From positions 124,001 to 188,000 of the forward strand of contig NZ_JWHL01000001.1 of assembly GCF_018132105.1 (NCBI RefSeq): 64,000 nt of DNA, written 5' to 3'. This DNA comes from Methanocalculus chunghsingensis (GTDB lineage Archaea; Halobacteriota; Methanomicrobia; Methanomicrobiales; Methanocorpusculaceae). Positions within the stretch are counted from its first letter, which is position 1. Every line of letters starts with the position of its first letter. The notes under the pieces were generated by a model. That model saw only the letters and a program-made list of their open reading frames with translations. It had not been told where the DNA came from and made no database searches. The translations under genes and the position numbers were made by a program. Positions 1-64,000 of the stretch are shown piece by piece.

Positions 1-1
1 C

Positions 2-1246
2 CTCTATGGCAAGCCTGGTATCGGAAAAACATCAGCTGCATACGCTCTGGCCCGCGATCTCGGATGGGAGATTATTGAACTGAATGCAAGCGATCAGCGG
101 ACAAAAGGTGCAATTGAGAGAATAGCCGGGAGCTCAAGTGTGACTGCCAGCCTCTCTGGTGCCTTGCGAAGACTGATCCTCCTTGATGAAGCCGATAATC
201 TTGAAGGGAATGCGGATCGCGGAGGGGCAAAGGCGATAGCTGATATCATCCGGCATTCGAGACAGCCGATCATTCTGATAGCAAATGATGCCTATGGGGT
301 TGCCCCCGAGGTCCGAAAACTCTGCGAACAGGTACAGTTCCGGGCCGTTCCTGCCAGGTCACTTGCCCCGTATCTCAGAGGGATCTGCGCGTCAGAAGGC
401 TTACAGTGCGATGAGGAAGCGATTCGGATGATCGCTGAAGATGCTCACGGGGATATCCGTTCAGCCCTGAATATGCTCTTTGGAACATCAATAGGCAGGG
501 ATCATATCGCCCCCTCAGATCTTCATGCCTATCAGAAAGACTCCCGCTCGAGCATATTTGATCTCATTGCAAAGACCATCTCAGGTTCGTCAGATGATCA
601 GCTCATTCGTCTATCACGTGAGGTTGAAGATACACCTGATGCGGTTATCCAGTGGATCGAGGCGGCAATCTCTCAGCACCGTGAAGGGTGGCGCCGGGCA
701 TCCGGACTCACTCTCCTCTCCCGCGCCGATCTTTATCTTGGCAGGACCTTCCGCCGTCAGTACTATACCCTCTGGAGGTACGCGTCTGCAATGATGCTCA
801 TCGGATCAGCAACTGTTTCATCCGGGAGTGGGCTCCGGCCCAGGCTTGCCCCTCCCGGACGGTGGCAGAGGATGGGGCAGGCGCGCAGACAGAAACAGGT
901 ACGCCTCTCTCTTGAGAACCGTCTTGCAGAAGCATATCATATTCCTCAAAGAACCATCTCTGAAGAGTATCTGACACTCATCTCGAGAATTGCTGATGAT
1001 AATCCATCACAGTGTGTTCGTCTCCTGAATCTTGATGCTGACCAGCTCGGTCTCCTGATACATGATAAGGTGCGTGCAGGGAAGATCATCAAAGAGATGG
1101 AAAAACAGGCGAAAGACGAAGAGAAAAGAAAGAAGGGATCTATAAAGGTAAAAGAGGAGAAAAAAACCCTGGAGGAGAATCCGTCTTCAGAGAGAAAAGT
1201 TCCTGAAAAGAAGCCACCTGCTCAGTCCACCCTTTTCTCCTTCTGA
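2..1246 (+). CDS. rfcL: Replication factor C large subunit, 5'-truncated
   Basis: Large subunit of the archaeal clamp loader, which opens PCNA and loads it on primed DNA using ATP. The reading frame is open from base 2, so the start lies before the window. The first visible residues contain the Walker A motif GKPGIGKT, followed about 50 residues later by the Walker B motif LLDEAD, as in AAA+ ATPases. The C-terminal part is lysine/glutamate rich and ends in QSTLFSF, a typical PCNA-interacting peptide (QxxLFxF). The 3' end overlaps the convergent UPF0146 gene by 25 bp. Only a short N-terminal stretch should be missing. Identification is firm. Confidence 0.95.
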   Translation, partial: LYGKPGIGKTSAAYALARDLGWEIIELNASDQRTKGAIERIAGSSSVTASLSGALRRLILLDEADNLEGNADRGGAKAIADIIRHSRQPIILIANDAYGVAPEVRKLCEQVQFRAVPARSLAPYLRGICASEGLQCDEEAIRMIAEDAHGDIRSALNMLFGTSIGRDHIAPSDLHAYQKDSRSSIFDLIAKTISGSSDDQLIRLSREVEDTPDAVIQWIEAAISQHREGWRRASGLTLLSRADLYLGRTFRRQYYTLWRYASAMMLIGSATVSSGSGLRPRLAPPGRWQRMGQARRQKQVRLSLENRLAEAYHIPQRTISEEYLTLISRIADDNPSQCVRLLNLDADQLGLLIHDKVRAGKIIKEMEKQAKDEEKRKKGSIKVKEEKKTLEENPSSERKVPEKKPPAQSTLFSF

Positions 1247-1647
1247 GATCTTACATAACGGCGGAGGATAACACCACAGTTGATGATCTCCCCCCCATCT
1301 GCATAGATCTCGCATCCAAGGTGGTAGACGAGAAGATCGGCTCCAACCACTGTAGCAACCCTGATGAGATCGGGCATCATCTCGATTCCCGGCCTTATTG
1401 CATAGATACAGTCGGCTTCCTGATAGAGATGAAAATTTGGTTTCTCAACATCATCGATGGCCACATCTATTTCATCCGGACCAGAGATCGGTTTAATATC
1501 AATACAGAGGACTGATCTCCCCATCTCTTTGAGAATTATAGCGGCGGTAAAATTCTCTCCCGATCCGACTTCTACGGTTTTATTGTATTTTTTTCCAATA
1601 TAGCGGCCGATACATTGTTCAATATGTTTATACCCACTCATTTCCAA
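1222..1647 (-). CDS. UPF0146 family protein
   Basis: A 141-residue protein resembling the archaeal UPF0146 family, whose function is unknown. Residues 24-34 (NKTVEVGSGEN) followed by an acidic-ended strand (LCIDIKP) look like the nucleotide-binding start of a methyltransferase-like Rossmann fold, but the later motifs are too weak to claim activity. It converges on rfcL with a 25-bp overlap and diverges from the archaemetzincin gene, with start codons only 9 bp apart, so the two must share a very compact promoter region. A second start (MSGYKH) two codons further in is possible. Confidence 0.7.
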   Translation of the reverse strand: MEMSGYKHIEQCIGRYIGKKYNKTVEVGSGENFTAAIILKEMGRSVLCIDIKPISGPDEIDVAIDDVEKPNFHLYQEADCIYAIRPGIEMMPDLIRVATVVGADLLVYHLGCEIYADGGEIINCGVILRRYVRSQKEKRVD

Positions 1648-1656
1648 TCTACAGGT

Positions 1657-2187
1657 ATGGGGATCCTGATCTATTGGGATTATCGGTCACCGGATGGTAT
1701 CCAGACTCCGGTGCACCGAATAATCTCAGGCCTGATCGGCTGTCCTGTTGACCTTATTCCTGGAGATCTCTTTCCTCTTGATGGGTATCATCGGATTCGG
1801 CGGCAATATGATGCCGGTCGGGTTCTCAACAGGATTGGTCTCTTCAAACGTATGCATACAATTGACAATCCGTTTCTTCTGGTGATACCTGATGATCTCT
1901 ACAGCGAATCTTCAGATTTTGTCTTCGGCCTTGCACGCGCATCAATAGGCGCTGCTGTTGTATCGACAGCACGACTTGAGAATGAATATTACGGTCTTGA
2001 TGATAATACAGGCCTCACCATCGATAGGATCGCAAAAGAGGGTTCGCATGAGATCGGCCATCTCCTCGGCCTGGGGCATTGTACAATCCCTGAATGCATC
2101 ATGTTCCAGCCTGGTACCAGGGATGAGCTGGATCGCAAGCAGAAATGGTTTTGTCCGACATGCCGGTCTCAGCTTCCAGGCATCTGA
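1657..2187 (+). CDS. amzA: Archaemetzincin-type zinc metalloprotease
   Basis: Predicted zinc-dependent peptidase of the archaemetzincin (AMZ) family. It shows the extended metzincin zinc motif HEIGHLLGLGHC, with three zinc-binding His and the catalytic Glu. This is followed by a Cys and the Met-turn (ECIM) and by the CPTC pair, the HExxHxxGxxHC...C.M...CxxC pattern that defines this family. The length of 176 residues is normal. I choose the ATG at 1657 (MGILIYW) because it follows an AGGT and matches the family N-terminus; the open frame begins upstream at 1615. The physiological substrate is unknown. Divergent from the UPF0146 gene. Confidence 0.88.
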   Translation: MGILIYWDYRSPDGIQTPVHRIISGLIGCPVDLIPGDLFPLDGYHRIRRQYDAGRVLNRIGLFKRMHTIDNPFLLVIPDDLYSESSDFVFGLARASIGAAVVSTARLENEYYGLDDNTGLTIDRIAKEGSHEIGHLLGLGHCTIPECIMFQPGTRDELDRKQKWFCPTCRSQLPGI

Positions 2188-2264
2188 TCGTCTGATCTCT
2201 GAATACTTTTCCAAAGGTTAATCTCCAGAACACAGTATATATACAGTAATTCTGTTATTGAGGG

Positions 2265-3206
2265 TTGATTTTGGGTCAGAAGAAAGTTCCATGGCATGCT
2301 ATCTGGGGGTATGGTGCGCACATCAAGTCAACCCCCGGGCTGTTATATGTTCAGAAACGTTCGATACAGTCGAGCTATCCTCTGCAGGATATTAAGCATC
2401 TCCTGCTTGTCGGAGGGCATACTATTCAGACCGCAACAATCAATCGTCTCCTTGAAATAGGTTCATGGATATCGTTTTTTGATGCACACGGAACCCCTCT
2501 TGGAACGCTGAAGCCATTTGGCGGGGCAGGGAACGAGGAGGTATCCTGCCTTCAGGCGTCTATACCGTCGCACCGGTATGTGGTTGAGTTTGCAGCATCC
2601 TCAATGCGCTCACGGCTTTTATGGTTAGAAGAGCTGGATGCCAGACACCCCTCTGGTCTCTTCTACCGTGGAGAGCAGGATGTACTCCATCAGGCATTAC
2701 ATGAGATAGAATTCCTCGTCAGAATTGAAGAAATTCGTAGAATTCATGCATTATCGACGACCATGTACTATGAAATCCTCTCACGGATCGTTCCGGGGGA
2801 GTTAGAGTTCCGAAGAAGGACACACCGTCCTCATTTTGATCCGATTAATGCCATGCTTTCATTTGGATATGCCCTTCTCTTTGGAAACGCCTGTGTTGCT
2901 ATCATTGGGGCACATCTCGATCCCGATCATGGTCTTCTTCATCAGGGAGGGGGTGGCTTTGTCTATGATATTATCGATCCATTGAAGAGATCGATGGTAG
3001 ACTCTGTTGTTTTTGATATAGCACAAAACTCGGAGGTATCAGGAAAATACGAATTAAGCCAGACAAGATGTGTTCTTGGTGACGATCTCATCTCTCTGCT
3101 TCTCGAAAGGCTCTATACAACAATCAATCAGAAGGTGATCGATGAGAATGTCTATACATACCTCCAGTCTCTTAATGGAGGTAATTTTACTGTCTCCTAC
3201 CCGTAA
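2265..3206 (+). CDS. cas1: Solitary Cas1 homologue with altered active site
   Basis: Cas1-family protein of 313 residues. The C-terminal half carries the family signature: RPHFDPINAMLSFGYALL (187-204), then GLLHQ (His226) and YDIIDPLKRS (Asp235, Asp238). The conserved catalytic Glu at the start of this domain (normally within a GIEGxAAxxYF-like segment) aligns with His161 in RRIHALSTTMYY, so metal binding may be impaired. No cas2, no other cas gene and no CRISPR repeat is present in the window, and it lacks the family-B polymerase neighbour of a casposon. The start is TTG at 2265; a TTG at 2271 sits better behind the TGAGGG at 2259-2264. Related stand-alone Cas1 proteins are known in Methanomicrobiales; their function is unknown. 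Confidence 0.88.
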   Translation: MILGQKKVPWHAIWGYGAHIKSTPGLLYVQKRSIQSSYPLQDIKHLLLVGGHTIQTATINRLLEIGSWISFFDAHGTPLGTLKPFGGAGNEEVSCLQASIPSHRYVVEFAASSMRSRLLWLEELDARHPSGLFYRGEQDVLHQALHEIEFLVRIEEIRRIHALSTTMYYEILSRIVPGELEFRRRTHRPHFDPINAMLSFGYALLFGNACVAIIGAHLDPDHGLLHQGGGGFVYDIIDPLKRSMVDSVVFDIAQNSEVSGKYELSQTRCVLGDDLISLLLERLYTTINQKVIDENVYTYLQSLNGGNFTVSYP

Positions 3207-3475
3207 GTAGCTCTTTTAATGGAAAAGTCAGGGAAAATAGTGTCAATGTATTGATGTACTTCAATATCCCTGATTATTGCACGTGGGCATCCATAGAGCA
3301 TTGATACAAACTTTTCAAGAATCACATCATCCCCTGTTGCAAGAATACGGACTTTTCCGTCGGTGAGGTTTTCGACCTCCCCGGTCACACCCAGATTTGT
3401 TGCGATATGTCTGGCACAGGCACGAAACCCGACTCTCTGCACTTTTCCTGAAATAATGAGTTCAATCGTCTTCAT
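3197..3475 (-). CDS. acyP: Acylphosphatase
   Basis: Small 92-residue acylphosphatase, which hydrolyses acyl phosphates such as carbamoyl phosphate and 1,3-bisphosphoglycerate. The N-terminal motif GKVQRVGFR supplies the phosphate-binding loop and catalytic Arg, and VENLTDGKV supplies the catalytic Asn, both in the usual positions. It converges on cas1 with a 10-bp overlap at the 3' ends. A second, much longer acylphosphatase-domain protein lies at 45.6-46.2 kb in this window. Confidence 0.93.
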   Translation of the reverse strand: MKTIELIISGKVQRVGFRACARHIATNLGVTGEVENLTDGKVRILATGDDVILEKFVSMLYGCPRAIIRDIEVHQYIDTIFPDFSIKRATYG

Positions 3476-3534
3476 GGATATACCACAGGATGTATGGTAG
3501 CACCATCCTGGTTTATCTCTGCTTTGACATAGTG

Positions 3535-6500
3535 TTATTCTATTTTATATCCGGGGTTTGAAATTCCTTCATCATCCATCTCCTGGATCAGCTGCATCGC
3601 AACGTACAACTCACTGATCACCTCATCACGAACTTCCGGGGTGATAATATTGGTTGCGGTTGCCATTGCCATATCGAAGAGAGTGCCTCCGTGTTCATAC
3701 TCCCCGTTTACAAATGAGACGAGAGCGAGATCACAGAGGATATATGCGCGTCGGGGAAGGGGACGAATGATACTTGCTTCACGTATGGCCTGTTGTATAA
3801 GCCGTTCTACCCTTCTGCTCTGTGACCGCCGACGGATAAGCATAGCTATTCCGAGATAATATTGTGCACGAACACCCCTGTCATGAATTTTTTGAATTTT
3901 TCGTTCAATGAGGGCGTTATCTGCTACACGCCCTCCTTCATTCAGATGCTGTTCAAGGAGTATCCTGGGTATATCGGTCTGGAGATCTGTCGAGCCGAGC
4001 ATTACCATCAGACCGAGGTCTTCTGCGATACTGATTCTGACAGTTTCCTCAGAAATGCTCTCCAGTAACTCGATGATCAATTCACCAATGTGGTTCTCCT
4101 GGCTTGAACTATATTCATTGACAAGATGTGTGATAATCCGTTTTTTTATCGTTGCTATGATGAAAGGAACTTTGATGCTCTCACTTGCCTGAATGGCTGA
4201 GCGGATACATGCTTCTTTATCCTCCCAAGGCATCTGAATCTCAGAAGAGAAGGCAAAATCAATAAGCAACGTTGCCCGATCATAATGGATGGGAATGGCA
4301 TGCATCTTTTCATATGCTTGTTTAATTAGCCCTCTCTTCTTTGAAGCATCAGAGGTTATTTTGAGCACAGGAATTGTTGCATAGACATACTCAATCGGAT
4401 CTGTTATATCATGGAGCAGTTTTTCGGGATCCGGAAGATCACTTGCCTCACCGAACATCTCTGTATATGCAACGATGGCTGTTGCGAGTTGTCGTCGTGC
4501 ATGGTCTTTTGTTTCCGGTGAAACCTTTTGTATGCGGTGTAATGCTTCGACGATACACTCTCTGGAGGAGAGAGATTTCATCTCAGTCAGGAGGACCGCA
4601 CTCCTCGTCAGAATCTCATGTGCCTCTTCTGGATCAAGTTCATCGATGCCATATCGAATCTGAAGGAGGATTTCCCCTGCAGTAGTGAGTTCTCCTATTT
4701 CGAGGTGGGCCTGTGCGCTATCGCAGAGTCTGATGTTTCGAGCGAATGGATCTTCAATGGCTGATACTATCTGCCTGATAAGTCCAAGAGCTGTTCTTGA
4801 TTGTGATGTTATTGGGAATGATTGTATGATGCTGGCAATCGTTTCATAGGGATTGCTCATATTCATATCAATCTGGTGGGAAAGTGGACGAAGCCTGGTT
4901 GAACACCTTAGAATAATCGTCCGTCGATTGATGGGATCATCCACCTCAAGAATTAACATTGATATAGGGATGATGTATGGACCTGGATCTGTCTTCTGAC
5001 TGTAGTCAAGAATAATATCCGTGCCGATGGTGATACTCCGTGCCTGATCCTGTGGTGCAATTTCATCTCGAAGAATTGATAGTGCTGTCGAGAAGGGCTC
5101 CAATGCCCATTCAAGTGACTCGACAGATGTGAGAATTACCGGTTGTTCGAGGCGCTTACATCCGATGGTGATATATGTGCTGATACACGACTCCAGATGG
5201 TCTCTTCTTTTTTTGGTGTCATGTACCGTTTTAATCATCTCATGTGCGTTTATCAGCGCTTCAGTTGATGACATCTCTCTGGCGAACTGTATCATCCCTT
5301 CGATGATCGTATCAACAGCAATTGCTTGAAACTCTCCAGTAAGGAGATCTTTCCACCATGTATTTACGCGAACCAGAAGGTTGAGGTCTCCCTGAACAAT
5401 GGCAAGTGAGGCTATTTCATAAATAATATGGACAATTGCATCTGATCGGGTCTTTTCATCGTTTATCATACACCCGATGGCTACTGCATGCTGGATAATG
5501 TCCCGGTTTGCCTCATTGACCCCTTCCCGTGCGATTTCGATAATTATCTGAGCGATAGACTGGTCCTGCTTCATTGGATCTGTTATATGTTGTACCAGAT
5601 CAAGGAGCGAGGCAGTATGCTGGTGAATAAGAATCTCAGTATCTATAAGTGAAGTGAGAATGTTGATAACAGCGTCATCAGGGGAGGAGTGAAAGGAAGA
5701 TAGGTGAAGGAGTGTCTTCTTCTTATCTTTAAATGCATATATTCCATCGTTGCTGAGATATGCTTCCTGAGATGTGACAATCAGATAATTGAGTAATTCC
5801 TGCTGGCCGGAAAAGAGTGGAAACAGGAGTTCTTCTGCATATGTAAGATCGCCATCCTGGATAGATTGTTTGAGAAGAATTGTTGCTGTTTGCATCCCCT
5901 TCCCTGTCAATATCTCTCCTCCATTAATGATTCGTGCAAAGAGGAGGTATGCCTCTTTCATATATCCGGCAGCACTTACCTTTTCGATGAAGTGAAAGAT
6001 TGAACGTGTTGTTGAATCGATGAAGGGTTTATCAGCAATAATCTGGTAGATCTCGAATAATTGTTCATTACGGGGGGGGTACGTCTCCTCTGCGACAGCA
6101 ATCTGGATAAGCCTTCTCAGCTGCCCGTCTCCATACGGGGTCATATCTGTTTTCATCTCAGAAAGGAGTGCATCAAGGATATAGCCAGCCGGGTCATCTC
6201 CAATTTCCTTGAGCATGACTGCTACTATCTCCTCATGGTACTCATGGGCCATATCAAATAGTGTCTTCAGATCGGTTTTCAGACTTTCATTTTTCCGCTT
6301 TTTTGCTATCAGAACTGTTGTAAAAGCTGAAATATATTCACTTCTGCTATCCGGCTTTATCTCTTCAAAATAGTTACGGATGAAGCCGTTGATATCAACG
6401 AGGTGTTCAGCCCCTTCCCATGTGGCGATACGTTTGAAAATTGTTTTAAAGGCTTCTTCTCCAAGACCTTTCTGCGGTATTTCTGTCGCCCGATGAAAAG

Positions 6501-7161
6501 CTTCATCAAGGATTTTTTCATCGCCGTTTGAAATACCGATTGTTGCGAATGCATCAATAATCTGAAGATTCAGGGACGATTGTGTACTCATCTCACGAAT
6601 CTCTTGGATCATTTCTGAACAGAGAATCAGGAGATCGCGATCCTGTATGGATGCTGCATACTGGGTGAGACCCGGTATTATCTTTTTTATGGCCTCAGAA
6701 CGGTTTTTCTTGAAATCGATAGCACGAATGTATCTAACACCCTTCGTAATAAGGGTTAAATCGCCTCGATCCTTTCCCACATCAATAAATCGTTCCCCGA
6801 TGGAAGCGACATAATTCGATCTCTGACTTTTTCGTTCGATGAGGTCAAGAAGTCGATCCGAACGCTCAAGCCACCGATTATCATATGAGCTGAGATATTC
6901 TTCTACACAATGGAGCGCTATGTCCCCTGGATTTTTAATTTTTCCTTCTATTCCAAAATCTAAAAATTCCGGCTTCTTTCTTTCAAAAGCAGCTTTGAGG
7001 AGGATATCAATATATTTTTCGAAATATTCGCTGCGCTCACGTTTTACTGGTAATGTCTCTATTTCCTGTAGAAAAACTGAGATCCCGTCAATATCTTCGT
7101 TCTCTATTAAGGAATAAATGGCGTCCGAAGAATTATCCGGGTTATCTTCATTGGTAAACAT
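3535..7161 (-). CDS. Giant helical-repeat protein of unknown function
   Basis: A 1,208-residue protein I cannot assign to a named family. It has no signal peptide or membrane segment and is rich in Ile, Glu, Arg and Ala. It consists of many repeated helix pairs: segments such as RSDAIVHIIYEIASLAIVQ, RSEAIKKIIPGLTQ and SSLNLQIIDAFATIGI are each followed by GD or RD plus LL and a further helix, at spacings of about 30-40 residues. This suggests a TPR-like solenoid used as a protein-binding scaffold (inference). Upstream, 7190-7215 is AT-rich with a TATA-like stretch read towards the gene. It appears to be a single-gene transcription unit between acyP and glmM. Confidence 0.75.
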   Translation of the reverse strand: MFTNEDNPDNSSDAIYSLIENEDIDGISVFLQEIETLPVKRERSEYFEKYIDILLKAAFERKKPEFLDFGIEGKIKNPGDIALHCVEEYLSSYDNRWLERSDRLLDLIERKSQRSNYVASIGERFIDVGKDRGDLTLITKGVRYIRAIDFKKNRSEAIKKIIPGLTQYAASIQDRDLLILCSEMIQEIREMSTQSSLNLQIIDAFATIGISNGDEKILDEAFHRATEIPQKGLGEEAFKTIFKRIATWEGAEHLVDINGFIRNYFEEIKPDSRSEYISAFTTVLIAKKRKNESLKTDLKTLFDMAHEYHEEIVAVMLKEIGDDPAGYILDALLSEMKTDMTPYGDGQLRRLIQIAVAEETYPPRNEQLFEIYQIIADKPFIDSTTRSIFHFIEKVSAAGYMKEAYLLFARIINGGEILTGKGMQTATILLKQSIQDGDLTYAEELLFPLFSGQQELLNYLIVTSQEAYLSNDGIYAFKDKKKTLLHLSSFHSSPDDAVINILTSLIDTEILIHQHTASLLDLVQHITDPMKQDQSIAQIIIEIAREGVNEANRDIIQHAVAIGCMINDEKTRSDAIVHIIYEIASLAIVQGDLNLLVRVNTWWKDLLTGEFQAIAVDTIIEGMIQFAREMSSTEALINAHEMIKTVHDTKKRRDHLESCISTYITIGCKRLEQPVILTSVESLEWALEPFSTALSILRDEIAPQDQARSITIGTDIILDYSQKTDPGPYIIPISMLILEVDDPINRRTIILRCSTRLRPLSHQIDMNMSNPYETIASIIQSFPITSQSRTALGLIRQIVSAIEDPFARNIRLCDSAQAHLEIGELTTAGEILLQIRYGIDELDPEEAHEILTRSAVLLTEMKSLSSRECIVEALHRIQKVSPETKDHARRQLATAIVAYTEMFGEASDLPDPEKLLHDITDPIEYVYATIPVLKITSDASKKRGLIKQAYEKMHAIPIHYDRATLLIDFAFSSEIQMPWEDKEACIRSAIQASESIKVPFIIATIKKRIITHLVNEYSSSQENHIGELIIELLESISEETVRISIAEDLGLMVMLGSTDLQTDIPRILLEQHLNEGGRVADNALIERKIQKIHDRGVRAQYYLGIAMLIRRRSQSRRVERLIQQAIREASIIRPLPRRAYILCDLALVSFVNGEYEHGGTLFDMAMATATNIITPEVRDEVISELYVAMQLIQEMDDEGISNPGYKIE

Positions 7162-7272
7162 TTAACTAACGAGTAATTATGTAAATGTCATCATTCTTAA
7201 AGATATTTATTTAGTTCTTTAAGGGTATATTAGTTCAAATGATTTCTTTTGAATTTTACCATGAGGTATGTA

Positions 7273-8631
7273 TTAATTATTCAGTATCTCAAGGATTATT
7301 TTCTTCATATCTTCAGCTGTTATCGGATTTTTGGATTCCACATAAAGTCTTACAAATGGTTCGGTTCCCGATGGCCGGAGGAGTGCCCATGCGTCTTTCC
7401 ACCGTATATGGATGCCATCCGTTTCATCAAAAACCGGGCTATCGGGTGCATGCTGCTGTACTTTCTTTATGAGTGCATCCGGATCATCTGTATATATCTT
7501 CTCCTTGAGCATGGTGTACGATGGAAGCTTTTCTGTAAGCCTGGAGATGGGTACGGCAGATTCTGCGATAAGGGCAGCCATCGCGGCGGCTGTCATCCCC
7601 CCGTCACGACAGAACTGGTGATCCGGGAAGATGAGTCCTCCATTTCCTTCTCCTCCAAAAGCAACTGGTTGCCCTTCTGCGATATATCTCCGCATCGTTC
7701 GGGCGACATAGATACTGCCGACCGGTGTTGCGATGGTTGTGCATCCATATGTGGAGGTGACATCAGCGATCAGATCTGATGTGCTGACGGGGGTGATGAT
7801 CAGGCCGGGCCGTTTTTTACAGGCTGCTCCGGCAAGCATCGCAAATGTTACGTTTTCATCAATAAAAATCCCCTTTTCATCGACAAAGACTGCCCGGTCG
7901 GCATCACCATCATGGGCTACACCGAAGGCTGCACCTGTTGCACGCACCATCTCAGAGAGTGGAGCCAGTCCCTCAGGTGTGGGTTCAGGGAGGCGTCCCG
8001 GGAATGTGCCATCGAACCTGGCGTTGATGGTATGGATGGTTGCCCCCATTCTTCTCAATATTTCTGGTGTTGTGGCGGCTGCGGGCCCTGAACCCGGATC
8101 AACAACAATGGTCATCCCTTTGCAGATCCTCTCCGGGAATTGTGTAACGATTGAGGTGATGTACTCCTCTACTCTCTGGCGCTCATCGGTCAATCTCCCG
8201 ATGTTTCTCCAGTCTGCGATGGTTGCCTCCCGGGATTTGATAAGCGCCTCAAGCTGGATGGTCCGTTCATCACCCATCTCCGTCCCATCTCCTTCGATCA
8301 CTTTTACACCATTATATTCAGGGGGATTGTGCGACGCGGTGATCATTGCCCCTCCGTCATAATGCTCTCTGACAAGATACTGGAGTGCGGGTGTGGGGAG
8401 TATACCAACATCGACTACATCACATCCGGTAGACAACAGGCCGGCCCTCATCGCTGCAGCAAGTGCCTCTCCGGAGGTTCTGGTATCGCGTCCAACAGCG
8501 ATTGTCCCCCGAACCATTGTGCCGAGGGCTGATCCGATTCTCATGACGAGTTCGGGATTCATTTCTGTTCCAATAACGCCCCGGACACCATTGGTTCCGA
8601 AGAGCTCTTTTAATTTTTTTTCATTCTCCAT
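7273..8631 (-). CDS. glmM: Phosphoglucosamine mutase (or phosphomannomutase)
   Basis: Phosphohexomutase of the alpha-D-phosphohexomutase superfamily, about 452 residues, interconverting 6-phospho and 1-phospho sugars for nucleotide-sugar synthesis. All four active-site loops are visible: the phosphoserine loop TASHNPP, the metal loop DGDADR, the sugar-specificity loop GGEGNGG and the phosphate loop RPSGTEP. The start LKELFGTNGVRG is typical of GlmM-type enzymes, but archaeal paralogues may use mannose, so specificity is uncertain. I choose the ATG at 8631 (MENEKKLKELF), which overlaps the upstream gene by 11 bp and is probably translationally coupled to it. The product would feed the glycan genes at 50-64 kb. 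Confidence 0.88.
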   Translation of the reverse strand: MENEKKLKELFGTNGVRGVIGTEMNPELVMRIGSALGTMVRGTIAVGRDTRTSGEALAAAMRAGLLSTGCDVVDVGILPTPALQYLVREHYDGGAMITASHNPPEYNGVKVIEGDGTEMGDERTIQLEALIKSREATIADWRNIGRLTDERQRVEEYITSIVTQFPERICKGMTIVVDPGSGPAAATTPEILRRMGATIHTINARFDGTFPGRLPEPTPEGLAPLSEMVRATGAAFGVAHDGDADRAVFVDEKGIFIDENVTFAMLAGAACKKRPGLIITPVSTSDLIADVTSTYGCTTIATPVGSIYVARTMRRYIAEGQPVAFGGEGNGGLIFPDHQFCRDGGMTAAAMAALIAESAVPISRLTEKLPSYTMLKEKIYTDDPDALIKKVQQHAPDSPVFDETDGIHIRWKDAWALLRPSGTEPFVRLYVESKNPITAEDMKKIILEILNN

Positions 8632-9211
8632 CTTCTGGCTCCATTGTATTTTTTGCTGCCTGACTGTCTGGTGTCGGACGCTCAGCACGCTCCTTTAAGA
8701 GGACATTTGCTGAGTCCCCAAGTCGCCGCATTATTTCTGTGATCCGATCCTCAATCTCGATCTCGTCGTCAATCTCTATCGAGGTTCCTTCAACCTCAAG
8801 GAGGAAACGGGCGATCTCACTTGATTCAAAGAGGATATCATCAAGTTCGTCGAGGGTGAAGAAGCCGCACATTGCTCCATAAAAGAAGGTTGCTCCGGAT
8901 TTTCGTACTTTTCGTTTGAAGGCTGTGCGTGCCTGATTTACCGCCTGTGGCGAATAGGGCTCCTCCATGAACGGAACGAGCTTTGGGAGGTTTTCACCGA
9001 TGAAGGTCATCTCTGCACCTGCTGTGGTTTTAAAGTCCGAGCAGAGGCGTGCGATAGCCCATTCACGTGCGGTGATATAGGTGTGTTTCCTTAGAAACTG
9101 GTTGACTTTCCGGTATGTTGCACCATCGACTTTGCGGAACTTCCTGTATTTCGAGATCTCCTCGCTCCGATCATCGCCGCCAGGATCGCTTCCTCCCTCT
9201 GAATAGCTCAT
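8621..9211 (-). CDS. DUF5806-like conserved euryarchaeal protein
   Basis: A 196-residue protein conserved among methanogens and haloarchaea; I recognise the core (YRKFRKVDGATYRKVNQFL, TYITAREWAIARLCSDF, IGENLPKLVPFM, GATFFYGAMCGFF) as what is probably catalogued as DUF5806. No catalytic motif is evident. The first ~25 residues are acidic and low in complexity. The ATG at 9211 is preferred because a GAGGT lies about 8 bp upstream; the frame is open from 9241. It is first in a probable two-gene unit with glmM. The 22-bp repeat at 9334-9355 lies about 120 bp upstream and contains a TATA-like TATAAACC reading towards this gene. Confidence 0.6.
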   Translation of the reverse strand: MSYSEGGSDPGGDDRSEEISKYRKFRKVDGATYRKVNQFLRKHTYITAREWAIARLCSDFKTTAGAEMTFIGENLPKLVPFMEEPYSPQAVNQARTAFKRKVRKSGATFFYGAMCGFFTLDELDDILFESSEIARFLLEVEGTSIEIDDEIEIEDRITEIMRRLGDSANVLLKERAERPTPDSQAAKNTMEPEDGE

Positions 9212-9333
9212 TTCGTTACCTCGTTTGTCTTCTTCCCGCATGAAGGTTATCTGTTTGTACCTGCCCGGTTTTCTCTCCGTTCCTCATCCTGTATTATTCA
9301 TATGCCAGGCCCCTCATTTGTTCCATTGTAACG

Positions 9334-9355
9334 TATAGCATCATATGGTTTATAG
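9334..9355 (-). repeat. 22-bp inverted repeat, left copy
   Basis: Read on the minus strand this begins CTATAAACC and ends GATGCTATA. It is identical over 22 bp to 11763-11784 on the plus strand, so the two copies point outward from the gene-free region. No target-site duplication is visible outside the copies. It may be a promoter/operator, a polar replication-arrest site, or the terminal repeat of a decayed element. Confidence 0.85.
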
Positions 9356-10625
9356 ATGGTGGTTTGTCTCTCTTTTTTGATCTCCCTCTATCAAAGAAAG
9401 GTCCGATCTCATGATCCGGATCGACGGTGGTGCTGATCTATGGGGGTATTAGGGGCTTTGGTCTGGCCGGAATCTGGTGAAGGATCGGTATCTCGATATT
9501 AGTCTTTTCTTGCGGGATTGGATTGTGTCGTCAATGTTCTCAGAGATCAGACCCCCATCGACTCAAAGAAGACGCTATTGACAGGTATCGTTCACCGCAC
9601 TCCGATCATGACGAAATATGGGGGGAATCAGGCCGGAAAGCAACCCGTAGTCCGATCTTCTGCTCAATCAACAGATTCGAGGAGGTGGTTATCTGATTCG
9701 ATTCGATTATGGTGGGGGGAGTTTCTATTCCTGAAACATCCAGGTACTTCCATGGGACGTCTGGATACGGTTGCCCTGCCCATCATCAGAAAAGAATCCT
9801 CTGAAATGGTGGATTTCCGGAAGATGTCATCATCAGGCGGGAACAGGGTTGTTAAATTCACACATCAGATGGTCTCTTCTGAATGTGAATAGCGATTATG
9901 ATCGGGTTTTCATAGGGTCTTTGAAGAGTGGTGGACGAACCACCCTCCTGTTCCCCTCGGTTGTATCTGATGCACTGCCATCATTCTCGCAGCAAGGCAT
10001 CTTTTCCTAGAAGGGAAATAAAAAAATGAGGGCTCAAGGCCAGAAGGCTCTATCCTGCTGTTCACTGTGGGGAGTGTTCATGATCGGGGGGTTTCTACCC
10101 CGATGGCGTCCCTTCTTTTTGCCCGTCTCATCCTACATTGCATGGGATGATACGTTCATCGGAATTTGTATGCTGTCTGGTGGCTCTCATGGATAATATC
10201 CAGAAATAAGTGGGGGCGTATACCGCCGTCCGGGCTCCTGCTGTCCCGTGTGATTATCGTACACATCTCTTCTGGCCCCCAGGTGGGCGTATAAATGCGG
10301 TAGTGAGGGTTAGGGCCCTGGTGGTGGGCGTCAGCCCTTCAGGGGTGTCTGTTCATCAGAATAAAAATCTCTTAGATGATCGCACTCTCTGTACGTCTGG
10401 TCCGGCCGGATTGGGGGCTTCGGTCGTATCTGTTCTGAAATGGAACGGGCTACTTTGTTATGGTGGAATAATGGTGGGGAAACGCTTCAGGTGACTGATG
10501 GATTATTCCGATCTCAGTTCGATACCGACTGCGTGATCGTGATCAGGTTTTCTGTGTGGAGGATGTCGTTATTCCGGGGGATCTATGTGGCTGGTCTGGG
10601 TTTCTCAGGCCTGATCTGATCTCAC

Positions 10626-10653
10626 ATTGCGCAGAATTGCTATTCTGCGCAAA
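10626..10653. other. dif: Candidate dif site (XerA target)
   Basis: A 28-bp dyad in the exact architecture of Xer recombination sites: left arm ATTGCGCAGAA, 6-bp spacer TTGCTA, right arm TTCTGCGCAAA. The arms are reverse complements at 10 of 11 positions; seen as a simple palindrome, 10627-10652 is a perfect 11-bp dyad with a 4-bp centre. Published archaeal dif sites also begin ATT, end AAA and use 11-6-11 spacing. It lies 1.26 kb upstream of the xerA gene, in otherwise gene-free DNA, next to an AT-rich tract. It is not followed by a T-run on either strand, which argues against a terminator. Confidence 0.7.
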
Positions 10654-10740
10654 AATAACAACAAATTTCTACTGAAAAATTAAGCTTATATTAGGTTTAA
10701 TTTCCCAAAATATCTCTAACTTATGGTTTTTTAAGTTCAT
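10652..10740. other. AT-rich tract beside the dif-like site
   Basis: About 90 bp of markedly AT-rich sequence with several A- and T-runs directly follows the right dif arm, in a region that is otherwise moderate in GC. Such tracts often mark DNA-unwinding or accessory protein-binding sites; here the role is inferred from position only. No orc1/cdc6 gene or origin-recognition repeat is visible nearby. Confidence 0.5.
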
Positions 10741-11762
10741 GTCTGTCTCTTCGTATCTTCGACAGATTCTGTCTGTTGATCTCTCTGTACCATGGTTGTC
10801 CTTGCTGGCTATCGGTCATTCCTGTGGAATCAGATCAGCTGACGGGTATATAAAGGATCGCTATATTGTCGATATAATCGATCATTGGGTGCAAAAGGTA
10901 TCATCATAGGGCCCTTCCTGAGATCATTGCTATATGGGGTGATATGAGGGTGATCTTTTTGGATCCGCGGGGTGGGCTGGTATGGTTCTCTCCTCAGATC
11001 CTGTGTTCGGTTCAGTGCGATCTTCGGGGTCGGTCTTCACCTGGGGGTATCATTCCGATCGTTCTGCCGTAGTGAAGGTGAGATCATGGTGCAGTGATAG
11101 CTATGCCTCTCTATTATTCCCGGCTGCGATGATGGATATTATTGGTACCTGTTATTGGGTGGTTGTTTGGCATTCTGGGCAACTTTCGGTCTGATACTAT
11201 AGATGCGAGATGAGGCGGGTGTTGATCGTTGAAAACATGATCCATTGATCTGGGCGTGTGGAGAAATGATGTGGATGAGATGGTGTGTGATATGTTTACC
11301 TGATGGGTGCAAATGGGGGTGTCGCTATCAGCGGGTGTCAGATCTCCTTAACGATTCTCCCTGGACTTGGATTGACGATTTTTTTATTGGCAGGGGCTGT
11401 TGTCGGGAATGGTTGCCTGACTTCATATCTGCTCTTCGGGTCGGGGTGAGTTATCTGGTTGGAGTTGTGTCTTTTGTGATGTCTCACGCGGCATCTCCGT
11501 CCTGAGCCCGGCTGTCTTTGATTATAAGGGGTCCGATGATCTCCAATTGTAATCGTAAGCCGCTGGATTTCGCAAACATACGTGTTGGGATTGCAGAATC
11601 GTGGTCTTTGTATTCTGATGGTTTCAGGGCGGTGTTCCCGGTTTGTTCATATCGTTGTTCCTTCTCTGCTCTTCGGATCCTCTCCTGTTAATGATCTGAA
11701 AATTGCCTTGTTTTGTGCATTATTGGTGGGATGAATGTTCGTGCATCTACGAAATATATTAC

Positions 11763-11784
11763 CTATAAACCATATGATGCTATA
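11763..11784 (+). repeat. 22-bp inverted repeat, right copy
   Basis: Starts CTATAAACC and ends GATGCTATA; identical to the minus-strand sequence at 9334-9355. The copy lies 127 bp before the xerA start codon. The centre of the two repeats (about 10559) nearly coincides with the dif-like site (centre about 10640). Confidence 0.85.
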
Positions 11785-11868
11785 TCTATGAAAATGCACT
11801 TTATCATCATTTCTCGGATCTTCTGGCCCTGATTCGGCACTGTGGATGAACCTGTACATTCTCGGGAA

Positions 11869-11890
11869 ATTCTGCGCAATATTTTAATCT
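11869..11890 (+). promoter_or_regulatory. xerA promoter with dif half-site
   Basis: Positions 11869-11880 read ATTCTGCGCAAT, matching the right arm and mirror of the left arm of the dif-like site 1.2 kb upstream. This half-site abuts the AT-rich ATATTTTAATC at 11879-11889, which is well placed as a TATA element about 25-30 bp before the ATG at 11911, implying a nearly leaderless mRNA. XerA binding here could repress its own gene (inference). Confidence 0.55.
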
Positions 11891-11910
11891 ACGAAGAACC
11901 TACTCTTTGT

Positions 11911-12789
11911 ATGGCCCCCCGCCAGCGCACGCTCTCTCTCTGGATTCAACGGTATATCAATCACCTGACGATGCGAAACTACTCAGAAAAGACGCTGGAT
12001 ACTTATCGGAGGGTGCTTCAGGACTTTTGTGCGTATCGCAGCGGTGCTGTGGGAGACGAGGATCCCTCTATTGAAACGGATGGGTATGAAATAACTGACT
12101 TTCTGGCACAGGCCTCTGCGATGCGTACACTGTCCGCAACGACGATGAACCGCTACCTCTCTACCCTGAGTTCATTCTTCACGTTCCTTGTCGGGCAGAA
12201 TATGCTCGAGAGCAACCCGGTTCTCGGAGTGGATCGTCCGAAGATCAAGGATAGGGAACTGCTCTATCTGAAACATAATGATGTCGTCGGTCTCTTACAC
12301 CGGATCGAAGATGCGCGAGATCGCCTTCTTATCAGGACGATCTATTCGACAGGTGTCAGGGTCTCTGAACTCTGCGGGATTACTATCGAGCATATCGACT
12401 TCACTGAAGAGACAATTCGGATCCGGGGGAAGGGAGGAAAGATCAGGACAGTCTTCATCGATCCGGAGACTCTCAATGCCATCAGATCCTTTATTGCAGG
12501 CAGGGAAGATGGCCCTCTCTTTGTTGGGCAGAAGGGTGCTCCTCTCTCCCCACGAACGGTCCAGCACATCTTCCGGAAGTACGCCCCTTCCGGCATTACC
12601 CCACACAAGATCCGGCATAGCTATGCCAGTGAGCTCTACCGGCGATCAAAGAACCTCAGGGTCGTCCAGGAGAACCTCGGTCATTCCTCTATTAAGACGA
12701 CAGAGGTCTACCTGCATACTGATCTTGAGGAGCGTCGCCGGGTCTATCAGGAGCACTTTCCGTTATCTGAGTCGACCACCTTGGACTGA
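11911..12789 (+). CDS. xerA: XerA tyrosine recombinase
   Basis: Tyrosine site-specific recombinase of 292 residues, the archaeal counterpart of XerC/XerD, which resolves chromosome dimers at dif. The N-terminal core-binding domain (about 8-105) contains the SEKTLDTYRRVL helix. The catalytic domain has Arg150 (STGVRVSEL), the beta-hairpin lysine (GKGGKIRT), His232 and Arg235 (PHKIRHS), His258 (LGHSS) and the nucleophile Tyr267 (TEVYLH), so it looks fully active. The ATG at 11911 fits family length and the promoter; a GTG at 11842 is in frame but would translate through the half-site. No phage or plasmid genes adjoin it, supporting a housekeeping role. Confidence 0.93.
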   Translation: MAPRQRTLSLWIQRYINHLTMRNYSEKTLDTYRRVLQDFCAYRSGAVGDEDPSIETDGYEITDFLAQASAMRTLSATTMNRYLSTLSSFFTFLVGQNMLESNPVLGVDRPKIKDRELLYLKHNDVVGLLHRIEDARDRLLIRTIYSTGVRVSELCGITIEHIDFTEETIRIRGKGGKIRTVFIDPETLNAIRSFIAGREDGPLFVGQKGAPLSPRTVQHIFRKYAPSGITPHKIRHSYASELYRRSKNLRVVQENLGHSSIKTTEVYLHTDLEERRRVYQEHFPLSESTTLD

Positions 12790-12849
12790 CGTCGCCGGCC
12801 TCCCGACTCTGATCGTAAAAAAATCTATTCTCTTTAAAAATGGTTTTAT

Positions 12850-13035
12850 TTATCCATCAGAGAGGAGCACACCGCCTTTTGCGATACTATCGCGGGGGAG
12901 CTCTTCAAAGAGAATAATGATCGCAGATGCATCAATCCCGAATGTCTCAGCAACCGTCTCTGCAATCTTTGAGGCAACAACACGTTTCTGTTCAGTTGAG
13001 CGCCCTTCGGCCATCTGTATGGTTATTACAGGCAT
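12850..13035 (-). CDS. 4-oxalocrotonate tautomerase family protein
   Basis: A 61-residue tautomerase-superfamily protein. After Met removal Pro1 of PVITIQMAEGR becomes the catalytic base, followed by the usual RSTEQKRVVASKIAETVAE helix. Such small proteins assemble as hexamers. The physiological substrate in methanogens is not known. It converges on xerA, with a 60-bp gap holding A/T runs that may serve both transcripts as terminators. Confidence 0.85.
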   Translation of the reverse strand: MPVITIQMAEGRSTEQKRVVASKIAETVAETFGIDASAIIILFEELPRDSIAKGGVLLSDG

Positions 13036-13110
13036 ATGTATACAGATGAGGAGTACCGATAAAGGTATTTTTATTTGATATGGGTCAGTCTATCTCTATT
13101 CTCTGTTTCC

Positions 13111-14235
13111 TCACCACTTTCTGCTCCGCCTCCCGTCTTTGACCCACCTGATCGTTGCAGACTGGATATAGAGGCCAAGGAGTGCACAGATGAGCCCTAT
13201 CACTGTGAATGCGATGATGGAGCGGACACCTGCATCTGCGGCAATCGGGAAGTCGGGAACATTGCTGATAGAGAGGAGATAACTGCTTGCCCCATAAATG
13301 ATCGTCCCGATTGCACCGATGAAGAAGGGGAGGATAACAACTCTGCCGAGGTTCTCACGGTCATTTAAGATACAGTCGATGATCTTTCCACCCATCGCAA
13401 CAAGCCCTGCCCCGACAAACCACCATACTGATCCAAATATGAAAGCAGCGATAAAGAGGAGTAATCCTGCTTCTTCTGAGAGTGGATAATAGACGAGGAG
13501 GCTTGTGAGGCCCATGATAATACCAACAATGGAGATGAGCGCTGCTGAAATATAGGCCACAAAGCTGAAACTTCCCTTCTGAAATGATTGCTGCAGACTT
13601 GAAATGAGGTACCCAAAGAACTCATCGATTCCAAAACCCTTGAAGAGGAGATAGGTTCCAACAGCTCCAACAACGATGAAGGTGGCCATATCGGGTCGTC
13701 CAACCAGGTATGCAGCAGAGTAGAGCAGCATCGCAAGGCCGATTGGAACCAGGACGACCCGGGAGATCTTCGGATCATCAAGGAATTTCTTCAGGATGTA
13801 ATATGTCCCCTCAAGGTTGGGCATCTGCGTGACGATCACACGCCGTACACTCTCTACAGGAATTCGTGACTGGATGATCGGGAGGACATAGTCATCCTCT
13901 GCGCCATCTGAGACGAGGATACAGGCATTAACACCTGTCTGTCTGACGATCTGGGTGATGGCATCGCCTATCCGCCGATCCCCCTCCAGCATATTCATAT
14001 GGTCTCCTCCGATAATGGCGATGACGACATCTTCTCCTCTTTCCAGGAGGTCATCATAGGTCTTCACTGCGGAGAAGATTGCATTTACATCGGAGTCTTC
14101 AGGATCGACGAGTCCCAGTCTCGTTGCTGCCTGCAATGCCGCCTCTCTTCCGACTATCGGGCTTGCTATCTGAGCTTTATACCCGATGTCATCGTCGCGG
14201 TCTATGGCAAGAACAAGTGTCTTTCTCGTCTCCAT
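13111..14235 (-). CDS. DUF373 family membrane protein
   Basis: A 374-residue archaeal protein of the DUF373 family. The N-terminal cytosolic domain (1-155) starts TLVLAIDRDDDIG and contains AIIGGDHMN and acidic stretches that suggest metal or nucleotide binding. From about residue 158 there are some seven hydrophobic segments (for example VVLVPIGLAMLLYSAAYLV), then a basic C-terminal tail (RRSRKW). Function is unknown. Its neighbours are a tautomerase and a coiled-coil protein, with no clear operon link. Confidence 0.85.
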   Translation of the reverse strand: METRKTLVLAIDRDDDIGYKAQIASPIVGREAALQAATRLGLVDPEDSDVNAIFSAVKTYDDLLERGEDVVIAIIGGDHMNMLEGDRRIGDAITQIVRQTGVNACILVSDGAEDDYVLPIIQSRIPVESVRRVIVTQMPNLEGTYYILKKFLDDPKISRVVLVPIGLAMLLYSAAYLVGRPDMATFIVVGAVGTYLLFKGFGIDEFFGYLISSLQQSFQKGSFSFVAYISAALISIVGIIMGLTSLLVYYPLSEEAGLLLFIAAFIFGSVWWFVGAGLVAMGGKIIDCILNDRENLGRVVILPFFIGAIGTIIYGASSYLLSISNVPDFPIAADAGVRSIIAFTVIGLICALLGLYIQSATIRWVKDGRRSRKW

Positions 14236-14352
14236 TACAGATTAGATCAACCTATAAGGATAATAAGGTTATTTTTGCAGAATTTTTGAAAATCCTCTGA
14301 CACAACCTGGTGATCCGGGGGTGCCCAACCGGATTCCCTGAAACAAAAAAAA

Positions 14353-15213
14353 TTAGATGAGTTTTGATCTCTGAAGGAGGAGGAGGTCGTCAGTTGTGAG
14401 CTTTTCACCACTCTTGAAAGAGTTGAATATCTTCTCTGCTTCCATCCTGACGGACTTATTCTCTTTCACGGTTTTTACCTTCTTGGTCTTCGTCCGGACG
14501 CCGCTGATGACCTTATCATAATCGCGGAGTTCCTTCTGACACTCGATGAAGGATTTATGTTCTGCATCAGCAGATTCCTGTGCTTCAACAAATGCGCGGT
14601 GTCGGGCATCAGCCTCTTCACGTGACTTATCGGCCTTACGATAGCATTCTACCATCAGATCATGGTGCTGCTGTGCGAGATCGGCACTCTCCGTCACCTT
14701 GATATGGAGGTCTGAAGCGGCTTTTCTGAGATCCCTGGCGTCCTGCAGTTTTCCACGGATTTCTTTGTTCTGCTCAAGTTCGGCTTCCTGTTCCCGAACC
14801 TGCTGTTTCATCTGCTTAATCTTCTCAACGAGATCGCGCTCTTTGTCGGCACTCATCGCCTCGGTCTGCTGTTTGAATTCCAGAAACTCTATCTGCCGCT
14901 GGATATCCTTGACCTGGCCTTTCTTGATGTTGCCATGCTCTTTTTTGTACTCTTCAAGTTCTTCGAAGAGCACATTGGCCTTCTCGTTGAGTTCGTTCCG
15001 CTGGTCCTTCAGGGTAGAGACATCCTTGTTGCTCTTATCCCGAAGTTCTTTATGCTGCTGAGCCTCCTCAACAAACTGGCGCGTCTGGTTGTTCAGCTCA
15101 TTCCGCTCGCGGGCATACTGGCTCGCGAGAGCATTGAGTTCATTCCTTCGCTCCTTATGCTGTTCAGATTCAGCGAGAATAGTCTTCCTCTTGTCTATGA
15201 GATCATTCAACAT
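14353..15213 (-). CDS. Archaeal coiled-coil protein (COG1340 type)
   Basis: About 286 residues that are almost entirely heptad-patterned, very rich in Glu, Lys, Gln, Arg and Asn (for example KERRNELNALASQYARER). It ends in a short non-coiled domain containing VRMEAEKIFNSFKSGEKLT and LLLLQRSKLI. This matches the widespread archaeal family COG1340, often mis-named phosphoserine phosphatase. Function is unknown; the basic C-terminal module may bind RNA or a ribosome (inference). I choose the ATG at 15213 with GAGG upstream; the open frame begins with a TTG at 15222. Confidence 0.75.
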   Translation of the reverse strand: MLNDLIDKRKTILAESEQHKERRNELNALASQYARERNELNNQTRQFVEEAQQHKELRDKSNKDVSTLKDQRNELNEKANVLFEELEEYKKEHGNIKKGQVKDIQRQIEFLEFKQQTEAMSADKERDLVEKIKQMKQQVREQEAELEQNKEIRGKLQDARDLRKAASDLHIKVTESADLAQQHHDLMVECYRKADKSREEADARHRAFVEAQESADAEHKSFIECQKELRDYDKVISGVRTKTKKVKTVKENKSVRMEAEKIFNSFKSGEKLTTDDLLLLQRSKLI

Positions 15214-15522
15214 GCTCAACAATCCTCAAATGTCGATACAATTGCTTCTGGTGGCGATGTTCAGAGAACCATAATGAAGATCGAACTTTGGTATGGGTTT
15301 AATGAGAGAAAAAACAGATAAGAACGCGCCTACGTGATGCTGCAGGTGGATCATCATATTCAACCTCCGATACCAAAGTCATGTCTCTTCTCTTAGGTGC
15401 GAACACTCGCCTCTGCCAGAAGTATTGATACGACTTTCTATAAGAAATGGCTTAGAGTGGTATTAAAGATTTCGTAAAAGCCGGGTTGACGGTGGTCTTC
15501 CCGAAAAAAGTGAAGGTTTTGG
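15214..15522. other. Intergenic gap between ftsZ2 and the coiled-coil gene
   Basis: About 300 bp without a gene. It should hold the promoter of the coiled-coil gene and the 3' end of the ftsZ2 transcript. I see no repeat or RNA gene here. Confidence 0.6.
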
Positions 15523-16662
15523 TTACATTACCCAGTCTACAAGGCTTCCTGATCGATCGTCAGGACGCCTTCCTGCTGTCCGAAGCGGCATCTCCATCTT
15601 TCTATTGCCGGTTGATTGGGCTGAGAGGAATGGTCTGCCTCCGAGAATCTGTGGGCTCTGCACACCGGTCATGATAGCCATGACACGAATCTTTCCTTCA
15701 TAGTCGTTCCTGACGCGGGCGCCCCAGATGACATCGGCATGTGGATCAAGCTCATACGTCAACTGGCTGGCAATCTCCTCTGCATCATGGAGAGTGAGGT
15801 CATTTCCCCCCGTGATATGGATGAGACATCCGGTTGCCCCACGGTAGTCGATATCGAGGAGCGGGTGGTCAAGGCATTCGCGGACGACACTTTCTGCTTT
15901 ATTCTGCTGTTTCGTCTCTCCAACGAGCATCACTGCGAGGCCACCCTTGCTCATGGTTGCCCGCACGTCGGCATAGTCAATATTGATGAGTGATGGCTCG
16001 GTAATCGTCTCGCTGATCCCCTTTACCGTTTCTGAGATGAGCTGATCCATTACAGAGAATGCCTGGCCGAGCGGAAGGTTTGGAACAAAATTCTTCAGTC
16101 TGTTGTTATCAAGGACGATAACAGAGTCCGCGGCATTCCGGATGGCTTCAAGCCCCTCCTCGGCTTTGAGCATGCGCGCCTTTTCGACCTGGAATGGATA
16201 GCTGACCATCGCAACGACGATCGCACCCTGTTCCTTTGCAATCTGAGCGACCACTGGTGCAGATCCGGTACCTGTTCCTCCTCCCATACCTGCAGTGACA
16301 AAGACGAGATCTGCCGATTCGAGGAGCCCCTCAAGTGTGGGGCGGGCCATCTCTGCTGCGCGTTTCCCCACGTCAGGGAATCCTCCAGCTCCCAGACCTT
16401 TTGTAAGTGATTTGCCGATCAGAACGCGTTTATCCGCCTGAATCATGTCGAGGTGCTGTTTGTCGGTATTAATAGCGATCGTCTCAGCGCCTGCCACCTG
16501 CATATGGTGAAGCCTGTTGACGGTATTATTACCGGCGCCACCGCAGCCGATGATAACAATCCGCGGGTTGCCAAGCATCTCATCATCATCAATAATTGAT
16601 GATTTTACACGGTCTTTTTCAATTTCTGCATTTTTAAGAGCTTCATTAATTATCGTCTGCAT
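15523..16662 (-). CDS. ftsZ2: Cell division GTPase FtsZ2
   Basis: Tubulin-family GTPase of 379 residues that polymerises at the division site. GCGGAGNN (39-46) and the signature GGGTGTG (127-133) bind nucleotide. The wording [27 protein letters not shown] and LSEITI-type T7-loop region ([22 protein letters not shown]) is closer to the archaeal FtsZ2 than the FtsZ1 branch. The ATG at 16662 begins one base after the stop codon of the ribbon-helix-helix gene, so the two are co-transcribed. The tail after 330 is variable and ends LVDWVM, a possible partner-binding peptide. Confidence 0.92.
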
Positions 16663-16663
16663 C

Positions 16664-16858
16664 TTATAACCCCTCTCTCTCAATATTAAACGATGTGACC
16701 TGATCGCTCTCCCGCATTACCCGATCTCCATGTCTTGATAAGAGCTCCCGCACTGCATATCGTACCGCTTCTGATACTGTTGGGAATTCGCCTGCTGAAA
16801 CAAGTTTTTCCAGCATTTCGACCTGTTGCCTGGGTAATCGAATGGTGATCCTGTCCAT
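16664..16858 (-). CDS. cdrS: CdrS-like ribbon-helix-helix regulator
   Basis: A 64-residue ribbon-helix-helix DNA-binding protein. [20 protein letters not shown] is the beta strand and first helix, and [18 protein letters not shown] is the second helix. It lies directly upstream of ftsZ2 with a one-base gap, the arrangement known for the haloarchaeal cell-division regulator CdrS, which controls ftsZ2. A GAGGTG ribosome-binding site lies 5 bp before the ATG. The palindromes at 16874-16927 make autoregulation likely. Confidence 0.85.
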
Positions 16859-16873
16859 CTTTCACCTCTGTCA

Positions 16874-16927
16874 GACATATGTCATATATTGCTATGACAT
16901 ATGTCCGACATTTAGTGTACATTTGTC
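16874..16927 (-). promoter_or_regulatory. Triple palindromic operator upstream of cdrS-ftsZ2
   Basis: Two perfect 10-bp palindromes GACATATGTC lie at 16874-16883 and 16896-16905 and a degenerate one, TACATTTGTC, at 16918-16927. Their centres are exactly 22 bp apart, two helical turns, so all face the same side of the DNA. The first two are the ends of a 32-bp perfect dyad (13-bp arms, 6-bp centre). They begin 16 bp before the cdrS start and cover the TATA-like AATATATG, as expected for cooperative binding of a ribbon-helix-helix protein. Confidence 0.75.
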
Positions 16928-17106
16928 TGATGAAGGAATCAGATGGTTTTAGATATATCGCAACTGCATATATAGTTTATGAATTTGATCTGAGCGAGGA
17001 ATTACGTGGCTTTTCAGAACTGTTTTATTAGAATCCATACCAACAATCTTACGTATTATCCAGTGACTTTCTCTTTAATTTTTTATATTAACGGGTGATT
17101 ATTCCG

Positions 17107-18111
17107 ATGAAACCACAGAGGCTACCACTGAAACAGAGGCATGGAGGGGTTATCCGACGACTTCGTGCAGATGGAGCGGGAGAGGATCTCATCGACTTCA
17201 GTGCCAGCATGAACCCATATCCCCCCTCTATAGACTGGAAGCCTGAGTTATGTGATATTCTGGATTATCCTGATGATACCTACATTGAACTGAAAGAAGC
17301 GATCGGATCTGCCTTCTCGCGTGATCCCTCAGAGATAGCGGTGGGTAATGGATCAATTGAACTGATCAGGATCTATGCCCAGGTTTTTCTTTCACCCGGA
17401 TCTGGAGCATTGATCGAGTCACCTACCTTTGGGGAGTATGCCCAGTCCGTTCTCCTTGCTGGTGGAAAGCTGGTCAAAGAGCCTGAAGATGCCACAGTTC
17501 GATATCTCTGCAACCCCAATAACCCGACAGGAAAGCTGCTTCAGAGAGAGGATGTTCGAAGTATCCTCCATGACTGTAAAGAGGCTGGCTCACGCCTGTT
17601 TCTTGATGAGGCATTCATCGATCTCGCTGATCCGGATGAGAGTATGTCGGATCATCGTGATTCCGATCTTTTTATCCTCAGATCCCTCACAAAAGCATTC
17701 TCTGTTCCTGGAATCAGATTCGGATTTGGGTTTTCAGATCCTGAAACAATCGAGGCTATCGAGACTGCCCGTCCGCCATGGACGGTTAACCGATATGCGG
17801 AAACATATGCAATTGAAGCCTTGCGCCATCTTCCTGATCTTGAACGTTCACGAAGGCTTATCGCAGAGGAGAGAGCTTTTCTTTCTGGATCGATACGATC
17901 CCTTGGTCTCTTCTGCCACCCGTCCTCGGTGAATTATCTTCTTGTTGATACCGGCAGGGATGCCGGCGAACTTCAGCATGCCCTCCTCAAGGCAGGCGTC
18001 CTTGTTCGGGACTGCACTTCTTTTGGCCTTCCCCAGTCGATCCGGATCGCCGTCCGACGTCATGAAGAGAACACTGTACTTATTGAGGCATTATCTGCAT
18101 GCATGCACTGA
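17107..18111 (+). CDS. cobD: Threonine-phosphate decarboxylase-like aminotransferase
   Basis: PLP-dependent fold-type I enzyme of about 334 residues, between HisC and CobD in sequence. SASMNPYPP near the N-terminus, YLCNPNNPTGKLL, LDEAF and the PLP lysine in RSLTKAFSVPGIRFGF are visible. It overlaps the following cobY gene by 13 bp, which favours CobD: making (R)-1-amino-2-propanol phosphate from L-threonine phosphate for the cobalamin side chain. A histidinol-phosphate aminotransferase role is the alternative. The ATG at 17107 is preferred over the GTG at 17095. Confidence 0.82.
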   Translation: MKPQRLPLKQRHGGVIRRLRADGAGEDLIDFSASMNPYPPSIDWKPELCDILDYPDDTYIELKEAIGSAFSRDPSEIAVGNGSIELIRIYAQVFLSPGSGALIESPTFGEYAQSVLLAGGKLVKEPEDATVRYLCNPNNPTGKLLQREDVRSILHDCKEAGSRLFLDEAFIDLADPDESMSDHRDSDLFILRSLTKAFSVPGIRFGFGFSDPETIEAIETARPPWTVNRYAETYAIEALRHLPDLERSRRLIAEERAFLSGSIRSLGLFCHPSSVNYLLVDTGRDAGELQHALLKAGVLVRDCTSFGLPQSIRIAVRRHEENTVLIEALSACMH

Positions 18112-18698
18112 TTATGGCGGGGGGGGTGGGATCCCGCCTTGGAATGGGTGAAAAACCACTCGTCTGCATTGCCGGCAGACCGATGATCCAGTGGGTGATT
18201 GATGCATTTTCATCTGCGGGGTTCAGTCCTGTCGTTGTCTTATCCTCAAAGACGCCGTACACACGCAACTGGTGCCGTGTACATTCCATTCCTTTCATCG
18301 TCGCAGATGGGGGTGGCTACGTGGAAGATCTCATGTATGCTGTAAGGCTCTTGGAGGAGGAGGGGCCGGTCTTTACATCCGTCTCGGATATTCCCTGTAT
18401 CTCGGTCGGAATTATCCGCGCGGTATATGAGACCTATTGTAGATCCGGGATGGAAGCCTGTTCCACCTGGGTTCCTGTTTCACTCTGCCGGGATATCGGC
18501 ACAGAACCGCGCTACCAGTTTGAGATAGAAGGCGTCCCTTCGAGCCCTGTCGGGGTCAATATATTACAGGGATCAAAGATTGGAGAGGTTCAGGAAGAGC
18601 TTTGCCTTCTCCTCCATGAAAAGAAGCTTGTATTTAATGTTAATACACGATCAGAGCTTGCCCTCCTCGAAAATCACTTTCAATCAGTATTTTTTTGA
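18099..18698 (+). CDS. cobY: Adenosylcobinamide-phosphate guanylyltransferase CobY
   Basis: GTP:adenosylcobinamide-phosphate guanylyltransferase, the archaeal replacement for CobU, activating cobinamide phosphate before the lower ligand is attached. The 199-residue protein starts MHALIMAGGVGSRLGMGEKP, the G-loop of the nucleotidyltransferase fold, and has the metal-binding SVSDIPC. It is translationally coupled to the cobD-like gene (13-bp overlap). The pair points to de novo or salvage cobamide synthesis, which methanogens need for methyl transfer. Confidence 0.88.
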   Translation: MHALIMAGGVGSRLGMGEKPLVCIAGRPMIQWVIDAFSSAGFSPVVVLSSKTPYTRNWCRVHSIPFIVADGGGYVEDLMYAVRLLEEEGPVFTSVSDIPCISVGIIRAVYETYCRSGMEACSTWVPVSLCRDIGTEPRYQFEIEGVPSSPVGVNILQGSKIGEVQEELCLLLHEKKLVFNVNTRSELALLENHFQSVFF

Positions 18699-18748
18699 CT
18701 GCTTTCCCCCCTCGTGTACTATTTAACGAAACCTGCTGAGTACTAGAT

Positions 18749-19978
18749 ATGGACCATTCACGGGAGATAGAACTCGAAGGTCATATCATCGATTCGGGGA
18801 TTATGACACGGGTATTTGATCGTGTCATGGATATGGGCGGCGATTTTGAGATCATCACCTTTGAGGTGGGGAAAAAGAAAAGAGATCCCAGTTATGCCCG
18901 GCTTCAGATTAGAGCGGATTCGGAAGAGCAGCTTCAGTCAATAACAAGTGAGCTTCACCGGTATGGTGCCCGGCTGATTGATCTGGATAATGTCAGGCTG
19001 ATGCCTGCAGAAGCTGATCGTGTCGTTCCGAAAGGATTCTACTCGACGACGAACCATCCGACCTCTGTTCGGTACCGGGATGAATGGATCCCTGTTGAGC
19101 ATATCGAGATGGACTGTACAATTGTCGTAGACGAGGTGACCGGGCGCGCCTTCTGCACACCACTGTCAAGACTAAAGAAAGGGGATTCTGTTGTCATTGG
19201 TGAGGAAGGTGTCAGAGTCGTCTATCCGGAGCGGCCACGTGAAACCGGTATGTTTGAGTTCATGCACGGTCAGGTCTCTTCCGAACGACCAAGTGCTACG
19301 ATCGTCAGAAAGATAGCAAAGGAACTTCTGAAAGTCAAAGCTGCAGGCCTGAAGGTCGGCCTTGTCGGAGGTCCCGCTATCGTTCATACCGGGGCTGGTG
19401 ATGCGCTTGCCACATTGATCCGCGAGGGGTACATCGACATTCTCTTCAGCGGAAATGCACTTGCCACTCATGATATTGAGTACAATCTCTTTGGTACCTC
19501 TCTTGGTATGAACCTGAAAACCGGCGAGCTTATCACTGGTGGCCATAAGCATCACATCTATGCCATCAGTGAGGTGATGCGTGCAGGTTCAATCGCTGCC
19601 GCTGTCGAGAAGCACGTCATCACCGGTGGTATCATGTACGAGTGTGTCAAGGCAGGGATCCCCTATATTCTCGCAGGATCAATCCGGGATGACGGCCCGC
19701 TCCCTGATGTGATCACCGATACTGTTGAGGCACAGGATCGGATGCGCGAGCATCTGGAGGATTGTGGGATGGTACTGATGATTGGGACGCTTCTTCACTC
19801 GGTGGCAGTAGGAAACTGCCTTCCGTCCTATGTGAAGACGATATGTGTTGATATCAACCCGGCATCGGTAACAAAACTGATGGACAGGGGAACGACTCAG
19901 GCGATAGGCGTCGTTTCAGATGCCGGCACATTCATACCGGCTCTCCTCGCAGCACTCAGTCAAAATATTAACGGGTGA
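18749..19978 (+). CDS. Archaeal-type ornithine cyclodeaminase (LOR/SDH domain)
   Basis: A 409-residue member of the archaeal ornithine cyclodeaminase family, unrelated to mu-crystallin-type enzymes; known members convert ornithine to proline and ammonia. The N-terminal LOR/SDH-type domain spans about 1-90 (LEGHIIDSGIMTRVFDRVMD). A middle part holds VPKGFYSTTNHPT and VEHIEMDCTIVVD. The C-terminal NAD-binding domain has GLVGGPAIVHTGAG, LFSGNALATHDIE and YILAGSIRDDGPLP. It converges on the RaSEA-like gene with an 11-bp overlap. Together with argF at 32 kb it points to arginine/proline metabolism, though it is not in that operon. Confidence 0.88.
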   Translation: MDHSREIELEGHIIDSGIMTRVFDRVMDMGGDFEIITFEVGKKKRDPSYARLQIRADSEEQLQSITSELHRYGARLIDLDNVRLMPAEADRVVPKGFYSTTNHPTSVRYRDEWIPVEHIEMDCTIVVDEVTGRAFCTPLSRLKKGDSVVIGEEGVRVVYPERPRETGMFEFMHGQVSSERPSATIVRKIAKELLKVKAAGLKVGLVGGPAIVHTGAGDALATLIREGYIDILFSGNALATHDIEYNLFGTSLGMNLKTGELITGGHKHHIYAISEVMRAGSIAAAVEKHVITGGIMYECVKAGIPYILAGSIRDDGPLPDVITDTVEAQDRMREHLEDCGMVLMIGTLLHSVAVGNCLPSYVKTICVDINPASVTKLMDRGTTQAIGVVSDAGTFIPALLAALSQNING

Positions 19979-20954
19979 GTGGCATACACCAGGGCATCTC
20001 ATGCTCTCTGATATACTGCCATTCTTCCCTGCATCCGCACTCTTTTTCAAATGCTCTTCTGATCAGATCACGATCAAAGCTGAGCGAATACTCATCGATC
20101 GCCTTCTTAATATCCCGATCACAGTCCCCGCAGTTGTGTGGTCCCCGGATATACCCTCCCCCGACCGGGTCACAACTGACCTTCTCATCGGTTGAGAGGA
20201 GTATTTCAAGTGCACTCCAGAGATAGGGGGGGCGGTATGCTCCTTTTTTCCAGAGGTATTCAAGCTCCGTTCTCCTTTGGACCGTACAGAGGTTCATTGA
20301 AATAAGATCAGCATAGGGTGCAGCCTCGGTAATGGAGGTCTTCATATCAGCGACAGCCTCACTCTCGGTCAGAAAGAGCGGCTTTAACATAAGATATGCC
20401 TTGACGCCGACTCCCGCATCCCGGGCGATGGTGGTTGCGCTGATGAAATCGGCAAAGGTGAATCCTTTATCGATAGATTTCTCTCTGATGCTGTCATTCG
20501 TCGTTTCGAGGCCCATTGCAACATAGAGGGGCATCTCATGACTGCCGTTATCGATTCGATCAAGAAACGATCGTACCACATCATTTGTAACGTACTCCGG
20601 CCTGGTCTCAGCAATGACAATCTTTCCCCTGATGAGAGCGCCGAGGCGGTTTCGTACTTCAGAAGGTACTTCCACCGGATCAAAGAAACTGCCTGATGTG
20701 AATATCTTGACAAGGTCGTATGAATCGGATCGATAATTATCTTCGATCCACTGAATCTGGGCGAGCATCCGGCTGGTGAGCTCTTCTTCAGTCATCGCCG
20801 GGTACCGTTCGAAACGGTATCCGCACATCCTGCACCTGTTAAAACTGCATCCGCCGGATCGCAGGATGATGGTGAGTGTCTTTCTGATCTCGCCCCCGAT
20901 GAGGTCTTCTCCCATCCATGAGGCAAGCGGTTTTTCTTCTCCACGGGATACCAT
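19968..20954 (-). CDS. Archaeosine synthase beta-like radical SAM protein (RaSEA)
   Basis: Radical SAM enzyme of about 328 residues. The cluster motif CSFNRCRMCGYR has Cys spaced x4 and x2, and TSGSFFDPVEVP, ETRPEYV and MGLETTNDSIREKSIDKGF follow, which match the TIGR01210/Elp3-like family now known as RaSEA. RaSEA works with ArcS to make archaeosine at position 15 of tRNA. A C-terminal Cys group (CGDCDRD and CGCREE) may bind metal. An ArcS gene is not in this window, so the pathway assignment rests on family resemblance. Start ATG at 20954; a GTG lies three codons upstream. Divergent from the surface-protein gene. Confidence 0.75.
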   Translation of the reverse strand: MVSRGEEKPLASWMGEDLIGGEIRKTLTIILRSGGCSFNRCRMCGYRFERYPAMTEEELTSRMLAQIQWIEDNYRSDSYDLVKIFTSGSFFDPVEVPSEVRNRLGALIRGKIVIAETRPEYVTNDVVRSFLDRIDNGSHEMPLYVAMGLETTNDSIREKSIDKGFTFADFISATTIARDAGVGVKAYLMLKPLFLTESEAVADMKTSITEAAPYADLISMNLCTVQRRTELEYLWKKGAYRPPYLWSALEILLSTDEKVSCDPVGGGYIRGPHNCGDCDRDIKKAIDEYSLSFDRDLIRRAFEKECGCREEWQYIREHEMPWCMPLTR

Positions 20955-20983
20955 TAACACCACATACTGATGATATCTCGATC

Positions 20984-22084
20984 ATGAAAAAGATCGCACT
21001 CATGGTCATCCTGCTTATGCTCTGTGTCACGAGTGTTTCGGCCTACTCTTTTCAATTTATTGGTGAGCCGAGAGACTCCGGTAGTATAACGAGATATGTC
21101 GGAGAAACATTCATTCTGGAGGGAGTTTCGCCGAATATCCCTCCCGGCATCTCCATGACCCTGCATATCAGCGGTCCGGTAAGTTACTCGCGGGAAATTC
21201 CTTTTGTGATCCAGTCTGATGGTTACTTCTCAGTTCCTTTTGAGACGACGGGACTGCGGGAGGGTCCGTACCGGTTTGAGATACGACAGAACCCGAATTA
21301 TCCTCTTGGATCCGGGCGCAACTGGTTTATCCTCAATCTTATTGATCGCAGCCTTCTTCTGAGGGCGGGCTCGCCCCTTTCACAGGAGTACACCGGGCGG
21401 CTCACTGTTGCCGGGACTGTGCAGGATCTCGGTACTGACGGGGTTGAGCTGCTTGTCACAGGACCTCCAGGAACCGTCTTTGGACCTGAATGGATTGCAA
21501 CTGACAGTCAGGGGAGGTTCTCAAGGACTATTATGATCAATGAGGGTGGGATATATACCGCACGGATCTCGGATCGGAGGGGGCTGATTGGGACTCTTCG
21601 ATACGATGCCTATCAGGAGACGGTCGTGACCCCGGTGCCGACGAGCCCGCCGGTTTCAGGCGGGGTTCTTTCAGCCAGCGCATCCTCCTCACGTGAGAAT
21701 CCCGCGTACTTTGAAGTCAGGACGCAGAGGGGCCCGGTGACTCTCAGCACCTCGCGGGGGGTAGACTGGGTTGTTGAATATATCGATGAATCCGGTAGGA
21801 TGCATATCGTCAACACGTTCGGTCCGGATCGGGCTGAGAGTGTCAGCTTTGAGGGATCTGGAGGCACCATCTACATCAGAATATACCCGACAGGTCCTGA
21901 CTCTGAGCGGGTCTTCCTGTATGGTGAGAACGTCGCGTCCCTTTCAGTCAGCGATACCATCACTGCCAGGTTTGAAGATATCCCGGAATCGGACTTCGTT
22001 CCAGAAGAAGAGGCTCCTGTATCGATTATTGTGCCATTTTTTGCTCTTGCGATAATCCTCTTCGTGGTGGCGAAGAAACCATAA
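20984..22084 (+). CDS. Predicted membrane-anchored surface protein
   Basis: A 366-residue exported protein. The N-terminus MKKIALMVILLMLCVTSVSA is a clear signal peptide. The C-terminus SIIVPFFALAIILFVVAKKP is a membrane anchor with a basic end. The body is rich in Gly, Ser, Thr and Pro and looks like beta-sandwich repeats (YVGETFILEGVSPNIPPGIS; LTVAGTVQDLGTDGVELLV), typical of archaeal envelope proteins. A low-complexity linker VVTPVPTSPPVSGG lies near residue 215. I do not recognise a named domain with confidence. Confidence 0.7.
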   Translation: MKKIALMVILLMLCVTSVSAYSFQFIGEPRDSGSITRYVGETFILEGVSPNIPPGISMTLHISGPVSYSREIPFVIQSDGYFSVPFETTGLREGPYRFEIRQNPNYPLGSGRNWFILNLIDRSLLLRAGSPLSQEYTGRLTVAGTVQDLGTDGVELLVTGPPGTVFGPEWIATDSQGRFSRTIMINEGGIYTARISDRRGLIGTLRYDAYQETVVTPVPTSPPVSGGVLSASASSSRENPAYFEVRTQRGPVTLSTSRGVDWVVEYIDESGRMHIVNTFGPDRAESVSFEGSGGTIYIRIYPTGPDSERVFLYGENVASLSVSDTITARFEDIPESDFVPEEEAPVSIIVPFFALAIILFVVAKKP

Positions 22085-22117
22085 TCTCTTATTTCATCAC
22101 AGCATATATGTAAGTAG

Positions 22118-22203
22118 GCCGGGGTAGTCTAGTCCGGAAAGGCGGTGGCCTTGAAAGCCACTGGTGTCTCACCTCGGGAGTTCAAATCTCTCCCCCGGCG
22201 CCA
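22118..22203 (+). tRNA. tRNA-Ser (anticodon UGA)
   Basis: Folds as a class II tRNA: acceptor arm GCCGGGG with CCCCGGC (22118-22124 and 22193-22199), anticodon stem GTGGC/GCCAC with loop CTTGAAA giving anticodon TGA, a long variable arm (about 22162-22175) and the TTCAAATC T-loop. Discriminator G at 22200 is followed by a genome-encoded CCA at 22201-22203. No intron is seen. A TATA-like CATATATG lies about 15 bp upstream. Confidence 0.95.
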
Positions 22204-22287
22204 TTTTCACAATCTCTTCTCCAACATCTGGTCACATTCGTTCTCTTTATCCCTTCTCAGATACAAAAGAAGTATACGTGACAAATC

Positions 22288-22512
22288 ATGTGTATCGCAG
22301 TGCCTGCAGAAGTAATAGAGATTCGTGACGGAAACCTTGGCCTGGTTGACTTTGGTGATCTTCAGCATGAAGTGCGGCTGGATCTCGTTGATGTCAAAGT
22401 GGGTGAGTTCGTCCTTGTCCATGTCGGTTTTGCCATCCAGCGGCTCTCCCGTGAGGAGGGGCTTGAAACTCGTGAACTGTTCCGGCAGGTCTATGAGGCT
22501 ATGGGATCCTGA
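22288..22512 (+). CDS. hypC: Hydrogenase maturation chaperone HypC
   Basis: A 74-residue HypC/HupF chaperone that, with HypD, carries the Fe(CN)2CO group to [NiFe] hydrogenase precursors. It starts MCIAVPAEV, with the essential Cys2, and keeps the small barrel (LGLVDFGDLQHEVRLDLV; VGEFVLVHVGFAIQRLS). Its stop codon overlaps the hypA start by one base, so hypC-hypA-hypE form a coupled operon. hypB, hypD and hypF are not in the window. Confidence 0.95.
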   Translation: MCIAVPAEVIEIRDGNLGLVDFGDLQHEVRLDLVDVKVGEFVLVHVGFAIQRLSREEGLETRELFRQVYEAMGS

Positions 22513-22850
22513 TGCATGAATATAGCATAGCATACGACATCTATGCGACGGCCAGAAGAACAGCTCTTGATCATAATGCGACTGTTGTTCGCCGAATTAC
22601 CGTATCGTTTGGCGAGATGGCGATGATCAATCCAGAACAGGTCTGTTTTCTCTTTGGTGCCATAGCAGAGGATGACCCGCTTCTTTCTGGTGCAGAACTC
22701 GTCTATGAAAAAGTCCCTCCCCGTACACACTGCTCCTGCGGTTATGAAGGGAGTGAGATTTATGTCTGCCCGGAGTGTGGAACACTTCCTACGATCGTCT
22801 CTGGAAAAGAGATCGTTGTGAAGAATATCGAGATAGACAATGGTGAGTAA
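22512..22850 (+). CDS. hypA: Hydrogenase nickel incorporation protein HypA
   Basis: A 112-residue nickel metallochaperone for [NiFe] hydrogenase. MHEYSIAYDI supplies the nickel-binding His2, and CSCGYE with CPECGT forms the four-Cys zinc site. It overlaps hypC by one base and hypE by 11 bp, so expression should be tightly coupled. Confidence 0.94.
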   Translation: MHEYSIAYDIYATARRTALDHNATVVRRITVSFGEMAMINPEQVCFLFGAIAEDDPLLSGAELVYEKVPPRTHCSCGYEGSEIYVCPECGTLPTIVSGKEIVVKNIEIDNGE

Positions 22851-23847
22851 ATTGAATGTCAATCTGATGCATGGAGCTGGCGGAGAGGTGATGGGGGAGC
22901 TCCTGAAGACGCTCACCGCCTTTAAAAATAATAATGCAGGTGGCCTGGGCCTTGAGTCACTTGATGATGGCGCAGTTATTCCGGTTAATGGGACAAATAT
23001 TGTACTGACAACTGACTCGCATGTTGTCCGTCCGATCTTCTTCCCTGGCGGTGATATCGGCAGGATCTCTGTCTGCGGAACGATTAATGATCTAGCAGTG
23101 ATGGGCGCACGGCCCATCGCCCTCACCTCTGCTATGATAATTGAGGAAGGGTTTGAGATTTCCGGTCTTGCCCGAATCGTCGCCTCCATGGATCAGGCCC
23201 TCGAAGAGGCAGGGGCAGCAATCGTGACCGGGGATACGAAAGTTGTTGAGCGGGGCTCCCTCGATGGTATTATTATCAATACGGCCGGGATCGGTATTGC
23301 AGACCGGCCAGTACGTGACAGTGGTCTGAGAGAGGGCGATCAGATCATCGTCTCCGGAACCCTCGGTGATCATGGTATCTCCATTCTGGCATATCGTGAA
23401 GGGTTTGATCTCGGTGATCAGCTCAGGTCCGACGTGGCACCTGTCTGGGGAATGGTGGATCTCGCACTCCGCGCTGGTGAGATCCATGCAATGAAGGATC
23501 CGACACGTGGCGGATTTGCCGCTGCCATCAATGAGATGGCACGAAAGAGTGGCGTTTCTATCCTCCTTGATGAAGAGCAGGTACCGATTCGTCAGAGTGT
23601 CCGCTCTGCAGGCGAGCTTATGGGTATCGACCCACTTCAGGTTGCAAATGAGGGGAAGGTCGTGATGGGCGTTCCCGCAGCGGATGCAGAGGCCGTGCTC
23701 GCTGCCATCAGATCTCATCCTCTCGGTCGTGACGCATCGATCATCGGTGAGGTCGTCACAGGTTCTGATGTTATTATGAGGACGAGCATCGGCGGTGAGC
23801 GGTTCATTGAGCCGCCACTTGGTGATCCGGTACCACGGGTATGTTAG
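22840..23847 (+). CDS. hypE: Hydrogenase maturation protein HypE
   Basis: A 335-residue PurM/ThiL-like ATPase that dehydrates the carbamoyl group on its C-terminal Cys to a thiocyanate, the cyanide donor for the hydrogenase iron. It shows LMHGAGGEVM, DDGAVIPVNG, GTINDLAVMGARP and PTRGGFAAAINE motifs and ends with the conserved PRVC, whose terminal Cys accepts the carbamoyl group from HypF. Overlaps hypA by 11 bp and pyrC by 7 bp. Confidence 0.95.
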   Translation: MVSKLNVNLMHGAGGEVMGELLKTLTAFKNNNAGGLGLESLDDGAVIPVNGTNIVLTTDSHVVRPIFFPGGDIGRISVCGTINDLAVMGARPIALTSAMIIEEGFEISGLARIVASMDQALEEAGAAIVTGDTKVVERGSLDGIIINTAGIGIADRPVRDSGLREGDQIIVSGTLGDHGISILAYREGFDLGDQLRSDVAPVWGMVDLALRAGEIHAMKDPTRGGFAAAINEMARKSGVSILLDEEQVPIRQSVRSAGELMGIDPLQVANEGKVVMGVPAADAEAVLAAIRSHPLGRDASIIGEVVTGSDVIMRTSIGGERFIEPPLGDPVPRVC

Positions 23848-25103
23848 ATCTCGTCCTCAGGAACGCCACCCTCCCTGAGGGGAGGGTGGCTGATCTCTCT
23901 TTTCAGAATGCAAGACTGGTGCATATCGGCAGTGCCGGCAGATCAGATCAGGAGATTGACTGTACCGGCCTCCTCTGTATTCCGGCTGCAACCGATATTC
24001 ATGTCCACATGCGGGGCGGAAGCCAGTCTGCCAAGGAGGACTGGCGAACCGGTTCGATGGCCGCCCTTGCAGGTGGTGTCACGATGGTTGTGGATCAGCC
24101 AAACACCATTCCACCTCTTCTGAATCAGGAACGGTACTTAGAACGGGTTCGGGAAGCGAAGAAAGATTCCCTCTGCTCTTTTGCTATCAATGGCGGTATA
24201 TCTCCCGGTGTTGATCCGCTCCCCCTCTGGAGGGCGGGAGCGATGGCCTTTGGTGAAATCTTCGCTGCACCTTCCAGCTATGGTGATGCACTGACACTGG
24301 AGGAACTGAAGCAGGCCCTCCATGAGGTTCATGCCTTTGGGGCACCTGCAACAATTCATGCAGAGGAGGTAAGCCCCGGTACTCCGGACTCACTTCTCGC
24401 TCACCATCATATACGATCCCCCGAGGGGGAAGTCAGGTCGCTTCAGCTGATACGGGATATCCTTCCCCCGGGGATGAGGCCTCATATCTGTCACATCAGT
24501 TCACCCGCCTCTCTCCCGGTGGCTCCGGGATCAAAGGAGGTGACGCCCCATCACCTCTTCCTCTCGATCGAACAGTTTACTCCTGATGATACCTTCGCAA
24601 GGGTGAATCCCCCTCTGCGCCCCGAGTCAGAGCGGCAGGCTCTCTTCGCTGCATGGGACTCCATCGACATCATCGCCTCGGATCATGCCCCTCATACGAG
24701 AGGGGAGAAGGCGGTAGCGTTTGCGGATGCCCCGTCCGGCCTGCCGGGTGTCGAGACGATGCTCCCCCTCCTGATGAATGAGGTGCGAAAAGGAACCATT
24801 ACGCTCTCTTCTGTTATTGAAAAGACCTCTGTCGCCCCATGCAGGGTTCTGGGCATCCTGCCTGCCGGTTTTGCACCGGATCAACGGCATGACTTTGCCT
24901 TCTATCCGATGCAGGCGGAGTCGATCAGATCGGAGAACCTCCATTCACGGTGTGGGTGGACACCATATGAGGGAATGGTCGGGGTCTTTCCCGAACTGGT
25001 CATTCAGTATGGGGAGGTTGCGTACTATCACTCAGAGTACGCAGGTATCCCCGGCCGCTATCTCGCAGGGAGGGGTTATCAGGTGGGAGAACAAATACAA
25101 TAG
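23841..25103 (+). CDS. pyrC: Dihydroorotase
   Basis: Zinc amidohydrolase of 420 residues closing carbamoyl aspartate to dihydroorotate in pyrimidine synthesis. DIHVHMRGG gives the first metal-binding histidines, THAEEV-like and HICHISSP segments the next, and IIASDHAPHT the catalytic Asp and last His. The N-terminal DLVLRNATLPEGR is usual for class I enzymes. It overlaps hypE by 7 bp, although the two have no metabolic link; pyrE is 5 kb downstream. Confidence 0.9.
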   Translation: MLDLVLRNATLPEGRVADLSFQNARLVHIGSAGRSDQEIDCTGLLCIPAATDIHVHMRGGSQSAKEDWRTGSMAALAGGVTMVVDQPNTIPPLLNQERYLERVREAKKDSLCSFAINGGISPGVDPLPLWRAGAMAFGEIFAAPSSYGDALTLEELKQALHEVHAFGAPATIHAEEVSPGTPDSLLAHHHIRSPEGEVRSLQLIRDILPPGMRPHICHISSPASLPVAPGSKEVTPHHLFLSIEQFTPDDTFARVNPPLRPESERQALFAAWDSIDIIASDHAPHTRGEKAVAFADAPSGLPGVETMLPLLMNEVRKGTITLSSVIEKTSVAPCRVLGILPAGFAPDQRHDFAFYPMQAESIRSENLHSRCGWTPYEGMVGVFPELVIQYGEVAYYHSEYAGIPGRYLAGRGYQVGEQIQ

Positions 25104-25129
25104 TGTGCCAATATATGCGCATTCATAGG

Positions 25130-25284
25130 TCCCCGGGTGATCAATGTGACGTACGTCATGAGATGAGCCACGGGACAACCCGTCTGCGCGACAGGCACCG
25201 CCCGGTGACGGGTTTGATATGGGAGGGACGGCAGAAGCCACCGATGACCTCTATCAGTTATCACCGGGCGACACCTACCCTCAG
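25130..25284 (+). ncRNA. Candidate structured RNA between pyrC and DUF167
   Basis: This short GC-rich stretch holds several hairpins: the palindrome TGACGTACGTCA at 25147-25158, ACGGG-ACAA-CCCGT near 25170-25183, and a long-range stem GCCCGGTGA (25200-25208) with TCACCGGGC (25261-25269). Inside the last stem lie GATA/TATC and GAGG/CCTC pairings, and GA-rich internal bases (GGGAC...GATGACC) that could form a kink-turn. An ACA follows the closing stem after one base, and the distance from upper stem to ACA is about 15 nt, as in archaeal H/ACA guide RNAs. A TATA-like CAATATATGC lies near 25109-25118. It could instead be a leader of the downstream gene. Confidence 0.4.
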
Positions 25285-25608
25285 ATGAGTATGCCCTCTT
25301 TTACCGATGCAATCCGCAAGGTCGGTTCCGGTCTACATATCAGCTGTGAAGTGCAGGCTGGTGGACGGGAGAATCTTTTCCCGTCGGGATATAATTGTTG
25401 GCGAGGAACAATTGGGATCACCATTACAGCCCCACCCGTCGATGGCAGAGCCAATGCCGCGATCATCCTTCTTATAGCAGATGTGATGGGGGTACCACGC
25501 TCATCGATCAGTATTGTTTCCGGACATCACTCAAACAGGAAGGTGATCCGCATCGATGGATTGAGTCTCTCCGACTGTATACATACTCTCGATCCACTCT
25601 TTGAATGA
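25285..25608 (+). CDS. DUF167 (UPF0235) family protein
   Basis: A small protein of about 107 residues of the YggU/DUF167 family, function unknown. ITITAPPVDGRANAAIILLIADVMGVP and ISIVSGHHSNRKVIRIDGL match the family core. The frame is open from 25219, but the upstream part overlaps the structured element and lacks family similarity; ATG at 25285 or 25291 is the likelier start. Confidence 0.8.
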   Translation: MSMPSFTDAIRKVGSGLHISCEVQAGGRENLFPSGYNCWRGTIGITITAPPVDGRANAAIILLIADVMGVPRSSISIVSGHHSNRKVIRIDGLSLSDCIHTLDPLFE

Positions 25609-25626
25609 TATTTATTATTTTGGATT

Positions 25627-25700
25627 GTTTAAAATATATATTTGATTTATCTTTACGGGTTACTTTAAGTAATCGTAACTCTTTATAGATATCACCTATG
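25627..25700 (+). promoter_or_regulatory. Probable dnaG promoter region
   Basis: AT-rich DNA with TTTAAAATATATATTTG at about 25627-25643 as a TATA candidate and a short dyad TTACTTTAAGTAA near 25661-25673. The first TATA is about 100 bp from the dnaG ATG at 25745, so a leader or a closer second promoter (CTTTATAGATAT at 25681) is possible. Confidence 0.4.
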
Positions 25701-25744
25701 ATCAGGCAGACAAATAAGAGCATGATCGATGGGGGTGCGATTCC

Positions 25745-26989
25745 ATGTATTCACCTGATACGACTAAGTATCTTATTCACATTCATCTTGAAACAGAGGG
25801 GGTGGTCGAAAAACCCGATGTAGTCGGTGCCATATTTGGCCAGACTGAAGGGTTGCTCGGCGAAGACCTCGATCTCCGGGATCTCCAGAGGACCGGACGA
25901 GTCGGACGGATTGATGTCCAGATAATCAGCAGGAGGGGAGAGACCACTGGTGATATCTTCATAGCTTCTTCTCTGGACAGGGCAGAGACTGCTATTCTGG
26001 CTGCATCACTTGAGACGATCGACAGGGTTGGCCCCTGTGTATCTCATGTCCGCGTGGAGTGTATCGAGGATATCAGGGTTGCCAAACGAAAGAAGATCAT
26101 TGAACGGGCAAAGGAGCTTCTCCTTGATGCCTTTGATGAAGACTCAATTGATTCCCAGGATCTCCTTGATGAGGTACGCGAATCGATACGGATTGAGAAG
26201 ATTCGTCTTATTGGCGATGATCGTGTACCGGCGGGTCCGAATGTCGAAGACTCTGATGCGATCATCATTGTTGAGGGTCGTGCGGATGTCCTGAATCTCT
26301 TGCGGTACGGAATTAAGAACAGTGTCGCGGTTGAGGGAACAAATGTACCGGATATCGTCGTCTCTCTCTGTGAAAAGAAGACAGCAACCGTCTTTCTGGA
26401 CGGGGATCGTGGAGGAGAGCTGATCCTCAGGGAGCTTCTTCAGATAGCAGATATTGACTTTGTCGCGTATCCGCCACGGGGAAAGAGCGTTGAGGATCTC
26501 AGCAGGAAAGAGATCGTCAAGGCTCTGCGGAACAAGGTTCCGGTTGAGTATGTTCGCGATAATATTGAGCGGGAGGCACGGCGAAACGGATCAAACCAGG
26601 ATATTCGTCCGACTCTCTATCCGGATCCCCCGCTCCCCCCGGAATCTCCGCCTGTTCAGGAGTCTGATGATCCATCACTCCTTTTCAGTCCCTCTGATGA
26701 GGCGGGCAATGGTCTTTCAAGCCTTGGCGGCCATATCAGGGCGATAAAGGGAAGCGGGCTCTTACGGGTTCTTTCACCGGATTTCTCCACTCTTGGTGAT
26801 TATCCTCTTGAGGCGTACAAAGAAATTCTTGAAGAGTTGAGTGGGGAGACTGCCGGGATAATCATCGATCAGCCGGTCAATCAGCGAATTCTTGATCTTG
26901 CAGCAGAGAAAGGTCTTGAGTTTATAGCTGCCCGGGAATTCTCCGGGATCGTCAAGAGACCTGCAACAGTACGTATGGTAAAAATATAG
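25745..26989 (+). CDS. dnaG: Archaeal DnaG-like primase/exosome subunit
   Basis: Archaeal DnaG of 414 residues. The N-terminal archaeal domain ([22 protein letters not shown]) is followed by a TOPRIM domain at about 170-260, with the catalytic Glu in [15 protein letters not shown] and the acidic pair in [11 protein letters not shown] Pro/Ser-rich linker at about 290-325 precedes a C-terminal domain. Archaeal DnaG is found bound to the RNA exosome and also has primase activity. Probably transcribed alone from the AT-rich upstream region; a T9 run follows the stop codon. Confidence 0.93.
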
Positions 26990-27002
26990 AACTATTTAAA
27001 TC

Positions 27003-27011
27003 TTTTTTTTT
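27003..27011 (+). terminator. Oligo-T terminator after dnaG
   Basis: Nine consecutive T, 14 bp after the dnaG stop codon, the usual form of an intrinsic archaeal terminator. Confidence 0.55.
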
Positions 27012-27063
27012 GATCCATAGGCTTTTATTTTTAGCATCCCCACCGTACTACCTGGTGACATGT

Positions 27064-27348
27064 ATGCACAAAGATGAGTTGATCGCCCTCCATCAGATGT
27101 TGTCTGAAATTAAAATGCACTTCGAAGAGCTCCATAAGGAAATACAATTCTCGGATTATAATGCTCTTAAGATCAACCCCTCACATGTTCATAAGAGTAA
27201 ACTTGAACATAAATATGCCATCTTTATCCTTGCTACCGAATTAGCAAATGCTATGAGTGATGTTGATTTTGCCTCTTCAGGCCGGATTTCAACGCGAATG
27301 AAAGAGCTTGCTGAGCGGACATTAAAAGAGATTGAGTGTGCTCAATGA
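27064..27348 (+). CDS. UPF0058 family protein
   Basis: A 94-residue archaeal protein of the UPF0058 family, function unknown. It starts MHKDELIALHQMLSEIKMHFEEL and continues with ASELANAM-type helices (FILATELANAMSDVDF), predicted wholly helical. The ATG at 27064 follows GGTGAC and matches the family start; the upstream in-frame extension from 27010 overlaps the terminator and a TATA-like TTTTATTTTTAG and is unlikely to be translated. Confidence 0.82.
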   Translation: MHKDELIALHQMLSEIKMHFEELHKEIQFSDYNALKINPSHVHKSKLEHKYAIFILATELANAMSDVDFASSGRISTRMKELAERTLKEIECAQ

Positions 27349-27379
27349 GCAACCGGTCTGGTGAGCGGTGGTAACTCTT

Positions 27380-28171
27380 CTATCTCATTTTATTCTCTTC
27401 TGAAACCAAATATTCTGCAAGGAGCTCTGGTATTGGAGCAGCCATACAATGCCAGTTTGGTGTTCCGTTTACCTCCAGGACGGTATAGCCGTCTTCAGTT
27501 TTGAGGAGATCGACACCACAATAATCTATTTGGACTGCCCGGGCTGCAGCCTCTGCAATCTCCCGCATCCTGCTATCTATCTCAACCGGAGTGCCAACTC
27601 CTCCCTGATGAATATTATGGGTCAGGTGCGGGGATTGCCGGTAAATAGCACCCGCTGCTTTGTATCCTATCACAAAGATACGGAAATCCCGATCATTTCT
27701 GATATATTCCTGAACATAGTAAGGTGGATCTGCGAGATCCCCAATATCAGAGAAGAGAAAGATGCCATCCCCGTCAAACCCGTACACTGGCTTATAGACG
27801 GCTTTTCCATGTCTCTGGAGAAATGTATCGACATGTTGCCTGGATGCGGTAAAAAGCGTCTCTGGGGTTGGCACATCATGGTGTGTGAGGAGGGCTGAGG
27901 TGAGTACCTTGCTCGCACAGGTTGCAATCGCTTCCGGTGTGTTGACAAGTCGGTTTTTCAATGCAAGGGCCTTTATGAGTTCAAACTCGACACCGTCCTG
28001 ACGGATTCCACAGATCCAGATGAGATCATTTCTGTATTTGATTGAGAAAGGGTCCAGATCCCGTAATAAGAGGATCTCATATTCTGCGCCCATAGCTTCA
28101 AGAGCGTTAATGACCATCTGCGTGGAGTTGTCATCCTGGGTATCAGTCGGTTTTGGAACAATTCGAATCAT
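27380..28171 (-). CDS. RimK-like ATP-grasp ligase
   Basis: A 263-residue ATP-grasp enzyme of the RimK branch. YKPVYGFDGDGIFLF contains the ATP-binding lysine and flexible loop, VQEYIRNDRDFRIFVIG the adenine contacts, and GVDLLKTEDGYTVLEVNGTPNW the Mg-binding Asp/Glu/Asn. In methanogens this branch includes MptN and CofF, which add glutamate to tetrahydromethanopterin and coenzyme F420, so such a role is plausible; the exact acceptor cannot be read from sequence. It follows the tes-like gene on the same strand with a 10-bp gap, so it is probably co-transcribed. Confidence 0.8.
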   Translation of the reverse strand: MIRIVPKPTDTQDDNSTQMVINALEAMGAEYEILLLRDLDPFSIKYRNDLIWICGIRQDGVEFELIKALALKNRLVNTPEAIATCASKVLTSALLTHHDVPTPETLFTASRQHVDTFLQRHGKAVYKPVYGFDGDGIFLFSDIGDLADPPYYVQEYIRNDRDFRIFVIGYKAAGAIYRQSPHLTHNIHQGGVGTPVEIDSRMREIAEAAARAVQIDYCGVDLLKTEDGYTVLEVNGTPNWHCMAAPIPELLAEYLVSEENKMR

Positions 28172-28181
28172 TGTCTTCTAC

Positions 28182-29648
28182 TCAGTCGTTATTTAAGGGC
28201 AATGCGTGTTTTTTCCAGACCTCTTCACGCCAGACAGGACCGCTGTTGTATGTGCAGAAGGGGATGATCCTGCCATCCGGAGTGGCATAATGGATACAGC
28301 AACGGCTCACTCTGTCAAGATCATAATTATGATTGTCCATGAAATGCATCGTGCCGATGAAGAGTGCATTCCAGTGGAACTTCCGAAGTGCATCGAAGTT
28401 CTGATGGATCAGTGCATCTGCAATAAGTCCATGGAAATCAATTTTAAAGTTGCTATCCTGATTCAGGGATTCCTTCAAATTCCTGACCCCTTCTAGAAGT
28501 GCACGGTATTTGTTGATACAACCTCCCTTCTTCATATTGTCAGAAATCATCTCAATGGATGAGAAGAACCTGTCTACATCAACCATTCTGTTGACAGGAA
28601 CCATTTCATTTTCAGTGACAAAGAGGTATGTGGCTGCGCCACAATGAGGGTGAGCGGTAAACTGTATCTGTGGACGATCTGTATATGCCTTCACCAGGTC
28701 AATGATCGGCCCGACGCAGGGGATTGGATAGAAGTCACGAGCTTTCAGGATACCTTCGGTCTGATCCTCAATATCATGGAGGAGGTCAGGTATGGTAATA
28801 CGTTCCTTCAGCATCTTCTCATCGGTTGCGGCACCGGTAAATGCAACAGGCTGGAAATTTACCCCTCGAATAACATCAACGTTTTCGGCGGCAAATCTGA
28901 TAATTGCACCAGCCTCATGGTCATTTTTCCCGCCGATTATTGTGGGGACGAGCACCACACCGATCTTTTCTCTTCGGCAGTTCCCGATTGCTTTTTTACT
29001 TATCAGAAGAAGGGGATTTGTCTCCCTGGTAACCCCATCAAAGTGGAGGTATATCGTTGAAACTCCGGCTCGTTTCAGTTTCCCGGCAAGGAATTCATCC
29101 TGTGCGAGTTTGATGCCGTTTGTTGCGACCTGAACCTGTTTGAATCCCAGTTCCTTGGCCATTCTGATGATCTCAGGGAGATCTTCACGCATCGTTGGTT
29201 CTCCTCCGGATAACTGAACGGCTGGGGGGGGAACGGGTTTCTGATCTCTGAGGCGACGGAATATTGCAATGATCTCGTCAAATGTCGGCTCATAGATAAA
29301 ACCACACGCGCGTGCATTTGCAAAACAAAAGTCACAGTTCAGATTACATCGGTTTGTAAGATCAACATTGGCAAGAAGTGTTCCTGAGTGGTGTTTTTCA
29401 CAGATGCCACAGTCGAGAGGGCACCCTTTGCTCTCTTCCGGCTCTTTTGTAGTGGTTATTCCCTCTCCGATGGTATTATACGTATCAAACCGGCGAAACA
29501 TTTGGGCATCAGACCAGTAGAGCGACCTGAAGGGGCCATGTTCCGGACAGATACGGTGAATCCAGATCGCATTGTCCTCTTCAATGAGATCTGCATCAAT
29601 CACCACTCTGCAGACAGGGCAGATGCTTTTTGTTCTTTTTATCTTCAT
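28182..29648 (-). CDS. tes: Tetraether lipid synthase-like radical SAM enzyme
   Basis: A 488-residue radical SAM protein of the MJ0619 family (COG1964). An N-terminal zinc-type Cys pair (CPVCRVV) and CPLDCGICEKH precede the radical SAM motif CNLNCDFC near residue 110, then LSGGEPTMRED. A long C-terminal domain carries further Cys (PHCGAATY, CCIHYATPDG). MJ0619 was first linked to pterin methylation and later shown to couple archaeol chains into tetraethers (Tes). The divergent neighbour is carS, a lipid gene, which supports a lipid role here. Start ATG at 29648 (MKIKRTK); nine upstream codons are open but less likely. Confidence 0.83.
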   Translation of the reverse strand: MKIKRTKSICPVCRVVIDADLIEEDNAIWIHRICPEHGPFRSLYWSDAQMFRRFDTYNTIGEGITTTKEPEESKGCPLDCGICEKHHSGTLLANVDLTNRCNLNCDFCFANARACGFIYEPTFDEIIAIFRRLRDQKPVPPPAVQLSGGEPTMREDLPEIIRMAKELGFKQVQVATNGIKLAQDEFLAGKLKRAGVSTIYLHFDGVTRETNPLLLISKKAIGNCRREKIGVVLVPTIIGGKNDHEAGAIIRFAAENVDVIRGVNFQPVAFTGAATDEKMLKERITIPDLLHDIEDQTEGILKARDFYPIPCVGPIIDLVKAYTDRPQIQFTAHPHCGAATYLFVTENEMVPVNRMVDVDRFFSSIEMISDNMKKGGCINKYRALLEGVRNLKESLNQDSNFKIDFHGLIADALIHQNFDALRKFHWNALFIGTMHFMDNHNYDLDRVSRCCIHYATPDGRIIPFCTYNSGPVWREEVWKKHALPLNND

Positions 29649-29725
29649 TTTTCTATCACCGGTACGTCTCTGCAATGTAGTATGGGATACAGTATTTTTA
29701 AACCTTCCACCATAGTACTTGGTAT

Positions 29726-30283
29726 ATGAGCAGTATCAGTATCGATTCGCTCCTTATTATCCTTATTTCCGCGCTTTGGGTGATGCTGCCAGCATATGTT
29801 CCAAACCCGGTAGCTGCGGCAACCGGTGGTGGATACCCTATTGACGGGGGGCGGTACTGGCGTGATGGACGGAGAATTTTTGGCGATGGAAAGACATGGC
29901 GGGGTCTCTTCATAGGTATTGGTGGTGGCCTGTTCATCGGCTCTCTCCAGATAGCGGTTCAGTCATATCCGGCTCTTTCGTCTCTTCCTGAGCATACCCT
30001 GCTTTCTGTACTCCTTCTTTCTGCCGGAGCTCTCCTTGGGGATCTTGGAAAGAGTTTCTTAAAAAGGAGACGAAATCTTGAAAGGGGAGCCAAATGGCCT
30101 GTTGCTGATCAGTATGACCTTGTCATCGGGGCGTCTATCCTGCTGGTCCTCTTCAATCTCTCATGGATTATATCAACTATCACTCTCCCGATAGCTCTGG
30201 CAATTCTGATCATCACCCCACTTCTTCACCGTGGGGCAAATCTTCTTGGCTATGCACTTGGCATTAAAGAGGTACCATGGTAA
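29726..30283 (+). CDS. carS: CDP-archaeol synthase
   Basis: Integral membrane enzyme of 185 residues transferring CTP to unsaturated archaetidic acid, giving CDP-archaeol for polar lipid synthesis. Five hydrophobic segments are visible. The conserved loop DGGRYWRDGRRIFGDGKTWRG and GDLGKSFLKRRRNLERG with PVADQYD are the signature motifs of the family (formerly DUF46). A TATA-like GTATTTTTAAACC lies 30-40 bp upstream, in the gap shared with the divergent tes-like gene. The stop overlaps pyrE by 7 bp. Confidence 0.93.
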   Translation: MSSISIDSLLIILISALWVMLPAYVPNPVAAATGGGYPIDGGRYWRDGRRIFGDGKTWRGLFIGIGGGLFIGSLQIAVQSYPALSSLPEHTLLSVLLLSAGALLGDLGKSFLKRRRNLERGAKWPVADQYDLVIGASILLVLFNLSWIISTITLPIALAILIITPLLHRGANLLGYALGIKEVPW

Positions 30284-30786
30284 TAGATCTCCGGGAACTT
30301 CTCATCAGGTTCCGTGCAGTTGAGTTTGGGGAATTTACCCTTGCTTCCGGACAGAAGAGCTCATATTATGTGGATGTCAAGCAGGCTGTGACCCAGCCTG
30401 AACTTCTTTCTGCTATCGGCGCGATCGTTGCAGAAGAGTATGACTTTGACTGTATCGCAGGTGTTGCCGTTGGGGGTGTTCCCCTGGCTGTTGCCGTCTC
30501 CCTTGCCTCCGGGAAACCGTATGCGATCATACGTGCAACCGGAAAAGATCACGGGAAGGCAGATACCATCATTGGTAGTGTATCAGGAAAGCGGGTTCTT
30601 CTTATCGAGGATGTGACGACATCAGGTGGATCTGCCGTGTATGGTGTTCTTGAATTACGAAAGGCAGGAGCAATAATTGATCAGGTGGTGACGATCGTTG
30701 ATCGTGAGCAGGGTGCAGAAGCATCGCTTGCTGAAGATGGAATTTCGCTCTTACCTCTGCTCAGGGTGAGCGCACTCTTTGAGTGA
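30277..30786 (+). CDS. pyrE: Orotate phosphoribosyltransferase
   Basis: A 169-residue enzyme joining orotate to PRPP to make OMP. The N-terminal FTLASGQKSSYYVDVK binds orotate; VLLIEDVTTSGGSAV is the PRPP-binding motif; the flexible catalytic loop RATGKDHGKADTI is present. Length is normal for archaea. Coupled to carS by a 7-bp overlap and followed by purD after 29 bp, giving a mixed lipid-nucleotide operon. Confidence 0.94.
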   Translation: MVIDLRELLIRFRAVEFGEFTLASGQKSSYYVDVKQAVTQPELLSAIGAIVAEEYDFDCIAGVAVGGVPLAVAVSLASGKPYAIIRATGKDHGKADTIIGSVSGKRVLLIEDVTTSGGSAVYGVLELRKAGAIIDQVVTIVDREQGAEASLAEDGISLLPLLRVSALFE

Positions 30787-30815
30787 TATTATATTAGTAG
30801 GGGTGTGTCAAATAC

Positions 30816-32108
30816 ATGACCATGCAGTATCTGGTTGTAGGCGGTGGTGGACGGGAGCATGCACTGGCCCAGGTGATCTCATGCGACCCTGAGGCCGTCC
30901 TCTATGCCGTAAACTCGAATAATAATCCTGGTATCGCTTCGCTCTCCAGGGAAACCCTGGTAAAAAAAGAGACTGATACGGATGCTATCGTATCCTATGC
31001 AAAGGAGAAGCGTATCGACTACGCTGTCATCGGACCAGAAGCGCCGCTGATGGCGGGTCTTGTCGATGCGCTTGCAGAGATTGGTATTGGTTGTCTTGGC
31101 CCCACACAGGCAGCAGCGCGGATAGAGACAGACAAAGCGTTCTGCCGGCGGTTAATGAAGGAGTATCGCGTTGATGGCCTCCCCCTGTACAGAATTTTTC
31201 ATGATCATGATGATGCTGAAACATTCATCAGGGATCATGGAGAGGATCTTGTCATCAAGCCGATCGGCCTGACCGGTGGGAAAGGCGTCAAGGTGATGGG
31301 TGAACATGTTGATCAGGCCGGCGCAATTGAGTACATGCGATCCATCGAAGGCGGTGTCGTCATTGAGGAGCGTCTCCTTGGTGAAGAGTTTACGATGATG
31401 GCGTTTGTTGATGGCCGTTCACTCATTCCAATGCCACTTGTGCAGGATCATAAACGGGCATTCGAGGGGGATACCGGCCCGAATACCGGGGGTATGGGGT
31501 CGTATTCACTTCCTGATCACACTCTCCCGTTCGTCACCGATGCAGATTATGCTGCAGCCCTTCGGATCATGCATGATGTTGTTGCTGCACTCGACCACTC
31601 AGGTACAACCTACCAGGGTATCCTGTATGGCCAGTTTATGAATACCGCAACCGGTCCCAAGGTTATCGAATTCAATGCCCGATTTGGCGATCCCGAGGCG
31701 ATGAACGTCCTATCGGTCCTCTCGTCCGGCTTCACTGAGATCATTGCCCGGGTTGCTGATGGAACGCTCAGGCAGTCTGATGTCCGGTTTGATCCGATGG
31801 CGACGGTCTGCAAATATGTTGTTCCAGCAGGATACCCGGATACTCCTGTGGCAGGAGATGCTATCGGCCTTCCAGCTGCATATGATGCACGCCTCTACTT
31901 TGCCAATGTCCGACAGGAAAATGGGACGATATATACACAGTCCTCACGTTCTCTTGCATTTGTCGGTATCGGGGATACCCTTGCAGATGCTGAGCGTTCT
32001 GCTGAGTCTGCGGCATCCAGGGTTACCGGAAATATACGGTACCGGTCAGATATCGGAAAAGAGGAGATCATTGCCCGCCGAATCGCCCATATGAAGGAAA
32101 TACGATGA
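30816..32108 (+). CDS. purD: Phosphoribosylamine-glycine ligase
   Basis: ATP-grasp ligase of 430 residues forming glycinamide ribonucleotide, the second step of purine synthesis. GGGGREHAL near the N-terminus, the ATP-grasp part [15 protein letters not shown], the PNTGGMGSY loop and [15 protein letters not shown] are the family motifs. A second start (MQYLVV) two codons in is equally possible. Its stop overlaps the argF start by 4 bp. Confidence 0.95.
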
Positions 32109-33019
32109 AACAGACAATTCTCTCAATTCTTGATCTCACAGCAGATGAGATCGATACCCTTCTTGATGATGCGATCCGCCTGAAGAAGGAGCGTGCTGAC
32201 GGGGTGGCTCACCACCATCTTGATGGAAAGACCCTCGGGATGATCTTTGAGAAGTCATCGACGAGAACCCGCATCTCTTTTGATGTCGGGATGTATGAAC
32301 TGGGAGGGTATGCCCTCTATCTCAACCCCCGTGATATGCAGCTTGACCGTGGTGAGGCGATCCCGGACACCGCCCGGGTCCTCTCACGGTACCTCTCAGC
32401 GGCGATGATCCGGGCGAACTCCCACGGATCTATTGAAATCTTCTCGGATTATTCGACGATCCCGGTCATTAACGGCCTCTCTGATAAAGAACACCCCTGC
32501 CAGATTCTTGCCGACCTGATGACACTGAAGGAGCGGTTCGGTGACCTCTCAGGTCTCCATCTAGCGTGGGTCGGGGATGGCAATAATGTCTGTAATTCAC
32601 TGATTCTTTCAACAATACTGACCGGGATGAAGGTCTCTGTTGCTGTACCGCCCGGGTATGAGCCGGATCCGGATTGTATCAGGCGTGCTGAAGCCAGAGG
32701 GAATGTTACCTTCCATAAAACTCCGGAGGAAGCGGTGGCAGGTGCTGATGCAGTATATACGGATACCTGGATCTCAATGGGCAATGAGGATGAACATGAT
32801 GCACGCCTGAAGGCGTTTGCGCCGTACAGCGTCACCAGCGCGCTCATGAGCAATGCTTCAGAGGATGCAGTCGTCCTCCACTGTCTCCCGGCACATCGCG
32901 GCTTAGAGATCACAGATGAGGTGCTTGATGGTCCGCAGAGTGCCGTCTGGGATCAGGCAGAGAACCGGCTGCATGCACAGAAGGCTCTTCTGGTTGCTTT
33001 GATCGGAAAAAGAGATTAA
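32105..33019 (+). CDS. argF: Ornithine carbamoyltransferase
   Basis: A 304-residue anabolic ornithine transcarbamylase making citrulline from ornithine and carbamoyl phosphate. The carbamoyl-phosphate motif SSTRTR, the HPCQILADL segment, the ornithine-side DTWISMG and the hinge HCLPAHRG are all present. It overlaps purD by 4 bp and converges on the small methanogen gene at 33016 with a 4-bp overlap. Confidence 0.95.
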
Positions 33020-33246
33020 TTAATAAACTTTTTTAGTTCCTCAAACATGTACGCCTCAACGCGTACAATCTCATCCTTCTTCCCACGGAATGCAAGGAGA
33101 TCACGTTCATCTCCTTCCATGTTGGCGAAATAAAGAGGTTCACGGCGGTTTACGATCTCAACATCAAAGTTGGTTGCGACGTCGCGTATGATCGTTCTTG
33201 GTACTCCTGGTGGAATGATCAGGTCAAATAATTCTTCTTCTTCCAT
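33016..33246 (-). CDS. Small conserved protein beside marker 14
   Basis: A 76-residue acidic protein (starts MEEEELFDLIIPPGVPRTI) I cannot assign to a named family. It reads as a compact alpha/beta fold with VNRREPLYFANMEGDERDLLAFRG in the middle. The ATG lies 6 bp after the stop of the marker-14 gene, so the two are almost certainly co-transcribed, hinting at a shared role in methanogenesis-linked biology (inference). Confidence 0.7.
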   Translation of the reverse strand: MEEEELFDLIIPPGVPRTIIRDVATNFDVEIVNRREPLYFANMEGDERDLLAFRGKKDEIVRVEAYMFEELKKFIN

Positions 33247-33252
33247 TGTTGG

Positions 33253-34752
33253 CTATCTCCCGATTTTGATCCTTTTGCTCATAATACATGGTCCTCCACG
33301 AACTCCGCCGAGAGGATTTTTCGGCTTTCCAAGGGAGTTCATACATCGTCCCATTAATGCGGCGCCGCGTGCCAGACCATCATCGACAAAGACAAGGTGG
33401 TCGATCGGATCGGAGAAGATTTCACGTTCGGTGATCCCTTCAACGATATAATCAGGCTTCTTTCCTGATATCACCGCCCGGCCTGTAAAGCCGATTGACG
33501 CATTCTCAGGTACCATCTTCTGTTCGATACAGATATCGATCATCCGCAATGCCATTCCGGCACAGACGCGATCGATCACCTCTGTCACAACAGGCAACTG
33601 GTATTTCGAATAGATCTCCGCACCAATCTTTTTGAGGTTGTCGATCCCGTCTCCATCAACACCGCAGTCACATCCGATCAATACGACCCCGGATTTCTCT
33701 GCAACATCCGCAAAGACCGGCACTCTGCCAAAACGTTTCCGATCAGATGGTACAACCCTGATGTCGATATGATCATGGCAGAGATCAACATACTCGTCTA
33801 TCACTTTCTTATTCCTGCCAAGATTGAAGCGGCCACCACTGAATCCCTCTCCAAAGATGTCAAGTGCTGTTCCGGTTTTCTCCTGGACAAGACCTGTTCC
33901 CCGGACGATGGCATCAGGTATTGCGCCGGCAAGACCGCAGAAGTTCCCGATGGTCTTTGCAAATGGATTCTCAGCATCCCGGGAGACATCGCTTGTGATC
34001 CTTCCATCGAGGGTTGTTCCAAAATCAAGCGATAAACAGGGGTTTCTGAAGTCTACCGGTGTCCATTTCGCCCCCTCCTTGATCCCGGCCATGGCAAGCT
34101 CCCCCTCCATCTCGTTTGCCACCATTTCAACGCCGGTACTCCCGACAGGGGGGAGGACGCCCGCTACTGCACCGGTGAAGACGAGACGATCGGCATAGCT
34201 TGCTTCCCGAAGCTTTTTTGGAAGATTGTCAATCGACATCGGGGGGGTCATCTTCCGGGGAGGGACGCCCGCTTCCAGGCATCCGTTTGCAAGTGCGATG
34301 ATGAAATCACCTATCTGTTCGGGCGATTCCATCGCCGCAACGACGCCGGTACTCCGCACAACAAAGTCGAGATCATCTTTGATGCTCAGGTTTGCCTCTT
34401 TATGGCACTGGATGAGCGTATCACGGACGAGTTCTGTGACCGACTCGCGTGTCAGTTTTGTCCCGTCAAGCGTTGCTCCAAAGATCTCCTCCCCCGGCTT
34501 TGGCGGCCGGACATCGCGACTCATACTCACCGTTTTATTGATCACATAGCAGGATCCGGTCTCCAGACTCGTTCCCGTCAGAATACATTTGGTTGTGGTA
34601 TTTCCCATCTCGATGGATGCGACGATGAAGTACGGCTTGTTCTTATATTCTGGTATCACCATGCCGGCACCATGGGATATCGATGGTGGGGGCGGGCTAT
34701 GAACGATGTGTGGTTTCTTCCCAAAGAATCGCTTCAAAAAACCGGCGCACAT
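33253..34752 (-). CDS. Methanogenesis marker protein 14 (DUF2114)
   Basis: A 499-residue protein matching methanogenesis marker 14, confined to methanogens. The N-terminal core IVASIEMGNTTTKCILTG and LSLDFGTTLDGRITS are phosphate-binding loops of the actin/HSP70/sugar-kinase (ASKHA) fold, so ATP binding is likely. GVVLIGCDCGVDGDGI holds Cys and Asp that might bind metal. It resembles activases for methyltransferases in fold only; its real role is not established. Followed closely by the small gene at 33016. Confidence 0.85.
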   Translation of the reverse strand: MCAGFLKRFFGKKPHIVHSPPPPSISHGAGMVIPEYKNKPYFIVASIEMGNTTTKCILTGTSLETGSCYVINKTVSMSRDVRPPKPGEEIFGATLDGTKLTRESVTELVRDTLIQCHKEANLSIKDDLDFVVRSTGVVAAMESPEQIGDFIIALANGCLEAGVPPRKMTPPMSIDNLPKKLREASYADRLVFTGAVAGVLPPVGSTGVEMVANEMEGELAMAGIKEGAKWTPVDFRNPCLSLDFGTTLDGRITSDVSRDAENPFAKTIGNFCGLAGAIPDAIVRGTGLVQEKTGTALDIFGEGFSGGRFNLGRNKKVIDEYVDLCHDHIDIRVVPSDRKRFGRVPVFADVAEKSGVVLIGCDCGVDGDGIDNLKKIGAEIYSKYQLPVVTEVIDRVCAGMALRMIDICIEQKMVPENASIGFTGRAVISGKKPDYIVEGITEREIFSDPIDHLVFVDDGLARGAALMGRCMNSLGKPKNPLGGVRGGPCIMSKRIKIGR

Positions 34753-34808
34753 ACTAATCGATACTCAAGGGAGAACAATATATCTTTCTGTTTCATGTTC
34801 AATGCAAG

Positions 34809-35528
34809 TCAGAATACTATCGTACTGAATATCAGAATGCATCCGATGATAATAGGCTGATGGATGAGATAGATGATAAGGGTGTTCCGGCCGATGAAGG
34901 CGAGTGTCTGTACCGGTTTACTCACCTCCCTTTGTACAATCTTCTCTGTATATCGGATGGATCCGGCTCCGATTCCAAGGAGAATAAGAGCAAACCAGGG
35001 GATGATCGGAAGATAGTCGAGGCTATACAATCCAGGGGTATGTATGCCAAGGGGGATGAGGTAGTCGGGGCCGGCAACCGGGTAGACCAAAGCCCAGATG
35101 ATCAGGATCAGCGCCGCTGGAAGGATATTCCATCTGCCAAGCCTGAGAAAGGGAATAGCAAGGATCGTTCCTGCACCAATGAGATGCAGGATTCCCCAGA
35201 TGATGAACCCCTCATGTGGATAGATCCATGTGGCAATGGTAATACCTGATGCGATGAGAAGGAGGAAGCCACCTCTGCGGAGAAGCGCTATGGTTACATT
35301 GTAATTATTACGCTTTCTTTTCAGTGATTCTACCTTCAGATGAAGTGATATTCCGGCAATGAAGATGAAGGTGCCAGCTATGGGAATTGCCGCATACCAC
35401 ATATCCGGATGGATGGTGTAGATCCCAAAATATGCGAGATCAAAGAGGATATGGTAGATGATCATCAGGGTGAGGGCGATTCCACGTGTGGCATCAAGAG
35501 CACTATCCCGGACTGCACCCAACCCCAT
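34809..35528 (-). CDS. DUF1624 membrane acetyltransferase-like protein
   Basis: A 239-residue membrane protein with about seven hydrophobic segments. RDSALDATRGIALTLMIIYH at the N-terminus (conserved His in the first membrane helix) and the final IGRNTLIIYLIHQPIIIG are characteristic of the DUF1624/heparan-alpha-glucosaminide N-acetyltransferase family, which moves acetyl groups across membranes onto sugars. The sugar substrate here is unknown. Single gene, divergent from ycaO. Confidence 0.82.
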   Translation of the reverse strand: MGLGAVRDSALDATRGIALTLMIIYHILFDLAYFGIYTIHPDMWYAAIPIAGTFIFIAGISLHLKVESLKRKRNNYNVTIALLRRGGFLLLIASGITIATWIYPHEGFIIWGILHLIGAGTILAIPFLRLGRWNILPAALILIIWALVYPVAGPDYLIPLGIHTPGLYSLDYLPIIPWFALILLGIGAGSIRYTEKIVQREVSKPVQTLAFIGRNTLIIYLIHQPIIIGCILIFSTIVF

Positions 35529-35642
35529 AGGCGAAAGATCTCTCTGTATAGTGGTATAAAGTACTCTCTCTTTTGGAAAAACAATCCGGTGCTGAGGGGA
35601 AAATTAGTAATCATCTCAGGAGAGATGTTGTAGAAGAGTCAG

Positions 35643-36860
35643 ATGCATCTGAAATCCTGCCCGAAAGGGTATATGATCGAGACCCACCGTGCGGTTTCTC
35701 CGGAGTCGACGCTTGAGAGAGTGGAGCCGCTCCTTCCAAAGGCCGGTATTACACGCGTTGCTGATATCACAGGTCTTGACCGTCTTGGTATTCCGGTCTT
35801 CTCCTGTATCCGCCCGACGGCAGCGGGTGGTGCCATATCTGTCTATAATGGGAAAGGGGCAACCCCGGTTGCCGCGCGGGTATCAGCTATCATGGAAGGG
35901 ATTGAACGGTGTTCTGCTGAAATGGAAGCACCACCGGTCACTATTGCGCGGTATTCGGATCTCGTCTCCAGACAGCCGGCGGTCAATCCGGTGGATCTGA
36001 TCCTTCCCACGGGCGCTGATCCGGATGCCCCTCTTCCCTGGGTTTCAGGATATGATATTCTCAGGGAAGAAAAGGTTCTCCTCCCGGCACATGCCGTCCA
36101 CCATCCGGTTGCAAAAACCTGCAGCCCTCTCTTCAGAACAAATACGAACGGGATCGCCTCAGGGAACACCCTTGAGGAGGCGATCTTCCATGGCCTGATG
36201 GAGGTGATCGAGCGGGATGCCTGGTCGATCGTTGAAGCGACACGGTATACCGGAGAGCGGATCATCGATATATCTGATCCGATGAGCATGGAGATCATCG
36301 ATCGCTTCTCTCATGCCGGAATTGATCTCACGATCCGCGATATCACAAGCGACATCGGAATACCTACCTGTGCGGCTGTGGCAGATGATACTGTTCTCCT
36401 GGATCCCTCCCTCCTTGTGACGGGGATGGGGACGCATACAACACCAGAGATCGCAGTCCTCCGTGCCCTCACCGAGGTTGCGCAGAGCCGTCTTACTCAG
36501 ATCCATGGAGCGCGGGAAGATACGGTCGTTGCTGATATGCGTCGGCAGATAGGCTATGAACGGACGAAGAGGCTCAACGGCTACTGGTTCCGTGAGAACG
36601 GGGATATCAGGTTTTCATCCCTTCCAACCTATACGAGTGATGATCTCCTTACCGATATTCGTCATGTCTGTTCAAAACTGAATTCTGCCGGATATGATCG
36701 TGTGATCGTCTCTGATCTGACCCGGCCTGATATGGGTGTCCCGGTGGTCCGGGTTGTCGTGCCAGGTCTTGAGGTCTATGCGATGGATCAGGAACGAATA
36801 GGAGAGAGGTGTAAGCATGCCAGGCGCAGTCGTCTTCCTCGGTCCAAGCCTGCCGCATGA
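35643..36860 (+). CDS. ycaO: YcaO, McrA-glycine thioamidation enzyme
   Basis: A 405-residue YcaO-family protein (methanogenesis marker 1). With TfuA it converts a glycine of the methyl-coenzyme M reductase alpha subunit to thioglycine, by ATP-dependent activation of the peptide bond. The ATP/Mg-binding ExxE elements SAIMEGIERCSAE and GLMEVIERDAW and the late PVVRVVVPGLE segment are present. The 3' end overlaps tfuA by 44 bp, the usual fused arrangement in methanogens. mcr genes are not in the window. Confidence 0.93.
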   Translation: MHLKSCPKGYMIETHRAVSPESTLERVEPLLPKAGITRVADITGLDRLGIPVFSCIRPTAAGGAISVYNGKGATPVAARVSAIMEGIERCSAEMEAPPVTIARYSDLVSRQPAVNPVDLILPTGADPDAPLPWVSGYDILREEKVLLPAHAVHHPVAKTCSPLFRTNTNGIASGNTLEEAIFHGLMEVIERDAWSIVEATRYTGERIIDISDPMSMEIIDRFSHAGIDLTIRDITSDIGIPTCAAVADDTVLLDPSLLVTGMGTHTTPEIAVLRALTEVAQSRLTQIHGAREDTVVADMRRQIGYERTKRLNGYWFRENGDIRFSSLPTYTSDDLLTDIRHVCSKLNSAGYDRVIVSDLTRPDMGVPVVRVVVPGLEVYAMDQERIGERCKHARRSRLPRSKPAA

Positions 36861-37452
36861 GGAAGCACGGGCGATCTGCCCGGGAGCAACGTTTCTCCCC
36901 CCTGTCCGGCGGGGTGATCTCCTTGCCGTTATCGAGTCTGATGCATCTGTCGTCTGTATCATCGACGGGTACTTCTTCCAGGATGCAGCGGTCGGTCACC
37001 GTGAGATCCTCTCTCTCCTGAAAGCCGGAAAGAGGGTGATCGGCGCATCAAGTATGGGGGCGCTCAGGGCCGCAGAACTTGATACCCTTGGGATGGAGGG
37101 GGTAGGCCTGATCTACTCGCTGTACCGGGATGGAAAGCTCATATCGGATGATGAGGTGGCACTTGTCTTTGATCCCGAGTCCTGGTGCCCCCTCTCTGAT
37201 CCCCTCGTCAATATCAGGTGTACCCTCCGCCTGGCAGAAAAGGAGGGGATTATTACACAGGATGAGCGGCAGTTGCTTCTCCGCACCGCCATCGATCTCT
37301 TCTATCCTGAGCGGACATATGACCGGATAGCCGGTATGTTATCTTCAGACAGGAGAGGCGCTTTTGTTGCGTTTACTGAAAGATCAGCAGTTGATCAGAA
37401 ACGGGGTGACGCGATCGAAGCATTGGAGCGGGTTGCGGCAGTGATCGGATAG
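36817..37452 (+). CDS. tfuA: TfuA-like partner of YcaO
   Basis: A 211-residue TfuA-domain protein, which delivers sulfur or assists YcaO in McrA thioamidation. VVFLGPSLPHEEAR, FLPPVRRGDLLAV, IIDGYF and the ASSMGALRAAEL motif define the family. The start lies 44 bp inside the ycaO 3' end, so the proteins are made in fixed proportion. Confidence 0.92.
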   Translation: MPGAVVFLGPSLPHEEARAICPGATFLPPVRRGDLLAVIESDASVVCIIDGYFFQDAAVGHREILSLLKAGKRVIGASSMGALRAAELDTLGMEGVGLIYSLYRDGKLISDDEVALVFDPESWCPLSDPLVNIRCTLRLAEKEGIITQDERQLLLRTAIDLFYPERTYDRIAGMLSSDRRGAFVAFTERSAVDQKRGDAIEALERVAAVIG

Positions 37453-37490
37453 CATTAAGTCGGCGTTCCCACAATGATCTTCCCAGGCTT

Positions 37491-38381
37491 ATGATTACCG
37501 TACAGGAGTATCTCAGAGAACATGGGTGCGATGAGGATCTTGGCCGTCTCATCTCTCTCATTGCAGACCAGGCAGATCCGATCCGGGGCGCTTTCATCGC
37601 AAACCAGAGCTATGCAACGACCCTCAACTCATCGGGTGAGGTTCAGGCGGAACTGGATGCATGGGCAGATGACCATCTGATCAGGGTAATGAAGGGATCA
37701 GGGCTCGTCTCCAGGATTGCTTCAGAGGAGCAGGATGAGGTTGTTGAATGCCCCGGGAGCTGTTCAGACTATACGGTCGTGATGGATCCTCTCGATGGCT
37801 CGTCACTGATTGCTGTCAATCTCGCGGTCGGATCAATCTTTGGTATTTATAAAGGACCCATCCTTCAGAAGGGGCGGAATCTCGCCGCCGCCCTCTACCT
37901 TCTTTACGGACCGATGACGACCCTCACCCTATCCATCGGATCTGGCGTTGCTACTTTTGCACTCGCAGATGATGGCCGCTTCCTCCTGATGGAGGATGGA
38001 ATCCGTATGCCGGAAGGGAGTATTTATGGGAGCGGCGGTACCCGGCCTGAGTGGACCGGGAAGCATACCGCGTTCATCACCTCAATTGAGGATGGCGGGG
38101 GGAAGGTCCGGTACTCGGGATCCTTTGTTGCCGACTTTCACCAGATCCTGAAGTACGGGGGTCTCTATGCTTATCCGGCGTCCAGAGGGAGACCCGAGGG
38201 AAAACTCAGACTCGTCTTTGAGGCGCAACCGATCGGTTTCCTCGCCATGCAGGCAGGGGGGAGGATCAGCGATGGCTTCACTGATATCCTCGATATTCTT
38301 CCTACCGATGTTCATCAGAAGATCCCGATTTATGTCGGGAGCAGGGGTCTCATCGAGCGGCTCGAGTCGATGGAGGAGTAG
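37491..38381 (+). CDS. fbp: Class I fructose-1,6-bisphosphatase
   Basis: A 296-residue class I FBPase of gluconeogenesis, hydrolysing fructose 1,6-bisphosphate. The metal-binding SEEQDE, the signature VMDPLDGSSLI and KLRLVFEAQPIGFLAMQAGG are present and intact. It is followed after 6 bp by a gene related to the bifunctional archaeal FBP aldolase/phosphatase, so two FBP-linked genes sit together. Confidence 0.92.
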   Translation: MITVQEYLREHGCDEDLGRLISLIADQADPIRGAFIANQSYATTLNSSGEVQAELDAWADDHLIRVMKGSGLVSRIASEEQDEVVECPGSCSDYTVVMDPLDGSSLIAVNLAVGSIFGIYKGPILQKGRNLAAALYLLYGPMTTLTLSIGSGVATFALADDGRFLLMEDGIRMPEGSIYGSGGTRPEWTGKHTAFITSIEDGGGKVRYSGSFVADFHQILKYGGLYAYPASRGRPEGKLRLVFEAQPIGFLAMQAGGRISDGFTDILDILPTDVHQKIPIYVGSRGLIERLESMEE

Positions 38382-38387
38382 CTGGTA

Positions 38388-39317
38388 ATGGCTGACCCTC
38401 TCTCCTGTACCCTCATCTCCGCCCGCCTGGGCGGGTTTGCGGGTGTACACCGTGCACATCCCGGGATGCTTGAGATTGCAACACGGCTCCTCAGGAAGGA
38501 GGAAGGGGGGGTGATCATCGACTCATTCGTCTTCAGGTGTGGTGATGCGGTTGCATTTCTTCTGATACACCGGGATTCAATGGATCATCTTCAGGATCTG
38601 GTTGCCAATGTCATCACCTCGTGCAGGGAGTATCTTGACAGAAAAGGGATCTCATCTGGGATCTCTGATCCCCTGTTCGCCTCTGCCAGACTGACATTTT
38701 CTGAGCGGGATCGGGAGACCATCCTCGTCTTTCTCTCTGATCTCCCGTCCATCGACCTCTATAACCTCCATCTCTTTCGGATCTTTGGAGACCCCTTCGG
38801 AACAACCAGGCTGGTGACCGAGGATGCGCTCCGTGAAGGGTTCGTCTTCCACCTCTCCGGGGATGGTGTCGCCAGTCTGCCGGAGGATACCTATCGCCTC
38901 TTATCGTTGATACGTAAACCCCGGGATGCCAGGGTTCTCAGGATCAGCCGGAGGGACGGGGAGCCTGCGGCATCTGTTACCACTCCTCAGGAAGCCGGAT
39001 CAGCCGGGCTGATCGTCCGGTCGGGGGGGATCTTCCCCGATCCCGGTGAGATCATCGAGCCCTTTTCGGTACCCTGCATGGTCCGATCTCCCGGAAGAAC
39101 GATGATGCCTCTTCTCCCGGTCTCTCTCTGTGATGCCCAGGGGTCGCGTTCAGGTGGCCCTCCACGGATCGTCTCCCTCGGCTTCTCGATTGCGGATGGC
39201 CGGCTGGTCGGTCCTGCTGATTTCTTTGATGATCCGGCCCTTGATCAGGTACGGCGGCTCGGTGCTGATATAACCGGATACGCCCGATCACATGGGCCCT
39301 TTGATCCATTTCTCTGA
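38388..39317 (+). CDS. Degenerate FBP aldolase/phosphatase paralogue
   Basis: A 309-residue protein clearly related to archaeal class V FBP aldolase/phosphatase: FAGVHRAHP, YNLHLFRIFGDPF and the C-terminal GPPRIVSLGFSIADGRLVGP plus FFDDPALDQVRRL match the family. Key residues are missing. The metal-binding DIGS is RLGG, GDD is GDA, DKTEPGA has lost its Lys, and the Schiff-base segment GKYVGKDDP has no counterpart. At 309 residues it is shorter than the usual 360-400. It is therefore probably not an aldolase and may be a regulator or scaffold of the neighbouring FBPase (inference). Confidence 0.75.
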   Translation: MADPLSCTLISARLGGFAGVHRAHPGMLEIATRLLRKEEGGVIIDSFVFRCGDAVAFLLIHRDSMDHLQDLVANVITSCREYLDRKGISSGISDPLFASARLTFSERDRETILVFLSDLPSIDLYNLHLFRIFGDPFGTTRLVTEDALREGFVFHLSGDGVASLPEDTYRLLSLIRKPRDARVLRISRRDGEPAASVTTPQEAGSAGLIVRSGGIFPDPGEIIEPFSVPCMVRSPGRTMMPLLPVSLCDAQGSRSGGPPRIVSLGFSIADGRLVGPADFFDDPALDQVRRLGADITGYARSHGPFDPFL

Positions 39318-39363
39318 GATCTCATGAAAAGCTTAATCTGTGTAGGATCCCATATTATCCATA

Positions 39364-39600
39364 ATGGTCTCAAGTATCGTGTTGCCGATAAAAAAAGTCA
39401 ATTCTCTGGTTGAATCCCGGATTATCGTTGAAATTAAGGATGATGGCCGGAAATTTCAGGGAAGGCTTATTGCAGTCGATGAATACCTGAACCTCCATAT
39501 GGAGGATGCGACAGAGATCGCAGAGGAATCCAGGGAGAGAAACCTCGGCTGTGTCGTGATCCGCGGGAACAACATACTGAGTATCGCACCAGTTCTCTGA
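39364..39600 (+). CDS. Sm-like archaeal protein
   Basis: A 78-residue LSm/SmAP protein that should form a ring binding U-rich RNA. The Sm1 motif (DDGRKFQGRLIAVDEYLNLHM) and Sm2 motif (VIRGNNI) are both clear. Four bp separate it from the next gene, an HTH protein, so they are co-transcribed. Confidence 0.9.
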   Translation: MVSSIVLPIKKVNSLVESRIIVEIKDDGRKFQGRLIAVDEYLNLHMEDATEIAEESRERNLGCVVIRGNNILSIAPVL

Positions 39601-39604
39601 GCTT

Positions 39605-39952
39605 ATGACTGACGAACTGTTCGACGAAGCACTCCGGGTGATCCAGTCGAAGAGTGACGGAGTACTCCAGAGTGAACTCTGGAAGCTCCTTGATGTCGAT
39701 TCGAGGAAGTGTTCCCGGATTGTCAAGCGGCTCGTTGACCTGGGGATGGTCGAACGGCACGAGTTTCGAAAAAACGGAATTAAGACATATCTTCTCAAAT
39801 CCACAAAGAAACGGGTGATTGATCCCCTGCTTTTAATGGCAGGCGATCATCTCGTCCCCTGTGTCGGATGCGAACGTGAGTGCACTGTTGAGAGCTGTGA
39901 ACTCCTCCTCGACTGGATGTACGAGCTCGCTGTTTCTGATTTCGAGGAGTGA
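39605..39952 (+). CDS. Winged-helix protein with C-terminal Cys cluster
   Basis: A 115-residue protein. Residues 5-65 form a winged helix-turn-helix (QSELWKLLDVDSRKCSRIVKRLVDLGMVER), close to the archaeal family related to the RNA polymerase III subunit RPC34/39. The C-terminal part has four Cys (CVGCERECTVESC), spacing x2-x3-x4, suited to an Fe-S cluster or zinc. This resembles the Fe-S site of eukaryotic RPC39. Co-transcribed with the Sm-like gene; a regulator of transcription is likely, possibly redox sensing (inference). Confidence 0.75.
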   Translation: MTDELFDEALRVIQSKSDGVLQSELWKLLDVDSRKCSRIVKRLVDLGMVERHEFRKNGIKTYLLKSTKKRVIDPLLLMAGDHLVPCVGCERECTVESCELLLDWMYELAVSDFEE

Positions 39953-39959
39953 TCACCTC

Positions 39960-39966
39960 TTTTTTT
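39960..39966 (+). terminator. Oligo-T terminator
   Basis: Run of seven T, 8 bp after the stop codon of the winged-helix gene. Confidence 0.5.
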
Positions 39967-40012
39967 GGATCAATTGATCCCGGATAAATATCCGGATTGA
40001 TAATAGTATGGG

Positions 40013-40525
40013 GTGAATCAACCCGTCCCTGAGGAGGGGGTCTGCCAGATCCATGCGGTGATGCTCCTTGTTGCCATCACCGTCATACTCGCCCTTCTCC
40101 TCCTCCTGATGCTCCATATCCCGCTCTGGCCATCCTTTTCAAAGGGGCCGCCGGAGATATTTGCGATCACCGAGCTGAAGCATCATTGTGAGACCGGAAC
40201 ACTGAATTATGACAGCAGGGTGACGATTATGCATGCCGGCACTGCCGTCTACCGGAGTGATGATCTCAGGGCAGAGATCTTCGTCAATGATCAGCCGACC
40301 CATTCAAATATCATGACGATGAATTCGCATCTGTTCATAGCATCGTACCATATCGGTGTGCAACGCCTCTGGGGCATCGGTTCGACGGGGCACTACTGGT
40401 ATCCGGGAGCGCCTATCTATCTTGATCTGACGGATGGCACCTTCAGGCCTGGTGATCTCGTCAGGCTCGATGTCTATCATAAGGAGGATGGGGGCATCAT
40501 ATCCCGGTCTGAGATGATCGCATGA
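40013..40525 (+). CDS. Membrane-anchored protein with pilin-like N-terminus
   Basis: A 170-residue protein starting at a GTG. Residues 12-37 (IHAVMLLVAITVILALLLLLML) form one long hydrophobic helix, preceded by a short polar leader, like archaeal type IV pilin-like proteins of methanogens. The outer part is predicted beta-rich (GTLNYDSRVTIMHAGT; YHIGVQRLWGIG). I do not see a clear class III signal-peptidase site. Its 3' end overlaps the convergent DUF99 gene by 29 bp. Confidence 0.65.
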   Translation: MNQPVPEEGVCQIHAVMLLVAITVILALLLLLMLHIPLWPSFSKGPPEIFAITELKHHCETGTLNYDSRVTIMHAGTAVYRSDDLRAEIFVNDQPTHSNIMTMNSHLFIASYHIGVQRLWGIGSTGHYWYPGAPIYLDLTDGTFRPGDLVRLDVYHKEDGGIISRSEMIA

Positions 40526-41066
40526 CTGATCGTGCGATGAGCCGTGCAACCCTGACCGGCTCCGGCACTTTTCCGTCAAGAGTGATCTGGTTTATGATCT
40601 GTTCAGCGGTAATCCGGGAGATGCCGGCTCGCCTGAGATAGACCGTATGGCCGGTATGGAGGTGGACGGGATCCCGTTCCCGGAGTGTTTTATATGCGGC
40701 AAATCTCTCTGCATCGCCGGGGAAATGGTGCCGGAGTGCATCACATAACCCGTCCGACTCCTCATAGGTTATGATGATAACAGGCCGGTCTGTTGTCTGG
40801 CTGATGATCTCGGGATTGATGATATTATACCAGGCGATCGCGGCCCCTGAGATGAGGATAAGGTTGATATCTGATCGGTTCAACGCCTCATAGAGCCGTA
40901 TGATGGCATCTGTTGCATCCATCCCTCCAACAGTGATGGTTTCCAGTGCGGCACCATCGATCCGGAGATCCCGCCGCATCACGATCCCTGCCAGGATGGA
41001 TCGTTTGCTTCCCCTGAAGCTCTCTGCAATGCCGAGAATCCGGGTGCCGGATTTTTCAGGATGCAT
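40497..41066 (-). CDS. DUF99 (UPF0215) family protein
   Basis: A protein of about 189 residues of the DUF99 family, which has an endonuclease V-like fold. The start MHPEKSGTRILGIAESF and LAGIVMRRDLRIDG match the family N-terminus; TDRPVIIITYEESDGL is also typical. Where active endonuclease V has a catalytic Asp in the first strand, here the sequence is LGIAESF, so an Ala/Glu replaces it in part. I choose the ATG at 41066; the frame is open to 41210 but overlaps the divergent glycosyltransferase. Confidence 0.75.
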   Translation of the reverse strand: MHPEKSGTRILGIAESFRGSKRSILAGIVMRRDLRIDGAALETITVGGMDATDAIIRLYEALNRSDINLILISGAAIAWYNIINPEIISQTTDRPVIIITYEESDGLCDALRHHFPGDAERFAAYKTLRERDPVHLHTGHTVYLRRAGISRITAEQIINQITLDGKVPEPVRVARLIARSVMRSSQTGI

Positions 41067-41105
41067 GAAAGCCATTATCAGAGTGGACTTATTAATTATT
41101 GTACA

Positions 41106-42044
41106 ATGGCCATCGAGAGAGAGGATGTCTGCATCCTTATCCCCACACTCAATGAAGTTCTCACCATCACCCCCCTGATCCAGGACTTCAGGGAGATGGG
41201 TTTTGACCATATTTTTGTCATCGATGGGAACAGCACGGATGGAACTGTCCAGGCGGCTGAGGCTGCCGGAGCCCGCGTTGTGCGTCAGTCCGGGAAGGGG
41301 AAGGGAACTGCCATCATCGAGGCCTTCTCATTGATTGAAGAGCCCTATATCCTGATGCTGGATGGCGATGGAACATATGCGCCATCTGATGCAGATCGAA
41401 TGCTCGCCCCGCTTGACGAGGGGGCCGATCATGTCATCGGTGATCGCCTCACCGCCTGTGATGAGGGGGCTTTGACCCGGCTGAATCACTTTGGGAACCA
41501 CGTCATTAATGTCCTCTTCAAATGGGCACATGGCGCGTATCTTCAGGATATCCTCTCCGGCTACCGGGCCTTTACACAGGAGTCCCTGGAGAGGCTCAAT
41601 CTGAAGGAGACCGGATTTGAGATCGAGACTGAGATCGCCGTCGAGGTCGTCAGGAATGATCTGAAGGTCGTCGTTATTCCGGTGAGCTACTGCGAACGGC
41701 CCGGCACGCCGACGAAGCTCCATCCGTTTCGTGATGGCTATAAGATCATCAGGACGATCTATCGCCTTGCCAAGGTGGCAAACCCCCTCTTCTACTTCGG
41801 CCTGATCGGTATGCTCCTTACGGTAGCAGGCGGACTCCTCGGCGTTTATGTCGTCTATGAGTGGTTCCAGAATATCGAACGGATCCCGATGACGATCCTG
41901 ACGGTCCTCCTTATCATGGCCGGGCTGATGATCACGATGTTTGGACTCCTCGGCGATCTCTTCCTGGCGTTTCACCGTGAGACGACACAGGAGCTGAAAA
42001 AAGTGCGGGAAGAGCTTGAAAAGCTCAAGAGAAAGATGGAGTGA
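41106..42044 (+). CDS. Dolichol-phosphate-type GT2 glycosyltransferase
   Basis: A 312-residue family 2 glycosyltransferase. The N-terminal GT-A domain begins ILIPTLNE and has the donor-binding LMLDGDGTY (DGD). Two C-terminal membrane helices (FGLIGMLLTVAGGLLGVYVVY and TILTVLLIMAGLMITMFGLL) precede a basic coiled tail. This layout fits enzymes charging dolichol phosphate with a sugar for N-glycosylation. The ATG at 41106 is chosen because family similarity starts there. Converges on fucA with a 20-bp overlap. Confidence 0.85.
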   Translation: MAIEREDVCILIPTLNEVLTITPLIQDFREMGFDHIFVIDGNSTDGTVQAAEAAGARVVRQSGKGKGTAIIEAFSLIEEPYILMLDGDGTYAPSDADRMLAPLDEGADHVIGDRLTACDEGALTRLNHFGNHVINVLFKWAHGAYLQDILSGYRAFTQESLERLNLKETGFEIETEIAVEVVRNDLKVVVIPVSYCERPGTPTKLHPFRDGYKIIRTIYRLAKVANPLFYFGLIGMLLTVAGGLLGVYVVYEWFQNIERIPMTILTVLLIMAGLMITMFGLLGDLFLAFHRETTQELKKVREELEKLKRKME

Positions 42045-42570
42045 GCCTGCCCGCATAGAAGAGGACACGGGTGGCATGCTCTGTTAAGGATGTGTAGAGA
42101 TATGCTTCATCCAGTGTTTTTCCTGCGGCAAAGGTTCCATGGCCTTTAGCGAGAACGATATTCGTTTTTTTCAGGGCGGAAGCGACATTCTCTGCAAGCT
42201 CTTCTGTTCCCGGTTTTCCTGCAATGACCGGGATCTCCGGAGCAAGCATCATCCCTTCACTATCCTGTGGGATGATCCAATCCAGCAGGAGGGATGCGGC
42301 GACAGCACAGGATGGATGGGCATGCACGATGGCCCTATGCGGGGTATCCCTGTAGATCGCCTGATGGACCCGGTACTCGCTTGAGGCGTCTTTTGGAACC
42401 TCTTCTCCATCCTGGACGAAGATGAGATCACCTGGTTCATCCAGATACGATCCGCTCCTGGTAATCAGGTATCCTTTTTCTGTTCTCACACTCATATTTC
42501 CAAAATTGCCACCGACCAGACCCTCCACAAAGAGTCGCCGGCCTATCCGTTCAAAGCTGGTATGTTGCAT
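42025..42570 (-). CDS. fucA: Class II aldolase (FucA-like)
   Basis: A zinc-dependent class II aldolase of 181 residues. GGNFGNMSVR is the phosphate-binding part, HAHPS gives two zinc-binding His, the third being in LAKGHGTFAAG, and Glu of DSEGMM is the catalytic base. In methanogens the homologue makes lactaldehyde from fuculose 1-phosphate for coenzyme F420 synthesis. The ATG at 42570 lies within the 3' end of the endonuclease-like gene (28-bp overlap), so the genes are coupled. Confidence 0.85.
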   Translation of the reverse strand: MQHTSFERIGRRLFVEGLVGGNFGNMSVRTEKGYLITRSGSYLDEPGDLIFVQDGEEVPKDASSEYRVHQAIYRDTPHRAIVHAHPSCAVAASLLLDWIIPQDSEGMMLAPEIPVIAGKPGTEELAENVASALKKTNIVLAKGHGTFAAGKTLDEAYLYTSLTEHATRVLFYAGRLTPSFS

Positions 42571-43166
42571 GGTGTACACTTCTTTGCTGTACAATGTTCT
42601 TTTGCATATTCGACGATCTGACCATGACAGGATCTGAGACGATTGTTGTCATGGTCCAGGAGTTTCAGAAAGAGTCTTCTGAGATCTCTATCCGGGAGGG
42701 TGATCCCGGCACACCGGCATATCTTCCTGGTATAGGCATCGATGACGAATGTTTCCCGGAAGAGACCATAACAGAGGATACTGTCTGCGGTCTCTTCACC
42801 GACACCATTTATTGTAAGGAGTGCCTGCCTGAGTTCATCCGTTGGCATCTCTTTGATCGTCTCGCCCAGGTCGTGTATGATGAATCTGGCGAGCCTCCGG
42901 AGCCGGGCTGTCTTGATGCGGTAGAAGCCGGTGCACCGGATACAGGCTTCGATCTGCTCCGGGTCTGCAGTACAGATCGCCTGGAGGTTCAGAAGGTTGG
43001 CATCTGCCAGGTTTCTACATGCAGATCTGACATTCTCCCATCGTGTCTGCTGGGTGAGGATTGCGCCGATGACGACCTCATCGAATCCGGCGTTCCACCA
43101 GTCGATATATCCGTATCTTTCATCAAAAAAAGAAATGAGATTGTGTAATCTGTCTCTCTCACTCAT
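42543..43166 (-). CDS. nth: Endonuclease III-like DNA glycosylase
   Basis: A 207-residue HhH-GPD glycosylase. AILTQQTRWENV, the helix-hairpin-helix LLTINGVGEETAD and the catalytic Asp in VIDAYTRK are intact; the lysine of bifunctional enzymes is not at the usual place, suggesting a monofunctional glycosylase. The C-terminal Cys cluster has only HC-x4-C-x2-C instead of C-x6-C-x2-C-x5-C, so an intact Fe-S cluster is doubtful. Overlaps thioredoxin by one base and fucA by 28 bp. Confidence 0.85.
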   Translation of the reverse strand: MSERDRLHNLISFFDERYGYIDWWNAGFDEVVIGAILTQQTRWENVRSACRNLADANLLNLQAICTADPEQIEACIRCTGFYRIKTARLRRLARFIIHDLGETIKEMPTDELRQALLTINGVGEETADSILCYGLFRETFVIDAYTRKICRCAGITLPDRDLRRLFLKLLDHDNNRLRSCHGQIVEYAKEHCTAKKCTPCNIPALNG

Positions 43167-43435
43167 CAGATTAGCGGTTTCAAGAGCTCCATGAGACGGC
43201 CCGCATCTGTTACTCCCTCGAGTTTATGCATAACAGCCCCATCTTTTTCAATGATCAGTGTGGGAACGACCTGAATCTGATACTTCCCTGCGAGATCCAT
43301 GTGGTGATCGACATCGAGCTTTTTAATCTCAACAGCATCTCCGAGTTGTTTCCCTACTTCTTCAATATACGGAGTCTGCATCTTGCACGGTCCACACCAG
43401 GTGGCATAAAAGTCAATAAGAACTGGTCTGCTCAT
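43166..43435 (-). CDS. trx: Thioredoxin
   Basis: An 89-residue thioredoxin with the active site WCGPC at about residues 13-17 and the cis-proline segment VVPTLIIEKDG. It is short but complete for an archaeal thioredoxin. First gene of the trx-nth-fucA unit. Confidence 0.93.
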   Translation of the reverse strand: MSRPVLIDFYATWCGPCKMQTPYIEEVGKQLGDAVEIKKLDVDHHMDLAGKYQIQVVPTLIIEKDGAVMHKLEGVTDAGRLMELLKPLI

Positions 43436-43506
43436 GGAAATACCTACTCGTACAGTCGATGATAGGGGTAATAAAGATTACCATTTCCAATTATTTCATC
43501 GAGGTA

Positions 43507-43520
43507 AATTATATATAAAT
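43507..43520 (+). promoter_or_regulatory. TATA element of the ferritin-like gene
   Basis: AATTATATATAAAT, about 35-45 bp upstream of the ATG at 43553; a clear TATA-like sequence with no competing gene on that strand. Confidence 0.6.
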
Positions 43521-43552
43521 AAGAATGCGTATCATTCATTTCGAGGTATATC

Positions 43553-44047
43553 ATGGGAACAAAAGGAAGAATGATTGTCGGTATGAATGTTGATGAGCTT
43601 ATTATGCTCCTCAACCGTGCCCTCGCTGATGAATGGCTCGCGTACTACCAGTACTGGATCGGATCAAAGGTGATAACAGGGCCGACGAAGGATGCAGTCA
43701 TCTCTGAGCTGACACTCCATGCGACCGAGGAGCTTGGTCACGCCGATCTCATCGCAACCCGGATCGTGCAGCTTGGGGGGACGCCGGTCCTTGAGCCGAA
43801 GGCATGGTATGAGAAGACCAACTGCGGATATGAAGCGCCCACAAACCCATTTGTCAAGGAGGTGCTTAAGCAGAACATCAAAGGAGAGCAGTGCGCGATC
43901 GAGACCTATAATAATCTCCTCTCGATTACGAAGGATTCTGATCCGATCACCTATACGATGGTGTTAGGTATTCTGGCAGATGAGATTGAGCATGAGGAGG
44001 ATCTCCAGAGTCTGCTTGAGGATCTGGATGCCATTATCCGGGATTGA
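43553..44047 (+). CDS. Ferritin-like diiron protein
   Basis: A 164-residue four-helix ferritin-like protein, bacterioferritin/Dps-like. Diiron ligands are visible in ALADEWLAYYQY (Glu), LHATEELGHADLI (ExxH), ENI-type helix NIKGEQCAIETYN (Glu) and LADEIEHEEDL (ExxH). Likely stores iron or removes peroxide. Transcribed alone, with a strong TATA element and a T-rich terminator. Confidence 0.88.
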   Translation: MGTKGRMIVGMNVDELIMLLNRALADEWLAYYQYWIGSKVITGPTKDAVISELTLHATEELGHADLIATRIVQLGGTPVLEPKAWYEKTNCGYEAPTNPFVKEVLKQNIKGEQCAIETYNNLLSITKDSDPITYTMVLGILADEIEHEEDLQSLLEDLDAIIRD

Positions 44048-44056
44048 ATGGTGATC

Positions 44057-44074
44057 TTCTTTTTTATTTTTTTT
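44057..44074 (+). terminator. T-rich terminator
   Basis: TCTTTTTTATTTTTTTT beginning 10 bp after the ferritin-like stop codon, a typical archaeal terminator. Confidence 0.6.
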
Positions 44075-44169
44075 GAGTTTGAAGCCTTTTCCCCGGATCT
44101 GACCTGAAAAGATGGAGAGGAAATCAGATCAGGTTTGTGAACTTTGATCGGCTGATGGGTAGCGGAGAT

Positions 44170-45174
44170 TCAGATCAGATGGCGAATCTCATCTTCCGGT
44201 AGTCCGGTGATCTCTGCGATCTCACCGATGGACATCCCAAACGCCTTCATCCTCCGGAGAATTGTCCGCCGCTCCTCCACCTTACCCTCTAATTTCCCTT
44301 CAGCCTTCCCTTCAGCCTTCCCTTCAGCCTTCCCCTCCGCCTTTCCTTCAGCTTTCCCTTCAGCTTTCCCTTCAGCTATTGCCTCTGCCTTCAGCTCAGC
44401 GGTCCATCGTTTTACCTTTTCTGCTAACATAGTCTCCCCACAAAACGGATTTGGTAGTGGTTTATATTCATCTGTCTTTAAGGTATTCTCAAAGAATAGC
44501 GAGAAATCGCCTCGCAGAGGATCGAGTTTTGGGTCCTTTTTCATCCATGCGTTCAGCCTCTGGCCAAGAAGGAAGAGATCATCATTTCCGGATGACTGCT
44601 CAAGGCCAAAGAGGCTTGCAGCAAGATTTCTCGTTTCGACGAGATGATGCAGTGAGAGCCGCAGTTCGTCTACCACAAGATACGGAACCGACGGCCGGAA
44701 CCTGAGGATGGGATCCGGCATCAGGATGTTTGCACCGATGTCATCCGGCACGTTCCAGGGACTCTCCCCATTATAGAGGACGATCGGAAGGATCCCCGGC
44801 AATGGTCTTCGTGCTGAGTGCCTCCCTGTTCGTATCAGATCCTGCCAGAGGAGCGCCATGTAGGACATGATCCTGATCGGCATCGTCGGATCGGGCGTGG
44901 ATTGGAACTCTATTAAGAGGTAGATGATCAGCGTCCGGTCATCGTACCGAACACTCCAGATACAATCGTCTTCACGATCCCTGAGATCATCAGTCACATA
45001 GCTGCCATTACACCGCTTCAGTGTCGCAAAGTCACAGGACGAGGCAAATTCAGGATGAAGAAATCCGGAAATGAGGTCTGCCATCATCTCTTTGTGGCTG
45101 AAGAGGCGTTTATACGAATGATCTGAATCTGTGATTGTTCCCAACTCCCTTGTTCTCTTCTGGAAGGTCATCAA
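44170..45174 (-). CDS. Rpn-family PD-(D/E)XK nuclease with repeat linker
   Basis: A 334-residue protein of the recombination-promoting nuclease (Rpn/YhgA-like transposase) group. The N-terminal HSYKRLFSHKEMMADLI and DDCIWSVR...LLIEFQST (putative catalytic Asp and ExQ) are the nuclease motifs. Residues about 265-295 are eight copies of a Glu-Gly-Lys-Ala type tetrapeptide, then a small DNA-binding-like end (SIGEIAEITGLPEDEIRHLI). Such proteins often sit in accessory DNA with toxin-antitoxin genes, as here. Transcription would start from about 45.2 kb. Confidence 0.82.
   Translation of the reverse strand: MMTFQKRTRELGTITDSDHSYKRLFSHKEMMADLISGFLHPEFASSCDFATLKRCNGSYVTDDLRDREDDCIWSVRYDDRTLIIYLLIEFQSTPDPTMPIRIMSYMALLWQDLIRTGRHSARRPLPGILPIVLYNGESPWNVPDDIGANILMPDPILRFRPSVPYLVVDELRLSLHHLVETRNLAASLFGLEQSSGNDDLFLLGQRLNAWMKKDPKLDPLRGDFSLFFENTLKTDEYKPLPNPFCGETMLAEKVKRWTAELKAEAIAEGKAEGKAEGKAEGKAEGKAEGKAEGKLEGKVEERRTILRRMKAFGMSIGEIAEITGLPEDEIRHLI
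44290..44377 (-). repeat. 12-bp tandem repeat inside the Rpn gene
   Basis: About seven imperfect copies of TTCCCTTCAGCC (plus strand), each encoding one Glu-Gly-Lys-Ala-type tetrapeptide. Nearly identical copies suggest recent slippage; unit number may vary between strains. Confidence 0.85.
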
Positions 45175-45312
45175 TGCCCGGGAAGACTCCCTTTGTATCC
45201 CTTGGTGGCAGGAAGGGGCCGAGACACTGATTATTGAGTAATCTGTCGGATCCCCTCATAATGGTCGGGAGCGGGGGGTGAAAGTGAAGATGGCTTTTCA
45301 GCCGATCTCTCT

Positions 45313-45570
45313 TCACCTTCGCAAAAGGAGAACTGTAATGAAATCACCAGCGAGCATCGCAAGGGAGGGGACTGCAGGCAGGTACCTCACCTGGATGCGA
45401 TCGCCATACCGTTTGGGATCAGCACCATCGTCCCGATAGGACGTACAGCAGCTTGATGGATGCAGCACGGGCGATTGTTCGATGCAGCGTCTGGAAGATT
45501 GAGGGGATTGGACTCTGATGGGTGGTGGTATCCTTTGAGAAGAGCATACTGCTATCAATGAAAACCGGAT
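45313..45570 (-). pseudogene. Frameshifted remnant, possibly PIN-like
   Basis: No intact gene fits this stretch. On the minus strand one frame gives PVFIDSSMLFSKDTTTH and LHRTIARAASIKLLYVLSG, and after a shift near 45440 another gives DDGADPKRYGDRIQVRYLP then LAMLAGDFITVLLL. The first part resembles the opening strand of a PIN-type ribonuclease, but this is weak. Probably a decayed gene. Confidence 0.3.
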
Positions 45571-45613
45571 GGCACGTTTCAGATATTGGTACTGGTATTG
45601 ATATGGAAAGTTA

Positions 45614-46195
45614 TCAGACCTGTATTCCTGCGCGGGTGAGTGCATCCTTGATGGAGGTGAGTTCCTTTCTGATCTCCCTGAATTCGTCATCAAGGTATGA
45701 ACGGGTGTCTTTCCGGAGGTATGTGATCTCATCCCGGGTATCTCTTCCGATCTCGAGCATCTGATCCTGTTTGTTGAGCATCTGACCCTGTTTATCCAAC
45801 ATCTGATCCTGTTTATCCAGAGTCTGATACTGCAGGTCTCGGGTTGACTTTGAGACTTCGAGAGTCTCATGCATGATGGTGCCGGCATAATCAATCCGTT
45901 CAAATAGCTCATCCTGGATATCCCCCCGGATAATAGTGAACTTTGGAAACTCGCCGGTTGCCTCCTGCCAGGTGACGGTACAGGAGGTGACTTCAATTGG
46001 GTACCTGACGATATTGATACCTTGAATCAGCTTCTGGAGGAGATCTTCTCTTCCTTCGGCAATGATCTCAACCTCCCCGGTATCAAGATTCCGTACATGC
46101 CCGGTAATCCCTGTCCCGAATATCTCTTTCCGGACATGCTCCCGGAACCCGACCTTTTGAACATAGCCATCAACGATGACATGGATACGCTTCAT
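45614..46195 (-). CDS. Acylphosphatase domain fused to heptad-repeat coil
   Basis: A 193-residue protein. Residues 1-90 are an acylphosphatase domain (VDGYVQKVGFREHV with the catalytic Arg; HVRNLDTGEVEI with the Asn). Residues about 115-150 contain four seven-residue units of the type LDKQDQM, encoded by 21-bp repeats, and the rest is charged helix ending ALTRAGIQV. The coil would promote oligomers or bind a partner. Fusions of this kind are not something I recognise. A remnant of a second copy lies at about 47.91-47.99 kb. Confidence 0.75.
   Translation of the reverse strand: MKRIHVIVDGYVQKVGFREHVRKEIFGTGITGHVRNLDTGEVEIIAEGREDLLQKLIQGINIVRYPIEVTSCTVTWQEATGEFPKFTIIRGDIQDELFERIDYAGTIMHETLEVSKSTRDLQYQTLDKQDQMLDKQGQMLNKQDQMLEIGRDTRDEITYLRKDTRSYLDDEFREIRKELTSIKDALTRAGIQV
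45758..45820 (-). repeat. 21-bp tandem repeat coding for heptads
   Basis: Three near-identical 21-bp units (45758, 45779, 45800) beginning CATCTGAtCCTGTTT on the plus strand, and a degenerate fourth. Each unit adds exactly one heptad to the coiled coil, so expansions stay in register. Confidence 0.85.
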
Positions 46196-46353
46196 TATAC
46201 CTTCTTATGGAGATGGGAGATGAAATAGTTTCTTCAGCGCGGGATGAGGGATGCCTGATATGGGCATATACAGCGATTCAGTGTCATCCGGGCCTGAGGC
46301 TGCCAGGATAAGAAACATCTCGAGTAGCGGGCATACATGATCCACACAACCGG

Positions 46354-46586
46354 TTAATCCGAAGACGGCTCATGACCATTATCACCTCTCCTTGAGAGCC
46401 TCTCCTTCGTAGAATCCCGGTTCTCCCGGATCTCTATTTGAAGCATATCGAGGATCCCTGTCTGCCCCAGTCGTCCGGCAAACTGCCGTATGTCACCTCT
46501 CTTGCGCCTTATCAGATATGACCCCTCCTCTGTCTCTGCTCTATGGTGGGAGCTCTGTCATCGCTTTCATCTGTTATCTCTTTCAT
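46354..46586 (-). pseudogene. Decayed reading frame downstream of the toxin remnant
   Basis: An ATG at 46586 opens MKEITDESDDRAPT, then the frame stops; a different frame continues as EEGSYLIRRKRGDIRQF and GRLGQTGILDMLQIEIREN up to a stop at 46354. The amino-acid composition looks like protein, so I read it as one gene broken by a frameshift. Function unknown. Confidence 0.35.
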
Positions 46587-46605
46587 ACCGATCTCTGTTG
46601 TCGCA

Positions 46606-46869
46606 TCAATAGTCCTTATACGCAGTTTTTCCTGGTCGGATGCCAACAATAATGATCTGATAGTCGGGACATAGTTCAAAAATGATACGCCATGTTCCAA
46701 CTCTTAGCCGGTATGTGTTCTGTACCCCTTTCAGTTTTCGTATATTGAGATCAGGAATGAATCCTTCCTTTCATTGCTGAAGTCGGGTATGAATGTGCGT
46801 ATGATCGGGTTCCTTGATTCATTCAAGATCCCGTATTGCCTGCTTATCCAGAAATACTCTATATTTCAT
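46606..46869 (-). pseudogene. Broken RelE/ParE-type toxin
   Basis: The minus strand encodes MKYRVFLDKQAIRDLE, stops and changes frame twice (NQGTRS; then TRLQQ, stop, KEGFIPDLN), and resumes as RKLKGVQNTYRLRVGTWRIIFEL and GIRPGKTAYKDY. These are the start, middle and C-terminal strands of a RelE/ParE mRNA-interferase-fold toxin. At least two frameshifts and a stop codon make it inactive. Its ATG overlaps the end of the antitoxin gene, as in an intact pair. Confidence 0.75.
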
Positions 46870-47038
46870 GGAGTATCAGAGTTCCTTTACTCTTACGATC
46901 CTGATACTCCTCAATGAGGCGGATCTCATCATCCTCTGGCTCCACTTCTCCAATGAGCCGGGTATCGATGATACTTTCGATCTTTTGAAGGATGAAAAGC
47001 AGATCGCTCATCTCGCTTTTAACTTCAGACATAATCAT
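46859..47038 (-). CDS. Antitoxin-like protein of the broken RelE pair
   Basis: A 59-residue open frame (MIMSEVKSEMSDLLFILQKI; VEPEDDEIRLIEEYQDRK; ends LILHEI). The acidic C-terminal PEDDEIRLIEEY segment is typical of small RelB-like antitoxins of methanogens. It directly precedes and overlaps the decayed toxin by 11 bp. A start at 47032 is also possible. A TATA-like TATATATAAA-rich stretch is seen upstream near 47075-47085. Confidence 0.6.
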   Translation of the reverse strand: MIMSEVKSEMSDLLFILQKIESIIDTRLIGEVEPEDDEIRLIEEYQDRKSKGTLILHEI

Positions 47039-47252
47039 ATATCAACGTCAATAAAATTTAATCATCTCCTATTTTTATATATCCGGGTTTTGCCTTCCAC
47101 GAGTGTTTTCCATATCTTTTCCACTATGGGGTCACCACGGTCCATCACATATTTCGGGTGCCGGCAACCCTCATATCATAGGCTGACATACCTGATCAAC
47201 CAACATACGCCCGGCAGCGCTGATATTCTATCGGTGAAGGTATTCGCCCTGC

Positions 47253-47293
47253 TCGGTGACCGACAGGTCGTCCCCCCGCGGCGTCTGAGTGGG
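47253..47293 (+). repeat. Hairpin repeat element, short copy
   Basis: Contains GGTGACCGACAGGTCG (hairpin GACC-GACA-GGTC), a C-run, CCCGCGGCGTC and GAGTGGGT. The same blocks in the same order recur at 48128-48198, where about 30 bp of GC-rich sequence is inserted between them. Confidence 0.7.
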
Positions 47294-47372
47294 TTAAGGT
47301 TCAATGAAGACCTTTATGTGGAAAAAATCACCATTATTGTCAGGCTATGGGAGATGGCTGAGTGTTACTGTG

Positions 47373-47573
47373 ATGAAATCAGATATCCAGTTCATCAAAG
47401 AAGAGCTTTCAGAGATAAAACAGATGCTCCATGAGTTGCTTCTGCGCTATGAAGCGGTAGGAATGATGAAGCTATCGAACCACTCCCTACACCAGTTTCT
47501 CCAGGATGAGCCGGATATATACACTCTTGATGATGCAAAGGTTGTATACCGGTGCAAGAAACAATACCAGTGA
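47373..47573 (+). CDS. Antitoxin-like small protein, partner lost
   Basis: A 66-residue protein (MKSDIQFIKEELSEIKQMLH; DEPDIYTLDDAKVVYRCKK). The helical N-terminus and DIYTLDDAKVVY end resemble antitoxins paired with RelE-type toxins. Overlapping downstream, another frame (VKELSGSFRVSAYQRIRSAD, about 47.57-47.63 kb) looks like the middle of such a toxin without its ends. So this is probably an orphan antitoxin beside a toxin remnant. Confidence 0.5.
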   Translation: MKSDIQFIKEELSEIKQMLHELLLRYEAVGMMKLSNHSLHQFLQDEPDIYTLDDAKVVYRCKKQYQ

Positions 47574-47702
47574 AGGAATTGTCTGGATCTTTTCGGGTGA
47601 GCGCATATCAGAGGATACGTTCTGCTGACATGGTGCAACCACAAAGTGTTTTTTCATCCAGACAAAAGCTTATTACTCTACAGAAAGGAGAGATCAACTA
47701 TC

Positions 47703-47894
47703 ATGACCAGTTTTGGTGTTATCATTGAAAAGGATGACAATGGCTATTATGCCCATATACCCGCAGTCCAGGGATGCTATGCGCAGGGTGACACCTATGA
47801 GGAGGCACGTGGGCGTCTCAATGAGGTATTTCACCTGATTCTTGAAGATGATTGCATCAGGTCAGCAGAACCCATACAAGATTTCACAACATGA
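47703..47894 (+). CDS. hicB: HicB-type antitoxin, orphan
   Basis: A 63-residue HicB-fold protein: FGVIIEKDDNGYYAHIPAVQGCYAQGDTYEEA is the family core, followed by the helix ARGRLNEVFHLILED. No HicA toxin gene is seen on either side. The ATG at 47703 is chosen from family length; a longer in-frame start at 47646 is unlikely. Confidence 0.75.
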   Translation: MTSFGVIIEKDDNGYYAHIPAVQGCYAQGDTYEEARGRLNEVFHLILEDDCIRSAEPIQDFTT

Positions 47895-47905
47895 GTGATT
47901 CGGGA

Positions 47906-47990
47906 TCATACCTGTATTCCTGCACGAATAGAGCTGCCTTGATAGAGACTTTCTTCCCTATGATGTCCTTTTTTAAGATGAGATTTGATC
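47906..47990 (-). pseudogene. C-terminal remnant of an acylphosphatase-coil gene
   Basis: Minus-strand sequence ending RAGIQV with the stop at the same place as the gene at 45614. The DNA (CCTGTATTCCTGC...CTTGAT.GAG...TTCC on the plus strand) aligns with 45621-45670. The rest of that gene is missing, so this is a decayed second copy. Confidence 0.5.
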
Positions 47991-48077
47991 GGGTCTCTTT
48001 TCACACGCAACAGTGGATGAGAAACAGTGTTTGATGGGGAGGGAGAGGAAGAGGTAGAGATATCAGTAACAAGATGT

Positions 48078-48198
48078 GGGCGCGATAGCGCCCTAATCCC
48101 AATGGCGGGTGCGAACAGCACCCGCTTGGTGACCGACAGGTCGCCCACCCCGAGGACGAAGCGGGGGTGGCGGTGCCCCCCGCGGAGTCAGAGTGGGT
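48078..48198. repeat. Cluster of hairpins, long copy of the repeat
   Basis: Successive perfect hairpins: GGGCGC-GATA-GCGCCC (48078-48093), GCGGGTGC-GAACA-GCACCCGC (48105-48125), GACC-GACA-GGTC (48131-48142) and a CCCCG/CGGGG pair after it. It ends with CCCGCGGAGTC and GAGTGGGT, as the copy at 47253-47293. REP-like structured intergenic DNA; no coding sense. Confidence 0.7.
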
Positions 48199-48286
48199 CG
48201 TATCAAATCCAGGTATCCAATCGAAGACTACTCCCCAACAGAGTTTTTATCTCCCAGTTGAATACAGATACTATGAGGACTTCCCT

Positions 48287-48595
48287 ATGACAAATAACTC
48301 CAGGATACCCATCCCCTATAAGGAGATTGCAACCTTCTGCAGAAAGTATCATATCCGAAGCCTGGCCCTTTTTGGATCGGTCCTCAGGGAAGATTTTTCA
48401 AGGGGAAGCGATATCGATATCCTCATCGAGTTTGAGAAAGGGAAAACACCCGGATTCTTCACAATTTTCTCAATGGAAGAAGAACTGTCTGAACTCTTTG
48501 GAGGAAGGAAGATCGATATCAGAACACCGGAAGATTTGAGTAGATATTTCCGAGATGATGTCATAAGTTCGTGTGAAGTCTGTTATGCAACATAA
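48287..48595 (+). CDS. mntA: MntA-like nucleotidyltransferase antitoxin
   Basis: A 102-residue minimal nucleotidyltransferase. LALFGSVLREDFSRGSDIDILIEF holds the GSxxR...SDxDxL signature with both metal-binding Asp. In MNT/HEPN pairs this enzyme AMPylates the HEPN toxin. It overlaps the HEPN gene by 23 bp (or 11 bp if the later ATG of hepT is used). Confidence 0.9.
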   Translation: MTNNSRIPIPYKEIATFCRKYHIRSLALFGSVLREDFSRGSDIDILIEFEKGKTPGFFTIFSMEEELSELFGGRKIDIRTPEDLSRYFRDDVISSCEVCYAT

Positions 48596-48914
48596 TGATA
48601 CAGTGTACATTCGCCATGCAATTGATGCGGCTGAAAAAGCGATTGAAATCTCCCAACAGATTTGTAAAAAAGACCTCCATGGAGATGATGTCTATTCGCT
48701 TGCACTTATCAGACTTCTTGAGATAATTGGTGAGGCAGCTAATCTCGTTTCAAAAACATATAAATTAGATCATCCCGAGATCCCATGGAGTCAGATGATT
48801 GGTATGAGAAACAGACTTATTCACGGATATTTTGACATCAATATTGATATTGTCTGGGACACTGTAAAAAAAGATCTCCCGCTTCTGGTCGGATTACTCA
48901 AAAAGACATTATGA
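48573..48914 (+). CDS. hepT: HepT-like HEPN ribonuclease toxin
   Basis: A 113-residue HEPN-domain protein (DUF86 type). The catalytic Rx4H motif is RNRLIHGYF (Arg...His), followed by a Tyr at the position AMPylated by MntA. Predicted RNase whose activity is blocked by its partner. The pair looks intact, unlike the nearby RelE-type system. A start at 48585 is also possible. Confidence 0.9.
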   Translation: MKSVMQHNDTVYIRHAIDAAEKAIEISQQICKKDLHGDDVYSLALIRLLEIIGEAANLVSKTYKLDHPEIPWSQMIGMRNRLIHGYFDINIDIVWDTVKKDLPLLVGLLKKTL

Positions 48915-48998
48915 TTTTATAAAAGTGGTATAACTCTATCTAACAAATCAATTAAGAGATAATTGCCAGCAGATTAAGATTTAACAGAGGCAACAGCA

Positions 48999-50102
48999 TT
49001 GAAAAAACTATCAGAGAGCGATCAAAAGAAGAACACCCACACAATCGACCGCCTCGTCGGCATTGCCCGGCAGTGGTATGACCAGATCGCAGATGGCGAG
49101 ATCCCCTCGATCAGTCTGCCGACCCGGACGAAGCAGAACATCACCTATGATGATGCGACCGAGGTCTGGAAGTACGGGGAGAAGGAGAGCACCCGTGCCG
49201 CATCGACCGCCCGGAGTGCGACACACCTGTTGAAGATGGCCTATACCATCGGTTTTCTTAAAGAACAGCTCCTCCAGAACCGGTCATCGACGCTGAGGGA
49301 GATGTACTATATCTCTGAGTCCTGGAAGAAGGCGAAGTTTGCTGCACAGGATGAGAGTAACTATCTCGTCGAGGATCTCGAGATCGTCACGCATGTTGAA
49401 CGGGAGGCATTCCATCTTCGGCCTGAGGAGGACGGGGCGTCGATCTTTGGCCCTCTCAGACTCCGGGAGACGACCCGCCGTGGGGTTCGCGAGATCCACT
49501 GCCGGGATGATGTGGGGGAGGCCGGGTATTCCATCCCAAATAATGTCGGAAACGTTGATCTGATCGACCATGACGCGAAGTTCGTCATTGCGATGGAGAC
49601 CGGCGGTATGTATGCCCGTCTCCAGGAGAACGGCTTTGATGAAGAGTTCGGTGCGATCCTCGTCCATCTCAAAGGCCAGCCGGCCCGGTCGACCCGGCGA
49701 ATGTTGAAGAAGCTAAACGAGGATCTGAAGCTCCCGATTCTCATCTTCACCGACGGCGACCCCTGGAGTTACCGGATCTATGCCTCGGTCGCCTACGGCT
49801 CGATCAAGAGTGCCCATATGTCCGAGCTCTTGGCCACCCCGGCGGCGCAGTTTGTGGGCGTCCAGCCCTCGGACATCCGGGATTACGATCTCCCTGCTGA
49901 TACGCTGAGCGAGCAGGATGTGGCGGCGCTGAAGGCGGAGCTGACCGACCCCCGGTTTGCCACCGACTACTGGCGGGAACAGATCAATCTCCAGCTCTCG
50001 ATGGGGCTGAAGTCGGAGCAGCAGGCGTTTGCGGCGAGGGGGCTGGACTTTGTGACGGGGGAGTATCTGCCGAAGAGGTTGAGGGAGATGGGGGTTGTGT
50101 GA
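48999..50102 (+). CDS. top6A: DNA topoisomerase VI subunit A
   Basis: Catalytic subunit (Spo11-like, 367 residues) of topoisomerase VI, which cleaves both strands of DNA. The 5Y-CAP domain holds the nucleophile Tyr in [13 protein letters not shown]. The TOPRIM part has [14 protein letters not shown] (Glu) and [16 protein letters not shown] (DxD). It starts with TTG and has AGAGG 9 bp before. The B subunit gene, commonly adjacent, is not in this window. It stands at the border between the toxin-antitoxin zone and the glycan island. Confidence 0.93.
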
Positions 50103-50106
50103 AGGG

Positions 50107-51084
50107 ATGAAGCAACATCTAAATCAGGACAATATGCCTCGAATTCTTGAAATTGGTTTTTGTTGCTCGGGTATGCCAGAAAATTTTGCAGATGCTTTCG
50201 ATACAGAGCATGTACGCTTTTCTACGCACCCATTTGGATATTCAGCAATAAAAGAGATCGACTTAACAAGCAAATATAATATTACTCAGCCATTGAAAAA
50301 ATATGTAATTTCAATTTCAGATATGGAAAGTAGACTCAAAAATTTTTATAAATTCATAAAAATTATAAAAGACTATGATATACTACATTTCCATTTCAAT
50401 TCAAATTTCCCATTATATTTTGATTTTATTATTTATAAAATGATGAAAAAGAAAATAATTCTTCACTATCGTGGAGATGATATCAGAAATAAATCCTACA
50501 AGAATTTTTTTTCATTTTTTGCGGATAAGATATTTGTTTCAACTGTCGATCTTCTAAAATATGCACCTAAGAGAGCGATTTGGATTCCAAATATAATCGA
50601 TTTAGAAAAATACCAATTTATTGGTACGATCAAACGCAATAACACAGTGAAGATTGTCCATGCACCATCAAACTGGGTAACAAAAGGAACTGATATTATT
50701 CTTGAAAGTGTCGCCCTTCTCAAAGGAAAAGGATACAATATCGATTTCATATTAGTTGAAAACAAGACTCAAGATGAGGCAATCTCATTCTATAAGTCTG
50801 CTGACATCGTAATTGATCAGATTAATCCGAAAATTGGAGTTTATGGAAATGTCTCCATAGAGAATATGGCACTTGGAAAACCTGTGATCTGTACTATCAA
50901 TACCGAGTATGATATTTTTTTTCCGGATCTACCAATTGTGCGTGCCACTGCTGAAAATTTAACAGAAAAAATGGAGTTGTTGATAATTAATCCGGATCTA
51001 CGATTCGAACTTGGAAGAAGTGGAAGAGATTATGTTGAGAGATATCATAATATTAGAAAATTAAAGATTAATTTTAAACTATAA
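50107..51084 (+). CDS. GT4-like glycosyltransferase
   Basis: About 325 residues of a GT-B glycosyltransferase. KKIILHYRGDDIRNK, WIPNIIDLEKY, KIVHAPSNWVTKGTD and YGNVSIENMALGKPVI are in the order of family 4 enzymes (donor-binding Glu in VSIENM). The sequence is AT-rich, unlike top6A just upstream, whose stop codon it nearly touches. It is the only plus-strand gene of the glycan island. The C-terminus is slightly short. Confidence 0.75.
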   Translation: MKQHLNQDNMPRILEIGFCCSGMPENFADAFDTEHVRFSTHPFGYSAIKEIDLTSKYNITQPLKKYVISISDMESRLKNFYKFIKIIKDYDILHFHFNSNFPLYFDFIIYKMMKKKIILHYRGDDIRNKSYKNFFSFFADKIFVSTVDLLKYAPKRAIWIPNIIDLEKYQFIGTIKRNNTVKIVHAPSNWVTKGTDIILESVALLKGKGYNIDFILVENKTQDEAISFYKSADIVIDQINPKIGVYGNVSIENMALGKPVICTINTEYDIFFPDLPIVRATAENLTEKMELLIINPDLRFELGRSGRDYVERYHNIRKLKINFKL

Positions 51085-51132
51085 TTGTCACCAAAAAATT
51101 TTAAATAGTGTTTAAGAAACCATTTTGTAGTC

Positions 51133-52422
51133 TCACTTCTTACCCCAATCTACTATTTCGTTGATAAAGGCATCCAGCTCCTGGCCGGTGGTGTCCATTG
51201 TTGGTTCAGCACGACCTTTTGCAAGGGTATGTATAATCCATTGTTTGATCAAATCAGAATCTTGAGGGATGACTTCAGCGATGCCTAGGGAGCGTTCGTG
51301 TACGTAGTAATTTTCGAAACCATCTCCATCCTTTATTCGTGGGTTTAAAATTCCACTACGGATTCCTCCCCATGCTGCTTCAATGACTATCATACTATTA
51401 TAGGTAATATGCAAGTCCACGTTCCGAAGCACAAGTGGCAATGGCAGAAAACTATCATTCATCCATTTATTGGTGATTTCAGCACCGAAGGTTGAGGTTA
51501 GGTATGACGTAACCAGTTCCAATTCATATTTAACTCGCAATTGGACAGGATGTAATCTGAGAACCCAATTATATTGATCGTATGTATCAAGAATAACCCT
51601 TTCAAGGGATTCAATCATAACTCCATTTGAAACATCTTCATAAAAATCCATTAATCCCCATTGTAATGACACAAGAATGGAGGGTCTGGCTTCATCCCAA
51701 GATTCAGAGGCAGGAATTACATCCTGCACCAGTCTATCATCCTGATTCGCTTTCATAAAACGTAAAAACCAAGGATTCCCGATTTTTATAACTCGAATTC
51801 CCTTCTCAACAACCCACTTGGATAATGTGGCAACACTTTGATCATCCCAGCAGAGAAAACCAGTTGGGAGAATTTCGATAGGGGTGTCTATCCGATATTT
51901 CGCTCCATACCATGGATGATCATCTGAAATAACTCCGTGCTGGAGATCATATACAGGAATACCCAATCCATTTCCTGCTTGACATAAAAATTTATCTGGT
52001 AACGTACCGATCACAATCTTGGGATTTGCTTTTTCCAAAATTGTACGCCATAAGGCGACACGTTGGTGTTTTTCCCAACAAATAGAATATTCCTTACCTT
52101 TAATAAATTGTATTACTTGTTTAAAAATTGCCAAATAGATATAATATTGATTGAATGAAAATGGGTGGTTATATCCTCGCTCCCCTGTTAAAACAGATGG
52201 TGGTCTAGTAACCGTTTTTACGGTTAAAGAACGATTTAAAAATATATCTCCTAAAGAATCCGTTAAGTGTGCATAAGCCTTTTCATTATATGTATATCCA
52301 CAATTATTATCATGACGAATCAAAAGAATATCGCATGAAGTTAAACTCTTCCATGTATCTTTAATCAAAATTCCGTGTATTATATCTCTGAGATACTCAT
52401 CTCTTATTTTAATATTCAACAT
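51133..52422 (-). CDS. Surface polysaccharide synthesis protein, GT-B-like
   Basis: A 429-residue protein without membrane segments. IPVYDLQHGVISDDHPWY, PTGFLCWDDQSVATL, IRVIKIGNPWFL and WVLRLHPVQLR with THYNSMIVIEAAWGG-like LHITYNSMIVIEAAWGGIRS resemble capsule/LPS transferases of the GT-B fold related to Kps/WbaP-linked proteins. Donor and acceptor unknown. AT-rich. It is downstream of the NeuB remnant on the same strand. Confidence 0.6.
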   Translation of the reverse strand: MLNIKIRDEYLRDIIHGILIKDTWKSLTSCDILLIRHDNNCGYTYNEKAYAHLTDSLGDIFLNRSLTVKTVTRPPSVLTGERGYNHPFSFNQYYIYLAIFKQVIQFIKGKEYSICWEKHQRVALWRTILEKANPKIVIGTLPDKFLCQAGNGLGIPVYDLQHGVISDDHPWYGAKYRIDTPIEILPTGFLCWDDQSVATLSKWVVEKGIRVIKIGNPWFLRFMKANQDDRLVQDVIPASESWDEARPSILVSLQWGLMDFYEDVSNGVMIESLERVILDTYDQYNWVLRLHPVQLRVKYELELVTSYLTSTFGAEITNKWMNDSFLPLPLVLRNVDLHITYNSMIVIEAAWGGIRSGILNPRIKDGDGFENYYVHERSLGIAEVIPQDSDLIKQWIIHTLAKGRAEPTMDTTGQELDAFINEIVDWGKK

Positions 52423-52455
52423 GTTTTCAATTTTTAAAAAAATAATATTTATAAA

Positions 52456-53015
52456 TCATTCAACCATCCTCCACTCAACCGACTCACCTTTCCTCACATC
52501 CCTATTAACCTTCTTCCCCAATAAAACCTCATAATACTTCGGCGCAAGCCCCAGCCCCGGCCGCACGCACCGCAGTTTTCCTGTGTAAAGATATCCCCGG
52601 CCTTCATATCTTCAGCGACATACAGCGACCGGCGGAACATCAGGGATTTCTTCTCCGCCTCCGTCGGCCCATACACCACCCCGCCAAGCGACTGCCAGGC
52701 ACGCTCCGTCTCCTCCCCAAGCATTTTCAGCTCAGCGGGCTCCATCGAAAAGGCGCTGTCCACCCCGCCGTCGGCGCGGGAGAGGGTGAAATGCTTCTCG
52801 ATCACCGTTGCGCCATGGGCGACTGCCGCCACTGCGGCGCCAATGCTGAGGGTGTGATCGGAGAGCCCGACCTCGCAGCTGAAGAGCTCGCGCATGTGAG
52901 GGATGATGAGGATGTTGCTGTTCTCCGGGGTTGCGGGGTAGGTACTTGTGCATTTGAGGAGGGTTATGTCCTAGCATCCGGCATCGCGGGCGGTGTGGAT
53001 CATGCCTCAATACCA
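52456..53015 (-). pseudogene. Broken NeuB/PseI-type synthase
   Basis: Only the C-terminal half of a sialic-acid-synthase-like protein remains: MIHTARDAGC, a stop codon (TAG), then DITLLKCTSTYPATPENSN, VGLSDHTLSIGAAVAA and IEKHFTLSR. A one-base frameshift near 52573 follows; the correct frame then gives RCVRPGLGLAPKYYEVLLGKK and the end of the SAF domain. The N-terminal half is gone. GC-rich compared with the gene after it. Its loss leaves two other NeuB-like genes in the island. Confidence 0.8.
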
Positions 53016-53017
53016 AT

Positions 53018-54040
53018 CTAATTGAGTAGATTAATGATCTCCTCTCTCGTCAACAACTGCGCATCCTTCGAAGAATACGAATCCATAGTTACGAGATGAA
53101 ACCCATCAGGCACATGTTCATGAGGAACATAGTCCGTTGAAAACGGTTGCAGTTTGGGGACCACGACAATCATATCATCATTTTCATATACACAACTAGT
53201 TTCATCAGTTATCAGGAGTTCTTCATCGATCTTCTCACCAACCCTCATACCAATGATCTCAATGGCAATCTCTTCCGGCTTAAAGCCATACTGTGGAGCA
53301 AGGAGATCCCGCATAACCTCTGCAAGATCCATAATTCGGGCTGCAGGCATCTTCAGGATGAATATTTCATTACCCGTAGACAGCATCCCTGCTTTGAGGA
53401 TAAGTCCTGTGGCAGAGGGGATATCCATAAAGAATCGTCTCATCTCCGGATGAGTGACGGTTATCGGTCCTCCTTTTTGAATCTGCTGTGTAAAGAGCGG
53501 TATGACAGATCCTCGTGAATTGAGGACATTCCCAAAACGCACACAGGAGAAAGCCGATCGCTTATGCCCACGGTACATATTTGCAGATATGGTTAGCCGC
53601 TCGGCGAGAAGTTTTGTCGCCCCCATCACATTTGAAGGGTTTACTGCTTTATCAGTGCTGATGGTGATGACTTTTTTAACACCCTGATCATACGCAGCGT
53701 CAAGCACATTCTGGGTTCCGATGACATTGGTCTTCACCGTATCATATGGATTGAACTCACAGAGAGGAACATGCTTGAGAGCTGCTGCATGGAAGACGAT
53801 ATCAACACCTTCCATTGCTACAGTAAGCCGCTCTTTATCGCGTATATCCCCAACAAGCAGGCGAATTCGATCTGATTGAAGAGCCTGTTCAAGATCGAAA
53901 AGGCCGGTCTCGTTATTATCGAGAACCCGGACACTCTTGGGCTCGTACTTGAGGAGTTCCCAAACCAGATAACTACCAATCGACCCAACACCACCTGTTA
54001 CAAGGACCGTCTTTCCCTTATAAAAATCTGCTACATCCAT
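53018..54040 (-). CDS. UDP-GlcNAc 4,6-dehydratase (LegB/PseB-like)
   Basis: A 340-residue extended SDR enzyme. TGGVGSIGSYLVWELL binds NAD(P); ISTDKAVNPSNVMGATK is the active-site region of the CapD/FlaA1/PseB/LegB group. It should convert UDP-GlcNAc to a UDP-4-keto-6-deoxy sugar, the first step to legionaminic or pseudaminic acid. Its ATG directly follows the stop codon of the aminotransferase gene. Order with neighbours suggests LegB (inference). Confidence 0.85.
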   Translation of the reverse strand: MDVADFYKGKTVLVTGGVGSIGSYLVWELLKYEPKSVRVLDNNETGLFDLEQALQSDRIRLLVGDIRDKERLTVAMEGVDIVFHAAALKHVPLCEFNPYDTVKTNVIGTQNVLDAAYDQGVKKVITISTDKAVNPSNVMGATKLLAERLTISANMYRGHKRSAFSCVRFGNVLNSRGSVIPLFTQQIQKGGPITVTHPEMRRFFMDIPSATGLILKAGMLSTGNEIFILKMPAARIMDLAEVMRDLLAPQYGFKPEEIAIEIIGMRVGEKIDEELLITDETSCVYENDDMIVVVPKLQPFSTDYVPHEHVPDGFHLVTMDSYSSKDAQLLTREEIINLLN

Positions 54041-55168
54041 CTATTCCACCGCATAGTATTCTGCTATTGTATCAACCACCCGGATTATTTCTTCTTCCGG
54101 CATCCCCGGGTAGATCGGCAGGCTCAGAATATCTCCAGCCACCATCTCAGTAACAGGAAGTGAGACTTCATATCCGGGCAGAGAACGGTAAAGGTGTGTC
54201 AGATGCACTGGATCGAAATAGATCTTGCTCATAATCCCCTGTTCTGCCAGATATTTCATGAGGACGTCCCTCTGTGGTACACGTACTGAAAATAACTGAT
54301 TCACATGCATATAACCACCCGGAGGACTCATGACCGAGATCTCAGGCACTTTTTCCTGAAGCAGTGTTGTATACAATCCTGCAATAGCCTTTCGCATGGC
54401 AATGATCCCCTCCACTTTCCGAAGCTGTGCCCGGCCCAGGGCAGCAGCAATATTGGAGAGCCTGAAATTATATCCAAGCGTAATATAATCCATACTCACA
54501 CATGAAGAGAAATAATCTGCGGTTTCCAGCCTGCCGTGTGAGCGGATCAGTTTTGACCTCTCATAGAGATCACGATCATCTGTGACAAGAGCCCCTCCCT
54601 CCCCAGTCGTAATCACTTTATTCTGGCAGAAACTGAGCATGGATGAGTCGCCATATGATCCAACCATTTCACCTTCGATAGAGGCACCTAACGCCTCTGC
54701 AGCATCTTCGATTAAGATGAGATTATGATCATCAGCAATCTCCCGAAGCTCCCGAATCATGCAGGGGCACCCTCCATAATGAACGGGCATGATGACACGG
54801 GTTCGTGGAGTGATCTGTGCAAGAACACTATCCGGGTCAAGGCCGAGTGTCGTCTTCTCAACATCAGCAAAGACCGGGCGGGCACCGACAAAGAGTGGGG
54901 CATTTGCCGTAGCAATAAAGGTGAATGACGGAACGATCACTTCATCCCCTTCGCCAATCCCATGCGCCAGCAGGGCTGTGTGCAATGCTGATGTGCCGGA
55001 GTTGAAGGTGAGGCAATATGAGGTCTCGATGTATTCTGCCAGCTCGTTTTCAAATGATGTGACTTCAGAGCCAACGGCCCAGTTCATGCCTGAGCGGAGA
55101 GCGGCGGAGACTGATTCGATATCGTCTTCATCGTAGTACATTTTGAAGAGAGGTATGTTCCAGGTCAT
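54041..55168 (-). CDS. DegT/DnrJ-family aminotransferase (LegC-like)
   Basis: A 375-residue PLP aminotransferase acting on sugar nucleotides. FNSGTSALHTALLA binds the cofactor phosphate, LIEDAAEALG provides the PLP Asp, and the Schiff-base lysine is in SFCQNKVITTGEGG. It should aminate C4 of the keto sugar made by the adjacent dehydratase. No spacing to the dehydratase gene, 9 bp from the formyltransferase gene. Confidence 0.85.
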   Translation of the reverse strand: MTWNIPLFKMYYDEDDIESVSAALRSGMNWAVGSEVTSFENELAEYIETSYCLTFNSGTSALHTALLAHGIGEGDEVIVPSFTFIATANAPLFVGARPVFADVEKTTLGLDPDSVLAQITPRTRVIMPVHYGGCPCMIRELREIADDHNLILIEDAAEALGASIEGEMVGSYGDSSMLSFCQNKVITTGEGGALVTDDRDLYERSKLIRSHGRLETADYFSSCVSMDYITLGYNFRLSNIAAALGRAQLRKVEGIIAMRKAIAGLYTTLLQEKVPEISVMSPPGGYMHVNQLFSVRVPQRDVLMKYLAEQGIMSKIYFDPVHLTHLYRSLPGYEVSLPVTEMVAGDILSLPIYPGMPEEEIIRVVDTIAEYYAVE

Positions 55169-55177
55169 TTTGAAAAA

Positions 55178-55951
55178 TCACTCCATATTATCTTTTATTA
55201 TTGAGATTTGGACACGATATCTATTCCCATTATCTTCAAAATATGCCGCTTCGTGAATGTTGTTTGTTGTAAGAGCTCGTAACACATTTATCAGGGCTTT
55301 TGGTTTAATTGGTTCATTCACATCAATTTTTTGTATACTATGAATGTCAGATTTGGTATGGGTTGTACCTCTCAATTTTTTTTGCGAAATTCTAGGTATA
55401 TTTTTTGTTTTAATCATCTGCCACGCTTCTTTAAAAACTTCAATTTCGAGTGATAATACTCTTTGATACAAAGAATGAGCTGTATCATCGATATTTATTT
55501 CCAGCTCCTTTTGATGAATTATATCTCCGGTATCGAGAGAAGACTCCATAAAATGTAATGTTGCTCCATAAGGAGTATTATCGAGTATTGCCCATGTGGG
55601 TGTATGCCAACCACGGTTATATGGCAAATATGCGGGATGAAGATTCAAAACACCAATATTGACAGAATTTAAGATAGATTCAGGTATAATATAGGGAAAG
55701 TGTATACATATTACATAATCTAAGTTTAGTTCAGCAATTCTATTGACCATATCCATATCATTTAGCTGTAATCTGTTGAATATTAAATCATCAGGAGTAT
55801 TTTTTACTAATTTTAATAATTCTTCAGAGTGTGGATTATTATTATCATCGGGTAAGATTAGGGTCAATGGAGTAATTCCATCATCAATAATGAATTTTAA
55901 TAATTCTATGGCAATATCCCGATTACCTGCATAACCAATCCTGACTGACAT
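55178..55951 (-). CDS. Sugar N-formyltransferase
   Basis: A 257-residue formyltransferase with the fold of methionyl-tRNA formyltransferase. The catalytic Asn-His and Asp are in VLNLHPAYLPYNRGWHTP and SSLDTGDIIHQ. It should use 10-formyltetrahydrofolate (or a methanogen pterin equivalent) to formylate the amino group installed by the preceding enzyme. In bacterial legionaminic acid operons this slot is held by an acetyltransferase (LegH). AT-rich, unlike its downstream neighbours. Confidence 0.82.
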   Translation of the reverse strand: MSVRIGYAGNRDIAIELLKFIIDDGITPLTLILPDDNNNPHSEELLKLVKNTPDDLIFNRLQLNDMDMVNRIAELNLDYVICIHFPYIIPESILNSVNIGVLNLHPAYLPYNRGWHTPTWAILDNTPYGATLHFMESSLDTGDIIHQKELEINIDDTAHSLYQRVLSLEIEVFKEAWQMIKTKNIPRISQKKLRGTTHTKSDIHSIQKIDVNEPIKPKALINVLRALTTNNIHEAAYFEDNGNRYRVQISIIKDNME

Positions 55952-55982
55952 GTTTTTCCCAAATTCTCTTTGTATTCACCAT

Positions 55983-57116
55983 TTACTTTTCAAGGAGCTC
56001 ATTGTTGATCGTAATAGAATGTAGTAACTGGACGATTCTTTCACCACAATGTCCATCACCATAAGGATTTAACTGTTTTTTTATTGCAATTAGTAACTTT
56101 TCATCTCCTAAAATTGATTGAATTTTAGTTTTTATCTGATTTCTATCATAAATGGCGTCAGTTACATTGATCCCTCTTTGTCGTCCTTGTTGTCTGGTAC
56201 CAATATTTATTACCGGGAGGCCAAATGAGGCGGCCTCGATTATTCCACTACTAGAATTACCAACAAGAATTTTTATCTCCTTTAAAAGGCTGAGATAGTC
56301 TCTATGGCAAATGCTTTGAAATATTTGGATAAATGAGTATTGTGAATACTCCTGTATGACATTAATCATTGCCCGTCCACCCGCGTCAGCATTTGGATAA
56401 ATGACAATAGTATGGCATTCTAATGATACTACAGCCTCCAATGTCTCACGAATCTGGATTCCGGCCTCCTCAACCTCTAGTGTTACAGGGTGTTGGATAA
56501 CCATAACGACGGGTTTAGAAAAATCAAGGTGATATTTCTCTGCAAGTTCATCTTTAGACAGCAATCGCTCCTCAAGAATCTGATCCAGTCCTGGGGCACC
56601 AACAACATAAATTCGTGAAGGATTTTCCCCCATATTAAGAATACGCTGTTTACTCTCTTCTGTTGCAGGAAAATGTATTGATGCAAGTTTTGTGATTGCA
56701 TGTCTGGCAGTGTCATCCACCGTAGAAGAGATCTCTCCCCCATGAATATGTGCGACAGGAATACTCAGATAAACACCAACAATCGCTCCAGCAAGCATCT
56801 CCCCCCGATCACCTAGAAGGAGAATAACGTCCGGTTTTATAGCAGAAACAATGGACGTAAGTTTTTCAATGAACCTTCCAATAAATATGGCCATCGCAGC
56901 TTGTGTATCATCCTCATACCGGACATCGACAGTATGGTAAGAATACCCATCATTCTGTATCTCGTCGATTGTGTGACCAAATTCATCCATCAGGTGCATT
57001 CCTGTAACCACTATGTCAAGAGATAGATCCGGATGTTCATGTATTCTCCTGAGTACTGATCGCATCAGGCCATAATCAGCTCGTGTTCCGGTGATATAGA
57101 GAATTTTCCTGGTCAT
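55983..57116 (-). CDS. Hydrolysing UDP-sugar 2-epimerase (NeuC/LegG-like)
   Basis: A 377-residue GT-B-fold enzyme of the WecB/NeuC family. YITGTRADYGLM, LLLGDRGEMLAGAIVG, AHIHGGEISSTVDD and VGNSSSGIIEAASFG are the NeuC/LegG hallmarks: it removes UDP and epimerises C2 to give a free ManNAc-like sugar. Its ATG overlaps the synthase gene by 4 bp. Confidence 0.87.
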   Translation of the reverse strand: MTRKILYITGTRADYGLMRSVLRRIHEHPDLSLDIVVTGMHLMDEFGHTIDEIQNDGYSYHTVDVRYEDDTQAAMAIFIGRFIEKLTSIVSAIKPDVILLLGDRGEMLAGAIVGVYLSIPVAHIHGGEISSTVDDTARHAITKLASIHFPATEESKQRILNMGENPSRIYVVGAPGLDQILEERLLSKDELAEKYHLDFSKPVVMVIQHPVTLEVEEAGIQIRETLEAVVSLECHTIVIYPNADAGGRAMINVIQEYSQYSFIQIFQSICHRDYLSLLKEIKILVGNSSSGIIEAASFGLPVINIGTRQQGRQRGINVTDAIYDRNQIKTKIQSILGDEKLLIAIKKQLNPYGDGHCGERIVQLLHSITINNELLEK

Positions 57117-58177
57117 TGCATCATATCCCAGGAAATAACCTGATCTTTGTAAATAGTTTCCCTTGTTTTTTTTCCTATCAATAGATCCATATATTTCGGC
57201 TCTATTCCGGTTCCAGGTCGTTTTATTGCCAGATCTTCTGATTGGATCAATGCTCCACCAGGGATGTCGATTTTCGCCACAATACTACGGCGGGCAACCT
57301 TCTTTATTGCTTTCTCCTCCTCACATGGACATTTCACACCATCCCCAAACGCCCGCTCCGAATTCCGAATCGCCTGAACCATTGCCTTCAATTCATCCGG
57401 CTCAAGAGATGCCCTATGATCTGGCCCCGGAAGTGATCGGTCAAGCGTGAAATGTTTTTCAATCACCTGCGCCCCCATGGTAACGGCTGCAATCGGAATG
57501 GTGATTCCTTCCGTGTGATCTGAATAACCTACAGGCACCTTGAATGCACAACTCATTGTCTCCATTGCCCGCAGGTTCACTGAATGGAAGGGGGCGGGAT
57601 AGCTGGTTGTGCAATGGAGGAGAACAATCTCCTGCGCCCCATGCTGGCGAAGATAGGAGACTGCCTCCTCCACCTCACCGAGAGTTGCCATTCCTGTGGA
57701 AAGGATGATAGGCTTTCCTTTATCTGCAATCTTCTTCAGGAGGAGGACATTTGTGATCTCGCCTGATGGTATTTTAAATGCTGGAACTCCGAGCTGATCG
57801 AGGAAGTCAACACTCTCTTCGTCAAAAGGGGTGGAGAGGAAGATGATGCCCTTACTTCCGGCATAGTCATTTAGCTCCTGGAACTCCTGATAAGTGAGTT
57901 CGAGCTGTTTGATCATCTGATATTGGGATTCTTCAGAGCCTGTTGTTTCCTTCTGGTATGACGCTTTCTCAGCGGCGGAGGTAACAACAGCATCTGCCCT
58001 GAATGTCTGGAACTTGACAGCGTCTGCCCCGGCATCCACCGCGGCATCGATGAGCTGTTTTGCCAGTTTAATGTCGCCGTTGTGGTTAACGCCGGCTTCG
58101 GCGATGATGAAGCAAGGGTGTTCTTTACTTATGGTTTTGTCAGCGATGTGGATTGGGTACATCATTCTATCCAGCAT
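57113..58177 (-). CDS. Nonulosonic acid synthase (NeuB/LegI-like)
   Basis: A 354-residue synthase condensing an N-acyl-mannosamine-type sugar with phosphoenolpyruvate. AEAGVNHNGD, AVKFQTFRADAV, LSTGMATLGEV, VGYSDHTEG and IEKHFTLDRSLPGPDH are the TIM-barrel motifs, followed by a C-terminal SAF (antifreeze-like) domain (ARRSIVAKIDIPGG). Coupled to the 2-epimerase by a 4-bp overlap. The real start may be the ATG at 58162. Better GC than its AT-rich neighbours. Confidence 0.9.
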   Translation of the reverse strand: MLDRMMYPIHIADKTISKEHPCFIIAEAGVNHNGDIKLAKQLIDAAVDAGADAVKFQTFRADAVVTSAAEKASYQKETTGSEESQYQMIKQLELTYQEFQELNDYAGSKGIIFLSTPFDEESVDFLDQLGVPAFKIPSGEITNVLLLKKIADKGKPIILSTGMATLGEVEEAVSYLRQHGAQEIVLLHCTTSYPAPFHSVNLRAMETMSCAFKVPVGYSDHTEGITIPIAAVTMGAQVIEKHFTLDRSLPGPDHRASLEPDELKAMVQAIRNSERAFGDGVKCPCEEEKAIKKVARRSIVAKIDIPGGALIQSEDLAIKRPGTGIEPKYMDLLIGKKTRETIYKDQVISWDMMQ

Positions 58178-58261
58178 TTTAATTCTGCACTCGACATTGT
58201 TTTGTTCTTCTGATTTATTCTTCTAACTTGAATATAAATCATATAAAGAACATCAATTCAT

Positions 58262-59068
58262 TCAGATGTATGATCTATACACTCTTTCCTTAATATCCAA
58301 GATCTTTTGGAGATTATTACTATAATATTCATCAATGCTTTTTTTCACATCTTCTTTTATATCCAGTTGAATGCAGTTTTTATTTATATCTACAATGCCC
58401 GGGTGCATATCAAGATAATCAATGACGTCTGCAAGGTTTAACACATTGGTAAAGGGTACATTTGTATGAATAGCTCTCATCACCTCATAATCTTCCAGGT
58501 AGTCAAGGGTAAACCGTAATTCCGGACGGCACAGTTTTCCCTTTGCACTAATTGTTTTTATGGAAAAAACCTCCGGACGCCTGATCAGATATCCCCAAAT
58601 TTCTGTATCCACTACCTGCTTAATCTCACAGATTGTTTCCAGTGCCTGAATCTTCATCCCATATGTTGCACTCCCAAGCGGGAGTCCGTCAACCTGTACG
58701 AAATCATAATGGCCTTTTTCAACCTCATCAATAATCAGGTTGGAATAATATATTGAGATCAAAGGATTATCGGCTGTTATTCCAAGAAAATAATCAATCC
58801 CAAAAAAACGGCCTGCATCATAAAGACGCTTGAGGACATCAACTTCATCTCCGCAGAAATAGTAGATATCATTTTTTTTTGCGATATCCACCAGAATTTT
58901 ATCCTGTGGATGAGTTGAGGTACAGAGCACAATTTCCGAAATTCCCTGAATCTCTTTGATTCTATCGATGAGACGTTCGATCACAGTCTTACCATTCAGA
59001 TCCATAATCACTTTGAGTGGAAGTCGGGATGACTTAAGCCGGGCAGTTATTAAAAAGCCAATTTTCAT
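58262..59068 (-). CDS. SpsF-like cytidylyltransferase
   Basis: A 268-residue nucleotidyltransferase. IGFLITARLKSSRLPLKVIMDLNGKTVIERL is the G-loop and Lys motif of the SpsF/COG1861 group, related to CMP-sugar synthetases, and ITADNPLIS holds the metal-binding Asp. It may activate the nonulosonic acid as a CMP sugar. A NeuA (COG1083) enzyme is absent from the window. It lies 5 bp after the second NeuB-like gene. Confidence 0.8.
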   Translation of the reverse strand: MKIGFLITARLKSSRLPLKVIMDLNGKTVIERLIDRIKEIQGISEIVLCTSTHPQDKILVDIAKKNDIYYFCGDEVDVLKRLYDAGRFFGIDYFLGITADNPLISIYYSNLIIDEVEKGHYDFVQVDGLPLGSATYGMKIQALETICEIKQVVDTEIWGYLIRRPEVFSIKTISAKGKLCRPELRFTLDYLEDYEVMRAIHTNVPFTNVLNLADVIDYLDMHPGIVDINKNCIQLDIKEDVKKSIDEYYSNNLQKILDIKERVYRSYI

Positions 59069-59073
59069 TCAAA

Positions 59074-60123
59074 TTACCTTTTAATATTTGTAAAATCCTC
59101 TGCACTACTTGTTTCAAATATATATTCAACATCACTGAATGTAATACTATCATCTTTTTTCAGAGGATGAAGTGTCTTCAGACCAATGAACTTTGAAAAA
59201 TCCATCTGCTTAATCGGACTTTCCGTTTCTGTTCTTTTGAAGGCAATATCTTCTGGAGCAATAATCTTTCCTTTTTGAATATCGTGTGCCGCTACGATAG
59301 CTTTTTTCATTGGACCAGTGTTTCCATACTTTTTCTCAGCAGCACTCATTTCAGGGGATCCATCTCCAACAACCTGTAGCGAGAGTGCCATCAACTCTTT
59401 GATCTTCTTCATCTGATCCCATCCAACAGCGGCATGATAATCAATTCTTTCAATCCCATAATCCGGAGTATAATGTTTTTCAAGGATTGGAATACCCATC
59501 ATGGCACCCATACAACTGATGAAGACATTATTTGGATCGTCATAAGCAGTGTGATCGGCATATCCAACCGGCAGATCAAAGAATTCCTGTATTTTGAGCA
59601 TCTTTTTCAGATTAATCTCTGCATAGTTTGTAGGATAATTCTGAAAGCCATACATGAGAAGAATATCATCTTTCCCTTCATTTTTTAGTAATTCTATAGC
59701 ATAATGAATTTCATCCAGAGTTGACCCTCCAATACCAAGAATAACCTTACCTGGGAACTGTGCTGCTTCTTTCAGCATGTGATAGTCATTTAAACTTACA
59801 GCATGCAATTCGACAGCGAAAAGATCTGGAAATGTTGTATTAATGAACTCAAGACTCTCCTGGTCATCGCAAAGAGCAACAATATCCAGACCTCTCGCTT
59901 GAGCTATTCGGAAAGCCTCTATCCATTGTTCTTTTGAAAACATCCAGTTTTCAATTGTTTTTGAAAGGGGATGGTTCTCGACCATATATGATGACATATC
60001 AAAAAGAAGATGATATTTGATTGCTTGGACGCCAATCTCACCGATCTCTTCTATCATCTTCAGAAGATAGTCAAAATCACCTTCATGGTTGTATGCAGTT
60101 TCTCCGATGATGTAGGGGATCAT
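59074..60123 (-). CDS. Second NeuB-like synthase (SpsE-like)
   Basis: A 349-residue member of the NeuB/SpsE family with a C-terminal SAF domain (KKAIVAAHDIQKGKIIAPEDIAFKR). It is divergent from the enzyme at 57113: GETAYNHEGD replaces AEAGVNHNGD, AIKYHLLFD replaces AVKFQTF, and VGYADHTAYDD is kept. A different sugar substrate is likely. Its start overlaps the glycosyltransferase-FkbM gene by 4 bp. Confidence 0.83.
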   Translation of the reverse strand: MIPYIIGETAYNHEGDFDYLLKMIEEIGEIGVQAIKYHLLFDMSSYMVENHPLSKTIENWMFSKEQWIEAFRIAQARGLDIVALCDDQESLEFINTTFPDLFAVELHAVSLNDYHMLKEAAQFPGKVILGIGGSTLDEIHYAIELLKNEGKDDILLMYGFQNYPTNYAEINLKKMLKIQEFFDLPVGYADHTAYDDPNNVFISCMGAMMGIPILEKHYTPDYGIERIDYHAAVGWDQMKKIKELMALSLQVVGDGSPEMSAAEKKYGNTGPMKKAIVAAHDIQKGKIIAPEDIAFKRTETESPIKQMDFSKFIGLKTLHPLKKDDSITFSDVEYIFETSSAEDFTNIKR

Positions 60124-61994
60124 TTATTCTCCATTTTTTTATTGAAGTGATATCTTGCCAGAACCTTACGAATAACAGGATGATAGATATGGTTCAGTGA
60201 ACCCTTACCATATCCATTCCGATTAAATAGCATAAATCCATTACTTATTGTCTTTTTTGTATTATACTTCCTCATCAAATCATCAATCTTATGCTCATCA
60301 TCGGGTCTATGATATGTACAAATATCCAAATATCTAATCATATTACTATCAAGAGTATTATTTGCTCCCCTAAGAAAGTTTAACTCCTGCCCCTCAATAT
60401 CAGCCTTTATATACGTAGGATATGGTAAATCATATTTTTCAATCAGATTATCTAAAGAGTCAAGATGAAAGATTTCACTTGAACCGATTGTGACATGTTC
60501 TTCTTTTAAGGATACTCCTTCATTGATCAGTGTAATTTTTCCATCTAGTATCTCAGATCGAAATGTATATTTTAAAGCCTTAAAATTTGATGTGGATGGT
60601 TCAAATATGACTATATGCTTCGCTTTTTTAATCCACATTTTTGATTGAAAACCCTCTGCTGCACCCAAGTCATATATAATCCAATTCTCTCCCACATCAG
60701 AGATTGATAAATAACAATGCGGCGAATCACTTCGCTGTTCATTCATAATATTACTTAAATTTTGTTTTATTTTTATATCCTTCCAATCTATTGGATACGC
60801 AATAGAATCATTATTAACTTTTGCACATTTTAGATCATCACAATAATAAACGTTAATTTGTGGTTTAAAATCTATGAACTGAAATTCAGGATAAATACCT
60901 CCGTACATAAGATAGCGAAATAAGAAGGAATATGAAAAATTTGGCTCCTTTTTATTATTTGCTATCAACAAAATAATGAGTGCAAATCTTTTAAATAAAT
61001 CCACAGTTGGTCTTAAAATATGACTTTTTACCATTTTTACACCATAAAAAATTGAGACACATAAACACAACAAGTAGAATAGTATATACCCAATTTCTTG
61101 AATAATATCCTTTCTGAACTGTAGGAGAGATTCAGATTCTTTATTATTTGAATTTGGAGGAAACAACTCCTCCTTCATAATTTGTATTCCTGTTGCTCTT
61201 GTTGACATCATGAGCGATAATTTAGCAATTAAATATCGTTGGACTGCTTTTTGTGAGAGAGAGAGATATGAGTGAAGATATGTATTTAATAATACCTTTC
61301 GCTTATATTTTTCTATGATAAAATAATGATCAGCAAAATACATCCACTTTGTTTTATTTTTTAAGGATTTTTTTCGAATTACACACTTTCCATTATCATA
61401 ATAACAATCATAACTCATATCTGCAATTCTAAGGTACAGCTCTATTTCCGGAGCATAAAAATAATTTTCAGAATTATAAAAAATTTTTTGACCATTTTTA
61501 TCTTTACTAATAAAAATTGTTTCTGATGGCGGCGGAACATTCTTCAATGAATAAATATGATCAAAATGTTTTTTTGCCGATAGAATTCCTGATATTGGTC
61601 GCTTCCGATTCTGATTCCCTGTGGCATATACACCAATATTTTTAATAGTGGTAACAATTAAATTTGCCCTCATTAAATGATTCTCATTAAATTGATCATC
61701 ACCTTCCAACATTGCAATATACTTACCACTTGCATATTTTAGTGGTTCATTCCAATCAGCAACTCCATCAAGACGATTTGGTAGGCGAATAAAAGTATAT
61801 TCAAAATTTGAACTATGATATATATTAGACTCAAAAAATCGATTAATCTCAGATACTGATTCATCATCACTACAATTATCAACAATAATTAATTCAAAAT
61901 CTTTAAAGGTCTGTTTTGCTACAGACTCCAAAGTATTAAATATTGTCTTTCCTCTATTTGTGACAGGAATACATATACTAAAAGATTTACTCAT
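60120..61994 (-). CDS. Glycosyltransferase-FkbM methyltransferase fusion
   Basis: A 624-residue two-domain protein. Residues 1-200 are a GT2 glycosyltransferase (FSICIPVTNRGKTIFNTLESV; IIVDNCSDDES). A hydrophobic pair of segments (about 300-345) may attach it to the membrane. Residues about 440-615 are an FkbM-type methyltransferase (IIYDLGAAEG for SAM; YIKADIEGQELNFLRGA). It likely adds and O-methylates a sugar in the surface glycan. Strongly AT-rich (about 70% by eye), a sign of horizontal origin. Confidence 0.82.
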   Translation of the reverse strand: MSKSFSICIPVTNRGKTIFNTLESVAKQTFKDFELIIVDNCSDDESVSEINRFFESNIYHSSNFEYTFIRLPNRLDGVADWNEPLKYASGKYIAMLEGDDQFNENHLMRANLIVTTIKNIGVYATGNQNRKRPISGILSAKKHFDHIYSLKNVPPPSETIFISKDKNGQKIFYNSENYFYAPEIELYLRIADMSYDCYYDNGKCVIRKKSLKNKTKWMYFADHYFIIEKYKRKVLLNTYLHSYLSLSQKAVQRYLIAKLSLMMSTRATGIQIMKEELFPPNSNNKESESLLQFRKDIIQEIGYILFYLLCLCVSIFYGVKMVKSHILRPTVDLFKRFALIILLIANNKKEPNFSYSFLFRYLMYGGIYPEFQFIDFKPQINVYYCDDLKCAKVNNDSIAYPIDWKDIKIKQNLSNIMNEQRSDSPHCYLSISDVGENWIIYDLGAAEGFQSKMWIKKAKHIVIFEPSTSNFKALKYTFRSEILDGKITLINEGVSLKEEHVTIGSSEIFHLDSLDNLIEKYDLPYPTYIKADIEGQELNFLRGANNTLDSNMIRYLDICTYHRPDDEHKIDDLMRKYNTKKTISNGFMLFNRNGYGKGSLNHIYHPVIRKVLARYHFNKKMENK

Positions 61995-62575
61995 TATTTC
62001 ACACCTTTGTCATTTAACAAAGACTTAATATAAGTATATATACAGTCAGATATAGAGACAATAAATAGATTGTTAGATAATTGTGCTTTTTTATCCGGAC
62101 CAATTACTAATGTTGGGATCTGTTTATTTGAAAAAGCGTATCCTTGATCAATTTCGTCATCAATATGCAAAACAATTTCATTTTCCTCTAATTCGTTAAA
62201 TAACGCATCATCAAATTTATAATATAGCTTATCACACGGAATTCTATTTTTTTTCAACCAATTCAATGTCAAATCTTCTAATAAGGGATATTTCATTTTA
62301 TTACCTATAGGACGAGATGTGACTATCATTATTAAGTAACCTTGCTTTTTCAATAATTGTAGTACATTGACCATATTCCTATTACATTTTAAATTTGCCT
62401 TGAATTCACTCCATCGGTATTTATCTTTAATATTATCATAGTCACTATGACCAATTGTACTCTTGATTTCCTCTTTGGTCAGAAAGTCTGCAGATAATTC
62501 ATTATTAACATATTTAATCCAACACAATGGATAATCATTTAACACCCCATCTATATCGCATGTGATTATTTTCAT
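61994..62575 (-). CDS. HAD-superfamily phosphatase-like protein
   Basis: A 193-residue HAD-fold protein. MKIITCDIDGVLNDYP has the nucleophile and acid/base Asp (DxD), IMIVTSRP the motif II Thr/Ser, and LHIDDEIDQ the metal-binding acidic pair. Might dephosphorylate the nonulosonic acid-9-phosphate or another glycan precursor (inference). One-base overlap with the glycosyltransferase gene. Confidence 0.75.
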   Translation of the reverse strand: MKIITCDIDGVLNDYPLCWIKYVNNELSADFLTKEEIKSTIGHSDYDNIKDKYRWSEFKANLKCNRNMVNVLQLLKKQGYLIMIVTSRPIGNKMKYPLLEDLTLNWLKKNRIPCDKLYYKFDDALFNELEENEIVLHIDDEIDQGYAFSNKQIPTLVIGPDKKAQLSNNLFIVSISDCIYTYIKSLLNDKGVK

Positions 62576-62639
62576 CGAAATATTCTCTCCTAAATTGTCA
62601 TCATTTTTATTATTTATCTCTGTTACATCTAAAGATTTT

Positions 62640-62774
62640 TCATTTAGTTAAGTCCGATATCTCTTTTTCGAGGAGAAAAAAAATAACCAACAGATCAAGC
62701 ATCGGCTTTGGAATTGTGTGCGTTTCTTCAGCGAGGCGTGTACCAAATCCACCTGCGAGTGTGAGGGTTTTCAT
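62640..62774 (-). pseudogene. Nucleotidyltransferase N-terminal fragment
   Basis: Only 44 codons: MKTLTLAGGFGTRLAEETHT then IPKPML, the G-loop and following motif of a glucose-1-phosphate cytidylyl/thymidylyltransferase (normally over 250 residues). The sequence then diverges (VIFFLLEKEISDLTK) and stops. A truncated relic of a sugar-activation gene. Confidence 0.75.
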
Positions 62775-62952
62775 GAGACAATACAACTCCGGATCCCTAT
62801 GAATAGCGAACAAACACATCACTCACAAGCATCAAAATAATGCAGAATCATACGCTGACAGTTTCACTCACATACTATGTGCAAAGAGTGATCATAAGTG
62901 CTTTGATAAGATTCTGTATCCCCAGAAAACTTCACACAAAGAGCCTCTCCGA

Positions 62953-63999
62953 TCACTCCTCATCAATCTGAGGTTCTTCCGCACTCCCCTTCTCCCCCTG
63001 ACCCAGATACAACCGATAATACTCCCCCCTCGCTTCAAGCAACTCCTCATGGCTCCCGCTCTCCACAATCTTCCCTGCCTTCAGGACATGAATCACATGG
63101 GCATCCTGGATCGTCGATAACCGGTGGGCAATCGTGATCACAGTCATATTCGCAGAAAGCCGCTTGACAGAATCGATGATCCGCTTCTCAGAGATATTAT
63201 CAAGCGAACTCGTCGCCTCATCCAGCAGCAGGATCTCCGGATTCCGCAGGATAATCCGGGCAATCGCCACCCGCTGCCGCTGGCCGCCGGAGAGCTTCAT
63301 CCCCTGGTCGCCGATGATAGTGTCATAGCCATAATCGGTTCGCATGATGAAGTCATGGGCATCGGCTCGGCGAGCGGCTGCGATGATCTCATCATCAGTG
63401 CAGTCGAGACCGAACCGGATATTCTCCCTGATAGAATCATTGTAGATGAAGGTCTCCTGGCCGATGTATCCAAGGGATCGGAGATAGCTTGTGGTGTCGA
63501 ATTCATTGATATCCACCCCATCTATTGCAATCCTCCCGGAATCTGGAGAGTAGAGGAGAGCGAGGAGATTGGCGATCGTCGTCTTGCCGGATCCTGAGTC
63601 CCCGACGATTGCAACTGAGGTATTCTTTTCAATTGCAAACGAGAGATCACTGATCGTATTCCCGGCCGCATCCGGGTACCGGAAGCTTACCCCTTCAAAT
63701 GCAATTGATCGATCAAAAGAGAGAGGAAGACCACCGCCCTGAATCCTCTTCTTCTCTCGCTCACTCTCTTCCTGGATGAGTTCTGCATGCACAAGCTCAA
63801 GGGCAGGGAGGTACTGAACCATATACGAGAGATTGCTCTGTGCCTGGCTTACTGCTGGTACCAGCCGGTAGAGGGCTAGCATGAATGTCCCAAAAAGGCC
63901 TATATAGGAGAGGAAATCCCCGCCTGTTGAGATGTAGAGCACAAGAGCACCAATTGCAATGACCGAGAACATCAGGAAATCATTGATGATCGATGGAAG
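62953..63999 (-). CDS. ABC exporter, MsbA-like, cut by window end
   Basis: The frame is open through base 63999, so the N-terminal membrane part lies outside. The visible 349 residues hold the end of the membrane domain (GALVLYISTGGDFLSYIGLF; SNLSYMVQYLPALELV) and a full ATPase: VAIVGDSGSGKTT (Walker A), GYIGQETFIY (Q-loop), LSGGQRQRVAIARI (signature), EILLLDEATSSLD (Walker B) and IAHRLST (H-loop). Fused membrane-ATPase exporters of this type flip lipid-linked glycans or export polysaccharide, fitting the island. Confidence 0.9.
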   Translation of the reverse strand, partial: LPSIINDFLMFSVIAIGALVLYISTGGDFLSYIGLFGTFMLALYRLVPAVSQAQSNLSYMVQYLPALELVHAELIQEESEREKKRIQGGGLPLSFDRSIAFEGVSFRYPDAAGNTISDLSFAIEKNTSVAIVGDSGSGKTTIANLLALLYSPDSGRIAIDGVDINEFDTTSYLRSLGYIGQETFIYNDSIRENIRFGLDCTDDEIIAAARRADAHDFIMRTDYGYDTIIGDQGMKLSGGQRQRVAIARIILRNPEILLLDEATSSLDNISEKRIIDSVKRLSANMTVITIAHRLSTIQDAHVIHVLKAGKIVESGSHEELLEARGEYYRLYLGQGEKGSAEEPQIDEE

Positions 64000-64000
64000 C

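Follow-up and report, generated by a model that had tools for sequence, protein, structure and literature searches.

The present locus raises the question of whether a 28-bp palindrome lying upstream of xerA is the chromosomal dif site of Methanocalculus and, if it is, how it came to lie apart from the promoter of the recombinase gene. The window, meaning the whole 64-kb stretch of DNA that was analysed, holds the palindrome, xerA and a number of further elements that bear on both parts of the question.

The palindrome, xerA and their surroundings

The first-pass annotation had proposed a candidate archaeal dif site of 11-6-11 architecture at 10626-10653, in a gene-free stretch 1.26 kb before a complete xerA gene. 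Both the position and the letters of the 28-mer were confirmed, and so was its geometry of two inverted 11-bp arms around a 6-bp spacer, with 10/11 positions complementary. The surroundings also proved to be as described. No supported gene was found between 9242 and 11910 (ORFs of ≤124 aa), xerA begins 1,257 bp after the 28-mer, and a cognate XerA is encoded, with a score above the cut-off of the archaeal family model. Two features had escaped the annotation, namely a perfect 22-bp inverted repeat that brackets the site (9334-9355 and 11763-11784) and, at 11870-11879 in the xerA promoter, the right arm repeated letter for letter (TTCTGCGCAA). The features of the locus are the following:

8621..9241, minus strand: DUF5806 gene (PF19122; Pfam E 5e-70), a conserved neighbour of dif in the order, with ATAAACCATATGATGCTATA 92 bp upstream
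9242..11910, no strand: gene-free dif zone of 2.7 kb, plus strand T- and G-rich (ORF check; no Rfam family matched within 9200-12000)
9334..9353, minus strand: left copy of the polar motif ATAAACCATATGATGCTATA, pointing away from dif (inverted repeat, motif search)
10626..10653, plus strand: very probable dif site, with left arm 10626-10636 ATTGCGCAGAA, spacer 10637-10642 TTGCTA and right arm 10643-10653 TTCTGCGCAAA (sequence, uniqueness, conservation in genus and order, insertion target in relatives)
11765..11784, plus strand: right copy of the polar motif ATAAACCATATGATGCTATA, pointing away from dif, between dif and xerA (inverted repeat, motif search)
11868..11880, plus strand: half-site AATTCTGCGCAAT in the xerA promoter, identical to the dif right arm, with left arm and spacer lost, positioned where other genera have the full site
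11880..11888, plus strand: TATA-like sequence TATTTTAAT, immediately 3' of the half-site; the same abutment of arm and TATA-like box is seen across the order
11911..12789, plus strand: xerA (ATG start; an upstream GTG start at 11842 is possible), tyrosine recombinase (NCBIfam NF040815 recomb_XerA_Arch, 267 bits, cut-off 220; Pfam Phage_integrase)

At ≤3 mismatches the 28-mer has no second match, either in the window (0 expected from shuffles) or in the whole Methanocalculus genome (2.13 Mb in 51 contigs; control 0). Concerning its shape, 11-6-11 palindromes with ≥10/11 positions paired number four in the window against 0.5 expected, so the shape alone is unremarkable and the case for the site rests on conservation and context. 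At the xerA promoter, TATTTTAAT is probably the core promoter. The half-site beside it is invariant among the aligned Methanocalculus species, the row G005x, which came from another stretch, being disregarded, and is present in 7/7 genomes with data, the promoter carrying there the right arm only, TTCTGCGCAAT, just before the start codon. From this conservation it is clear that at least one arm has some role at the xerA promoter too.

Elsewhere in the window, about 5 kb from dif, there is an FtsZ-like gene (15523-16683, minus strand), whose GGGTGTGS signature was read by eye. Between it and a gene at 17095 lies a perfect 11-6-11 palindrome, CATATGTCATA-TATTGC-TATGACATATG (16876-16903), which looks like a repressor operator.

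Conservation of the site and insertions at it

Among the genomes compared here, we take five to be those of M. labreanum, M. marisnigri, M. boonei, M. palustris and M. hungatei. At ≤3 mismatches the 28-mer was recovered from five of the eight Methanocalculus genomes and from one more distant genus, and one further Methanocalculus species matches if the spacer is left free. With such a free spacer, TTGCGCAGAA-N6-TTCTGCGCAA matches 122/232 genomes of the order, mostly in single copy. Comparison of the match places with the xerA coordinates placed the site, outside Methanocalculus, as a rule immediately upstream of xerA. The upstream DNA of about 85 xerA loci was read and gave 46 distinct 28-mers, most of them at one fixed distance from xerA and with the right arm against a TATA-like box. 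The spacer-side arm ends, AA...TT, are conserved in this set, with no conservation of the first base (0.1 bit); the likeness to the published dif that had been seen in a site beginning ATT and ending AAA therefore carries little weight. None of the 46 has a palindromic inner tetranucleotide (about 5% by chance), an asymmetry of the spacer that may hint at recombination.

Specifically, the arms read ATTGCGCATAA/TTATGCGCAAT in Methanocorpusculum, the sister genus of Methanocalculus, ATTGCGGGGAA/TTTACCGCAAT at the same place in the Methanoculleus-like family and CTGTCGCAGAA/TTCTGCGACAA in another family of the order. Two Methanocella-like genomes, of a sister lineage of the order, have ATGTCGCAAAA-TAGGTA-TTTTACGACAT and GTGTCGATAAA-TAGTAA-TTTATCGACAT upstream of xerA. 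The lineage-specific dif that had been proposed thus holds for the arms, which drift by clade, but not for the module, which is order-wide and, in at least two Methanocella-type genomes, has a similar counterpart before xerA. A single copy close to xerA in each genome, kept in relatives, had been named as the pattern to look for, and it was found across the order; second copies occur in a minority of relatives, several of them inside mobile elements.

Apart from its conservation, the site is a target of insertion. Virus-like elements of 8.5-8.8 kb are present at dif beside xerA in three genomes:

L150:5555-13999
L151:about 5524-14200
L166:about 5490-14249

No recombinase or integrase was recognised among the scanned proteins of these elements. 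Two Methanoregula-type genomes, G095 and G117, have two sites each, 8.5 and 8.7 kb apart, with spacers that are identical within a genome and different between the genomes. A single empty site is found in G121, which is about 95% identical to G095 on both flanks, and the alignment of the two breaks exactly at the site (in locus coordinates, 1-5486 of G121 aligns with 51-5554 of G095, and 5466-8732 with 14000-17289). After insertion, the xerA-side site retains the spacer and the right arm, its left arm being foreign (TACCTCAGAA), and the far site is complete. A related element in the third genome, G042, has the spacer TGACTA at both ends and a degenerate far site. Because the elements inserted exactly at the site and a relative with an empty site exists, we conclude that the site recombines in nature; insertion by elements in which no integrase was recognised points indirectly to XerA as the enzyme. 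For the ATPase of the elements, a phage packaging family gave a match and the STIV B204 packaging ATPase a weak one. Relatives of the ATPase occur in only 3/231 genomes of the order, all three upstream of xerA at dif. Viral contigs gave no match to the ATPase or to the site, and neither did a phage collection. In two of the three cases the element carries a copy of the polar 20-mer. These elements are archaeal counterparts of the bacterial IMEX.

The insertions also bear on the displaced site of Methanocalculus. Six genomes of the genus offer enough sequence to place the complete site, which in them is 0.6-1.3 kb upstream of xerA, and Methanosphaerula palustris has the same split, with a full dif away from a promoter half-site. 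The parts are ordered motif (-), full dif, motif (+), half dif and xerA in Methanocalculus, and motif (-), full dif, element motif (+), half dif and xerA in G095 and G117. Since a full dif away from the promoter and a half-site at it is the arrangement made by present-day insertions, we infer that Methanocalculus plausibly carries a decayed insertion at dif. In the simplest history, a virus-like element would once have used XerA to enter the promoter dif; the promoter would have kept one arm, the intact dif would have come to lie at the element's far end, and most of the element would later have been lost. The gene-free zone at 9242-11910 is probably, in part, what remains of the insertion.

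These comparisons make the palindrome at 10626-10653 very probably the chromosomal dif site of Methanocalculus. By analogy with the characterised archaeal XerA, the recombinase would bind both 11-bp arms, pair the two dif copies of a dimeric chromosome and exchange strands where the 6-bp spacer meets the arms, the expected points of cleavage, to give monomers. In most of the order dif is at the same time the upstream part of the xerA promoter, and bound XerA should repress its own gene; in Methanocalculus the dif role and the promoter role are physically separated.

If the palindrome served solely to regulate xerA transcription, as an operator for XerA or a different regulator that is never recombined, its abutting the TATA box of the gene at an almost constant distance in most genera would be accounted for, as would the invariance of the promoter half-site in Methanocalculus. 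The full palindrome is conserved in that genus nonetheless, 0.6-1.3 kb from the promoter, and elements inserted exactly at the palindrome with identical spacers at both ends; we therefore rejected this reading, which we consider very unlikely. Even less credit is due to the view that the palindrome is an attachment site of mobile elements and that the true site of chromosome dimer resolution lies elsewhere: dif-like palindromes are indeed found also inside proviruses and integrative elements, but the site is single-copy order-wide and linked to xerA with or without elements, and no other xerA-linked palindrome is conserved. An attachment site of an integrase unrelated to XerA was rejected as well. 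Finally, a chance palindrome near xerA has a negligible probability, because conservation of sequence and place across the order refutes it, even if such palindromes are not rare in the window.

Further palindromes of this kind were noted. Three of them with shared flanks, on contigs of two genera (L155:6160, L156:783 and L157:2129), sit between genes for the small and large terminase subunits, as named from reading the sequence and not from a search. Two related integrative elements, which from their sequence encode a tyrosine integrase themselves, carry a dif-like site (L153:6190 and L154:5667) that possibly serves multimer resolution. A second conserved family, of TTGCGCAGAATAATAATTCTGCGATA-like palindromes (L172:1944, L173:1999, L174:1959, L159:3296 and L160:2743), lies away from xerA, with a TATA-like box and a short conserved sequence next to it, and is perhaps another promoter bound by XerA. 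In addition, a 3,947-bp contig of the Methanocalculus genome G003 (L158), which may be a plasmid or a virus, carries a dif-like site (position 651) and encodes a small protein resembling a ribbon-helix-helix regulator.

The terminus region, the polar motif and DUF5806

The first-pass annotation had also named a position near the GC-skew switch as a sign in favour of the site. In M. labreanum the GC skew is noise, and a blind change-point scan of strand-biased k-mers was used for that reason. The scan placed breaks at orc1 and within 730-820 kb, a range that includes dif (770 kb), with 0/200 permutations as high; finer sampling gave a broad switch zone at about 780-885 kb, with dif on its near edge. 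No replichore break at dif was found by the k-mer scan in M. marisnigri, M. boonei and another Methanocorpusculum (G010), that is in 3/4 sampled complete genomes, so the sign was seen approximately and in M. labreanum only. The distance from xerA to the best orc1 gene, the likely origin, ranges from 0.12 to 0.47 of the circle, and the dif sites of Thermococcales likewise lie off the antipode, at 122-142 degrees (PMC2958812). In most complete genomes xerA and dif are 25-125 kb from the second orc1/cdc6 paralogue (e.g., 639649 and 736449 in G061).

The 22-bp inverted repeat of the window consists of two copies of a 20-bp motif, ATAAACCATATGATGCTATA, whose profile reaches nearly 2 bits at most positions and has sharp edges. 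At ≤1 mismatch it is present in 75/119 genomes of the order. On contigs near xerA, 90/97 copies point away from the promoter site, and the remaining seven are exactly the Methanocalculus copies adjoining xerA. These are outward relative to the displaced palindrome in the six placeable genomes, the seventh contig ending too early, which indicates that the geometry of the motif follows the displaced palindrome and not the promoter half-site. A census was made of 22 complete or nearly complete genomes (58 Mb, with the 25-kb vicinity of dif representing 1.9% of the DNA). At ≤1 mismatch, 37/38 copies lie ≤25 kb from dif, 37 outward and 0 inward, so that polar sites inverted around dif, as in a fork trap, are present. 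Relaxing the search to ≤3 mismatches gave 55 outward and 6 inward copies within the same distance, against 11 to 9 elsewhere; the six inward copies are weaker, near a primary copy and confined to one family. Outward copies stand on both sides of dif in 21/22 complete genomes, and the spacing of a pair is usually just 2-4 kb. The copies of M. hungatei are all degenerate and more distant. For most copies, an outward-facing gene follows after roughly 20-250 bp. The genes faced vary by clade (GHMP kinase, sugar epimerase, mutS, MerR-like regulator, CLP1, iron ADH and xerA) and two copies face convergent genes, and it follows that the motif goes with dif and not with a particular gene.

Concerning a protein partner, DUF5806 occurs in 71/108 genomes of the phylum and is highly conserved and nearly always single-copy. 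Its gene adjoins dif across the order and is not beside xerA in the Methanocella-like genomes. A sense copy of ATAAACCATATGATGCTATA is found ≤450 bp upstream of 34/40 DUF5806 genes, and because the motif usually lies just upstream of its gene, the protein is the leading candidate for binding it, and probably does bind it. The AlphaFold prediction of DUF5806 from six sequences was of low confidence (pLDDT 55), and no sequence relatives were found in the PDB.

The motif may be a fork barrier, an XerA accessory site or an operator, and the reading that we favour, though weakly, is that the pair would mark a directional boundary around dif and steer fork fusion or XerA synapsis. Tentatively, and a little short of an even chance, we propose that the pair and a DUF5806 binder form an archaeal directional terminus boundary, either a fork trap or an XerA-activating gate, which would do the job of FtsK and Ter/Tus in bacteria; XerA-dependent virus-like elements would then carry the motif and so keep dif working after integration. 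The flanking 20-mers could instead be shared promoters or operators of two outward transcription units beside dif, a small regulon including DUF5806, with no role at dif. Their position shortly upstream of genes, and of most DUF5806 genes in particular, makes a transcriptional role possible, but the genes faced are unrelated between clades and in two cases convergent, near-perfect copies are nearly absent elsewhere in the 58 Mb, and in two present-day insertions the element's own 20-mer keeps the full dif bracketed. We regard this regulon as quite possible, though less likely than not.

Comparison with known systems

The dif site itself is of a known kind; what is new is a dif that lies in the xerA promoter or is split from it, a dif-centred polar motif and a dif that is the target of integrase-less virus-like elements. 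A word search of the open-access literature, which is no proof of novelty, found no description of the Methanomicrobiales dif, of the ATAAACCATATGATGCTATA motif or of XerA-dependent archaeal proviruses. The analysis gives an order-wide dif sequence, natural insertion evidence of recombination and a polar motif centred on dif for which a conserved protein is the candidate partner, and points to XerA-dependent virus-like elements in methanogens. The function of ATAAACCATATGATGCTATA is the most interesting part, and the findings bear on how archaea direct dimer resolution without FtsK. If ATAAACCATATGATGCTATA is a fork barrier or an XerA gate, it would be, as far as we could find, the first sequence-defined terminus organiser in archaea.

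The XerA/dif system of Pyrococcus abyssi and other Thermococcales (Cortez, 2010; PMC2958812) likewise has a 28-bp site of 11-6-11 geometry, with inner AA...TT, one copy per chromosome and XerA as recombinase. Its arms differ from those of Methanocalculus, however, its dif is not beside xerA, and no flanking polar 20-mer is described for it (PMC2958812). A dif adjoining the gene of a single recombinase is known from Sulfolobales, near xerA (PMC2958812), and from the streptococcal difSL-xerS (PMC5357621; PMC2731167), although difSL measures 31 bp and its centre 11 bp. The Methanomicrobiales module differs from the other xer-dif modules in that its right arm stands against the promoter TATA box.

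The Methanoregula-type elements resemble IMEX (PMC5357621), including LME-1 of Legionella (PMC9765430), in having no recognised integrase and a dif mimic with one altered arm. A wild-type and a modified site flank an IMEX after insertion, and the Methanoregula-type elements too have a dif-like site at each end; they differ in their archaeal host, their virus-like genes and, in two of three, their copy of the polar motif. In a similar way, XerA-dependent virus-like elements in methanogens would parallel the bacterial phages that use XerC/D.

Short polar sites inverted around dif are shared by ATAAACCATATGATGCTATA and the Tus-Ter and RTP-Ter fork traps (PMC10331603), and the ter site at the tus promoter (PMC10331603) recalls the position of ATAAACCATATGATGCTATA at the gene of its putative binder, DUF5806. 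In contrast to those systems, the motif and the candidate protein are unrelated to theirs, the pair is usually 2-4 kb apart, and an archaeal fork trap is hypothetical.
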